Shown in pieces: positions 1 through 64,000 of a DNA stretch of 64,000 nt. Origin of the DNA: Botryotinia globosa (taxonomy: Eukaryota; Ascomycota; Leotiomycetes; Helotiales; Sclerotiniaceae); NCBI GenBank assembly GCA_014898425.1, contig RCSZ01000002.1, forward strand, positions 434,001 through 498,000. The letters are read 5' to 3'. The notes below the pieces were generated by a model that did not search any database, was not told where the DNA came from, and saw only the letters and a program-made list of their open reading frames with translations. The position numbers were made by a program, and so were the translations under genes. Within the stretch, counting starts at the first letter, position 1; each line of letters starts with the position of its first letter.

Positions 1-1
1 A

Positions 2-178
2 AATGCAGTACCACTACTGACTGTTGCGTACTCCAAACCGACCACTTTCACGGCGACTTTTGAATTGACGAATGCAATTGGATGCTTCCGGGTGAACAAG
101 CGAATAGAGGAGTGTTCTCCTTCTATGATGATGATGGACCCTGGGGGTGGTAGTGCCCTGTTCCCAGGATTCAATTGA
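2..178 (+). CDS. possible 3' end of a gene cut by the window edge
   Basis: Frame 2 is open from the first base to a TGA at 176-178, giving 58 residues with no start codon in the window. The peptide ends with a Met run followed by DPGGGSALFPGF. Its composition looks more like coding sequence than the surrounding microsatellite DNA, but I do not recognise the family. It could equally be a chance opening of this length. Confidence 0.3.
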   Translation, partial: NAVPLLTVAYSKPTTFTATFELTNAIGCFRVNKRIEECSPSMMMMDPGGGSALFPGFN

Positions 179-719
179 TCGACAGGGTACGAATATGCAG
201 ACTTTTTTTTTCTTTCTCAGGAAGGACTGTGTGCGTGTGTGCCAGGTATCTTTGCCGCTATCCCGCTGTCACAAGGGTTGCCGTCTAGTAAAGTATGGAT
301 GTATGTATGTCTGTGTGTGTGTGTGTCTGTGTGTGTATGTATGTATGGATGTATGGATGTATATATGTATGTTCGGGACTGAAAAACAGCGAGTAATTAT
401 GAAATGGAAAGAGTTTGAGTGACCAGCCACTGTTACAACTTTCAAGAAAGTCAGATCAACGTTGTGTTCCGAAGTTCGTTCTCATAAGAGGTTTCTGGGG
501 GGGTTATAAAAGATGCTATGCCGTGCAGGGCATTTAGTGTAATGATGTCGTATGCATGATGAGAAGGATGGAAAATGATAGAATAGTTAGGACTTTCGCT
601 TTTTATGTTTCAAATCTTGACGAATACCAGCCAGTAGATAGATAGACTGTCGTGGTAGAATTGTGTTTTGGATGATGATGATGATGATTAACGTGTTTGT
701 AAGGTTATATAATTTTAGG

Positions 720-882
720 AATTTCTTTATTCTTTATTCTTTATTCTTTATTCTTTATTTTCTTATTTTCTTATTTTCTTTATTTTCTTTATTTTCTTTA
801 TTTTCTTTATTTTCTTTATTTTCTTTATTTTCTTTATTTTCTTTATTTTCTTATTTTCTTATTTTCTTATTTTCTTATTTAG
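720..882. repeat. TTTTCTTTA-type minisatellite
   Basis: A pyrimidine-rich tandem array of 8-10 bp units (TTTATTC, then TTTTCTTTA, then TTTTCTTAT) runs without interruption. It shifts between three related unit types along its length, which suggests successive expansion by slippage. The frame that reads through it as Phe/Leu/Ser repeats is an artefact. Confidence 0.85.
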
Positions 883-1370
883 GGAAAAACTCTCCAACGC
901 TAAAAGCGGCTGCTATAAAACATCATTTTAGTGTTTCTTAATACATTTAGTATTTTAGTACCGATGTAACCTTCTCGAACTCCCTGCGTCGAATTCCTCA
1001 ATTTGGTGGTTTCTGAAGATATAATTGGTTTCTTTCGATTTTCAGGGTCGATGATATTCCAAGGGGATGATAATCAATTCATGCCAGCATATAGATCCAC
1101 CTAATAAGTACCTGGCCTGGCTCAAGCCTGACCTGGGTATGTACGAAGTAGATAATATGGTATGTATTCGAGTCGAACTTGGGATGAATATACATATTAC
1201 AGAGGCTCGAGAGAGGTAAGATCTTACTTCTTACCTAGCCATATATGTTTTATTGATATCCATCTTTCCCTTGTCCCTTTGATCACTTCAGCTCGATTGT
1301 AACGACTATCTATACTCTTTCCGTGGACTGGTTGCTATATTTGATATCTCCAATCCAATTCAGATACTCG

Positions 1371-1412
1371 GCCTCCATGGCAATGGCCCCCGGAGGGCCA
1401 GCGGAGCGTCAT
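1371..1412. repeat. GC-rich palindromic dispersed repeat, copy 1
   Basis: This 42 bp element contains the near-palindrome TGGCCCCCGGAGGGCCA. It recurs at 5997-6038 with two mismatches in 42 bases. It stands out from the AT-rich surroundings and can fold into a hairpin. No function is known to me. Confidence 0.75.
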
Positions 1413-2519
1413 TTAACCTTACTATTCTTGTGAAAAACAAATATCGAGTGATTACTGATCTAGATAGAGAGACATTCTAGACCATGTTACTCCATGCCAT
1501 ATACTACTACTACTTACTGCGGTTCCGGGCTCCAGCCTCGAAAAGTGCTTGGTTATGACCAGGCTGGAGAGGATAAATCCTATCTACAAGGTAAATATCT
1601 ATTGTATCTCTATTGGTTAAATTGACCCAGGAAATTTGAGGAATGTCTGCAGGATCCCCGTTGAAAAGGGTTGTCTTGGGGAAAGTTAACTCATTCTCTT
1701 TGGCTCTCCACCTCCACACATTGAAACAGCCATACGTTCCTCAGCTTTGTCTCTGCTTCATTTGTATGATCCAAGCATGTCGGATAATCCATTCTTTCCC
1801 CGTGTGGTTACTTGTTGCATGGTTGATGCATTCTCCAAGATATCAGGGTGGAACATATTAAGGGGCGCTGGCGAAGGAGAGCAAGTACAGTACATGCATG
1901 ACAAGACAGCTTACGGGAACCATCGAGTAACACCCGCGATGCAATGACACCTATCACTAAGAGAATGATGAGCATGAAATCACGACGAATTGTTCCAAGT
2001 TCTACGATACGGTAAGTTATATGGATGGACTCTCAGTTACGGGATAAGGGAGGTGGAATATCGGATATCTTCGGGAGGCACAGAGAGTCTGAGAGGTAAA
2101 GACGAGCGAGCACAACTAAGATGCCTACTGCTATTACCCAGCTGTATACACAGCACAGTGAAATAGGAACCAGTGCGAATCAACTTCTTTTTGCCTCCCT
2201 TCTCTCCCCTTTCTTTCTTTCTTTCGTGTTCGTATTATTGAATTGCTTGTCACATGGAATGATATCATGAGGGCGAAATGTCTTGGGAAATTCTAGCTTG
2301 GACGGACCTTGGAATATGTAACGTTAATAAGTGGTGGTTGTGGCTTTGACAAAAGCAATACTGATCAGGACCGGTACAGTACTCACTTCGGAAGCTCAGG
2401 TAGTGATGAGGGAGGGAGGGTTTTGATGAAACATTTCAGCAGCTTGTGTAATGAATGTAAGAATTTGAATATAGTAAATAATAGTAATGGGAAGATGGAT
2501 AGTTGAGAAGTATTTGAGT

Positions 2520-2757
2520 AGGAGATGGTAGATAATAGATAATAAATAGAGTAATAAATAATAAATAATAGATAAAATAATAAATAATAAAAAGTAGATA
2601 ATAAATAATAAATAAAGTAATAAATAATAAATAAAATAATGAATAAAATAATGAATAAAATAATAAATAATAAAGAATAGATAATAAATAATAAATAAAA
2701 TAATAAATAATAAAATAGTAAATAATAGATAATAAATAGAGTAATAAATAGATAGTT
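2520..2757. repeat. ATAATAAAT-type AT minisatellite
   Basis: A nearly pure A/T array of AATAATAAATA and AATAGATAATAAATA units with occasional G. It is intergenic. The antisense reading frame through it (Tyr/Ile/Leu rich) is a repeat artefact. Confidence 0.85.
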
Positions 2758-3586
2758 CTATTATTTCTTGAATTAAAAATAAAAGTCAAAAGAAGATTTC
2801 AACTTACAACTACCTGAATAGATTTACGTTTCTATAGTTATCATATTTTGATTACCTATTGAAGTATATAATATATCATGGATTATACCCAAGTCATATT
2901 GTAATGTATTGATTGTCTAGATACCTATATCATTCCTTATTATGTTTGTGACATATTACACTAAACCCAAAAGAAATGCTCTCACCACAACTTCTACTGT
3001 ATCACTCATTCACTTCCCTCACGACGACCCTTCCCGCCGCCTCAACCACCACTACCAATGCTACCCGTGGACTACCACTACGACTACGACTACCACCACC
3101 ACCACCACCACCACCACCAGAACTCTCCGAATCATTGAACCCTTTAATCTCGTTACTCACTACCTACCTCCTCACTTAATCAACACGTTATCTGAATACC
3201 CAGATACCCAGATACCCCCACGATTATCAAAGTAGAAGAAAGATCAAAGATAAGACAGAATCTTCGGAACTTGAATCCATAACCTTACCTTACTTATGGC
3301 ATGAATGATCATCCAGTCTTGAGAGCAAAGACGCGATAACTTTAATCTTGACGTTCAATCAAATTCAACCACATATTGGAAAGAGGTAAGCAAAGTCAAT
3401 GCTGATATCCAAAAAAAAGTTACGCAAACACAATCAATATGTGTGCAAGGCTTGTTATACTTTTGTTTTTGTTTTTGGCAGAATGAATTATAACGGGCTG
3501 GAATGATTACCCGTGAACGAACGCCTTTGGAATATTCGAACCCGTCTGTATTCTCAAAGCATGGCTGGTTTGGTGAAACGAAACAC

Positions 3587-3619
<33 letters not shown>

Positions 3620-4029
3620 AACACCAAACACCAAACATCCATCCCCATAATCACGTGGACTAATAATTCTCACTACTCCAGATTCAACTCAAATCTCGAT
3701 GAAAACTTCTATCAAACCCGTTCTCGGAATCCATCACTGCAAGTCGGTGGAAACAACTTCTTGGTCGGGATATTGATTGACAGCAAGTGCATCCGCTTCA
3801 TCTCATCTCGGGTTCCATTTTCATACTCAAAGAAGACATCGGTCCGTATTTTGAATCAAGTACTACAGAATCGAGATCAAGAATATTTTTTGTAGTATCA
3901 ACTCCGAGACTTGGAGCCCTCCGACATTGCATCCTGCAACGCCTATCACATTTCAACCCGCATTGAACTTCATTCAAAATCTCCTAATAGCCAATCAAGT
4001 CCCTATTCACTCTGACTCAATCTGCAATC

Positions 4030-6942
4030 ATGAGCTGGAAACATGGACATGGTGAATGGGAATTGCCGAAATTAAAAGAGGCTCATCAATTCACGGTAAG
4101 TTCGTACATCTCCAAATATGCAACTACGGGTGTTTCTTGAAGCATGTCGGTGAGAATTGGATATGCGTCCAGCAACATTTTCTTCAACGCGCATCAAGGG
4201 AGATCCCTCGGTGAGTGGAAGAAACCCAATATCTAACTGGATATATCATTCTTTAGAGTCTTCCTACCGGTATGTGATTACCCGTTTCGGTATCCCCTCA
4301 CACCTAATCATGGCCTGACAAGTTGCAGAAAAACGTAAACATGCTCCAACAGTCGAAAACAATGAATTTTGGACAGTCAAGTTTTATCCATACACTAAAC
4401 CTGGTGTCGATCCCATGTATGCTGTGGTAGGTGGGAGACATGTAGGTTTTCCCTCTCCTTTTGATCACCACAACTACATTACTAAATTAACCGTAGATTT
4501 TGATATGTAGACCTCCTACTGATAAAAAAGGAATCGAGGTTGTACGGCTAATTATCGATGAGGAGGTAAGTAGTTGATTTGAATAGCCATTATGGTTGAT
4601 CATTGATACGAGATCTTTAGCCAGATACAGAACTTTACGCATGTTGTTGGACAAAAGATTTAGCGAAGCCCCTCCTTTGTGTAGCAGGACTCAATGCCAA
4701 AATCAAGATTTGGGATGTACTCTCGGGCAAACTTATTAGGGTGAGTGACATTGGTATATCTTCGGGTACCAGATACTAATTATTATTAGGTACTTGTAGG
4801 ACACGGAGGAGTATGATTACCAAGTCATCGTAAAGTAGAATCGTAAAGACTGATCAATGACAGGCAATCAATGAATTGATAATCTCTCCAGCTGATCCTC
4901 ATATATTAGCATCTTGTTCCAAAGATACTACGATTCGAATCTGGAGTTTAAATCAAAACGACGAGGAGCACCCTTGTGCGGCGATATTATCAGGTGGCCA
5001 TAGAACAACCATTCTGACGATTGTACGTCTGTATCATTCATAAAATCATCTCAGATCACTAATTCACAAAAGGCTTTTCATCGTTCTGGTCGATATTTAT
5101 TGTCCGGGGGCGAAGATTACATGATATGTCTTGTTAGTATTTATATTCCTGGGAGAAAACATTGATTTCTAACATGATGTAGTGGACATTGCCTATCTTT
5201 CCAGATGAAAATACTGCAACAAATAAAGCAACAGAAATTCAATTTCCACATTTCTCGACATCTGAAATTCATACTAGTGCAGTCGATTGGTAGTTCCTCA
5301 TATCTCCATCATCACCACATTCAATCCCTCTCTGCCCCTTCCTTACCTCAGGCCACGATTGAAAATCTTTACTGACATTCTCCTCCCAAGCGTTCAATTT
5401 CACAATGATTCTATTCTCTCTCGGTCAGCATGTGAGGACTGTATAGTACTTTGGGATATCACAGGATTTGACTCTGAAGGCCGACCTCCAAGTCAAGATG
5501 AAGCACCAACTCAACATGAGGCTGCTAATGGAAGTGCAACTTTAACATGTTTTACGGATCCGACGAAGAACGATCCTTATGTTAGATTGATTGAGTAAGT
5601 ATTATTTTCCCCTTCTTTTTGTTTCTTTTTTTTGTATTTCCCTTCCGACGAAAGAATTGTGACTTTGTTTCAATCCGGTGGTGTTCATTCAATGCATGAT
5701 GAACAGAAGTAATCTCCCTTTCCACTCCGATCTCAATTTACAATAGTACTAGTAACAATCTTATGCTGCTGGTCTTGTTCTTGGTATATTATGGGGGCAA
5801 GCCCCCAAACCCCCTCAGCTCGCTACGCTCGAAGTCTTGAGTATAAAAGCTATGTTGATCGTTGAAAGACTCAGCAATGGCATGAGCAAATTCTTGGATC
5901 GTCCCTCTTGGACTCTCCAACAGGTAGGATATTGTTCTAGTGTTCAAATACATAATTATGTATTATCGAGAAGAATATTTTCTCTCTGAATAGTCTGCCT
6001 CCACGGCAGTGGCCCCCGGAGGGCCAGCGGAGCGTCATCCAAGGGAATGCATGCTCCCTTAGATTTACATGGTTCCATTTCTATGTTTATCGCAATAACT
6101 ATATTTCCAATTTCACCAATCCTGGACTAATTTCAACCAGATTTTCTACTCCAGGAACAGAAACTGCTTGGATTCGCTTCTCTCTATTTGAAGGCATTCC
6201 ACTTTCAAATCCATCTTCATCCATCGTCCCCGATCAAAATTTGGATCCAAACACCGGCCTTCCTCAGATATCTCATTCCATACTCGCAATCCCCGCTCTT
6301 GGATCCAAAGTTTATTTCTGGGATCTCAATCGTCTCATCGCTTATAACGAATACTTGCGCTCTTTACCTCGGCACTTTACCTCTAAACATGAACCTGAAT
6401 CACAAGGACCTTACTCTTCATCAAATTCAGGCCTCACATCCGGTCAGCAAACACCCACTTCCGAAGAACAACTCCAAAGTAAAATAAAACGTCCCGCATT
6501 CTTAACCCCTTTCCGCACCAGAGGCAAAAGAGGAGGAGGCTTCAAAAGCGTCACCGATAGAGTACGAGACGCCAGTCCCGCAAGCTCCACCACCACCGCT
6601 ACAAGCGGCTCAGGCCCATCTTCACATTCAAATATCGCCTCTTACTCTCACCCTTCTCTCCACGCATGGAAATTAGAAAGTGTAGCTGCAAGCGAAGCCG
6701 CAAACACCGTGGTGGAAAAAATCCCCACAACCAGAATGGATATTAAATTGTGGAATCAGAAATATGATATTCGTCAAGCGTATCCGTTGAAGAGGCTGCT
6801 GCCGCACAAGGTCGAGACCCTCTCTGGGTGGAGCTTTATGGGTAGAGGATGCGCGTGGAGTAGAGGGGGGGAGTGGTGTGTGGTTGCTGGGGGGGAGGGC
6901 GTTGTGGGGGTGTTGGGGAGGTGGGGGGCGGGGGAGAAGTGA
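4030..6942 (+). CDS. eed: Polycomb protein EED/ESC, WD40 subunit of PRC2
   Basis: WD40 scaffold of Polycomb repressive complex 2, which binds H3K27me3 and supports the EZH2-type methyltransferase in the nucleus. I place eleven exons: 4030-4095, 4257-4269, 4329-4441, 4497-4565, 4621-4740, 4790-4810, 4864-5022, 5073-5132, 5183-5289, 5391-5594 and 6141-6942. They join in frame to 577 residues. Landmarks follow the EED order: FWTVKFYPYT near the start, PLLCVAG, then VGHGG-AINEL at about residues 128-140, SCSKDTTIRIWSL, LLSGGEDYMICLW and SACEDCIVLW. The C-terminal part has RFSLFEG, GSKVYFWDL and a long Ser/Thr/Gly-rich insert before the last blade. The final intron (5595-6140, 546 bp) is far longer than the others and carries GC-rich palindromes. 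Family assignment is secure; the 13 bp and 21 bp exons are inferred from frame and conservation. Confidence 0.9.
5792..5834. repeat. GC hairpin element inside the last EED intron
   Basis: TGGGGGC-AA-GCCCCCA (5792-5807) is a perfect 7 bp inverted repeat. It is followed by CCCCTCAGCTCGCTACGCTC. It is GC-rich in an AT-rich intron and lies about 200 bp before the second palindromic repeat. Together they look like an insertion that expanded the intron. Confidence 0.6.
5997..6038. repeat. GC-rich palindromic dispersed repeat, copy 2, in EED intron
   Basis: 40 of 42 bases match 1371-1412, including the near-palindrome TGGCCCCCGGAGGGCCA. The EED frame resumes with a clean acceptor at 6140, so the repeat is spliced out. 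Confidence 0.75.
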
Positions 6943-7308
6943 GGGGATGGGTGGGATGAGATGGGATGGGATGAGGTGAGATGAGGTGAGATGAGGTGGG
7001 GAATTGGATAGGGATTTATATTTGTAGATCTAAAAATGCACACTCGATTCATTAACATCTTACCCCATGTCGTTCCATTCCGTCCAAAATCCAATAATAT
7101 ATCATTGTTATACCATTCCTATATTATTGCTATATATTTCACATCAAAATCCTATCCTATCTTATCCTATCCTATCAACCCAATTTTTGCAATGAAAATC
7201 CAACGCTCCGGAAGTCCAATATTGCATTTATTTATTTGGAAATGGTTCTGACAGGGGAAATTAATTCCATGGGTACTCCTACACTCCGATAATAGACGAG
7301 ACGATTTT
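6943..7308. other. convergent 3' region between EED and the dioxygenase gene
   Basis: Holds a GATGGGATGAGGTGA-type purine array (about 6948-7002), which follows the EED stop and probably lies in its 3' UTR. A TCCTATC array lies near 7153-7180. No gene is seen; the two flanking genes converge here. Confidence 0.6.
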
Positions 7309-8371
7309 CTATTCTCCGGTTTGGGGAGCGAGAAGCACGGGATAATTGAGCTCGAGGGATGCTTTGGGATTATCCTTTAACGGGACGAAATCGACGACGA
7401 GGGAATCTTTCACGGCAAAGACGGAGTCGTTTTGAAGATATTCGTCTTTGGAATTGAAGATTTGGGTTGTGAGGGGTTTGTAGTTTTCGTGTTGGACCTG
7501 GGAATTGTGTGTTAGTGGAGGGACATGTTAATTTCAAGGTGGGAGCTAAAACTTGCAATTAAATGGATATGTGCAGGTCGGAATGGATGTCTGTCTAATA
7601 GTTGTAGGATTTTACCAGCAGGACCTTGGAATGATTAGCTTTACGTCTTCAAAAATGATAAATGACATACCGTCGAATGGAACGGGATATGGAGTTGGCT
7701 TTAAGCAGTAGAATCCATAATGACCATTCTCATCGGTCTTAAACTTTCCTCTCAAGTTATGTTCCGCTTGTTCATCATCTTGTTGTTCATATAGGCCGTT
7801 TGTTGATGCTTGCCATGCATCTACAGTAGCTCCAACTATAGGCTTTTTGGTCTTATGATCTGTGACTGTTCCATGCATATATACTATCTCTCCATCATCC
7901 ACTGCCGTTTGAATAATCGAAGATTCGTTTTCCAAGACAGGAGCATCGTGTCGGAAGAATGGTCCAAGAATCGCACTTGCGGTGGGAGCATCAACTGCAT
8001 CTGCAGCTTTTTTGTATGTGATTTCGTCCACGAGTCTGTAGAATTTGTATGTTAGAGATACAGAGTGATACTCTTGGGGGAATGGAATTATACGATTCTA
8101 AGCCAATGACGTCGCAAACTAATTGTCCCTCATTTCTCTTATGGTCGCTCATCTTTCCCGCTTCATTCAGAAGCTCGACTCCCAGCATCCATTCATCAAC
8201 TGTAAGTTCGACTTCTCGCGCAAAGTCGTGAACGTGTTTGATGAGACAACTCATAACTTCTCTCATGCGAGGACTAGTCTTGGGTCCCATTGCCTCAATG
8301 ACATTTTGTGTGAAGTTTGGATCGAATTTATGTGAGGCAGTGCCATTGGTATTTGCTGTTAGGCTGGCCAT
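7309..8371 (-). CDS. hydroxyquinol 1,2-dioxygenase (intradiol ring-cleavage)
   Basis: Non-haem Fe(III) enzyme that cleaves hydroxyquinol (1,2,4-trihydroxybenzene) between its adjacent hydroxyls to give maleylacetate; catechol is an alternative substrate in this family. Four exons on the minus strand (8371-8094, 8035-7671, 7624-7557, 7497-7309) join in frame to 299 residues. The N-terminal helical dimerisation part runs to about residue 100. The signature [11 protein letters not shown] follows. The metal ligands are Tyr175 (GLYEQ), Tyr209 (PTPYPVP), His233 and His235 (RPAHIHL). ILGPF near residue 115 is typical of hydroxyquinol rather than catechol enzymes. The last intron uses a GC donor (GCAAGT) with an ordinary AG acceptor, the only choice that keeps [12 protein letters not shown] in frame. 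It is divergent from the flavin monooxygenase at 9540, suggesting a catabolic pair. Confidence 0.9.
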
Positions 8372-8475
8372 TTTGGATATATGAATAGGTATGAGTGAGA
8401 GTAAGAGAAAGAAGAAATGATAACGATCTATCGATCAATTCATGGAATCAAGTGTTGGACGACATTGAAATATAT

Positions 8476-8508
8476 ATCCGTCGGAAGGGTACTGCACTTC
8501 CGACGGAT
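8476..8508. promoter_or_regulatory. paired TCCGNCGGA palindromes, candidate Zn2Cys6 operator
   Basis: ATCCGTCGGAAG, a 9 bp spacer, then its exact reverse complement CTTCCGACGGAT. Each arm holds TCCGNCGGA, an everted/inverted CCG-CGG arrangement of the type bound by zinc-cluster dimers. It lies about 105 bp upstream of the dioxygenase start. A role in regulation is inference from position and motif style. Confidence 0.4.
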
Positions 8509-8852
8509 CATGGCGGCTTGGGATCAATTGTCGACGAAAAGCACAACTTCTCGGCTCACATAACGCGCAATATTGCTAATGGCTTACAATTGATGAGACA
8601 ATCAGACCTACATGCTACAATTGTTAAGTGTTGGACCCCGCAACACCTCAAAGTATGAATGGATTTTCGGTGTTGACGGAATGGATCAGTAGATGAAGCT
8701 GGGGATGTGAAGGGGAACTCAGGTAAGGTACCTTTGGTGGGGTCCGGAGATAATTGGTTGGAACCAATCGGAAGCTTGGTATCTGTGAGCTGACTAAGAG
8801 GAGGGTTCATGGAACCATGAAATCTCGTTACCTCCCCGATGATGAAACCCCC

Positions 8853-8888
8853 GCAATGATTGATGTACCGGCAATGATTGACGTACCG
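8853..8888. repeat. 18 bp tandem duplication
   Basis: GCAATGATTGATGTACCG is followed directly by the same 18 bases with one T-to-C change. It lies in the divergent promoter. Confidence 0.7.
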
Positions 8889-8910
8889 GTAGTGAGGTTT
8901 GCTTTGCTTT

Positions 8911-8975
8911 GAAAGACAGACAGACAGACAGACAGACTGACTGACTGACATACAGACATACAGACTGACTGACAG
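8911..8975. repeat. GACA/GACT microsatellite
   Basis: GACA units followed by GACT and a few CATACAGA units. It is intergenic, and antisense frames through it are artefacts. Confidence 0.85.
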
Positions 8976-9539
8976 ATGCTTCAATTCCCCAATCCGCATT
9001 ATCCACACTATGGAGAGGAGAGTTGAAGGTAGGAACAGGAGATATATTCATCATCAATACTTTATCTTCACTTATTTCAATCGTCTGGAAGTCTCAACGC
9101 GATACAAATCATGCTTTCAAGCCTCGAGGAGGACAGTAGGTAATTGAAAACAGAAAGACCAAGGTTATACATACATCTATCCGTCTGAGGAATCGCAATG
9201 CCACTTCCTTCTCTGGCCAATAACGACTTCCCTTTCAAATACAAGTAAGTGTGGCTTTATTCTTATCTGCATCATCAGGATTGCAGAGAATACTACCCTT
9301 CGTATGCCATTTGTGGTTCTCAGATGTAACCCCGAATTAAGCTGGAGGTGAGAGAACAGCTTCAAGTTAAACTCTCGAGGCGATTCCGTGAATCATTACT
9401 TGCTCCCTTGTTAATACTTCAGTTGACCAAAGGTTTAAGCTTCTTTGCGATACCACTTTACTATACTTCTATATTTTCTGCCTGTGAGAAGTTCTAATTC
9501 CGAGGCGATCAAGAAAGATCTACGCGGGTATACAAAACA

Positions 9540-11722
<2,183 letters not shown>

Positions 11723-14700
11723 TGGGTGAGGGTGTTAGAGTTGGGGTTGCGGTTGGGATGTAGTGGTTTGTGGGGCATGGATTGTGAGTTATGGGACAGT
11801 TGGCATTCGATGAGTTTGTATATCTATCCTGTAACTTATCAGGTAAAATTGAATTAAAGTAAAGCTTCGAGATCAAAAAACTATCTTTGGGTAGGCAGAA
11901 TGCATATACACGCTCGTACGAGGAGTACTAAACATATGCCAGGAATTTAATTTCAAGGCGGGAGTTCAAGCCGAAAATGAAGGTTTCAAAGAGAAGAAGG
12001 CAGAAAACCCACGGTTAAGTGGAAATCAACTGTTCCGAGACTATCAGGTAAGAATCAGCGAGTCCGTCGTGGTTGTAGATATACAACAAAAAGATGAAAA
12101 ATTGGATGTGGACCAATGGGAGAGAGCTGAAGAGGTGAGGGAGGAGAGAATTTGGTGGGGAGTGGAGTGGGGAGTTTTGTTGCAGATCTATCTGTAGATT
12201 TGAAGGGTGAGGGATTTGCTTTGGGGGTTGCTGGAATTGCTGGAATGACTGGAATTGGCCTGGTTTTTCTGCGGAAGTGGGGAGAGGGGAGAATGGGGAG
12301 AATGGGGAGAAAGTGGGGAGAGAGATTGTGTTGGATTCAAGGTGTGTAGAGGTTTTCTGGCTGGGTTTTGGTGGAGTGGGTGTGGGTGTAGGTTTTGGTA
12401 GGAAGGGTCTGGGTTTTGATGAAAGTAGCGAGAAAGAAATTGGAAGGGGGGTTTCTTAGGAACAGCGGACATCTCTTTGGAATCAAGTTGTGTGTGGTGG
12501 GTTTCTGGCTGGGTCTGGCTAAAATCAGTCTAGATCTCTCTTAAAGTGGCGGAAAGGGGGAGAGGGGTGGATTACGCTGAATTCAACCTGTGTGTGGCTG
12601 TTTTCTAGCTGAAGGTCGATGGAAAAGCCTGGGTCCTAGTGAAATCAGCCTAGGTCCTATCGAATGCGCCTGGATCTCGCTAGAAGTGGTTTTGAAAGTG
12701 ATGGGAAGGGGGAGAGTTCTTGAAAATAGAGGAGATGTCGTTGGAACGAGCGTCGGTTTTGCGGTTTCTGCCTGGGCTTCGCTGAAAGTGGCGAGAGGAG
12801 GAAGAGGGGATATTCACCTTTGAAATGGAGAATGCTCTTGCTGAATCCAACCTTTGTGTGGCAATTTTCGTCTGGACTTCGCTGAAATGCCTAGGTCCCT
12901 TCGAAAGTGGTGAGAAAGGGGAGAGGGGACACGTCTCCTTGGATTTGGCATGGGCTTCGCTGTTTCCGCCCAGATCTCGCGGAATTCCACCTGTGCGTGG
13001 CGGTTTCCGGCTGCATCTTGCTGAAATCAACCTTGTGTGTTCCTGTTTTCGCCTATGGCCCATTGGAATGAGCCTGAGTTGGATTTCGCTATTTTGAAAG
13101 GGTTGTAGGGGGGGGTTCATTTTGATCTTGACGATCTTAATACTGATATTAAGGTTCAGCTCGATGATCGTCAAGAATAATAAAGAAACTTGAGAAGTAG
13201 CACAGTAATTTACGCGTTTCTGCGAATTTACGAACTTGTGGGGAAGGGTTGGGGCGGGGAATGAGATGGTGTTAGCTTTTATGAGCGAAAGAGGTGGTGT
13301 GGTGATGTGGTGTGAATCTTATTGTTAGTGGGTAAGAATCTTGGGTATTTTTGTCATGAGGGAGTTGTTGCTGTTGTTGATATCATTATTGTCGTTGCTG
13401 TTGCGGTTTAAACTCGATCATCATAAATGGTGAGATACACACTTAAGCTACGAGGTTTGACAACTCATCGAACGTAAATTATTGAACTTTTCCACATATA
13501 CTAATCAGCGGCATTTCCGAATGAAGGAATCACATGGTATTCTGCCTGTGTTCAATTGTTGCGGGTAAGGATTCTTGTCTTGAGGAGGGGGTGTGATTTA
13601 TATACCTACTCAAGATTGTTTTTCTATATTCTTTCTGTTTCCGACTGATGAGTGAATTCCTGTCCTTGTTTCTTACCATCTATTCACTTATTGACGCTGG
13701 AACTCTTGAGTGTATAGATGAAAAAGCACTATGTGATTCAGTGAAATATCTAGGTAGGAGATATGAGATAGTGGGGGTAAGAGAAGGGATGGGTAAGCTA
13801 GAGTATCTCAAATTCACTCATACATATACGATCCTCCATGCGAACGTCCCGCCAGAATTGCACAAGGACAATAGGTATTTATAAGACTCAAACTCATAAC
13901 CAAAAAGTACAAGAATCTGCTGCTCAGTTGGAATTCTCTGCAAGGTGATGCCTTGATTCTTCTTAGAGTCTTGAGATGAGACGAAGATTCAAGCTTGCGA
14001 TGGGTATAAGGTAGGTCGGGGATAATAAATGATAGATGATGGAAAGGAGATAATAACAGCATAAACGATATTAATAATATCAATGATGTATTTTCATCAA
14101 AATCAAGATTGCAACAACATTATTCATACACCCGCTGTCATCAAATCCCACCAATCCATAAGCATTTATACTACCAACTAGGTACATGTACAACCGCACA
14201 ACTACACAGTCTCCCAAAGACCCTCTCAATTTCTATATTTCTCCTCCCTCGGAGGGATGACTGAGCTTTTCATCACTTTCTTGGTCCCTCATGCCTGTTT
14301 ATCTGCAAGTTCTCTACACTTGAAGAAAAGAAAAGGGTTCGGATAGCAGATGAGCGGGGGAATTATATACACCCCCTTTCTCTCCTTCTGTTCTCGCTTC
14401 TTGCGTTATTTTCCCCTTGTTATACTGTTAAGTACCTATGAAGAAGCTGGAGATATGCATCCTATCGGAAATCACATAGGAAACTGAGATGGAGAATAAC
14501 AATTCCCTTGAAAAAATCATTGATACTCCCACATGATACACAATAAATTCCTTTCCTCTTGTCTTCTGACATCCTCTACAGCGAATAGATTTTTGAGTGC
14601 GTGGATTTGATCCGGGAGAGATATTCTATAGATACCTAGGTGCATGCGTGCCGTACAAATCCATCGAATATTCCAACCCTTCAATTCTCTCAATACATTA

Positions 14701-15434
14701 TAAAATCATAACAGCTTCCCATAACAAAATATCTCATATCCCATATCCCATACCCCCCAAGCCATCTTCGGCGATACCAAAACATTCAGTCCTCAGCCCT
14801 GAATCTTCAATCCTTGATATTATAACATGAACATAAAAATCTACTCCACGATCAATCTCCTTACAACACAATGGAAAACTTCAATACATAATCTTATTTA
14901 TTACCTCATTCTCTATTCCTTCTCGAGACATGAAGTTGTGAGCTCGATAAATTCTCGGAAAGGATTTGGAACTTCGGTTGAGGTTGTCGTGGGGATTTGT
15001 GGTATGTGGGATGTGTGATGGATGAATCGATGAAAGGTATGGTGTTATGATATGAGTATCTGAGACGGACGATGATATGTGCAATAAAATATTTGAAAGA
15101 AATAAAGCTTAGGACAGCTTGTACAGGACCATCATTAACAGCAGAAAAATCATTATAGAGCAAATTGGTTTACGTCTTTGCTTGATAGCTCCTCAACATC
15201 GGTGTGCAATCAAAACCAGGTTGACAACTCATGCAAACGATGGATAAACTCGGAACAGAATAACAACTTCGTCATCTGAAAAAGATAATAGCTTCTCACT
15301 CAAAGATTGAAAAATCAGATAGAAAAATAGGTAAATTGACCTCATCAACACCAAAAAGCTATCATCCCTAGAAGACTCCGAAGCGACCTTTCATAACCCA
15401 GACACCTGACCTAACTAGATATCACTTTTCCCAT
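11723..15434. other. 3.7 kb non-coding interval with degenerate repeat field
   Basis: No coding sequence with recognisable features on either strand. The left part is purine-rich and holds a degenerate repeat field (about 12280-13110). The right part is ordinary AT-rich intergenic DNA up to the stop of the scytalone dehydratase. Frames such as 13648-13884 lack any support beyond length. Confidence 0.55.
12280..13110. repeat. degenerate long-period tandem repeat field
   Basis: Starts with GGGGAGAATGGGGAGA units. A core motif like CTGAATTCAACCTGTGTGTGGC then GTTTTC-CTGG recurs at about 12337, 12480, 12577, 12838, 12980 and 13021. A second motif like CTGAAAGTGGCGAGAGGGG recurs between them (about 12420, 12541, 12789, 12901). 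Spacing is irregular (about 40-260 bp). I read this as an old, diverged tandem array, not a gene. Confidence 0.6.
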
Positions 15435-16064
15435 TTACTTTTTGTAACTTCCCTTGAAAACCCTCAAGAAATCATTCTCTCCATCACCCTCGTTCCATCT
15501 CACAAGTGGTTTTAATCCCGCGAATTTCCAAACGCCATTAACCTTCCTATAGTAATGTTCATTGGTGGCATGACTATGACCCTTCAACTTGATCTCCTTC
15601 AAATCCGCATCTTTATACACTTGATGACCAGCTCTCAATTGATGATGACCAATAACGTAATCGTCTGAGATTTTTTCCCAGCGGGTAGCACCGAGGAGAT
15701 GTTGGGTCTTGACGCAAGGATCGCCGAGGAAATCATCATCGGTTACCATGGCCATGAATTGGGAAGCGGGCATGGCATCCCAGCGGGCTTTGCCAATGGT
15801 AGTGTAGTCTACCAGGAGCTCGGGTGCGATGATGGACTCGAGTCTTTTCCAGTCCTGTGGGAGTGTTAGGAGATGTGGGAGAATTGGGAGGGAGGAAGTT
15901 TGGGGTTGGGTTACCTTTGCATCGTAGCTGTCACCCCAGTCGAAGACTAATGCTGTGAGGTCGAGGTAATCTATATCTTATTAGCATTATCCTTATCATC
16001 AATTTATTGTCCGAAGACAAAGTATAAAATGCTTACCCTCGAATGAAATTCTGCCTTGAGCCAT
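15435..16064 (-). CDS. scd1: scytalone dehydratase (DHN-melanin)
   Basis: Cofactor-free dehydratase converting scytalone to 1,3,8-trihydroxynaphthalene and vermelone to 1,8-DHN. Exons on the minus strand are 16064-16037, 15970-15915 and 15854-15435. They give 167 residues, close to the 172 of the Magnaporthe enzyme. Residues corresponding to its active site are kept: Tyr25, Asp26, Tyr45, His80, His105 and Asn126. The Ser129 equivalent is Ala124. Conserved blocks include DWGDSYDAKDW, QHLLGATRWEK, GHHQLRAGHQ and GVWKFAGLKP. It is divergently arranged with the naphthol reductase at 17560 and is part of the melanin locus. The small first exon (28 bp) is inferred from the splice consensus and the homologous N-terminus. 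Confidence 0.95.
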
Positions 16065-17559
16065 ATTGATTGAGTATGTGTTGTTTATAGAGACAGAAAT
16101 CGATGTAAATATGAAGACGAGTGTGAATAGAATGTCAAAAGGAAAATCGAAAGGGCAACGACGACTTCCACATCATATATGTACACTACTAGAGCTAACG
16201 ATCCAAGCATGAGCTACCTTGAGCTTGAGCTTCGCGCCGCTTCGATTCTTCGCGGCCTCGCTCTTTGGTGAGATTCCTGAGCCCGAGTCCGGCTGCTTGT
16301 ACAACCTCCGGGACGAGTATGCACGCCATGACCCCCCCGGTACCTTTTTTTCCAATGGATACAATAAACATTATCCTAGTGATAGTGTGGTAGAATGCTG
16401 TCAATACCGAATATTGTTCGGACTTCCTCCAGTTTTTGGACGGATCTGAAACAACTAAAGCGAACTGTAGAGGAATTTGTTGTTTCTCATCACATCGCAA
16501 CAATGGTTGGCTCCGTAAACCAAGGCTGGAATGGTGATGATGAAGTTGATGACGATGAGATTAGTCCGGACTTTCCTGGGATCGTGTTACTGCATGTTGT
16601 GTTCTGGCTGCATCTCGCAATCGCCCTTGATCTTGTTTCATGGTGAATGGCTACTGTTCTGCTGTTAGATCTGTCAAACTGAATCATGAAGTTATCAATG
16701 TTGATCCAAAGACAAGGGTTCAGGTGGGGAGTGACCTCAATGTGGGGATGTTTCAACCCTAAAGATAGTAGTCAATAGCCTAGCCAAAGCGGCCCTCACT
16801 CATTGCATGTAATAGTATCGCCCAACAACTTTGACAATTTCTCGTATTAATTGGGAAATATTTCCCGTTCACCAAACTCAGTGGGATTTAGATCAGATGA
16901 TTAAAGACCTGAAAGTAGAATAAAACTTCTCGAGGAAGAAAGGATCCAGCCTCCATGCGTCATATGATTGGTAGATGATCAGACCTTCAGCTTGCAAAGC
17001 CTTCGCTTACCTGGCTAACCTAGTGAGTGAGCGGACTACACTTGATCCTACTACCAAAATCCGTGCATTGCCGTGCGGAGAATTGTTGAAACATATTATC
17101 AACAATTATCATGAATATAAATTGGGGAATTTATAAATTGTAGAGTTATGATTGTTTGGAGTTCGCGAGTTATTGGGCCCTGCCTTTGGTTGATACCTTA
17201 TCGGGTAATAGTGATGATCTGTAATTCGCACTTTTCTTATTCTCATCAGCGATTCATCGCATCGGAATTGCATGGGTGTCAGTATACACAAGAATTTCTA
17301 ACTGCACGAGCACTGCCTATGGATGGAATGGAAGCCTCGAAAGCCTCGCCGCGTTCTTATGTACGTCCGAAGACCGAGAGGTCCGAGGAGCTGTCGTGGC
17401 CGGGTTTGTCCAGTGATATAAAATGATCGTTGCCCAATTCAATATGCAACTTCATTTATCGTTCCACGCTTTATATCGCTGTATAATTTTTCTTGCACCT
17501 TTCGTACTTTCATATCATATACCCATTCTTACGTTACGTTAAACATCTATAAAAACGTA
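16065..17559. promoter_or_regulatory. divergent intergenic region between scd1 and the naphthol reductase gene
   Basis: 1.5 kb with no supported gene. It probably holds both promoters. A TATAAAA at 17417-17423 lies 137 bp before the reductase start. The rest shows no repeat or motif that I can interpret. Confidence 0.45.
17417..17423 (+). promoter_or_regulatory. candidate TATA box of the reductase gene
   Basis: TATAAAA is followed by a pyrimidine-rich stretch (TTCATTTATCGTTCC and CTTTCATATC) before the ATG at 17560, as is usual for a strongly expressed fungal gene. Assigned from motif and spacing only. Confidence 0.4.
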
Positions 17560-18460
17560 ATGTCTGTATCACCAGCACCATTCAAGACTCTTGAGGGAAA
17601 GGTCGCCCTCGTAACAGGTTCCGGTCGTGGAATTGGTCGGGGTATCGCTCTTGAGCTTGCTGCACGCGGTGCAAGCGTTGTTATCAATTATGCCAACTCT
17701 GCCGGACCAGCTGAAAAGGTTGTCAAGGAAATTGAGGCACTCGGTAGCAAGGGATTTGCTATCAAAGCCGATGTCTCCAAGGTCCCAGAAGTTAGACGTT
17801 TGTTCGAGGAGGCTAAGGCACATTTCGGTAAGCTCAATATTGTTATGAGCAATTCGGGCACCGAAATCTTTAAGGAGGAGGAAGATGTTACCGAAGAGGA
17901 TTACGACAGAGTTTTCGGCCTTAACACCAGAGCTCAATTCTTTGTCGCTCAACAAGCTCTTATCCACCTCGAGGAATACGGAAGAATTGTTTTGATGTCC
18001 TCTATCGCTGCCAATATGTCTGGTGTACCAAACCATGCTTTGTACGCTGGAAGTAAGGCGGCCGTCGAAGGTTTCGTCAGATCTTTTGCCAAGGACTGTG
18101 GTAAAAAGAAGATTACATGCAACGGTATTGCTCCCGGTGGAATCAAAACCGATATGTACGAGCAGTAAGTTTTTCCAAAGCCTAGCATCAAGGAACAACG
18201 CTAACACAGAAATAGAAATGCATGGCATTACGTTCCAGGTGGATTTGAAGGCATGGATGTAGATATCATTGATAAGGGACTTGCTTCCGTATGCTCACTT
18301 GGACGTGTCGGTGTCCCACAAGATATCGGAAGAGTCGTATCATTCTTGGCAGGCCCTGAGTCTGAATGGGTCAATGGTAAGGTCTATCAAAAAATAAAAT
18401 TATTCGTGTTACTAACATTATGTAGGACAAATTCTTCAACTCAATGGTGGTGGAAAGTAA
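17560..18460 (+). CDS. brn2: hydroxynaphthalene reductase (short-chain dehydrogenase, DHN-melanin)
   Basis: NADPH-dependent reductase of tetra- or trihydroxynaphthalene in DHN-melanin synthesis. Exons 17560-18164, 18216-18376 and 18426-18460 give 266 residues. The SDR cofactor motif TGSGRGIGRG lies near residues 20-29 and NYANS near 45. The catalytic Ser is in LMSSIA, and Tyr and Lys are in YAGSK. IAPGGIKTDMY and the tail QILQLNGGG match the 1,3,8-THN/1,4,6,8-T4HN reductase group. Its neighbours are scd1 (divergent) and a zinc-cluster regulator (convergent). Botrytis carries two such reductases, brn1 and brn2. I assign brn2 because I recall it as the cluster-linked copy, so the number is less certain than the family. 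Confidence 0.88.
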
Positions 18461-18671
18461 AGTAATAATATCGCGTGGATCTCAAGTCGATGGAGTTACG
18501 TATCATGAATTGTCGGTTCTTTGCAGGAGTATCTCGTCCGGTTTATAGACGATAAAATTCTGGGGATATATAGCACATACGGAAAATATAATAACATCGC
18601 TAAATATTATTTTGGTCCTGTGATGATTGATGCAGTTCTCGTATTTCCGTGTGTGAGAGTACTTAAATGAA

Positions 18672-20757
18672 TTAATTTAGCCATATATGCATTCCAGGTT
18701 CATTTCTGACATCACATCCACTACACACAATATGAGTTAGTACACACTTTAAGGGTGAGTTTTTCACGATCTTTGTGACAAAGTGAGGCAACGTACTCCA
18801 GAATACTTCTTGTCCAATATCGGCCCTTGCCCAAGTCTCTTCTATAAGTATTAACGCTTTCGTCATAGGCTTCGCAGGTAAAGATAGTTTGAACTCTTGG
18901 AAGCGAGTAATGATGAACCGGCGAGCTGCCGCAATATCCACTTCAAAATTAGTGATGCTACTGGAAATTGCTGCACTACTCAAGGTGGAACTATGTCTGT
19001 AACCAGGTCCCTCAAATTGATTTGCTCCGAACGGTGTATCGGTAGAAAAGGCGTTCATTGATGCTGTAGAGAATTTAAGTTCACTTGCCGCAACAATCAT
19101 AATAATAGGCTGAAGACATTGGGTACCAGATGTTGACGGTATTTTCTCGAGAAGAGATGTTGCATGTAGCGCAAGCGATATCAAAAATTCTTCGACAGAA
19201 TGCGAAACTGGCAAGGACAATATCTCTTGAGAGTCAGGCTGTCGATTTAAGTAGATTGAAGGAAATACACGATATATCTCCAGGAGAGCAGCACATCGAT
19301 ATGCTTCCGCTAGCAAGATGTACTGCCTAACGGGCGTATTCTCGTCACCGGCATCGACAAGTTCGGTTTCGGTTGGTAGATTTACTGCCAGTAGTTTTTC
19401 TTCCAAATGCCGTGCTCTGTTAGTCCACTCGATGCTAGCAAAGACAGTTGATTCAAGAGGTATAGAATCGAAATCAAAGAAGGGATCACTGAGAGGAACA
19501 TTTGGAATTGGACTGAATGTTGACTTTCGATAAGAGCGAATCAGCCTTCCGACCTGAGCGAATAATCGCTGAATCTTTGGCGCTACTCCAGTCCAGGGAT
19601 GAGGAAATATCTGGTGGTCTGTATTTGGAGCGGTTGCGATTTCTACTAGGGTACTGTTCTCCTCTAGCATGGCGATATTTTCCTCGTCTTCAACAAACCC
19701 AGCCAATAAATCCCAGTACAAAATACACTGCTGAAAAAACTCATTTTGTCGGCGCACTTTGTTATCTGGATTTGCACCTTGTCGTGATAGGCGTTGCTTG
19801 TACAATCTCTTGGCTGTCTTCAGATGTGCTAGACCTAAATCTCGAGGATTGTGCCAGGCTGTAGTTTGACCGACTAAAAGCACGGTCAAGAGAGTCTTGT
19901 CAATATTATCATGAGATTCAACCCCAGCACGGTTCGATTGATATAAGCACTTGAATGTCTCTCGTTGCATTTGAGCTCCGACAACGGACATGCGTGGGAA
20001 GTCATGGGAAAGATAAGCAGCAGCCATGCTCTGAATAGCGTAGTATATTTGTGCTGAGTCGTCCCAGAGTTGGCCAACGGTAGACCGAAACGGATTAAAA
20101 ATGCCATCAAATGAGGAGAATATTACACAGATATATCTAAAATAGTACTCCACAAGCATGGTTGGAAGATGAACGAGAAACTCAGGTACAGTCGAGGTGC
20201 TCAGTTGATACCGAATGGCGGAAAGACTGTCAGGGAAATTTGGCGTGGTCAATCTCCGAACATTAGTCCCAGGGCTCTGTACAGATCCATTTTGGCTTCC
20301 CTCACAGTATTCGGCATGTTCAACAATCTCGGAATCATCTTCTTTTGTGTTGGATTCCGGCAACCCTCCACCAGGCATTTGGTCAACGGCAGATTTCAAA
20401 ACGAGGTCCAATTGTCTCTTGAGAGCTTTCGCTGATGATGGTAGCGGCCTATCATTATTCTCGACAAGAATCTTCTCGTGCTTTGTCGACCAAACTAGTC
20501 GTTGTGAAGCATAGCAACACTCTGCTTTTCTTTTGACGCATTGAAGGCAATGCGGCTTCTTCTCATCAGATTTCAACTACCTCCATGTCATTACTCAAGT
20601 TATTATGTTCCTGACAAGCGAATCTTACACGTTTGGTCTTGCATCTTTGACAGCCCTGTCGAGATTTCGGGGCTCGACGAGCATTGGTCACATTTACCTG
20701 ACCTACAATTGAAGAAGATAGAGTGCTTGAAACCTCTGAAGTGGAGGGAATATCCAT
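18672..20757 (-). CDS. Zn2Cys6 transcription factor with an altered zinc cluster
   Basis: Fungal binuclear zinc-cluster regulator. Exon 1 (20757-20629) and exon 2 (20576-18672), split by a 52 bp intron inside the zinc cluster, give 677 residues. The cluster has Cys36, Cys39, Cys53, Cys56 and Cys63, but position 46 is Ser (codon TCT) where the third Cys is expected (CX2CX6-S-X6CX2CX6C). The linker and middle homology region look normal: YCEGSQ, LVHLPTMLVEYYFRYICVIFSSFDG, DDSAQIYYAIQSMAAAYLS. The rest is open and uninterrupted for 634 codons. It sits between the melanin reductase and a second zinc-cluster gene, so it probably belongs to the ZTF-type regulators of conidial melanin. The exact C-terminal exon end could differ if a late intron was missed. 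Confidence 0.85.
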
Positions 20758-22009
20758 CGCGGTACGTAATAATCTTGTTGGGGAACAGTTGAAACTCGAT
20801 TGGCATCAACCAACACTCTGCCTAGGTAAGTATTGTCAATAGCAAAATGGATTTGAATATCAAGAAAATGTAAACAAATCATTGAGGACCTCAGGAACAT
20901 GATTCAGAGTGGGGAAAATATGCCAAGTTACACGTGACTCCACCAACTTGAATCATGTTACTTTTGAGAGGATCAATTATAGTTTGAGTTTGTTTTCATC
21001 AACAATGTAACAGATATTGCACTCGAGTAGAGTTTTCTCAATGCTACAAGGCTATTTCTTTTAAGCAAAAGAGATGAAACAAGGAAGAAAGTGTAGGAAA
21101 TTGTAGGAAATTCTCAAGTGTATTCACGTGATATTAAAGCCCTCGGATATATCTAGGACTACTTGAGTAGGTAGGACTACGCGGCAAGAAGGTTGGCTGC
21201 ATTGACGATGTGTGTTCTGTTCTTATTCCATTCAAACTCACAACCCGTGCGAGATGGATTGACGTTTAATATTCCGATCACTTCAAGAGCGTTCCTCTAA
21301 AGGCATAGTTGTCACATTTCACGGACTTTCAAATGGAGTTGTGGGTCCATGTGATATCTAGTTCCAACTATCTCAAAGTCACCGTCATCAACTGGCCCAG
21401 ATATCCCTGGTGTTTGGGGCGTTGAAGAAGAATCATTTTTACTTCAAGGTCAATTGTCGTCAACTCCTTCATCATTCTAGAAGTTCTATTGATGTTCCAA
21501 TGTTCTGCAAAGGTCCCGGCGTTGGTCTTTATCTGGATTAAGAGCTAAAATTGCTAAAATTTGAAACATCTCTCGATTCGAAACAAGTCTTCAGACAGAT
21601 AAGGGTTAACTTTATCATCGGATGATGTCTGTGAGGACTACGTTTCTGTCTCATATGAGGTTGAGATCTTGTGTGGTTGGCTCATGGTGACCACCTTACT
21701 GATACTCGTCTGTCATCTTCTACCCATAACCTTGGATGGTCATGCGGCAGGTTATATTGCTATTCTTTGAAGAACTGCCATACTTCTTTTATTGACGGAT
21801 AGGGCGAAACAACTGATGTAATTCTATAAAAATGGATTAGACTCTTGGCGGTCGCAGCATATCAGCTCGCAATACAATTATCAAACTTATTTATTAACTA
21901 ACTGTCATTACCTCGCATCATATTTGCACCGTAAAGGGGAATCATTGCGAATGGTGGAATTTTGATAGCTCTTTAAGTCCAGGTTCAAATTTTCTGGCCA
22001 ACACGGGAA
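20758..22009. promoter_or_regulatory. divergent region between the two zinc-cluster genes
   Basis: 1.25 kb with no coding sequence seen. It would contain the promoters of both regulators. No clear repeated operator is visible by eye. Confidence 0.4.
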
Positions 22010-24100
22010 AACCATCCAAAGGATGCTACTTATGTAGAGTGAGGCGGATCAAGGTACGTTTTCTCTTTTCGACACTTCAGTATCATAGTATGGAGCATTG
22101 GTTTCTAATCATAATTTCAGTGCGATGAGGCTAAGCCTTCGTGCATGAAATGTCAAAAGTCAAAACGAGAATGTCCTGGTATGGTGTTGTTCCAGTACAT
22201 ATAATCTATCTCTCATTATTAATCACAATAACAGGCTATAGCGATTAGTTCGAGCTCAAACTTAGAGATCAAACCAAAATCACCAAGCGAAAGTCTTCAG
22301 CGTCTTTCGAAACTAATACTCCAACTTTCACAGTAGACTCATATAGCTACCAATTTGGCCAAAGTAAAATGAGCGACCGACGAAAAGGAGAATGAATACC
22401 TCGGACAATGGAATCATTTATAGAACTATCGATTCCATCAACGATACAACCAGGAACTCATTCTATATGTCTTCATACGCTAATTATAATTCAACAGAGC
22501 CAAGTATGCCAATATCACCAGTCTCAGACATCGAGAGTGAGCTGTCCTGGTCACCCAAAACTGTTATTCCTCGTCAATTCTCGCCCGCAATCGATCAACA
22601 AGCCACCTGCTTTTTCTTGTCTAATTTTGTTCTTCTTCCACGAGGACACACAGCGAAAGGAAATCTAGATTTCCTCATACCACTAGTATATGCCAGCTCA
22701 ACAGAAACGTCACTTGTGCTTGCTCTGAATGCTGTAGCACTCGTGGCTTTTGCGAATCAACCAAATGCTAGAAAGCTTCTACCTCTAGCTGATAAGCAAT
22801 ATGTGACGGCTTTAAATCAAATCAACAACGATCTACAAGATGTACACAAAGCAAAGGAAGATGCAACCTTGGCAGCGGTGTTCTTGTTGTCCTTCTATGA
22901 GGTAAAGTGACTTTAGATCTTGGTATTCTTTCATGCATAATGCTTACTCTCAGACCAGCAAATAAGCTCTCATTCCATGTCCCTAAGTGGATGGGAGTAT
23001 CATATCAATGGAGCTGTAGCACTAGTGAAAGTTCGAGGCAAAAGTCAGCTCGACACAAAGATTGGACGCTCTTTATTTGATGCAGTCAGAACGCATATGG
23101 TAATTCTCTGATACCGACGAATGAATGAAGCTAATTATTCGTAGACTGTCGAGTGTATCAGCCGTTCGAAGGAAGTTAACGAAGGTATCGATTGGTGGAC
23201 ATCTTTTGCATCAGAGGATAGAGTACAACATGCTGTATCAGTGCTCAATCTCAAGGTTGCAGACTTACGGGCAGAAACCCACAGAATCTGCACTCTTGTA
23301 GGACATACCACAGAAAATATCGAGAAGGTACTCAACCACATGAAGAAAGCAGAACGGATCGAAAAGGAATACGTCGACTGGTATGCCAATCTTCCTGAAG
23401 AATGGACACCCAAAGTGGCGGCTTGGGTTGATGATACAGTGGAGAAAGACTTGGAATGCACAGCTTGTCATCCAGGAAGAGTTGACGTATACGACGAGCT
23501 GTGGATGGCTACTACACACAATATTGTACGCGCCTCGAGATTATTCATCCTCACCACTATTTTGCGATGCACCGCATGGATTACTGCCGACCTCGATTAC
23601 AAACTCACACCGGAATATGTCAAAGTTTCGCGACAAGCAAGTCTATTAATTGAGGATGTCGTGTCTAGCATTCCATTTTTCTTCGGCTGGAAAGCCCCAG
23701 ATACCGAATTTCCCATAACCGAGAACTCATATTTTCCCTATGGAAGCGATAGCAAAATAAGTGGGAAGGGTGTAACGGGCGTATGGGCTATATGGCCAGT
23801 GTTTGCAGCCGCTGCATCTGATTTTGCGACTAGTTCTCAACGATTATGGCTAAGAGGACGGCTGAAATATATTGCGGAACATTTGGGAATTTGTCATGCA
23901 GAGATGTTACTCCAGGTATGTCGGGCTCTTTCCTTTCTGGCTATTTTGTTAACAATTTTCCGTAGTTACCAACTCGCTATCCCTCAACTTTCATATATAG
24001 AGATAAGGTCAAGATTGAGGACCTGAATAGAACCAAAATGGCCAGTATGGTTGGAGGAAATTATTCATCGATGTGCGTGACTCCTGCGATGAGTACATAA
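22010..24100 (+). pseudogene. second Zn2Cys6 regulator, disrupted between DNA-binding and regulatory parts
   Basis: The 5' part encodes a perfect zinc cluster (CX2CX6CX6CX2CX6C) on exons ending 22053 and 22121-22178, continuing at 22235. After CPGYSD an in-frame TAG occurs at 22246-22248. The following conserved stretch FELKLRDQTK continues the same frame to a TGA at 22393. The regulatory body is in another frame: 22392-22901, 22959-23099, 23145-23915 and 23966-24100. These join cleanly to 518 residues from an ATG at 22392, with typical fungal-specific domain features (LALNAVALVAFAN, YVTALNQINNDL, DELWMATTHNIVRASRLF). No in-frame ATG precedes the zinc cluster. The body is well preserved, so it may still be made as a protein without a DNA-binding domain, or the break is recent or a sequencing error. 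Confidence 0.7.
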
Positions 24101-24537
24101 TTTTGGATTCCCTTTGTATCAACAATTGTACACTAGAATTTCTTTCTCTGTTATTTATTACAATTTTACAATATAACTTTCTTCACTTGGAACGAAATAA
24201 GAATGACCCATTGACATATCAATACATATCAATTTCTTGCACCAATCAAAATCGGCTGATAGTTCCCGCACAAAATTGATACAAAGCGGATAACGACACG
24301 AGCGGTAAGTCGACCACCCTACTTTCGGGCCACCCCTCTTTCGGGCCACCCTTTTACACCAAAAATCACTTTTTTGGCTTATCAATATCTCTATTAATAT
24401 TGAATATAATTTAATAAAAATTTAGATTTATATAATTTAAGCTATTCTAAGCTTATACTAGAATTTTTAGAATTTTAGGATTTTTCTGGATCGATTTTTA
24501 GAGCTTCAAAATATCGATTTTTAATTTATATATAAAT

Positions 24538-24698
24538 TGTGAGGGCGCACAGACCCTCCCTGCACGTAACCAGCTATACTAACCATTTTAACTAGTCTTT
24601 TCAAGTATAAGTTGAAAGCCTCGCTTCCAACTTCCTCTTAGATCTTTATCAATAACTAAATCATTAAAACAATTCCTTTTTAATTTACAATCCTTACA
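24538..24698 (+). repeat. 5' LTR (161 bp)
   Basis: Begins TGTGAGGGCGCACAG and ends CCTTACA. It is less mutated than its partner at 32932-33092, keeping most of the C and G residues. Confidence 0.9.
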
Positions 24699-27600
24699 GA
24701 ATTATTGATCAATCTTTAAATTAAATAGAAATTATTTGTATATAAAATATATATAAAACAAATCAAAACTATTCTTAAAGAAAATTATAATAATCTATAA
24801 TATCATTTAAGCAAACTTTAGGCTATTTATAGGTTTTTATATAATAGATTAAATTAACAAAAATAACTATCAGAAATATAAGATTATAAGGGTTAATAAA
24901 ACCAAAAGTGTTATTTAATCCATCATTTTCCGAATAAAATAAAACTTTTTAATTAAAACAAATAATAATCGAAAAAGTGTATACAAAAGAAGTTATTAGA
25001 TAAAAAAAACAATCAGAAATAAATATAGATTAAAACAAAAAAGAAACAAACTACCCAAATCTCCGAATTCGATTTAAGAAAATAATTAGTATAAGCTTTT
25101 AAAGAATAAACTATTCAAATCTTTGAATTTAATCCGAGAAAAAAGTTAATATAAGTCCTAAAAAAAGAAATTAAACTAAAAGTTTTGTATTATTTAAAAT
25201 AAGTGAATCTAAAACTCTTATTTCAATATATTTTTATTTATTAATTATTACTAATTATTATCATTAAATTAATTTATAAGAAGATATGAATAATTAAATT
25301 ACTATAAAATAAAAAGATTCCTTATTTTATTTAAATATATTAAAAGAATTATAAAAGATTATAATTTAATAAAAGAAATAATTAAAGGTATGGGCTAAGA
25401 AAAATAAAAAAAGAGAAATAAAAATAATAACAATAAAATACTAATTAATAATATCTATATATAATATTTCGATTGATAATATAATAAAACCTAACAATTT
25501 ATAATTCTTTATAAATAAAAGAATCCCTATAAATATTAGATTAAGTAAATTACTATTACTAAATATTTGAAATGCATTAATTATTATCAATATTAATACT
25601 CTACTTACACTATTTATAAAATCCTTTTAGGATAAACCTAGAATTAAAGCATTTTTATTTTTCAAAAAAGGAAAGACTGACATTAAACTATAAATTATAA
25701 AATTAAAAGATTATTTTATATTAGAAAATATCTCCGATATTATATAACAAACAGTATTAATAAGAAATTATATTAATAAAGATATTAAAAAGCAAATTAT
25801 ATTAATATAACTATATAGTGATTTTTTAATTATTATAAAATTCAAGAATTAAAATCTTTTAAAGAATTAATTGTTTAGTCAATATAATCCTATTAATACA
25901 GATCTAAAAGTTAACCTCCAGATAACAAAAGTTATTATATTCAAAAAACAAATGATACAAAACTTTAATAACTATTTCAAATCAATTTTTCAAAATATTT
26001 TGTAAATATATAAAAATTAAACAATAATAATACATTATTTCATAAAATTGACTAAATTTATTCTCTTATATATTTATATAGATTATAATGGAATATTACC
26101 TACAATATTCGAAGAACTAAAAATAGTAGTATAAAATATAGAGAATTTCCTATATATATAAAAGCGATTGTTTTTAATTAATAATAAACAAATAAGAATT
26201 AAAAAAGAAAGAAAACCAAACGAGGATATATAATACAATATTCCTAATTCAACTAGATTCAATAACAATTTATATAAAAAAAAAAAAGAAATAAAATTCC
26301 CCGAAATCTTAACAAAACAAAAAAAGAGATGTAAAAAAAACAAAATATATTTTAAATATAAAGAAGCAAATTATTGAATTAATAATTATAAAAATTAATC
26401 AATTAATAAAAAAGAAAATAAATAATTGGAAAATAATAATTCTTTTTGATAATAAAAGTATTAAAATAAAAGGGGAGTAATTATTTCAAAAAAAAGCTAT
26501 ACTAAATTAAAAAAAAATCTAGAAAAATCTTCAATTGTTATTATAAAAAAGAATAAAAACTTATACAATTATCGATTATTAAATTTAATACAAAAAACAA
26601 TAATCTAATATCAAATATTTAATATTATATAATTAATATATTTAGATTAAGCTAAAAAGATATTATTAATATTAGTTCTAATATAAAAAAGGGAATTATA
26701 ATAATTAGTAATATTAGGATTATATGATATAAAATTATTAATAAAAATAAAGAATCAATTATATTAATATTATAATTATAAGAATATTATAGATTTCTTT
26801 TAATTATTGAATATAAAAAACCTTTTTTAAATAATAATTATTATTTATTTAAATAAAAACAAAAATAAAATATTATTCATAATAATTATTGATTTTATTA
26901 TAATAATAAATTTCATTTCTTTAGAGATAGTAAAACAAATTTAATATAAAAAATTAAATATATATTATTTATTAATTAGAGATATAAATAAAAATATTTT
27001 AGAATTAATATCTATTTCAATTTGTAAGGAAATTAATTTCGAATGTTTATTAATCAAAGGTAATATATTATTAAAATTCAAAGTTATGTTATTAAAAACA
27101 GATAATATTATATTCGAATTTTTATGGTTTTAATAGTATAACTTAAAAATAGATTGGAGATTAGGTAAAATGTTTAATAATAACAATTCAGAATTACAGG
27201 TTATATTAAATATATTTGATTTCTTGAATTTTATATATAACACAATTAAAAAAACAAAGATTATATTAGAAAAAGATATAATCGTAATAGTATTATTATT
27301 TCTAATATTTATAAATAATAATAGGATAGATTATACAATTATTCAAAAAACATTTAGGAAAATCCTAGATATATATTCGAAATATTTTTTATTATTTAAA
27401 AAAAAAAAAAGAAAAATTATTACTTTATAAATTCAGAATTGATTACAAAATTGTTTTTCGAAAAGATTATTAATCAAAATTTGGGTTGTTATATAATCTA
27501 TCCAAATATAAATTTGAAATGTTTAGAAAATATATTACAAAGATGCTTGTATTAGGATTTATAAAACTATTAAAATTAGAAATAAAAGTATTGCTTTTAT

Positions 27601-30319
27601 TTATATATAAAAAAAGCATCGAGGAATTGTATTTATATATAGATTTTAGAAATATAAATAATAATATAATATTAAATTAATATTCTATTTTATTTATTTT
27701 GAAGATATTGAATTGCTTTGAAAAGGTAAAAATATTTACAAAACTTAATTTATGTAAAATCTATAATTTAATAAAAATTTATTTAGATAATAAATAGAAA
27801 ACAGCCTTTTATATATATTTCGAATTATTCGAGTATTTAATATTATTATTCGATTTATATAATATTCTAACTACTTTTTAAGTATATATTAATCAATATT
27901 TATAAGAATTCATTAATAAATTAGTTATTGTATATTTAAACAATATTTTAATTTACTTGAAAAATAAAGAAGATTACAAATCTTATATAAAACAAATCTT
28001 AAAAAAATTATTGAAATGAAAATTATTTTATAAATTTGAAAAATACTAATTTAATATAAAAAAAATGGAATTTCTAGATTATATTATTTTAAATAAAAGA
28101 ATTGCTATGAATTAAGTTAGGATTAGTTTAATTATAAAATAGCCAATATCAAAATCAATATAAGAAATATTATTATTTCTAGGGTTTTATAATTTCTATA
28201 AGCGATTTATATTTAGTTATAGTAATATTGTATTATTAATAACAAATAGTATAAAAGAAAGAAAAAAGTTTGAATAAATCAAAGATTATAAAAAAGCTTT
28301 TAATATATTCAAAACTGTTTTTATTAAAGCTCTATTATTATATTATTTTATTATAATACTAATCTGTTTTTTAGAAACGGATATATTTATTAAAATATTA
28401 TATAAAATATTATTATAAATCCAAAAAGATATATATAAATATTCAATTACATTTTATTTTCGAAAACTAATATCAACAAAAATGAATTATATAATATTCA
28501 ATCAAAAATTACTTACAATAATAGAATTTATTAAATATTAATATTATTTTCTAAAAAAAGTTTAATATCAAATAATCATCATTTTCGATTATAACAATCT
28601 AAAGTATTTTATAATCTCTAAAATCTTTATAAGAAGATAAACTAAATAAACAATAATATTATCAACAATTAACTATATCATTGTATATAAATTGAAAAAA
28701 AGAAATTTTATTAATAACCTTTCAAGAAAAATAGATTATTAATATAAAATAATAGAATCAATATTTTTTCTAAAATTATAAAAACAAATTATAGATTTAT
28801 TATTATTATTAAATAACTAATTTAATATATTATATCTAATTAAAGATATTACAAAAAAGGAAATCAAAAAAGATATATTGTATATATTTAAAAAATTATA
28901 AAAAATAAATAAAAACCATATTAATATAGAAAAAACCGAATTCCTTATTATACTCCAGATTAGAGAGATATCAAAAAAAAGCTTAAATGATATTTAAAAA
29001 AGCTTAAAACAATAACTAGGTTTTATCAATTCAATTCGATATTATTAATAATCACATTCTAATTCAATAAGAATTTATTTCAATTTGAAAAAAGGATTAT
29101 AATATTATAAGGGAATAAAATTATTTATTCTAATAAATAAAATATTATAAAAAGATTTAATAAGGGAATTCTATAATTTCCCAATTATAAAACATTTTGA
29201 TAAAAACAGAATAATTAGAGTAATAAAAAAAATATTATATTAATAAGGAATGAATATAAATATCAAAGATTATATATACTTATATTTAATTTATTAATAT
29301 AATAAATTATTATATATAATAACTATTGAAAAATTAGCTTCAATATCTATTCCAAATAAATTATAAAAAAATATAATATTAAATCTAATTATAGATTTAT
29401 TAATATCAAAATCTAAAGCAAATTTTAATAATAGAAAAAAAGGAAATATATAATTATATTCTGCTTATAATATTATATTAAATATAATTTATAGAATAAT
29501 AAAAAAGATAAAGTTTTTATTATATAGAAAGGATATAATATTAATTCAATTTATTTATCTTTTTTTAAAAAAAGTATTTATAAAATATAAAATATCAAAT
29601 TCTATTATTATAAATAAAATAGATTTGTTTATAAATATATTTTGAATAATATTTATAAAGTATTTAAATATAATTCAAAAATTATTTACAATATTCTATT
29701 TATAAACAAATGGTTTAATTAAAAGATTAAATCAAATTATAGAAATATATTTTAAAATATATATTAATTATAAATAAAATAATTAAATAAATTTATTATA
29801 TTTAATAAAATATATATATAATTCAATTTCTATTTCAAATACTAAATTATTGTTTTTCAAGATAAATAGGAAAAACATTCTATTATTTCAGATTATTGTA
29901 ATTATAAATAAAAGATTAAAAAATGCAAAACAATTAGTAAAGAAATTGAAAGAATTATACCAATAATTAATAAAAGATTTGATATATATATAAGATATAT
30001 AAACAAAATATTATAATATAAAATACCACTTATTATTATTTAATATTAGAAATCAAATATAATTATTCTATAAAAACCTAATAATAAATCAAAAATATAA
30101 AAAACTAAAATTTAAAAAATTAAAATCTTTCAAAATACTTGAAAGTATTGATTTGCAAAGCTATCAAATCAAACTCCCAATATTCTACAAATACTATAAT
30201 ATTTTCTATATAAATTTATTAATATTATAAAAAAAAAAAAAAAAAAAATAGATTCAAAAATATATTGAAATTATTTATAATAGAAATAATTATAAATAAA
30301 ATTTATAGAAATAAAATAT

Positions 30320-32931
30320 TAAAATAAAAAATAAAAAGAATTCTAGATTTAAGAATATATAGATATTAAAGAAAACTATAATATGAAATATATTGAAAAA
30401 ATTATTTTCAAAATAAAAATAATTAATAATTATTAGAAAATCTAAAGAATTCTAAAAAAGAAATTGTGGAATTTTATAAAAAAAAATCTTTTATTTTAAA
30501 TAGAATTATAAAAAAGAATTATAAAAAAATAATTATATTAATTTTATTTCTATTCTCTCAAAAAAAGAAAATCTAATAAAATTTAAAAGAATTATAATTA
30601 ATTTTTGTTTTACAAAATATATTATAAATATTAAATTATAATTATTTGTTAGTTGATAATTATAATTTAGATTTGATAATATAATTGTTTATCAAAAAAA
30701 AAAAAAAAAAAAAATTTCAAATTTATTTAAATCGAAAATGAATATTGATTGTATATTTCAAAATAAAAGATACAAAGTAATTAGTAGATATTAGAACAGA
30801 ATCTATAATATAAATAAGAATATATAAAGTAAATCTCATTTTCAAATAAAATAAAATAAAAAACTATAGTTTTCTTTTTAATACAATTAAACAGAAAAAT
30901 GAACCCTCAATTGTTATTATCAATCTACAAATTTAAAATTTTATTAAAAAAATTATATTTTCTAATCAACATTATAATATAATAAACTACAAATAAAAAA
31001 ACGAATTATTAAATAGTTTTTTTATTATAATTTAAATTATTATTATTATTTATTTAAAAACAAAAATCAATATAAAGATAAAATAACAAATATAATCAAT
31101 TCAAATGAATTTAGTATTATTTTAAAAGTAAAAACAAAGCTAATTCTATTATATATATTTTAAGCTCAAATCGGAGTATAAGAAAAAGAAATCGAATATT
31201 TATTTATTATAAGTTTTAAGAGAAAAAACAAGGAATATTAAAAGAAGATAAAGTAAGTAATTATCAAGATATATAGGAAAATATAGGTTTAATTTCAATT
31301 AAATCTTTGATCAAATAATTATAGGCAAATATAGATATTGATAACAATCCTTAATATATTCAAATCTGAATATAAGGAATTTAATTAGAAGGATTAAAAA
31401 GATCAAAATATAATAATAAAAATATTTTTAGAATATAGTTAAATAATGATTTATAAAGTATACAAGAAATATATCAAATATTAAGAATTTGTTTTATTAG
31501 TTTCTAATAAACTAAAAGGATTTATAGGAATTATTCAAATTGAATAATAATAAAAACAATTATTAGATAAAAACAATGTTGAGGTAGAATCTAGGAATAA
31601 TTTAGAATTACTTTATAAAATCGATAATAATTATATTTATAATATTATAAAAAACCAGGAGATAAATAATATTATATTAAAGGATTAGGGTGTAATTACG
31701 AAAAGAAATAATCTAAATTATTAATATTTGAATAACAAATTTGAATAATTTATATTAAAATCTATAAAAGAATTAATTGAAAATAATATTGAGTATTTTT
31801 GTAGTAAAATTAATAATTTATATTAATTGATATAATAATATAGTGAAAAAATAGAACAAGATTTTTTATAATAAATTTTTTATTAATAAAATATTATATA
31901 TAGATTTAATTCAAAATTAAGTAAATCAAAAAGAATTAATAGTGATATAAGTGTAATTTATAGATATTTGTAAATAGATTTGTATATACAAAAGAAAAGA
32001 AAATTAGTAAAGCAAATAAACAAAATTCTAAAAACTATAGACTTTAAATTATATTATAAAGATTTATAATAAGAAGTTTTAGTATTTATTAAGATTTGTT
32101 TAGATAGAGTAGTCTTGTATATAAGTTTTATTAATAAATTATAGAAATTTGTATAAAACGATTTAATAATTATAAATAATCTATTTATTTATAGAGATTA
32201 TATATAAAAAGTATTAATAAATTATAATATAAAGAATATAAACTTTTATAAAATAATTAATATAGAGATTATAGTATAATTAGTTCGAAATCGTTTATAT
32301 AATTAATATCAATTGTAGAATATAATTTAATTAAATAAGAAAGTTATATATTATTTATTAAAAGAAAAGGAGAGTTTCGAATTAATTGAATTCTTTTGAA
32401 TTTGTATTATAATATTTAGTTTATTATTATGAAATAATAAATATAATATTAATATATTAGTTATTCAATCAAAAGATTAAGTTTTAAATAATATTGATAG
32501 AAATAAAGATTATTATTTGATAGAAAAAAGAGTTTATTATTATTATTATTAAAAATCAATAATATAAAGCCTAATATTGAATAGATTTTAAATAATAATT
32601 AGAAAAAACTTAGGTGGTATATAAGATTCTTTTCTAATTAATTAATGAATTTCCTTTGTTTTATTTTATAATTGAACTTTGATTTTTATTAAACAATTAT
32701 TAATATAATAATATCGATAATAATGAATTTACAATTATTATGAATAATAGAAGTAATTTGGGATATAAAGTATTATAATTATAAGGATAATTTGGAATAT
32801 AAAGTATTACGATTATAGAGGCAATTTGAGATTTGATTAATAAGGTTTTTTGTAATTTTTTTTTTGCTTTTTAATATTAATTTTTATTATTAATAAAATA
32901 ATTAGAGGTTTATTTACAAAATAGAGGTGAT
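30320..32931. other. unassigned AT-rich interior between integrase and 3' LTR
   Basis: About 2.6 kb follows the last integrase similarity. Most gypsy elements end soon after integrase, so this is extra sequence. It is saturated with stops and I cannot recognise a product on either strand. Confidence 0.5.
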
Positions 32932-33092
32932 TATAAAAGTGTATAGATTTTTCCTATATATAACTGGTTATATTAATTATTTTAGCTAGTCTTTTCAAGT
33001 ATAAATTGAAAGCCTTGCTTCCAACTTCCTCTTAGATCTTTATCAATAACTAAATCATTAAAACAACTCCTTTTTAGTTCACAGTCCTTATA
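32932..33092 (+). repeat. 3' LTR (161 bp)
   Basis: Same length as the 5' LTR. In the first 45 aligned bases nearly every difference is C-to-T or G-to-A relative to the 5' copy, the signature of RIP. The terminal TG and CA have become TA. Confidence 0.9.
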
Positions 33093-33683
33093 TAAATCAT
33101 ATACAAATTTAAAATTTTATAAAATCTTCAATAACTTTTTAACAATAATTATTAAAAGAAAATTATATATTTTTTTGAAAAATTCAAATCTGAATCTATA
33201 TAGAAATTCAAAAAAAATTTCCAAAAAATGCATAAATATAGAGATATAGTATATAGTGAGTTAAAAGTAGTATAAATAATCCCTGTAATTTTGAGGGTAC
33301 CCTTTTAAATATTTATTTATAAGGAATTTTTTATTTTTTCAAGATCTTCCAAATTGAATATCTTATAAATTTATAATAAAATTTTATAATTTATTTTTAG
33401 CTATTTTCCCTTAAAAGTTATTATAGATTTTATAGAATTTTAAATTTATATGTGATTTGTATATAAATTGAAAATCGATATTTGAAGCTTTAAAAATCGA
33501 TCCAGAAAAATCCCAAAATTCTAAAAATTCTAATATAAATCTAAAATAGTTCGAATTATATATATATAAGTTTTTATTAAATTATATTCAATATTGATAG
33601 AGATATTGATAGGCCAAAAAAGTGATTTTTAGTGTAAAAGGGTGGCCCAAAACAGGGGTGGCCCGAAAGTAGGGTGGTTGACT

Positions 33684-34348
33684 TAGATTATCCGAACCGA
33701 TCGGCTATCCTACAAACACACGTCCATTCTTGGTACACCTTGCTGTCCTCTTCCAAAATACGACGAAGTTGTAGGTAACGATCGTATATTTCCTCTTTTG
33801 TTCCTTCAAAATGCTAGGATGGTAAACGGAGACGTGGAATCCTGTGCTGTGCAAGGCAGAGTATTCTACCCCAACGGACGTCCGGTGCGTTTGTCTTGAA
33901 CCAACAAGTTTGTATGTTGGGACTGGAAGTAAGAATGAGAGTGACAACCTATCTAGTTTTCGTCAATGACTCGCGAGAGGTGAGAGTGCGTGGACATGTA
34001 TTCTTAGCAGACAACTGTCATTGCATACTAGGCAGAGGGTCGTTTATAGCAAATAAAGTACCATTATCACGTGTTTGTAAAATTTCGAACATCGAATTTA
34101 ATGAGAAAACGATTCTTAATTACTTGTCATTTCTGCACAGTAGAGCAGATCGAGACTACGAGTACATCGAGGTTGATTTGTAAAAAGATATCTTCTCGGA
34201 TCACGTGTGGCTATCTCCCCGACATGTGGGCCGCATCTCTATCCGCTTGAAGCTATAGACGGGTATAGAAAAAAATAAAGAACTCTATTCAAATAAAATG
34301 AAACATCCGAAAAATAATTTGAACTAAATCCAATTCTGCACCTCCATC
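33684..34348. other. right flank of the transposon with a possible protease-like fragment
   Basis: Normal base composition resumes at 33684. A plus-strand frame (33896-34183) is described separately. The last 150 bp should hold the promoter of the hydrolase gene. Confidence 0.5.
33896..34183 (+). CDS. unrecognised ORF with a faint retropepsin-like stretch
   Basis: A 95-codon frame opening with ATG and ending at TAA 34181-34183. The stretch GHVFLADNCHCILGRGSFI resembles the end of retropepsin-like domains (hydrophobic, then ILGR-FI). A short upstream frame ending NGRPV at about 33890 could be an earlier exon. It lies immediately beside the transposon, so it may be a remnant of another retroelement or a truncated host gene. 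Similarity is by eye only. Confidence 0.25.
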   Translation: MNQQVCMLGLEVRMRVTTYLVFVNDSREVRVRGHVFLADNCHCILGRGSFIANKVPLSRVCKISNIEFNEKTILNYLSFLHSRADRDYEYIEVDL

Positions 34349-35231
34349 ATGCCCTTCATCACCCTAAACCAAAAATCAATCTTCTACACCCTCACCCCGC
34401 AAACTGAAAATCTCCAGAAGCCGGTAACCACGTTGTTCATCCACGGGCTCGGTTCCTCGTCTACTTTCTACCATACTGTTATTCCCTCCCTCTCTGGCGT
34501 TTCAACATGCATTGCTCTGGATACCCCCGGATCCGGGTTATCTTCTCTAGATGATTCGAATTCGCCACAAACTGTAGCGTCGATTGTCGATGATGCAATT
34601 GCACTTCTCGATGCACTTTCCGAAACAGCAGTTAAGGGAAAGGTCTGGGTGGTGGGCCACTCGATGGGTGGGATTATTGCGTGTGAGCTAGCTATTAGAT
34701 ATGCACAAAGAGTTGAGGGGTTGGTTTTGATAGGACCCGTGGTTCCAAGTCCAGTTTTAACAGAGGTCTTTGGGAAGAGGATCGAAACGGTTAGGAAAGG
34801 TATGAGAGATTTCTTGTTTTGGAATTGGGGGTTCAACCAGGTTACTAATTATGCTAGATGGACTTGAACCGCTCGCCAATTCGATACCAGAGGCTGCAAC
34901 AGGTGCTCAAGCTTCGTCTACCCAGAAAGCTTTTATCAGGAGTTTGATCCTCGGGACTAGTACTCGGGGCTATATATCATCATGTGAAGTTATTGCTTCG
35001 GCTAGTAGACCGGATTATGCTAAAATTGACGTACCAATGATGGTTCTGGCTGGAAGTGAAGATAAGACAGCGTCTTATGCAGGGTGTAAAATGATTCATG
35101 ATGAAGCGGGTGTGAGTGCACAGAAGAAATTTGTTAGAGTTCTTCCAGGGGTGGGCCACTGGCATGCTATTGAGGCGCCGGAATCTGTGGCAAAGGAGTT
35201 TACGAAATTTGTTGAAAGTATCAATAATTAA
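34349..35231 (+). CDS. alpha/beta hydrolase, 3-oxoadipate enol-lactonase-like
   Basis: Serine hydrolase of the alpha/beta fold. Exons 34349-34799 and 34858-35231 (58 bp intron) join to 274 residues. The oxyanion motif HG is at residues 32-33, the nucleophile Ser105 is in GHSMGG, the acid is probably Asp219 (AGSEDKT) and the base is His251 (GVGHWHAIEAP). Length and the short cap resemble PcaD-type enol-lactonases, which hydrolyse 3-oxoadipate enol-lactone in the beta-ketoadipate pathway. The ring-cleavage gene 26 kb to the left gives some contextual support. It also sits inside the melanin locus, where hydrolases such as Ygh1 shorten polyketide chains, but it lacks the larger Ygh1-type architecture as far as I can judge. 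Substrate is open. Confidence 0.8.
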
Positions 35232-36620
35232 GTGTAGTTATATGGGACAGGTAATCAAGACCGGCGGTCCTAGCACGCCTTGTTCAGTTCAGTTTGGTTT
35301 GATATCTTGCGATTTATCTTTTACAATGTGTCATTGCGTAGAATAGTACGATCAAGCTGGTTGCAGAGCCAGGATTAGGGAAACTTTGTTCATTTCTTTC
35401 ACGTGTCATTTTATTTACTGGCTGGATGCTACAGTAGATCTGAACATGAGACTCATTGTGCTGGAGAAGGAAGGTAAGTTACCAGAATGCATAGCCACGA
35501 AACTAGAAATTCAACTTCTGGTACAGTTTCATATATCCATAATGGTCAAGCCCACGAATCCTCTCTTAAATGGCTAGAAGGGCTTGGTGGTAAAGTAGTG
35601 TAGTACCCGTGCTCGATAAACCTACTCGACGATGTCCTTAAAACGGCGTGAATATCAAACTTGAAGCGGATGACTCCGTCAAGCTCTATCTCAGTCTCAA
35701 TCTCGATGCATCCTTCAAGTTCATGTCTCACCTAATAGATCTCGGATTAAGTCTCAGAGTTATCGTCGATGTCCGAATAGATAGGTGGCGACTGTAATGG
35801 AGTTGCTTGATCGGTGTCGAATGACGTCTGAGGGTAACCATTGAGGTGAAGATAGCTGAGTGGCATCAATAATGGGATTGGTTGATCGCTTGTTTGTTTC
35901 AATTGTTGCGAGGAAAGGTCAGAACTTGGAAGACTTGGATGTTATAGTTCTAGAGGTGGACAATTGTACCACAGTAGCTTAGAGGAATAGAGCGTCACTT
36001 GGGAATCTAAGACTAGCATGGGGGAGATCTTTTGTGCTTTCGAGCAGCCGTTTCCGAGGCTTTGAAGGGAATCTGCCTGTCGACCTTTGATATCCACGTC
36101 GAACATTTGTGATACAGGTAGATTCGTATGGATTCCAATCTCGTTACCCATGAAATTGTTTTCGAGCGAAGTACTTCTCATAGCTACATTTGGGACATCG
36201 AGTTACAATATCTCAAAGGTAAAGTTGTGAATTATAATTATAAGCCTAAATAATAAGAATAAATTACAACTGAAATCGGTCCCGCCGTTACTTTTAGAAG
36301 ATTTAAACCGCACCTGATATGTGCAAACGATACAACTTCTACCCATCTAATTCTCACATGAACTCTCCAACATTAGACCCTACACCTCCTGATTTTTCCG
36401 CCCACGAATTAGCACGCGGTGCTCTCCTAGGCATTCCATCTTCAGATCCCCCAACCCTCAAAGCATACAACACAACATCCTCACTTGGACTCTCAACCTG
36501 CGTCCCAAATATCTCCCCCTAGTACTCATACTCAAATCCGCAATTGCTGCAGATACCTTCTCGGCTGAAGACACAGGAATATAGGTATCCAATCCAATCA
36601 CAACATTCCCATACAATTTC
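35232..36620. other. intergenic, no gene recognised
   Basis: Several short frames on both strands, none with motifs, splice continuity or composition that I can support. It is the 3' side of both the hydrolase (plus strand) and the DUF3112 protein (minus strand). Confidence 0.5.
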
Positions 36621-37426
36621 TCATAAAGAGGTTGCTCGTGATTTTCCCTCGTCTCCCGATCCATCAACCAGTTTTTCTTCATCATCCTCAGATTTCACGG
36701 TATATGATCCTGCGCTTCCTTGAGCAGCGAGACTACCTGTTCCATTTGGAACCCAGAATCTCAAATCCACGCGTAAAAATGGATATCCATATACAACTAT
36801 AATCTCAAGCATAAATCCAGTAGTATAGAAAACAGGTTTGCTAAACAGATGACTGGGTGCACTGATTGGTTTCTCAATCACAGCTCCTAGAAGACGTGTG
36901 ATTGCCCCTGTGACTAGAAGTGCAGTAGCGAGCATAAGGATTATCGGCTTCATTCTGAATCTGCCGGCGCCGATTTTTTCGACAAGAGTAGAAGATGGAA
37001 TTGCGGTAGCAAGAGTGACGAAGATAGCTGGGAACAGTGAAAGAAAAAGTGTCCAACATGAACCAAACAAGAGGAGGTTCTTTGTTGTTTCAAGAGAGCG
37101 AGGGTTGAGCGTGAAAAAACTGATAGTGAGAGAGATAATGTTCCAGAATATGATAAAGGGGACGGATATCAAAATCGCGAAGAAAGTTTTCGAGACGATG
37201 GGATTCCAGCCGATATTTGGATGGGTGGCGCGGAGGATTCGTTGGGTGAAAATTACGTTTACGGCGAAGAGAACGACAACTCTGGTTGTTCGTCAGTACT
37301 GAAATTCCAGAACTGGGTTGGAGATGGTAAGATTACTTACCCGGCATTTTCAAAAATCAAAGCCGCAACAGCAGTACTATTGTTCTCCGGACGAAATGCC
37401 CACACAATTCTCATAATACAAGTCGC
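36621..37426 (-). CDS. DUF3112-type integral membrane protein, N-terminus missing
   Basis: Minus-strand exons 37426-37341 and 37281-36621, joined by an intron with GTAAGT and CCAG, give 248 codons. The sequence follows the fungal DUF3112 membrane family: MRIVWAFRP, VVVLFAVNVIFTQRILRATHP, a transmembrane segment ISVPFIIFWNIISL, VEKIGAGRFRMKP, FMLEIIVVYGYP and RVDLRFWVPNGTGS. About five hydrophobic segments are visible, followed by an acidic Ser-rich tail. The usual first two membrane segments, roughly 80 residues, are not found upstream of an acceptor-like TAG at 37427. Either a distant 5' exon exists or the gene is truncated. No function is established for the family. Confidence 0.6.
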
Positions 37427-37430
37427 CTAC

Positions 37431-37835
37431 CCATAAGTCAGCACTAGGTGGTTTGTCTTCCGAGGGTGAGTTTAATCCTGCTTGTTTGGCTATTCTGGTT
37501 GTTCCTTTATCTGTGCTGGTGCTGGAAGTGGAGGGCTCGCTTGGTATGGCTGAGGAAGTCATTTGCGGTTGTGTGGTGACGGTTTCTGTTGTCATTATCT
37601 CTATCGTTGTCGTTGCTTGAGGCTCAACTGCAGCTGGGGCGGCAGCCTGTGTTGTGGTGTTCTCTATTGTCACTGTTCCTTGCTGTTGAGCGGCAGCTGG
37701 AGCAGCAGCTTGTGTAATTGCTGACATTATTTGCTCTGTAGAAACCGATCTTGAAGATGTGGACTGTGTGAATGCTCCATTAGGGGATGTAGGTGAGACG
37801 GCTGGTATAGGCGACGCTATAGCACTCATAGTCAT
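37431..37835 (-). CDS. Ser/Thr/Ala-rich low-complexity ORF, possible 5' exon
   Basis: Open from ATG at 37835 through Ser/Thr-rich sequence with an internal repeat: TQAAAPAA occurs twice about 27 residues apart, each followed by a T-V/T-T-I-E-like stretch. It ends near the start of the DUF3112 exon. It may be an unrelated low-complexity gene or the 5' exon of that gene, but it has no membrane segments of the kind expected there. Confidence 0.3.
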
Positions 37836-39698
37836 TAGCCGCGAGGAAGAAATTTCTTGCAGTAGATTAATCCATCATCGCCAGCGACGGCGCCGTTGTA
37901 GCTTGTTGTGATTGACTATTCCCTATGTTAACTGTATATCAAATGCACCTGGCAATCATTTTAGAAATGAAAGAAAATAAGATTTGTATAATGATGGATT
38001 ATTTTGACAGATGTCAACGTTTTACATGAGCTTGGCTATCTGACTATATCATTGTGGATATCGTACCTCGTCACCTCATCGGTGCTTCCACTGATATCTC
38101 TCTCACAACTGGAGTCCGGATCCCATTCAAAATGTTTCCCGAGCAAAAGAAACATTCGTGAAATGCTCGCATCCCCAGGTATCACAATGACAAATCCTTT
38201 ACAATCGGCCTAGATTCAACATACTTCAAGGATGACCTCGAAGTTTTCAAAAGGGATAGGTCGAAGATTCCTCGCTAGAAGAAGCCCTGGTCTTTGATAC
38301 CCCTCGCAACTCTGCGTTCCAAAAAGAATGACCAAGATACCTCGTAACCTCTTACATTGACAGGTTTGACCTGCCAGTGAATGAACGTGAGCCGGGGCGT
38401 GATGTGCCACGATGTGAGTTCTTGACTTGACACCTGTCAGTTCGTGAAAAAGACAGCTATGGTATCAGTTCGTGGCAAATCCACTATCTGTCAACTCTGA
38501 GTCTGGGATCAATGGCACATTGAATATTCGTTTGGATCTCCGATTTATTTGATCCCGTGAAACAGTGGCCTTGCAACTGAATTCCATGAATTTGTTTCCT
38601 CCACGATGTTCGGCCGCAAAATGGAACTTCGTGAACCACAATACCAGTACATGTTGGTCTGCAGTTTTCCCTTGGCAGGCTCTTCGAAGCTACAACAATA
38701 CGGCGGAGTTTGGGTTTTACGATTGAGAGAACATACTTAAGAAAAAGAGATAGTCAATCGACCGAGAGAATAAGATATGAATTCACAGTGGTGCCTATTT
38801 CCAAGCAGTCCATGCCATCGAATTAAATTTAAACGTAGCTTTCATCACAAAAACAATTTTCGAGGTTTGAAATTGACCTAACTAACATAGGCCTCAATCT
38901 TTCCCCAGAATAAAATTCGATCCTTCGAGAGAAAAACTAATCGTATTGAATTGCCACTTCAATCATACAAAGCACGAGGCTCAACACAGAGAGATAAAAT
39001 GATTTTGCCGATTATTACTCAGTCATGCATGTCCGAGAGTCGGAATTTCGTTTCAAAGCTTCGTATTCAATTTCCGTCACCACCCAAACGGGAATCACGA
39101 CCGCTTTGATGTTTCCTAAAACAGAAAGATAATTTTTCCGAAATGTCCGCAAAAATAATTCCACAAAGAGGATAAAAACGGTAATGTAAGCAAGGGTCTC
39201 GCTGAAATATATACGCAAGATCTTGGCGAGAAGCTATAGCCTCTTGAACAAACGACCAAAGCATAGGGTATTTATCTCTGCTGTCTTTCAATCCGGCTGT
39301 TAAGGCTGCGTATAAATCTTCCCGTGCTGGAGGAAAATATGGAACAATCGCTTGCGAATATCGATCAAGTCCGTGCCAAAATTCACAATGTTTTCAATAA
39401 TAAAGTTCGAATGCGAGCAATAATGACGGCGGCTGAGTACACCGAGGCAACTTTCTCAGACGTTTATGTAAGATTGGCATATTATCGTGGTGAACTTGCT
39501 CTCGAGCAAATTGATGAATCATACATCTGTTAGTAGAGTATCTGATGCTAAAGATGTCTTTAGAGGTTCCCTTCCATGATGATGTGAAATTCACGTGCAG
39601 TCAGGTCTTATATCATGTCTCGAGTGTTGCCTGCATACAGGACAATTCTTGCGTGTTTATCATCAAGATCCTCGAAGTTATACATAAAAACTTATACG

Positions 39699-39840
39699 TG
39701 CAAACCACAATTTCAGCCTCACCTGTTTCAAGATATGACACGTAAGTATGCAAATCAATTCTCGCTACACCTGAGTTGAGATGACACATGAGCATGCAAA
39801 TCACAATTCTAGCTTCACCTGTATCGACTTGACACATTGG
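39699..39840. repeat. three-copy imperfect tandem repeat, 46-50 bp unit
   Basis: Units at 39699-39748, 39749-39794 and 39795-39840. Each begins TGCAAAYCA, continues with CAATTYY-GCYWCACCTG and ends with TGACACRT-A. The copies have diverged by small indels and substitutions. They lie about 3.3 kb upstream of the synthase start. Confidence 0.7.
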
Positions 39841-42800
39841 AAACTTCTATATTACTGCAACAGCGATCAAAATCACCTACTTGGCGATGATGAACTATCA
39901 CATACTAGGGAATATCTTTCTTGAGCTTCTGCCTCTTGCAATATCATGGGACTCGTTATTATGAGATGGTTATTAACCGTGCAAGAGCGGCTTCTCAATG
40001 AACCTACAGCCTGTCGCACAATGCATTCTTCGGGAACTTGCGTCTGTTCGCAAATTTATATTTTGCTGATTATTATGAGATGATTGTCGGACGTGGCCTT
40101 GGTCTGGACTTGCAGCCTATTGTGGGATGGATTCTTCCGCGTATCTCTGTCCATTTCGAATACAAAAATAAACTATTATTTTGATGAGATGGCTTTCTCA
40201 TGGACTCTGACTTTGAGCCGTGTTTGACAGCGTGTGCCTGCAGCCATCATGAATGCATGAATACATCAATGGTTCACGCCAATATCTTGGATTCTCAATC
40301 TCAGTCCCTGGGGACTCGGTTGTCGGTAAACGCGTGAAGATAGAATTGGTACTTAGCATAAATTTTCACGGTAGAAAGTTGACATTATTCAACATTGAAA
40401 AGCTTGTGAAAGAAGGTTCACAGAAAAGTGAATTGTGCATTAGTCTGTGTGTGAGATTCATGAGCTCACCTTGATCAATTTGGTCGTTACTCAGATGAAC
40501 TGGAAAGTTTTATGAGGACGGCTGGATTGTCGGTTGTTGATTATTAGCCTAGTACCCAACTACTGCGGCTGTCAGAGCAGTCTCGCATAGTTCGGATACC
40601 ATCGTACGCATAGCGTGAATCTTACCGATACCCCTTCTAGCCTAGAAAATATATATCCCTACTACCGGCAGAACCGTGGTTTCCAAGCTATCTCTTGTGA
40701 GCAATCGAATCATAATTAGTTGTGAACTTTGACTCAAAGTTTAGCTAAGAGTTACACTTTTAATCAACAATAAGGCTGCGCGGGAGAGCGGTAGATTAAG
40801 CATAAAAATATAAAGTTCGTAAATCAATCCGTCATCAACCCATCGGGTCGAGCACGCTCTCAAATGACATGTATGGAGCTGATAAACCATAGCGATCAAC
40901 CATCAGTCACTTATCCTGGGTCCGATATTGACGTGTTGCTCACCGGCTATCTGAGTCCCGCCGTCTCCGGAATTATTTCACCATTAGATCTTTGACACGC
41001 GCGTGGAATTCTACTCGCATGCTAACAAAAGTCATTGAAGTCCGATCTTTGCGGTGGAAGTCAGCCTTCAGCGTAACCCGCTAATCATTAAAGTGACGGT
41101 GGGACCCTAGACTGGCCACTAAGTTTCGCTTCCTCTGCTTTTGGCCTTACACCTTGTACATTCGCATTCTAATCATGGTTGCCAAGTTGGGAGATCTGTG
41201 TAGTTCAAGCCAAATCTTAAACTCTTCGGATCAGCCCTAAGGCTGACTCTAGAAAGGATTTTCGGCTGAGGTTTTAACTAAATCAAGGCAAGTAAAAATT
41301 CATAGACAAATCTGTAGATTGTAGAACGTTGCATGTGGCTTTGAAACAATCAATCACCTACAATTATGTCGCCTGGGCACCTAGAGAGTGCTGCAATACT
41401 TTTTTTCGTAGTGTCCCCGTTGACTCACTTGTCACAGTATAGGACAAATTCCAGCCTCCAAATTGGAATAAATTAACTATCACGAAGATAGCCCACGGAA
41501 ATTTGATGTGGCGAAGCACATTGATTAATTGATTCGTCAAGCAGTATCTCCTAGATTGAAAAAACATCATCGGTCGTTGAGAATTCATTTGTTTCGTATG
41601 GCGAAGAGGGTCAAAACATGCCGTTTTTGGGGATGAGGGTTTCAAAAATACGCCAGTTTCAAAAATCTATGAGAGATATTTGACATCAAAATAGCTGCAG
41701 CGATTTGTGGAACTGAGATCTTGCCTTGTCGACTTATCGAACAGAAACTGTACTGAACAGAATCCCCGTAACATTACATGCCAGTACCCATTCTTCGGAA
41801 ACTGTTCGATTCCTGATACAAGACTAACTGTCAAATACACATCGTATTTATTTATGGCCATATTTAAAATGAAAGGGATGCTTTACCTGAGCAATGTCCA
41901 AACATCGATCACTCGATAGACGATGACTACTTCGGGTCGGGACCGATAATAAAATCTTTTGCTGAGAATAGATAATTGCCGTGATGACCTAATTACTCGG
42001 TGCTCCCATATTCAAGCGGTCTATTTTAAAAAGCAAATTCAAGAGGCTTAACAAAGATTTATCGTGAAAGATAATCTGTTTCTGTTCGCGAACCAATGAG
42101 CGTATGTATGCAATGCAAATCCAGAAAAAGAAATCTCAAAGCTTATCTTCCTCAATCCTTGTTGATCTGCGTGGCCCGCCGGGACGTTTAGCGCAATAAA
42201 CATGAGCAAACCTCTAAAGAAGAAACGAAACTATGATTAGCACTGCACTGTAATCGGTGGTACCAAAGCGTCAGAATTGTCCGCCTTTTCCAGAACGGGA
42301 TCCGTGCAGGGGTAACTCTGCCAAATCATCTCTTATGCTATGATCGACGTTTAGCGGATCAAGGAAGTATCAATAGCTGGAAACCAATTTACAACTGCAT
42401 CGAATCGGTTTTCCCAGTAGCATGCAAGAAGTATGCAGTTGTAAGCGTAGGGTACTGTTATACAGTGTTTGCTCAGTCGAGCAGAATTGAGAATGACACT
42501 TGCAGCTCTTTGATAAGATACGTACCTAATCAATCTCCACTTCTTTACAACGTTTAAGCCTCTTCAAGAATGAGCTAGCGTAGTCATGGTATCTAGCAAG
42601 GTTTGTCAGTGCAAACATCAGTCTCTCTACAATGCTTCTCACAAGCAATCAAGGGCGTCGAAGTTCGACCACACTTTTCCGTGTTTCAAGTCATCTTTCG
42701 ATAGTCTCATGTAAACCTGACTTTTGCCCGGCACGTCAATTTAGGATCGAGATTCTGATCGCCAACAATAGTACCTCTTTTGATTACGAGGAATTAGCGT

Positions 42801-42980
42801 CACTGAAGAGCTTGAGCGCCCAGAATCTTACTGTAAAATATTCCCAAAGAGCTGACGGGGTTGGTGCACTATCGTGAACTTCCACCATGTGGATAAGGTA
42901 GGTGCAGTTGAAACAAGATGTAGGGTTAAAATACATGGCATCCGAAAAAGTATCTATGACCATGTGAAGATCTCAACTTG

Positions 42981-42992
42981 TATATATGTATA
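42981..42992 (+). promoter_or_regulatory. candidate TATA element of the polyketide synthase
   Basis: TATATATGTATA is followed by pyrimidine-rich blocks (CTTTCGTTCTCC, TTCGTTCTTCATTCC) in the 150 bp before the ATG at 43146. Assigned by position and composition. Confidence 0.35.
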
Positions 42993-43145
42993 CTGTCAGG
43001 TACTCGTGAAATTAAATATCGCACTTTCGTTCTCCTGACTTTCCATCCAGCATTCGTTCTTCATTCCAATCTACTAATCTTTTCCAATACTTCAACGACT
43101 CCAAGCACTCCATAGTAATAGCGCGGGTCGCATAATTTTTTCAAG

Positions 43146-46100
43146 ATGGATGTCATATTATTCGGAGATCAAACTGCAGACTGCCAGTCATTCCTCAAGA
43201 AGGCACTTCGTCGCAAGAACTGTCCTATCTTAAGCACCTTTTTAGAACAGGCCCATGCCGCCCTTCAAGATGAACTTTCATCACTTCCATCGACTGCCCG
43301 ACAACATGTTGCTGTTTTCTCAAGTGTTTCCGAGTTCACAGAGCGATATTTCGAGGCCGACCACCCGGACTTGGCAGTCGAAAGCGCCATTACTTGCTTG
43401 GCTCAATTGACACATTTTATTGGGTATGTATAGAATTTTGTAGAGGCAATTGGCCAAGAATACTTGAGCTGACCTGTCTTTCCTAGATTCTTCGAAGAGA
43501 ACCCACTCGCATACTTAGAGCCCTCTAGTACTGAAGTGCTTGCAGTATGCACTGGGCTCCTTGCCGCATCCGCAGTTGCATCATGCAAATCGCTCACATC
43601 TCTAATTCCCCTAGCTGTGCAAGCAGTACGCATTGCCTTCAGGCTGGGATCAAGAGTTGCAGCAGTTGGAAACCAATTGGAAACCGCAAGTGATAGACAA
43701 AAGACCTGGTCTACAATCGTAATGGGCACAAACCCAGAGGCAGCAGAACATGCTTTGGCGGAGTTTAATGAGTCAAGAGGACTTGTCCAATCAACGAGAT
43801 TGTACATCAGTGCCATTGGTACCACCTCGATCACAATCAGTGGAACGCCTACCCTCCGAGCTCAGTTTTTTGAAAACTGTGAGGCATTACAAAATCTTCA
43901 ACGACGCGAAATCAGCATTCGAGGGCCATATCATGCCGCCCATCTTTATAACCCACAAGACATCGAGAGAATTCTGTCACCATCAATTGTGGAAAGTTTG
44001 AGCAGCTATTCATCAGTCTTGCCACTTGTTGGAACCCCTGCACACAAGGAAAGTATACCAACAGTTGACCTGTTCAGAAACTCCATTATGGAAATTTTGG
44101 CAGAGCAGGTGAAATGGGACCGATTGGTGAAACTGGCTGTTGCAGACGTTCGAGAGTCTGAACAAATCGAAGTCAGAGTTCTTGCCATGGGACCAACTGC
44201 CCTCGGAAACAGTCTTGTCTCGGGACTCAAGAATGCCGGTCGCTTCAAACTCTCGATGGAAGACCACATTTCTTACTCCATGCAAAACACCATTCCAAGA
44301 GGAATGGTAGGTAGAATGTCCGAGTCCAAAATTGCTATCGTCGGAATGTCGGGTCGATTCCCCAATTCGGCTGACCATGAAGCATTCTGGTCGCTCCTCG
44401 AGCAAGGTCTTGACGTCCACAGAGAAATTCCCGCCAACCGTTTCGATGCCAAATTACACTGCGATCCCTCCGGAAAAGGAAAGAACAAGACTCATTCTCC
44501 ATTTGGTTGTTTCATCGACGAGCCCGGAAAATTCGACCCTCGATTCTTCAACATGTCACCAAGAGAAGCTATGCAAACTGATCCAATGCAGAGATTGGCT
44601 ATCTCCACTGCCTACGAGGCAATGGAAATGTCTGGATTCGTCAGAGATAGAACTCCTTCCACCCAAGCACACAGAATTGGTACCTTCTATGGTCAAACTT
44701 CTGATGATTGGCGTGAGATCAACGCCGCTCAGGATATTGACACATATTTTATCACCGGTGGTGTTCGAGCTTTTGGACCTGGTAGAATCAACTACCACTT
44801 CGGCTTCAGTGGTCCATCATACAGCGTGGACACTGCCTGCTCGAGTAGTATGGCAGCTATAAATCTAGCAGTCACTTCATTACGTGCTGGTGACTGTGAT
44901 ACTGTATTCGCTGGTGGTATGAATGTCATGACTAACCCAGACATATTCTCTGGTTTGTCGAAAGGTCAATTCTTATCAAAGACTGGGTCTTGTAAGACCT
45001 ATGATGATAGCGCTGATGGCTATTGCCGTGGTGATGGTGTCGTCACTCTTATTCTAAAGCGACTTGACGATGCGGTAGCCGATCAGGATCCAATTCTTGG
45101 AGTCATTGCTGGTATCGCAACAAACCATAGTGCCGAAGCCGTTTCCATCACTCATCCTCATGCAGGCGCGCAAAAGTTTTTGTTCCAGAAAGTTATGGAC
45201 GAAGCTAGAGTAGACATTCGAGACGTCAAGTACGTAGAAATGCACGGAACAGGAACTCAAGCAGGAGATGGCGTAGAGATGGACAGTGTTTCTTCCATTT
45301 TTGCACCATCGAACAACCTACGCCGTCGTCTTGACCAACCACTGTTTGTAGGTTCAGTCAAGTCTAACGTTGGACACGGAGAAGCTGTTTCTGGTGCAAC
45401 TGCTTTAGTAAAGATCATGATGATGCTCAAGAAAAGTATGATTCCACCACATTGCGGAATCAAGACGAGAATCAACCAGACATTCCCCAAGGATTTGAAA
45501 GATAGAAATCTCAACATGGCTTTCAAGCCGACACCATTCCCTAGACCTACAAATGGAAAGCGATACGTCTTCATGAACAACTTCAGTGCCGCAGGTGGTA
45601 ACACCGCCACTTTGCTCGAAGATGCACCCATTCGACAGCTGGAAGGTTCTGACCCAAGAACATCGCAGGTTGTAATTGTGTCAGCAAAATCTCTTGCATC
45701 ATTCAGAAACAATGTTCAAAAGCTCCTCAACTGGTCAAGAGATCAACCTAGCTCATGTCTGCCAAGTCTTGCATATACCACATCTGCTCGCCGTTACCAT
45801 TACCAATATCGTATCGCAGTTGATGCCAAGGATTTGCAAAGCGTTCAAAATGCTTTGAGCGCTTACACAGAGGGTCCCCACGCTCCAGTATCGAACGTCA
45901 AGCCAAGAGTTGCTTTTGTTTTCACGGGCCAAGGATCACACTATCTTGGAATGGCTAAGGCCTTCTTCTGTGATATAGAACAATTCCGCAATGATGTCGA
46001 GGATTTTGATCAAATGGCCCAAGCTCAGGGTTTCCCATCCTTCATTGGCCTCATTGATGGAAGCATCACTGACCTCAGCAGTGCCTCGCCAGTTATGACT

Positions 46101-49100
46101 CAATTGGCCATCCTTTGTGTAGAGATAGCTGTTGCAGTACTTTGGCAATCATGGGGAATCGAGCCATCCGCCGTTGTTGGACACTCTCTCGGAGAGTATG
46201 CAGCTCTTCAGGTTGCTGGCGTGATCTCCACACATGATGCTATTGCTTTAGTTGGCAATCGTGCTCAGCTTTTGGTTTCAAAGTGTACTGCGGGCAGCCA
46301 TGGCATGTTAGCAGTTCGAGCAGGCTTTGCTGCAGTCGAGCCTTACTTGTCAGATATCGAATGTGAGAAGGCCTGCATCAACGGCCCTGAGGAAACAGTA
46401 TTCTCGGGTACTGTTGAGAACATGAACCGACTTAAGCAAGTTTTGAGCGCACAAGGGTTCAAGAACACTATGCTCAATGTTCCATACGCCTTCCACTCCG
46501 CTCAAGTCGAGCCTATCTTGGATTCTTTCATCCAATCTGCTAAACCAGCTGTTTTCCATCAGCCAAGAATCCCAGTCATGTCAACACTTCTTGGAAACAT
46601 TGTAGAGGATTCAGGTGTCTTTGGCCCAGAGTATCTTGCTAGACATTGCAGAGAAAGTGTCGACTTCTTAGGGGGTGTCAGTTCTGCCATGAACAGTGGA
46701 ATTATTGACGAAAAGACCTTGTTTGTTGAAATTGGCCCACACCCAATCTGTTCCAACATGGTGAAAGCAATCATCGGTACAAGTGCCATCACTGTGCCAT
46801 CGCTAAGCAGAAATGCCGACGCATGGACAACAACGGCCACCAGTTTGGCAACTCTCTTCAACTCTGGTCTGGACTTCAACTGGAACGAGTATCATGCCAC
46901 TTTCAAGAGCGCACACGAGGTCCTCGATTTGCCTTCTTATTCTTATGATGAGAAGGTTTATTGGATCGACTATCGCGGAAACTGGTGTCTTACTAAAGGA
47001 GACAACCAAATGATCGCGCCTGCAGAAGCACGACCAACCTTCTCGACAACTACCGTGCAAAAGATTCTTTCCGAGGTTGTTGATGAGGATAACGTTAACG
47101 TTGTTGCTGAGTCTGACCTTATGGAACCAAAGCTACGAGCTGCCATTTCTGGTCATTTGGTTCATGGCCAACCACTCTTCCCATCGTCCATCTATGGTGA
47201 TATGGCTTTGACTATCTGCGATTATGCACTTAAGCTCGCTCAGCCAGATGCTAAATCTGTTGGTTTCAATGTCGGAAGTATGGAAACCCATAAGCCATTG
47301 GTTCTCGATAAGAACGCCAAAACTCATATCCTTCAAATTGAGACCAAGCTTGATCTTACTCATCGACGCGGAACTGTCAACTTCCGCACATTCGGATCAG
47401 ATGGAAAGCCAGTTGAACAAACCAAGTGTGAAGTGACTCTTGAGGATTCATCATCATGGTTGAAAGATTGGGACCGTCGCAAGTTCCTTGTCCAAGGACG
47501 AATTGAGAATTTGATGAGCCACAAAGAAGTTCACAAGGTTCAAAGAGGAATGGCTTACAAATTGTTTGGCGCTCTTGTCGATTACGCTCAACAATATCGT
47601 GGAATGGATGAAGTATATCTATGGAGTGAACAATGTGAGGCAACGGCCAAAGTGCAATTCCAGACATCAGACAATGATGGCAAGTTCTTCATGAGTCCAT
47701 ACTGGATCGACAGTGTTTGCCACATTTCCGGATTCATCATGAATGCCAACGATGCTGTCGATTCCACCAAGCATGTCTACATTTCGCACGGATGGGAGTC
47801 GATGAGATTCGCCAAGAACATGTCAGCCGACAAAGAGTACAGATCTTACATCAAGATGCAGAAGGTACCAGGTGGTGGTGAGATGGTTGCTGGTGATGTA
47901 TACGTCTTTGAAGGTGATGAAATCATCGCAGTCGTTGGTGGTATCAAATTCCAACGCGTACCCCGCACTCTTCTTCAGACATTACTTGCACCAAAAGCTA
48001 TTCCAGCTCGTGGTGGTGCCAAGGCAGCTCCAGCTCCAACCAAAGCCATTGCATCCAAACCATCAAAGGCTCTCTCCAAGCCTGCTCTCAAAATTGCCAG
48101 TAAACCAGTTTCAAGGGGTATCTTCTCCAAAGCATTGGCAATTATGGCCGAGGAGATCGGGTGCGATGTCGCTGAGTTGGCAGGCCCAATGAGATTCTCT
48201 GATATGGGCGTCGACTCACTTCTTGGCTTGAGCATTTCTGGCCGATTCCGTGAAGACCTTGAGATTGACTTCCAGAGCAGTGTCTTTGAGCATGAGCCGA
48301 CGGTAGATCATCTCAAAGCTTACATGACTAGATTCGAAGACGATAACAGTGCAGAAAGTTCAGGCATGTCTACCCCGGAAATGGTTTCCAGCGATTCAAG
48401 CGAAATTGGAGATGACGGGTTTGATCTAGTTGAAAGTGACCCTGAAAGCTCTGCCGTCGATGGCGATGGCGATGGCGATAGCGAAAATGCAATCATCATC
48501 CAAATCATCAGATCTACCATTGCAGAGGAGATGGGCGTTGAGATTGAAGAGATAACTGATAACACAGACCTGGCTACCATGGGTATGGATTCTCTCATGA
48601 GTTTGAGCATTTTGGGTGCGCTCAGAGAGAAGACTGGCCTGAATCTGAGTTCCGAGTTATTGGTCGAGAACACCAGCGTGGAAAAGATTGAAACAACTTT
48701 GGGTCTAAGAGCAGCCAAGCAGCCAAAGATTGTGGAGATCAAGAAGACAACAAAGGTCACCAAGGTGTTTTCCACATCAGTGCAGCCAGCTGCTCCAACT
48801 CAAGTCGCCAAACCTATCAATCTATCTCAATACCCCCCATCAAAGTCTATCCTTTTGCAAGGTAACCCAAAGACCGCAACTCGCACACTTTTCCTTCTTC
48901 CAGATGGTTCTGGTGTCGCTTCTTCGTACGCCCCACTTCCCCGAATTGACCAAGATCTAGCTGTGTTTGGTCTCAATTGCCCTTTCATGAAAGACCCCAC
49001 AGATTTCAATATCGGTGTTCCAGCAGTCACTCAGATTTACCTCGCTGAAATCCAACGTCGTCAACCACATGGACCGTATCTTCTTGGAGGCTGGTCTGCC

Positions 49101-49699
49101 GGAGGTGTACTTGCGTACGAATGCACCCGTCAGTTGATTGCAAAGGGTGAGAAGGTCGAGAAACTTGTCTTGATCGATTCACCATTCCCTATTGGACTCG
49201 AAGCCCTACCAGCTTCCTTCCATCAATATTGTGCCAAGGTTGGTCTTCTTGGCGATGGTGGACTTGAGTCATTGCCAAAATGGCTCCTTCCCCATTTCTT
49301 CTCCACTGTACGCGAACTCACTGCCTACTCTGATCACTTGGGATCTCTACCATCCATCAACACTGTCAACATGCCACAAACTATCGCCATCTGGGCTCGT
49401 GATGGTATTGTCCACAAGGAAGATGACCTCAAGCCAGAATGGGATCCCAAGGTGAGGATGCCCAACTCCATGGACTGGTTGACCCATGATCGCAAAGATC
49501 TCGGACACAATGGATGGGAGAAGTTGGTCGGAGAGGGAAACATCAAATGTATGAGCACAGATGGAAATCATTTCACGATGATGAGAGATCCAATCGTAAG
49601 TTAATTCTCTGAAGTTCAATGTATGTGGGGTAATTTGCTGACTAATCATCACAGACAACCAATTTGGCCAAGCTCATGAAGCAAGCTCTTAAGATGTAA
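43146..49699 (+). CDS. pks13: non-reducing polyketide synthase for DHN-melanin (SAT-KS-AT-PT-ACP-ACP-TE)
   Basis: Iterative type I synthase that builds a polyhydroxynaphthalene scaffold from acetyl- and malonyl-CoA. Exons 43146-43423, 43487-49595 and 49655-49699 give 2143 residues. In order: SAT with Cys114 (VCTGLL); KS from about 270 with Cys544 (DTACSSS); malonyl-transferase with Ser993 (GHSLGEY); product template with His1319 (LVHGQPLFP) and Asp1501 (YWIDSVCH); two acyl carrier domains with Ser1670 (GVDSLLG) and Ser1795 (GMDSLMS) separated by an acidic linker; and thioesterase with Ser1963 (GWSAGG) and His2121 (DGNHFTMM). All catalytic residues are present. Linkage to scd1 and a naphthol reductase marks it as the melanin synthase. 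Botrytis has two such genes, pks12 and pks13; I assign pks13 because I recall that copy as cluster-linked. It is separated from the rest of the cluster by the transposon and a gene-free stretch. Confidence 0.93.
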
Positions 49700-52686
49700 A
49701 ATCAACTTTTATTATATCATGGCACAATTGCCCTTAGATTTCATGTTTTTCCTTATAATTAGGGTTATTATTTTGGGGTTTGGATACCGGCTGGGGAGGA
49801 GTTTACTTTTACACTTCCATATGATTCATAATCCTTCACGATTCAACGCATTTGTACGTATACGGCGCACTTTGGGGGATTCAAGCGAAAAAATAAATCG
49901 CTCTTGTTCTTTTGGAAAATTTCTTATAGTAGAAACTTAGATAGTATAGAATTTTATATTTCATAATATGCTTATACATGAGCTCCCATTTCCGTCTGAT
50001 ATTGAATATATCTCTCCCGCATTCAAAAACCTCGCTTCGTCTGTATACACTGAGTCGGGCTGTTGTCAATGCAATACTACGTCCGCGTGAGGAAGTTTTA
50101 TTCATTCAAAATTCCCTTTGCGCTTTGAATTACTATATTTGATTAAGACGCATCACTAGAAGTAAGATTTTCAAGAGACCAGTCGTGTGTGAGCAACTGG
50201 GAGCTGTCGTCCGTAAGACTCTGAAAAGCTAGTTATGTGGAAAAGAGACTTGAGATTAGCTGGCTAGTAACCAGAGATCTGTTTACCATCTTCATTTTCG
50301 CGAAAGACAATCTTTGAAGATAAGAATTATGCTGAGTAAATGCTGCATAGTCATGCGCATAGTATCTGGCCAACTCATTTTCGTTTCCCATGGAAAAAAT
50401 ATCAAAAGAGCTGGAACTTTCATGAACCAAGGGAACATCTCTACCTCTCACTTTGCTTCAAGACTGGAATGATTTCCACGCTGATTGCTTCTCGGGCTGA
50501 CCAACAGAGAGCTCAGATTCAGCCCGATGATACTGAATTCCACGCTATCACTTGTTATACCGTCGCAAAGCCATCGTTCAGCTAAGACTGGCTATAGTGT
50601 GTCAATTGATTGTGATTTACTTCTGAATTTGTTTATTGGAATAGATATGTGGAACATATCTCAAGCAAAACTTTTCCTTGGATAACTATATCTTCTGGGG
50701 ACGTACTTTCACAACTCAATACATGGCACCCTCGCTACTAGGAGCAGAACGCCGCCTGTCATTTGTTTTGTCAAGAAAAACTTCAACTAATCGGTTCAAC
50801 ATGGTATAGACATCATATTACTGTTCGTATCGAGATGCTTCCAGACCTGTTCATATTTACGAGAAAACAGTCTCCTTGGACTTTTCCTTCCGCGCGAAGT
50901 CTTCCAGAACAACAAAATTTGGCTTCTCTATCAAGGAGAAATTTGGTTACGCTGTACTTGCTGGTCAAATTTTTTGAGATTTGAGATTCAGATATTGTCA
51001 ACGAGACGATGAAAGAATGAGATGAGTCGGAGCAATAAAGGTTATAATTGGCGACAAAACCCCAGCCGTCTGAATGCAAAGCATCTTTCCTGCATTTGCC
51101 AAAAGTTTTAATCGCTACTCATACTCAGTGGGTTTATCTCATCAACTCTTAACTATAGATACAGCCAAGCTAGATATCAGTTCTGGGCGAGCCTTTAGTT
51201 CTGGACAGTATAATTTGAGCCAAATAAATATCCAGAAAGCGTCTCTGATTGAATTCTCACGTCAGAACCACTCAAATTTGCTCTAAAAAGTCTACGAATT
51301 GGTTACATGGCTCAAATACTCGTGCCCGGATATCTACATACTCACTGGAAAGCTTTCTTCGGCTGAGTATGCACATGTTTACCACTTCAGTCGGTTAAAG
51401 GGCCAAAAAAGAGTTATTCCCTCCAGCATGCAGTCATGCAAATCCCCCAGAAAACCACCTTCATATCAAGCTCGAGAGGCCTCAGTTTAAGCCTTCCTTG
51501 AAATCCTCATAATTAACCGATTTGGGGCATATATATGATATCCTTCGCAATGAAGAAACTTTCTGTTTACTTTCTTCACCGTAAAAATACCGCAAATCAT
51601 AACTTTACCAGATATTGTTATTACAAATTGAGTGTCTAGAGTTAGGATGCAGCTTGGCTTTCATCACTGGCAATGAAGATGTTTGGATAGACAGAATTTG
51701 TCATTGATATTCTATTGAGGACTAGACACTATAGAAGGTCATTCTAATCGATAGATCGATACTACAAATACAATCCTGTGATGAAAAACCCTCCCTCAAT
51801 GAGTCCATCGAAACTAAGAAGAAAGAGGATAGAACAAAACAGCCCCAAATATGAATCAATCGACCGAGTATGGTAACCTTTCAATAGAAACCGAGCAGAG
51901 TTGATAGAATGCATCACTTACTTTTTCCTCCCCGCGCAACAGAACATCTGACTTCGAATTTCGAAACAATCCATGTGGAACTATACAAGATGTACATCCC
52001 AAAGTAGATCAGGGGTTTGGATCGTGCACACCATAATGGCGGGTCAGTTCCCGCCCCGGGAATCTTGCATGCACCTACTATTTCTCTCATCTCTTATGTT
52101 GCACATCTAAAGATTGTTTACTTATACCCTCTCCACCAATCGGTCTTGATTGCGAAACTTCAACCCCTTACTAAAATCTTCACGATACCTAGAGATTTAT
52201 GTTGCACATCTAAACATTGTTTACTTCTATTTACTTTGGATGATTGAACCAATCATCGTCCACGATTTCTTCCGAATACTTTAAAGTAAAGAAAATGTAT
52301 AGCCCTAGAAGGCAAAGATTGTTTCTACTATTCGCTGGCACGGCTGGCAGCTGTAACTAGATGCCGCTAATGATGAAGTGGGGTAGTAAGAGGCAAATCA
52401 GTGGGTACACCGCTCTTTATACAACTCGGCGAGGGGTGTTTGTTGGTCATCGCTTTAAGAGGGTGGTGATCAATTCAATGAGCACGGAGAAAGGTGGAAT
52501 CGTTAAAGAGACCACGAATAACTTGATATGTAATAATGCGTGGCAAAAAGTTTCGCGGACGCAAACAAACAACATGAAACACGGGCAAAAAAAGAAATGT
52601 AAAGGGTACCAAAACCGCATGGATACTGATGAAACACATCAAGCATAACTATCAAGTTCTAGCTATTGCAGATTTCAGAGAATGAA
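49700..52686. other. intergenic region downstream of the synthase
   Basis: About 3 kb without a supported gene. Frames up to 95 codons exist but show no motif or codon pattern I trust. A 30 bp direct repeat (52094-52123 and 52197-52226) lies near its right end. Confidence 0.5.
52094..52226. repeat. 30 bp direct repeat pair, 103 bp apart
   Basis: TTATGTTGCACATCTAAA followed by G or C and ATTGTTTACTT occurs at 52094-52123 and 52197-52226 with a single mismatch. The spacer is unrelated to the repeat. Confidence 0.7.
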
Positions 52687-53846
52687 TCAAGCATCCCCAC
52701 AATACCCAAGAAACTCACTCATCACTCCTTTGCCAAGCGAACGAACTGCTCTAAACCTGTACTCAACCTTCACAATTACTCTCTTTCCACTGATACCCCC
52801 CTTCAATATATCGAAAAACTTTTGCGCACTTGCAATACCTCCTTTTATAATCGCTACCGGCGAACCGATAACCACATACTTCCTCTCCAAAGCATCTTTC
52901 AAGAAATCATTGAAAGACGATGCACTCACATCTTGAGCATTTGTATCAAGAAGAGCAGCCGCGGACTTGAAAACTTCAACATCTTCAAGGTTTGAATATT
53001 TTTCTGGCCGAGGAAGAGTCAAGACAAGTTTCCTCTTACCGTGCCCCATTGCCGAAACAATATCGGGCGGGAGTCGAGGAGTATCGTTCTCTGTGATGGT
53101 GTCAAATCCAATTGAGAGATACACATCCGGAGTGTCAACTTTCCCTGCATATTTCTTACAACTCTCGGATGCCTGTAATTAAAAGTAGTAGTCGCACCAA
53201 CAGAATTAAGGCCTTCGTGATCTTTCTCACTAGCCGTCTCGAAGACGTTATGTCACGTCAGATTACCGAGTTGTATAATGGCAGTCCCCATAGAAGACTC
53301 GCCTCCCAACTAAAATTCCTCATTTCTCTTCTCCCCATTTCCAAGCATTTTCAGAAAGTCCAGTAGCAGATTGAACCTCAAAGCAACCGTAGCCATGGCC
53401 ATGGGAAAAGTACTCGCATCCTCAAAGCTCAAATCATCCGGAATGTTCGTCGTTGCAGTTTCTCTACAGGATTGCCAAGCCCCATGATATATTTTGCCGT
53501 TGTAGATGACTGCCGCGAATCCAGTGATTCTTTCCCCGACTTCAAATTTCGCAATAAAGGAACTGAAGGATTCGATAGTGTCTGAATAGTCACTCTTGAG
53601 GACGTTGGGATAGAAAGTGACCAAGAGATCTTAGGCTTTGATTTTCAAATCGGCCGGGTTGGCAGCTATTTCATGAGTGTGAATGAGGAGCTTGACGAGG
53701 GCAAGGTCGAGTTTAGATCGGTGTTCGATGTTCGGTAGTAATTTGACTTTTATCGTCTTGACTATAGTATTGAGGTCGACTTGAAATTGAGGAGTAAGAT
53801 ACAAATGTTGTTTTCTTCCAATACATACTAGAGTTCTGATAGACAT
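52687..53846 (-). pseudogene. decayed medium-chain reductase (zinc-ADH/trans-enoyl reductase type)
   Basis: Pieces of one quinone-oxidoreductase-like protein appear in order on the minus strand but in different frames. The N-terminal part (53846-53631) ends in NPADLKIK. Then come KFEVGERITGF and IPDDLSFEDASTFPMAMATVAL (53624-53310), then the nucleotide-binding piece GGESSMGTAIIQL (about 53300). These are followed by NSVGATTTFNYRHPRVV (about 53180) and a C-terminal part (53124-52687) with GHGKRKLVLTLPRPEKY and GKRVIVKVEYR. Stops and at least three frame changes separate the pieces. In metabolite clusters this family often acts as trans-enoyl reductase, but a non-reducing synthase does not need one. 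Confidence 0.75.
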
Positions 53847-54453
53847 ATATTATTCTACAACAAGAGGTCATCGCCATACCATTGTGGGCATACTGAACGC
53901 GCCTCACCGCAAGCACGCGTCATGATTTATGATACACCATAAAATCTACAAAAACCGAGTGCTCTGGCTTGCGTAATAGTAATCTAAATGCTAAGAAGCA
54001 GCTGAGAATCCTACACTTGGCCGTTGAAGTTCACGGAATTTTCCCCACAGAATGAGTTAACTCCGTTGACATAGGTAATCTGATAATGAGGGGTTTGTGA
54101 CTATAGCTAGTGGTTGAGGTAACATCACGTGAAGCCAGCCTAGTCCTCTTAGTATTCTATACTTCGATTATAGAATCTGTCTATTACCAATACATAACTC
54201 AGTACCATAACGGAAAGAACATTGGATTTTTTTTTACCTGATATCGATACAAATGACTGACGAAATATCATGGAGACACCGCGCGAAAACGACCCTTTGA
54301 TATGGATCAAGGAGGCCCAAACTTTCCAGGGCATATTGAACGACGTGAAGAAAGCTACGAACAAGAGTCATAGAAAGTTTTTCCAAACAAGAAAAACCTG
54401 TCCAAAGAACTCTCTTTGCAAAATCATGCGCCAAATTTAATCCTCGCTAACGA
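53847..54453. other. short intergenic stretch
   Basis: About 600 bp between the reductase pseudogene and the 2EXR gene. I see no gene, repeat or clear signal in it. Confidence 0.5.
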
Positions 54454-55732
54454 ATGGTCAATACAGTCCATGCTAGATATATAGTCACTCGTACTCAAGA
54501 CTGGGTGACAACTATACAGCTGAAACTTTCTTGTGGGCGGGAAAGAAGAATCGCTCATAGAGATGATGTAATCAGTTTATCGACAGGTTACTATCTAGAA
54601 AGGGGATCCATCTTGAGTTCTCAACGACACTCGCGTGACGCTCACCCCAAGAAGATGTATGATCTGTCTCAGAAGATGATGGAGCAGCACAAAAGATTGG
54701 TGGCAAATGAAAGAACTATAAACGAAGTAGAGGACATGGAAAAAATGGCCTGGATTGCGAGGAAGAATATTGCTTACCGCGCCAAACACTCTTTCAAAAG
54801 CAAGAAAAATATTCCTAGGATGCTATTGAAGTCCCGACCTTGTGGCATTTGCACTAGAGGCAGAGAACATAAATTCAATAAGAGCATATCACCAACCCTT
54901 TATTTCCAGCGGGTATTATCAGACCGTGGGAAATCGAGGTCTCAGAGAACACTGCTGGGAGCCCAAAGACAAAGGAGAAAAGATCAACTGACGTTTTTAC
55001 CTGGTCCACAAGCGATCAACCTCTTCAAAAGTCTTCGGCCTCATTCCCCAAATGCGGTCCCTCTAGACCAGAAGATAGCTCAACCAAGTTTGCCCCAGGA
55101 TCCGACGATCAAGTTTTCCAAGTTCACAAGTCTGCCGCCTGAACTTCGTCAAAATGATATGGAAGGCTGCACTTGCGGAAGGTCGCCATATCTTTGCAGA
55201 CGATTGGGAACTTGGACTATGTCATCTCCTACCATCACCTGAGGTGTCTAATTCTAAGAATTTCCTCCAATTGGCCTGCAAAGAATCACATGAAGTTGTA
55301 TAAGAAAGTTGTACGTTTGTATTTCAACCAATGAGTAATGGGGCACCGGCACAAGCCCCTGAATACATTACCGCACTTAACCTTCTACCTTTCAATCCGG
55401 ACAAAGATATCGCAAGTATATACTTATGGTTAGAGAAGAGAGACACTTGGGAACATGAATTATGTCGACTTACTCCAGTCAAGCATCTGTCCCTGGACGG
55501 CGAATATTTCTATGATATAGACGCAATCGAACGTATAGAAGCTGCATGTCCAAATCTTCAAATTCTGACAATTAGAGTCGAGGGAAATGATTTCTTTCGG
55601 GACCTCATTGGATATGATCCCCCTCTCGACTTCGAACCCATAGAGATAGATTCCAGTTTCTTTGACAACCTAGCAGCCACAATATCCAATGGAAAGGGCT
55701 GCCCGTCTAGGAAGGCACAGCGCAATGGATAA
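54454..55732 (+). pseudogene. 2EXR-domain protein gene with frameshifts
   Basis: Fungal proteins with a 2EXR domain (F-box-like start FxxLPPELRxxIW, then LACKESHEV) are common but of unknown role. Here IKFSKFTSLPPELRQ is read in the first frame up to about 55152. One extra A in the run at about 55153-55156 would be removed to restore MIWKAALAEGRHIF in the next frame, which runs on through LQLACKESHEVVYKK to a TGA at 55330. A third frame, 55331-55732, then continues with SIYLWLEKRDTW and HLSLDGEYFYD, which fits the domain's second half. The lysine- and arginine-rich region before the domain is open for about 225 codons. The order is intact, so the damage looks limited to two single-base events, or these are sequencing errors. 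Confidence 0.6.
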
Positions 55733-56263
55733 TTGAAAGACAGGTGCAATAAGCACACAAAGCTTTTCAATCGTATCAAGGGAAGAAACTCTGAGTATTG
55801 GAAGCGAGTGAACATGAGGGTCGTTTTGTTAAAGAAGCCAGTCTGCAGTTGACTCTGATGTTTTGATATGTTCGATATTACGACAAGGGTTTCGTAAAGA
55901 GGAAGGATTTAAAATATGAGGCTTTTTATTCGAATTGCATATCTTGATAGCTGGCTACCTAGGTATGGAAGGATGATTGGATATAAATTCAAATCTTAAG
56001 CTAGATATCTTGATTCGATATAGATTCTTGTATGGTGAAAATCTCAGGCAAAGAAGTTCACTGAACACAGCTGGAGGCGGGGGCTGTTCCGACCCTTTCC
56101 CTTTCGTAAAGCCACAGCAGCCACACATGGGTAGGAGGTAGGTAGCCCTATCACACAAGGCTAAATCATAGCCTCATCAACTTTTTCTAAATCAAACCTC
56201 TCCCTCATCTAGAAATCATTTATCTAGGGACTCACTATTTCTTCCTCATATATAACATATAAC
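55733..56263. other. intergenic, upstream of RRN11
   Basis: 530 bp without a supported gene. The last 80 bp are pyrimidine-rich with CTCATCTAGAAATC and likely represent the RRN11 promoter and leader. Confidence 0.5.
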
Positions 56264-57811
56264 ATGCCACTTTTCACTCTTCCCATATCTGATACATCTC
56301 AAACATCCGCCACCACTCCTCAAATCCACTTCGCACCTCTCTCTATACGATCCCAAAAACGAAAACGACGCGATAGCGATAGCGATCAAGATGACGAGTA
56401 CAACAATAATTATATCGCGAACACAAATACTAATTCAGGAAAGGGAAAGGAAATAGATGATGGAGGACCGTCATACCCTTCTGCAGAAAATACAAATCCA
56501 TTGAGTTTAACGCCGGCAGAGGTAATGCAATATCGATTAGCTGGCCTGGGCCTCGATAAAGAATTACCATCGAAAATTGGAGTCAAGAATTGGCCGCATA
56601 GAGGTTTACCTTCTAAATATTCCGTAACTTCCGACGATCGCGACTCTGCTCCGAAATCTCATGAAGACGAGGATTCCGAAGAAGAATCCGCCAAAAGTCG
56701 GAAAGAAAGGGAAAGACGCCAGAAGGAAGAAAGGAAGACCGGGAGGTCAAATTTGAAGATTCAACATTTAAGTGTATTGGTTGCGATTATGATGAGAAAT
56801 TTGGAAGAAGGGGATATGGAAAGGGCAGGACGGGCTTGGAGTTTACTTTTACGGATGCAGATTTCGGGAAAGGGAATTGAAATTAGGAAGACGGGGTTTT
56901 GGGGTATCGGGGCTGAGTTACTGATGAGAGGTGTGACGAATAAACAGAGAAAGGAATGGTGGGAAGAGGATATGGGAGAAGGAAGTGATGATGATAACAA
57001 TAATGACGTGGAAACAAAAGAAGGAGAGGAAGATGCAAAAGGGGAAGACAAGGGAGGCGAAGAAAAGAGATATGGTACAGCTGAAGGACTCCTCAAAGTA
57101 AAGGATTATTACGAACGTCTTATCCTTCAATATCCTTACAAACGACAATTCCACGGTTCGGTTACTGCGCTCGATTTCTGGCCTGCGATGCTTGGGTGTG
57201 AAATCTATGGAATACAATTTGAGCATAAAGATGGTTTACGAAAGATTGCCAAGCAGGCAGAGAAGGACGAAGATGGGGATATTAGTGATAGTGACATCAG
57301 CGACGAAGAAGATTTAGATGATAATGATGAAGGAGGGGATCCAGGGGATAAAGTATTTTTAGCTCATCAACGTCGCCAAGACCGTCTTCTTAAACGACGA
57401 AAGGAAAAACGCTGGGAAGAAAGAGATGAAGTTCGACGAGCAGCATTAGTAGCCACGGAATTGGTAGCTCAAAGAATGGATGAGTTAATGACGACGCCTC
57501 CATACTCTGATTCTAAAGTCCTGCTTCGTCTCAGAGGAATGGTAGCTCTATACATTGGAAATCTGTGTGTGCCTGAAAAATGGGAAGGTGACGAGGAATG
57601 GTTGGGTAAAATGAGAGGTGGAGCGATGGAGTCCGATAGAAGGTTTCTGGGACGACAGCGAGAGGCAGAGGTTAGAAGGGGCATGGAGAAGAGGGAGGAT
57701 GAGAGGAGGAGGGCTCGAGCCTTGTTTGGGAAAATTGGGGTCGAGTGGGATGATGGGGATGAGGGGATGGATTTGGATATGACTTTGGAGGGTTATGAAG
57801 GAGATGAATGA
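56264..57811 (+). CDS. RRN11: RNA polymerase I core factor subunit Rrn11-like
   Basis: Predicted subunit of the RNA polymerase I core factor, needed to start rRNA transcription in the nucleolus. A single exon of 515 codons. A basic patch SQKRKRRDSDSDQDD (near residues 30-45) resembles a nuclear signal. The family block begins with TPAEVMQYRLAGL and a PHRGLPSK motif near 85-118. An acidic and basic low-complexity insert follows. The core helical repeat region NLKIQHLSVLVAIMMRNLEEGDMERAGRAWSLL lies near 163-195, with GFWGIGAELL near 205 and YYERLILQYPY near 285. The second half is highly charged and ends in an acidic tail. The start is the first ATG in the frame. It has no functional relation to the nearby clusters and marks the return to housekeeping genes. 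Confidence 0.8.
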   Translation: MPLFTLPISDTSQTSATTPQIHFAPLSIRSQKRKRRDSDSDQDDEYNNNYIANTNTNSGKGKEIDDGGPSYPSAENTNPLSLTPAEVMQYRLAGLGLDKELPSKIGVKNWPHRGLPSKYSVTSDDRDSAPKSHEDEDSEEESAKSRKERERRQKEERKTGRSNLKIQHLSVLVAIMMRNLEEGDMERAGRAWSLLLRMQISGKGIEIRKTGFWGIGAELLMRGVTNKQRKEWWEEDMGEGSDDDNNNDVETKEGEEDAKGEDKGGEEKRYGTAEGLLKVKDYYERLILQYPYKRQFHGSVTALDFWPAMLGCEIYGIQFEHKDGLRKIAKQAEKDEDGDISDSDISDEEDLDDNDEGGDPGDKVFLAHQRRQDRLLKRRKEKRWEERDEVRRAALVATELVAQRMDELMTTPPYSDSKVLLRLRGMVALYIGNLCVPEKWEGDEEWLGKMRGGAMESDRRFLGRQREAEVRRGMEKREDERRRARALFGKIGVEWDDGDEGMDLDMTLEGYEGDE

Positions 57812-58391
57812 TCGGGGATTCTATGATCAAATTAGAGGTGCATATGTCATCTGAGTTTGGCAGGCCATAGTCAAGGAGTCCTGGAATAGGTGGAGTTATA
57901 GATAGGATTGATACCCCTTTTATCTTTTTTTTTAAATTTTTTTTTTAACATTTTGATTTACGGAAAGGTTTCTTCATATTGATCTGTTACTTTCTCACCG
58001 ACTTATCTCAAAGGCTCTTCGTCGGTGTACATTACCCTAACTCATTGATCTTCCATATAAGGCTATAAAGTTTCACTAATCAAGAGACCGTAATTGATTT
58101 ACATGGACGTATATGCATAGATGGATATATTATTCCACCATCGATTTGATAGTCACTGCAACCAAAGCACAGGATAGAAAGTCAAATATGATAGTAAAAT
58201 TTCTTAACATTCGTCATTAATTCTTTTCTCATTAAGGTTAAGTAATCTAGTCATCGATTGTACCCGATAGTGGTATGGTATCATAAGCCCTGTAACCTTT
58301 TCCAAAACGCCCAGTAAATGCTCATTACCATGCATGCCGCTCATAAATCATGTTTGCCTCATCTTCGCTCATAAATACTAGTTCCTAACTC
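57812..58391. other. convergent 3' region
   Basis: 580 bp between the RRN11 stop and the stop of the minus-strand secreted protein. It contains poly-T stretches near 57925-57950 that may belong to 3' processing signals. No gene seen. Confidence 0.5.
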
Positions 58392-59084
58392 TCAGGCGCT
58401 GTAGACGCTCCAGTCAATCGCAGCTACGTCATCGTAACAGCTAACCGTTGCGGCGGAAGCATCTTCCGCTCCACTACCCTCGCTACATTGAGGCAACAAT
58501 GCAACATCTGAGCATCCAGCTGGAGTCTCTTGGCTATATCCTCTATAGAAGAGTTGAATGGCAGGACCATATAGAAGCGTAGTGTTACACGCGTAGAAAG
58601 TTTCTCCCTGGTATCCGTGAAGTTGAGTAGTTTGGAACGGAGAGGCAGTAAGTCCTACGTAGGGTTGACCAGCTCCGGCATTGATTTCGACCGTCGAACT
58701 GCCGGTAGACGAAGATGCAGGGTCGGAAGGTGTGATGGTGAGGGATTCGGGGAAAGAGTCGGATCCGCTGCCGGAATCGGTAATGGTGGAGGAATTGCCG
58801 AAGCGCACATCGGTGGCGGTGCCGTTGATGTAGAAAATGCGGGGGTTGGCTTCGCTGGTGTCTTCGGCAAGTACAGCATATGCGGTTCCGGCGCCGGTGT
58901 GATAGGATTCGAGAACGAAGTGGTTGATGGCGAGATCGCCGGAGGTAACGTTTGCTACCAGTGTGAAGTGGGTGGATGTGGATTTGGGTGGAGTGGAGTA
59001 GGTTTGTCGTCTGGTGGGAGCAGCGGAAGTGACGGAAGTGAGGAGAGCAAGAGTGCTCAAGATATTGGGGGTTGAGAATAACAT
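58392..59084 (-). CDS. small secreted protein, Ser/Thr-rich with C-terminal cysteines
   Basis: A single open frame of 230 codons. The N-terminus has a clear signal peptide: short polar start, hydrophobic core ILSTLALLTSV, cleavage probably after SAA near residue 22. The mature part contains FTLVANVTSGDLAINHFVLESYH, several N-glycosylation sites (NVTS, NGTA, NSST, NTTL) and a Gly/Ser-rich centre. Four cysteines lie in the last 70 residues, consistent with two disulfides. It resembles a group of uncharacterised secreted ascomycete proteins with a beta-rich domain (DUF7907 type). A wall or apoplastic role is possible, but I cannot assign one. It is on the opposite strand from RRN11 and not obviously part of a cluster. 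Confidence 0.75.
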   Translation of the reverse strand: MLFSTPNILSTLALLTSVTSAAPTRRQTYSTPPKSTSTHFTLVANVTSGDLAINHFVLESYHTGAGTAYAVLAEDTSEANPRIFYINGTATDVRFGNSSTITDSGSGSDSFPESLTITPSDPASSSTGSSTVEINAGAGQPYVGLTASPFQTTQLHGYQGETFYACNTTLLYGPAIQLFYRGYSQETPAGCSDVALLPQCSEGSGAEDASAATVSCYDDVAAIDWSVYSA

Positions 59085-61287
59085 TGTGATGAGTTTGTGT
59101 TTGTGTGTGTGTGCTATGTGGTTTGGTAGAGTATGAAAGGATATGGGTGAACCTTATGTAGGTAGAGTTTATGGGATAGCTGATTCTAGTTACTTCTTCC
59201 GAGGAGGCTTTGATGTAAACACTGCCTTGATAATGAAGGATGAATTGTTTTGCAATAGGCTTTGCTTCGATGGTGAATGATAAATTGAAGTGGCTTGTAT
59301 GATAACTCAAAAGAAGAGCTTCTTCGATACTTTTATATTATATCGCATTCCCAATCACCCCACAATCATCTTGTACATCATACGGGCAATATCTTGGAAA
59401 TGGCGGGTAAGTAGTAATAATGGTACTACCATCAATCGTGTTGGTGGCTGGTCATCGCCCCAGTGTTCTTTCCTAGTTCTCGACGATCGCCCTCATCATC
59501 CACTCAGAATCATCACAGGCGTAAGTTTAAATATATTGAATACATTAGTCTTCAGGTACGAAAGAGAACCCTGGAAAGGCAGTGAACCCAACTCCACAAA
59601 TTCGGAAAAGATGGAAAAAGTGCAAAGGGCAAATCATTGGAAGATCGGGAGGATGATGTTATGCCAAGCTCGCTTAGACGTTTTTGATCCAATAGCACCC
59701 CTTCATCGGAAAATCCTCAGCCATTTTCAGCCACGACCGCAGATACTGTGCCTATTAAGAATTTCCAGGTTATCTCATGTCTCTGTTCCTAGATGCGATC
59801 ATCACCAGGGGCACGGATACGGATCTTTTCTATATTTGAGTGAGGGGAAAGGATTGGATGGACAATGTAAGTTTTAATATCCCGACGTATGTATGTTGTA
59901 CATTATACATAGCCGGCAGATACGGATGGATTTAATCCATGTCAGAGAGCCAACATTTCGTTTCCATCCTCTTCGGCGATGACGATGCTTTTCGTATGGG
60001 TGTAAAAGTTCTACAGTATAGCGCCAGGAATAACACTGTCACACTACCTAGGTATAGCACGAGCTATCCAAAGAGCTTGATAAGGCCATAGGTACCACCG
60101 ATGCTAACAAGATTTTCACGTAAATATAGGTAGCTTCCAGCGTGGAAGCTTGTGTTTAAGTGCGGCACGTGTGTGGCCTGGTTTACAAGCATCCCGAGGT
60201 CGCTGTTACCGGCATACAAAATGCGCAAAGAATGTCAGATCTCCCCAGCACTTGGACAACCTATGGTATCTGCGTATTCGGATGTCTGCGGACATCGGCG
60301 TTACCGAATACTGTTCTGTCTGACCACTTTTCATCTAAGTAATTGTATGACCCGAACCTAAAGTAGGAAAGGACAGAATTACACCAAAACGAAAAGCTTG
60401 CCGAGCTTGCCACTGCGTTTTGACAGACCGATTAGGATTACACGGCTTGACTTGGTATTGAACACGAACAGTATTAACCCGGTTTCTCGCTGAGTGAATT
60501 GGGAGACCCGTCACCTTTCCATCGAAATGGTGGTCAAGATAAAAGATGACATTAAAAGTTGGGTGAAGAAGGAGACGCTAATTCACGTGTTCCGGAACAA
60601 CAACACGTGCTTGATACAAACGACACAAAGACATGGCCGAAAACTTAACAATGCATCAGAACAGCGGAGAGCAAAATAAAATCCAAGAGGAGAAGGAGAC
60701 GTCGACGGAGAGGATGTGTTTAGTTCGTGGGTAGGGATGGATTGAGCTTGACTAGGACTTGCCAAGTATTTTGCTTAGTCATGATGAGATAATTTTGACG
60801 GTCCGTTTGTCCTCACTTCTTTCCAACGTACTACGTATCTATCACCACCATGCCTTTCAAGTCCGCTCGAGGCACTCTTCCCAAATATTCATTCGTGGCT
60901 GGCTTCTCTTCTTTGCGACTCTCATTCTGTATGCCCACGCGGCTGGGAGTGCTATGAATTGGACTGGGCAGGATTGAAAAACATGCAAATCAAAGTTCAT
61001 CGAAGAGGGCTCTTGTGAAAGAGAAAACTATGTTCATTGATGTTCGTTCATTTAACTAACGCGATACCTAGCTTGGGAAGTAAAAAACCATTAATCCAAA
61101 TTGCCACGAAGACGGTTCCGGAATAAGGGGATAGACTTGTGCCGCCTAGAACTTGTCCCTTTGAAACGAGTACTTCTGATCGCACCATAAGATAGTCCTA
61201 CCAAACGCCAAAGTCGCCTGTGAGCTCAGTAAGGAAATGAGAACTCATGAGCTTGCCATTAATTATACTTACAAAATTTACCCAAGG
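59085..61287. other. intergenic, no gene recognised
   Basis: 2.2 kb between the secreted protein (minus strand, start side) and the end of the Hsp70-like gene (minus strand). The frame 59290-59877 contains probable splice-like sequences but no recognised domain. The part just upstream of 59084 should be the secreted protein's promoter. Confidence 0.45.
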
Positions 61288-63742
61288 TCACTTTGTACCA
61301 GGGACGAAGGCTGCTGCAATGCTGACTTCTTGACCACCAAATGATTCTCCCCCTATGCAACCCTTTATCTCCAAATTTCGGCCTTTTACTTTCATCACAA
61401 GCTCGAAATCGACTCTATAATACCTCGATATTTTGAGACCGTCCTGTTCGATTGTCTCCTGGATAGCTCCAGATCTGATCAATTCGCCAAAGTCCAAATG
61501 AACGGTTCCGACTATTTGAGCTCCTTTACACTGTTAGACAAGCCAAACGTCTTGAACCCTGAAACCACATACCTCTGTTTTTAGGGTGTGTGAATTTGTA
61601 ATGTTGCTCAGTGCTAGTGTCCGAGACATATAATTCTTGTTTATAGATGAAGGTCGTTCGTGTTGTGGGAAAGATGAAATGTACGTCCGTACGATATTCT
61701 TTGGTGGCCGGGATGACTTCTCCCTGGGTGATGGTCAGTATCATAACAGGCGAGTGTCGAGAAAAAATTTAACTCACCTTCTTGACTACCCAATCCATCA
61801 CCTCCAAATATGGTACACCGTCACTTGAATCGGTCATTGGTTTAACCTTTTTATGTGCCGGGATACCTATCGGATCGTGTTCTTCCTGCAAGAAGAATCC
61901 GTAGCTGCATAAGCTGATTCTCTCTAGCCCATCGTTTTCCTTATCGAGCGCCCGCAAGATTCCGCCGCTGGCCATCGCAGTTTCTCTGTCACAGGTTCAT
62001 TAGCTCAGTCAAACACTTGACTCGGGGTGGGATCTTACAGGTATTCCGGATCATTTACGGTTTCCAGTCTGATGGGAATACCCTCGTCTCTTTGGAGTTT
62101 TCTTAGTCGTCGTTCCAATGTCTTTCTGAGAGATGGATTGTTAGAAAATCCTCCAATTAATACAACTTTCTAGATTGTGCCAGCACGAATTAGCCCTTTT
62201 CAAAACGCTAGGAGTTTCCTCCATCAGTACCTTTATAGTGAGTCCAGCCTCTCTCGACAGCTTGATCTGATCGAGCATTAACTCCATATTGCCTCGGAGG
62301 CATCTCTCAAACATTCTCCAGAAATCGTTTCTACATAGTGTTAGTTGCACGACCAGCAAAAGGGCAGAGATTCATCTACCTTTTAATTTTAATGCGATTG
62401 TCTGCAAAGCCCTTTTCTGGATTTTCGCGAAGGCCTTGTATGTGGAGAGAAATCGTTGCCATATTCCTATCTGTCACATCCATTATTCTCTTCAACGAGT
62501 TTTCGAATTTAATCGTTTGCTGGTCAACAATTCCTTCAATACTTCTCCCATCGGTCTCTAAGTCAGGCTTTTCACTCTCTAGACGATCAAATAGATATTC
62601 TCTAAATGCTTCGTTCAGGTAGCTGGAGCCGTAAAGTCCGCCTTTGCACGATCAGTAGATAAACTATGTGATAAGAAGTATGATCCTACCTTTTGCAGCT
62701 ACCTCTTCTCTTTTTAGTTTAAGAGGCTTCGCATCAGTAACAGTGTATGTGGTAGCATCAACTGTTCCTCCACCGGCGTCTAAAAGTATAAAAGTTTCTC
62801 CTCCCTTCACACAGTCAGTTGAAGAACCTTTAATGGAGCATTTCTACTCACAGAGATGCTCTTGCTGTATTCAAGCACGTAAGCTGCCGCTGCTTCAGGT
62901 TCTGATACAAGAAACAGGTTGTGAGTGCTCCCAAGTTCTGTTTTCTGGATAGCGATTTCCATGGCGTTTTGCATTTTTCTGCAAGCACTGGGCGACCAGA
63001 TTACAGGTACGCATAAAACATGTTCCACGACTGTTGTATCTTTGAGTCTCCGGGTGTCTTTTAGGTATCTCTTCGCGTGCGAAAAGAGCTGTTCGAGGTA
63101 TTGGGCAATGACATCCTCGTTAGCTTTGATGTACTTTCTAGCTTTGAGTGTCTTCAAGACTGGTTTCAATTCCTCGCGGATCTTCTCAGTTTCACAACTG
63201 GTGTCCAACAACAGTTTCGACCGCGTGATACAATTGTATTGTTTCTTGTCCAAATCAGGCTCGCTCAGTTTGTCTTGCACCTCGTAACCCCAATACATGA
63301 AATTCGGCTTCAAACCAGATTGGCCTTGAGCATCATTGAAATCATCATCATCTGAATCATCTTCGTCGTCAAATCTCAGCATCGGCTCATCGATGTCTGC
63401 ATTTCTCTCTATCGTCAGCTCTTCCAGCTTGGCTTTGGTCGGATACCAACTCTCAGTCGGCACATCAAATCGAGGCTTCTTTTGAATTGACATTGGATCA
63501 GTGGCATATCCCCTCACGATTCCGATGTCTTTTTTACTGCTGGCAAAAGCCACACAACTAAATGTCGTTCCGAAATCAGTTGAAATGATCAGACGGTCAA
63601 CTTCATTCTCGATTCGACTGCCGATCTCCATTGGCGAGCCGCCGTTGATGGCAGCCATGTTGTCTTCTGTTGCAAAGAAGTTTGATTCACGAGGCTCTTG
63701 TTTTGGGCGACTGGGAGCCTTCGACGCACGTGATGAGAACAT
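61288..63742 (-). CDS. Hsp70-like ATPase-fold protein (fungal-expanded Hsp70 family)
   Basis: Actin/Hsp70-fold protein related to the human HSPA12 type rather than canonical chaperones. Eight minus-strand exons (63742-62852, 62804-62690, 62641-62380, 62330-62231, 62169-62039, 61985-61778, 61723-61573, 61523-61288) join in frame to 697 residues. Phosphate 1 loop STDFGTTFSCVAF is at residues 54-66, phosphate 2 loop LDAGGGTVD at 305-313 and adenosine loop VLIGGFSNNP at 459-468. An acidic run of Asp residues (DDEDDSDDDDFND) lies near 125-137. The C-terminal 130 residues form a beta-rich tail, not the usual Hsp70 peptide-binding domain. Such genes are expanded in filamentous fungi, and roles in self/non-self or stress responses are only conjectured. 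The reading frame is intact with consistent splice sites. Confidence 0.88.
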
Positions 63743-64000
63743 TTTTGTCTCTGTGAGTTCACTTTTTAATTAGCTAGAATATCTTGGCATGTTCGATTGT
63801 TTATGAACGTATGAAACATTGAGAGGGATTGAGGATAGGAGTTCATGGTTATATAACTAACCTGGAAGATGGGTTTCTGTATGAGGTTGAATGATTTGAT
63901 GAGTGCCAACTTCTAACACTGTAGTGAAGAAGGACAATCAAAGCTGACCAGCTATTGGAGACGAATTCTTCGTATGTTTGTATTTCAGTATAGCCTTGAT
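63743..64000. other. upstream region of the Hsp70-like gene
   Basis: 258 bp to the window end, presumably promoter and leader. No further gene is visible. Confidence 0.5.

Follow-up and report, generated by a model that had tools for sequence, protein, structure and literature searches.

MITEs of the Tc1-Mariner type measuring 481-813 nt have been described in S. sclerotiorum (PMC4188875), RIP-mutated AT-rich TE islands have been described genome-wide in Botrytis fabae (PMC10971195), and the gene numbers of the Bcpks13 cluster of B. cinerea are available (PMC7695001). The locus compared with them lies in a window (the whole stretch of DNA analysed) of 64,000 nt from Botryotinia globosa, positions 434,001-498,000 of the forward strand of contig RCSZ01000002.1 (GCA_014898425.1), and consists of a MITE interrupted by a Gypsy retrotransposon. 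The outer element is like the Fot1/pogo (Flipper-like) MITEs of Sclerotiniaceae in its TA duplication, size, inverted repeats and local DDE_1 relatives, whereas its inverted repeats are about 273 bp, against 36-70 bp in the full elements of S. sclerotiorum, and its tips begin with AGTC instead of the ACGT of the S. sclerotiorum elements, the TcMar-Pogo family excepted (PMC4188875). The inner element shares LTRs, the order RT-RNaseH-integrase, 5 bp duplications and, in two relatives, a chromodomain match with Gypsy chromoviruses (PMC2864245, PMC2832683), from which the window element differs by its short LTRs of 161 bp and by some 2.4 kb that follow the chromodomain-like remnant. Both Gypsy and Fot1-like elements, as AT-rich remnants with many stops, also occur in the Botrytis fabae islands; these are described genome-wide, while here a two-step order is resolved at one locus (PMC10971195). 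The surrounding genes match the conidial melanin cluster Bcpks13 of B. cinerea (scytalone dehydratase, THN reductase, two zinc-cluster factors and PKS; PMC9239091, PMC8637145), and the B. globosa interval holds 9.4 kb of transposon sequence, the two clusters being compared by gene content only. In titles and the opening parts of abstracts, subscription papers lying outside this search, no earlier report of the B. globosa nest or of a transposon in a Botrytis PKS13 cluster was found. The layering at the B. globosa PKS13 locus is clear, but nests of this type are commonplace among fungal transposons.

Geometry of the nest and order of insertions

Positions 24306..33685 are occupied by a MITE of 816 bp with its two TAs (820 bp in total), which is broken after base 232 by an LTR element of 8,555 bp (Table 1). 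The left arm, put together from 24306-24537 and the bases from 33098 on, was aligned to the right arm in reverse complement, and 247 of 274 columns were identical (TA counted). This bears out the preliminary description, correct in almost all its details, on the outer inverted repeats of about 273 bp and on the pairing of the rejoined arm; the LTR retrotransposon that it placed in the left arm is also present, its LTRs measuring 161 bp and its TAAAT duplication being perfect. The 42-base remainder of the left arm to the right of the Gypsy element gave an alignment score of 59 against the right arm, while the two control sets, 2000 mononucleotide shuffles and 1646 further 45-mers from the AT-rich interior, each reached 39 at best. 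Rejoining yields 232+588 = 820 bp, the modal size of full-length copies, and the eight intact copies compared across the join agree with the rejoined junction except for C/T differences.

The outer ends, being intact inverted repeats with TA, would also suit one composite element with an LTR cargo between its TIRs, moved as a unit. However, 33 of the 39 other MITE copies inspected in this genome show no interruption (788-831 bp, mode 820), the inner element has a duplication of its own, and an independent second nest, a Gypsy insertion with a TTTAT duplication at MITE bases 407-411, differs in both position and duplication; we regard a composite as scarcely conceivable. An assembly chimera, for which the repetitive nature of the Gypsy family might speak, is very improbable too, as a misjoin would not be expected to leave a perfect 5 bp duplication or to give exactly the modal length once the parts are rejoined. 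We are highly confident of a two-step nest in this geometry, with the MITE first and the Gypsy element second, the order that had been proposed for the two insertions. In the first step, the 816 bp MITE entered a TA that lies between an alpha/beta hydrolase gene and a transcription factor gene of the melanin cluster; its mobilisation was most likely in trans, by a transposase of Fot1/pogo type (Tc1/mariner superfamily), as its tips and the local DDE_1 elements suggest. In the second, a Gypsy LTR retrotransposon entered MITE base 232, duplicating TAAAT, and this copy was then probably destroyed by RIP-type transitions.

Table 1. Features of the nest and of the flanking melanin cluster (positions in the window)
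Feature	Position	Strand	Remarks
Scytalone dehydratase, gene part	15471..15857	-	PF02982 E 8.7e-62, no stops; C2:449471-449857
Tetrahydroxynaphthalene reductase, BRN-type, open frame	17422..18165	+	best PDB match 1ja9, E 2.3e-76
Transcription factor 1, Fungal_trans_2 (zinc-cluster type by relatives), open frame	18675..20576	-	
Transcription factor 2, Zn2Cys6 / Fungal_trans_2	21979..24100	+	exons joined by eye; putative start
TA, left MITE target-site duplication	24306..24307	.	duplication demonstrated at paralogous site L006
MITE left part, most of left inverted repeat	24308..24537	+	97% identity of 24306-24537 with bases 1-232 of intact copy L004
TAAAT, Gypsy target-site duplication, left copy	24533..24537	.	
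5' LTR, 161 bp	24538..24698	+	132/161 identical to 3' LTR
Gypsy internal region	24699..32931	+	one full frame was counted and has 244 stops
Reverse-transcriptase remnant (RVT_1)	27630..28083	+	E 0.0087, below cut-off
RNase H remnant (RT_RNaseH_2)	28284..28553	+	E 1.8e-6, 28.3 bits vs cut-off 29.8, just below
Integrase zinc-binding remnant (Integrase_H2C2)	29136..29276	+	E 0.019, weak, below cut-off
Chromodomain-like remnant	30334..30490	+	by-eye reading; offset about 5796 from LTR start
3' LTR, 161 bp	32932..33092	+	132/161 identical to 5' LTR
TAAAT, Gypsy target-site duplication, right copy	33093..33097	.	
MITE right part	33098..33683	+	left-arm rest 33098-33139, centre, right inverted repeat 33413-33683
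TA, right MITE target-site duplication	33684..33685	.	
Alpha/beta hydrolase gene, between nest and synthase	34328..35228	+	predicted
DUF3112 protein gene, part	36624..37292	-	PF11309 E 1.2e-9
Non-reducing melanin polyketide synthase, PKS13 type	43155..49604	+	43473-49604 = one open frame

The two element families

Genome-wide, the MITE tip matched at 276 places and the reversed control pattern at none, which corresponds to at least about 138 copies if every copy has two tips; this family was compared with the published elements at the type level (PMC4188875). Pairing drew on 100 of the 276 tip places, and all 33 paired copies have TA at both ends, the search pattern itself starting with TA. 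Of 34 full-length sequences, the window copy among them, 20 measure 820 bp. A TA duplication for the family is demonstrated by the empty-site comparison at a paralogous copy, L006, whose host sequence is an LTR belonging to the family of the inner Gypsy element: where the window's LTR, free of such an insertion, has CAAGTATAAG, the L006 site reads CAAGTA[element]TATAAG.

With a GC content of about 20%, the outer element is assigned to the MITEs of Tc1/mariner (Fot1/pogo) type, and its non-coding nature is judged from length and GC. At its tips it is similar to local DDE_1 elements of Fot1/pogo type. Four of the 12 DDE_1 matches lie in elements of 1840-1983 bp with two MITE-related tips, single tips giving BLAST E values from 2.4e-11 to 0.005; in these elements 38-40 of 48 tip bases are alike at six of the eight tips and 27 and 35 at the remaining two; every one of the four has stops in its DDE_1 stretch. 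Among the other loci, one (L039) has one related tip and seven have none within 1.5 kb. At the 12 DDE_1 loci with their 1.5 kb flanks, a transposase gene bearing the very tips of the MITE was looked for and not found, and from the related tips and the local elements the mobilising transposase was most likely of Fot1/pogo type.

The inner element (24538-33092, 14% GC) is classified by its sequence as a Gypsy (Ty3) LTR retrotransposon. Its LTR core has 82 matches genome-wide; the 5' LTR termini are TGTGAGGG...CTTACA (TG...CA type), while those of the 3' LTR read TA...TA after transitions, and the 5 bp target-site duplications of the family are TAAAT in the window and TTTAT and CGACT in other copies. 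Pfam was run on the interior in three separate pieces, with X put at stops, and family searches with offsets were made genome-wide. The window remnants follow the order RT, RNase H, integrase, all below Pfam cut-offs, the integrase position being that of a weak window match. The RT remnant lies 3092 bp after the LTR start; among 72 RVT_1 matches in the genome, 17 lie within 9 kb after a family LTR on the same strand, 14 of them at a common offset of 3036-3128 bp and three elsewhere. In the window piece no chromodomain was matched by Pfam at E<=1. Among 20 genome-wide PF00385 matches, those in two relatives have fitting offsets (5761 and 5797 from the LTR start), at C4:1579515 (E 1.4e-4, above the cut-off) and at C17:785490 (E 0.12, below the cut-off, with the E limit set to 10). 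The element thus probably belongs to the chromoviruses, with support from these two relatives and not from the window copy. MAGGY is a named example among Gypsy chromoviruses.

RIP and the surrounding melanin cluster

LTRs of one element are normally identical at insertion, and all 29 of the 29 differences between the two 161 bp LTRs are transitions, which supports RIP after insertion for the Gypsy copy only. A preference for CpA does not reach significance, since CpA/TpG is changed at 11 of 18 sites and other sites at 18 of 46 (P = 0.16, Fisher test). The dinucleotide indices of the Gypsy element are 0.98 (TpA/ApT) and 1.11, the second of which would fail the usual RIP thresholds. Compared with the column majority of its family, the window MITE has 15 transitions in the RIP direction and 25 opposite ones; RIP has not altered it more than the family at large, so that RIP as the last event, which the preliminary description had claimed, is supported for the Gypsy copy but is without support for the MITE. 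Dating of the nest by LTR divergence was rejected, because every LTR difference is a RIP-type transition.

From its gene content, the locus is identified as a conidial melanin cluster of PKS13 type, containing PKS, scytalone dehydratase, THN reductase and two zinc-cluster factors. The nest starts 205 bp downstream of the transcription factor 2 stop codon and interrupts no gene; the synthase is 9.5 kb away, with at least two genes in between (alpha/beta hydrolase and DUF3112). The earlier placement between a melanin regulator and the synthase was right about the cluster, but the genes are uninterrupted and two others intervene. Identification of transcription factor 2 as SMR1 was rejected, because, judged by its relatives, it is a Zn2Cys6/Fungal_trans_2 protein some 600 aa long, while BcSMR1 has 935 aa and clusters with PKS12 (PMC5733056, PMC9239091).

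It had also been suggested that the nest may insulate or silence the cluster, a reading in which heterochromatin would spread from it. The nest does sit within the cluster, and two Gypsy relatives have a chromodomain match. RIP-mutated DNA is commonly marked by H3K9me3 in fungi, and the right 200 bp flank has RIP-like indices (TpA/ApT 1.0, second index 0.76) which would pass the usual thresholds, 200 bp being too short for judging. However, frames are open, or alignments nearly full-length, for the scytalone dehydratase match, the reductase, both factors and the synthase (the alignment of factor 2 with a relative covers 99% of the rough query), the 200 bp flanks at the nest ends have 34% and 47% GC while the Gypsy element has 14%, and the synthase lies far off behind other genes. 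With the checked melanin genes open and flank GC far above that of the element, the suggestion is without support and we consider silencing improbable; the nest is most likely an inert AT-rich spacer now. What the locus offers is a clean order of transposon insertions inside a fungal pigment cluster, not evidence of a change in melanin production.

Recurrence of Gypsy insertions into MITEs

Four of the 39 other LTR elements sit in MITEs, two of the four events being less certain; the count covered 42 of the 82 LTR-core matches. As MITEs make up 1.4% of flank bases and 2.3% of AT-rich flank bases, this is an excess (P = 0.002 and P = 0.011, respectively), which is gone at a MITE density of 5% (P = 0.13), and the two surest cases alone (2/39) give P = 0.10-0.22 at the measured densities. 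The excess, resting on four events, is fragile. Random nesting, in which both families gather in AT-rich DNA and meet by chance, is slightly more probable than not as an account of the pairing, and competes with targeting only, not with the nest itself. The loss of the excess at higher density and in the surest cases speaks for it, as do the reverse order at L006 (MITE within LTR) and four other MITEs (L053, L062, L066 and L074) that break off where unrelated sequence, perhaps of other elements, starts; the numbers at the two measured densities speak against it.

Chromodomain-guided integration into heterochromatin seeded by a mutated MITE could instead underlie the recurrent pairing. We put forward tentatively, as a rather doubtful possibility, that RIP-mutated 820 bp MITEs in gene-rich DNA may seed heterochromatin that is read by a chromodomain Gypsy element, giving rise to an AT-rich island of about 10 kb. 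If this were true, the MITE and Gypsy families would be a seed-and-grow pair deciding the sites of new heterochromatin islands, a pigment cluster included. The repeated Gypsy-into-MITE pattern thereby provides a testable hypothesis for the origin of isolated AT-rich islands in gene-rich fungal DNA.

Structure of the nest and its relatives in the genome

The inverted repeat of the MITE begins with TA at 24306, runs to 24537 and resumes at 33098, and once the left arm is rejoined, 247 of 274 columns pair with the right arm, which bears out the nested structure claimed in the preliminary description. The 42-base remainder of the left arm past the interruption scored 59; none of 2000 mononucleotide shuffles scored above 39, nor did any of 1646 45-mers taken from the interior. 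TAAAT borders the interrupting LTR element at both ends. The window locus is a real and very clean two-layer nest; such nests are well known in RIP-competent fungi.

Features of the melanin region and the nest
Feature	Position	Length	Description
Scytalone dehydratase	15471-15857		cluster gene
LTR element (interruption)	24538-33092	8,555 bp	161 bp LTRs
Synthase	43155-49604		domain matches SAT, KS, AT, product-template-like DH, two ACP, TE

A 31-base pattern of the TIR tip, allowing up to three mismatches, was searched against the whole 45.7 Mb genome, in which the window occupies C2:434001-498000, and gave 276 matches, while the reversed pattern gave 0. Among 39 other MITE copies (the best left-arm matches outside the window, with 40 of 491 candidates scored), 33 have paired tips spaced 788 to 831 bp apart and six a single tip. 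Once rejoined, the window MITE measures exactly 820 bp, which is also the mode (20 of the 34 lengths, window counted), and its join matches the eight intact copies compared, C/T differences aside. In two of the single-tip copies (L060 and L061) the split is due to the Gypsy family seen in the window; the other four (L053, L062, L066 and L074) run into other sequence, truncated either by another element or by deletion. The MITEs at L053 and L062 (contigs C19 and C8) end at almost the same base, about 237-241, where one and the same other sequence continues; the two may share a duplication, or a further element may prefer this site.

A second, independent Gypsy-in-MITE nest was detected on contig C14, with TTTAT duplicated at MITE bases 407-411. 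At locus L006, a MITE is inserted into an LTR belonging to this Gypsy family, with TA duplicated and the uninserted LTR of the window as the empty site. Therefore, both nesting orders are present in the genome. With the other copies and the second nest examined, the proposed order (MITE, then retroelement) holds at the window locus.

Identity of the two elements

The outer element is a MITE. DDE_1 (PF03184) has 12 matches genome-wide, four of which sit in elements of 1840-1983 bp with MITE-like tips; ungapped, 38-40 of 48 bases agree with the MITE at six of the eight tips, 27 and 35 at the remaining two, and single tips gave BLAST E-values of 2.4e-11 to 0.005. Because four DDE_1 elements have such tips, sequence similarity points to a putative Fot1/pogo-type mobilisation of the MITE. 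The obvious candidate by name is Flipper (1.84 kb, 48 bp repeats). No transposase partner with tips identical to the MITE was found among the 12 DDE_1 loci. At one of these, L031 (C3:2180549-2181061), the match lies in a stop-free open frame of 555 aa, and no MITE-like tips were found within the locus.

The inner element is a Gypsy element. Decay has left its window copy with weak domain scores only (RT_RNaseH_2, E 1.8e-6; RVT_1, E 0.0087; Integrase_H2C2, E 0.019; all under Pfam cut-offs), and its chromodomain piece has no Pfam match at E<=1. Genome-wide, 14 of 72 RVT_1 matches (E<=1) lie 3036-3128 bp past a family LTR start (3092 in the window), and two of 20 chromodomain matches (limit E 10) lie at 5761 and 5797 bp, one above and one below the Pfam cut-off; the window reading is at about 5796 bp. 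The LTR core gave 82 matches with 15 LTR pairs, 13 of which span 8,455-8,576 bp, window counted.

About 2.4 kb separates the chromodomain-like remnant from the 3' LTR (window 30500-32931); no gene was recognised there, and G over C skew is strong in 31001-33000 (0.38 and 0.47). In four of ten family copies (L013, L015, L016 and L022), the bases directly past the 5' LTR complement LTR bases 111-120 over 10 nt (the corresponding window stretches are 24699-24714 and 24648-24657), equalled in 4-9 of 2000 shuffles; the longest match is 5-8 nt in the other six, the window among them. The pattern resembles self-priming as in Tf1/sushi-type elements.

RIP and the melanin locus

The claim that RIP came last is supported only for the Gypsy copy, whose LTRs are identical at 132 positions and show 29 differences, all transitions; these hit 11 of the 18 CpA/TpG sites as against 18 of the 46 others, a preference short of significance (Fisher P = 0.16). 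It does not extend to the MITE, which differs from the family column majority by 15 RIP-direction and 25 opposite transitions and is therefore no more mutated than its relatives. GC content is 14% in the Gypsy element, 22% in the MITE, and 34% and 47% in the 200 bp flanks. By the usual thresholds, the Gypsy element passes TpA/ApT (0.98) and fails (CpA+TpG)/(ApC+GpT) (1.11). The right 200 bp passes both (1.0 and 0.76), at a length where these indices are noisy, while the left 200 bp and the 3 kb flanks pass neither; RIP leakage is not shown, but on the right it may have occurred.

The scytalone dehydratase, THN reductase, two zinc-cluster factors and synthase of the region match the make-up of the Bcpks13 cluster of B. 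cinerea; the passages describing that cluster in PMC9239091 and PMC8637145 disagree on brn1 membership. Over its first 500 residues, the PKS open frame shares 98% identity with B. hyacinthi and 97% with B. cinerea (best named protein matches). One factor shares 87% identity with B. cinerea (best match 91%). By these matches the genome belongs to a Botrytis species, probably one other than B. cinerea. The second factor, with its stop at 24100, matches a B. deweyae protein with 85% identity across 99% of the rough query. In Monilinia fructigena, DID88_000322 corresponds to this second factor and DID88_000324 to the synthase, and B. cinerea pks13 and brn2 are numbered 08050 and 08100 in PMC7695001. 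Going by these gene numbers only, it appears that a few intervening genes are ancestral. The nest, described earlier as splitting the cluster, does lie inside the intergenic space of the melanin region and lengthens it; it interrupts none of the recognised genes, and the synthase lies beyond two or more further genes. The sequence evidence shows neither the suggested insulation nor silencing.

Gypsy insertions within MITEs

Of 39 other Gypsy elements with flanking sequence, four lie inside MITEs (L018, L022, L026 with L060, and L028); this count leaves out the window, which was the seed, and draws on 42 of the 82 LTR-core matches. Two are less certain: the MITE copies surrounding L018 are only 75-80% like the reference, and the best MITE alignment at L022 ends 8 bases before the LTR. 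At L022 and L028 the view covers one side only. L018 is a solo LTR, bordered by duplicated CGACT, inside the last bases of a diverged MITE, and a second, partial MITE copy adjoins it directly.

In the other flank sequence, MITEs occupy 876 of 62,971 bases (1.4%), and in its AT-rich part 740 of 32,797 (2.3%). At these densities, four of 39 gives P = 0.002 and 0.011, three P = 0.017 and 0.058, and two P = 0.10 and 0.22; at assumed densities of 3% and 5%, four gives P = 0.03 and 0.13. Such an excess is no more than suggestive. The known mechanism that would yield it is chromodomain-directed integration into heterochromatin (PMC2832683). The modest extra interest of the nest lies in the recurrence of the Gypsy-in-MITE pattern.
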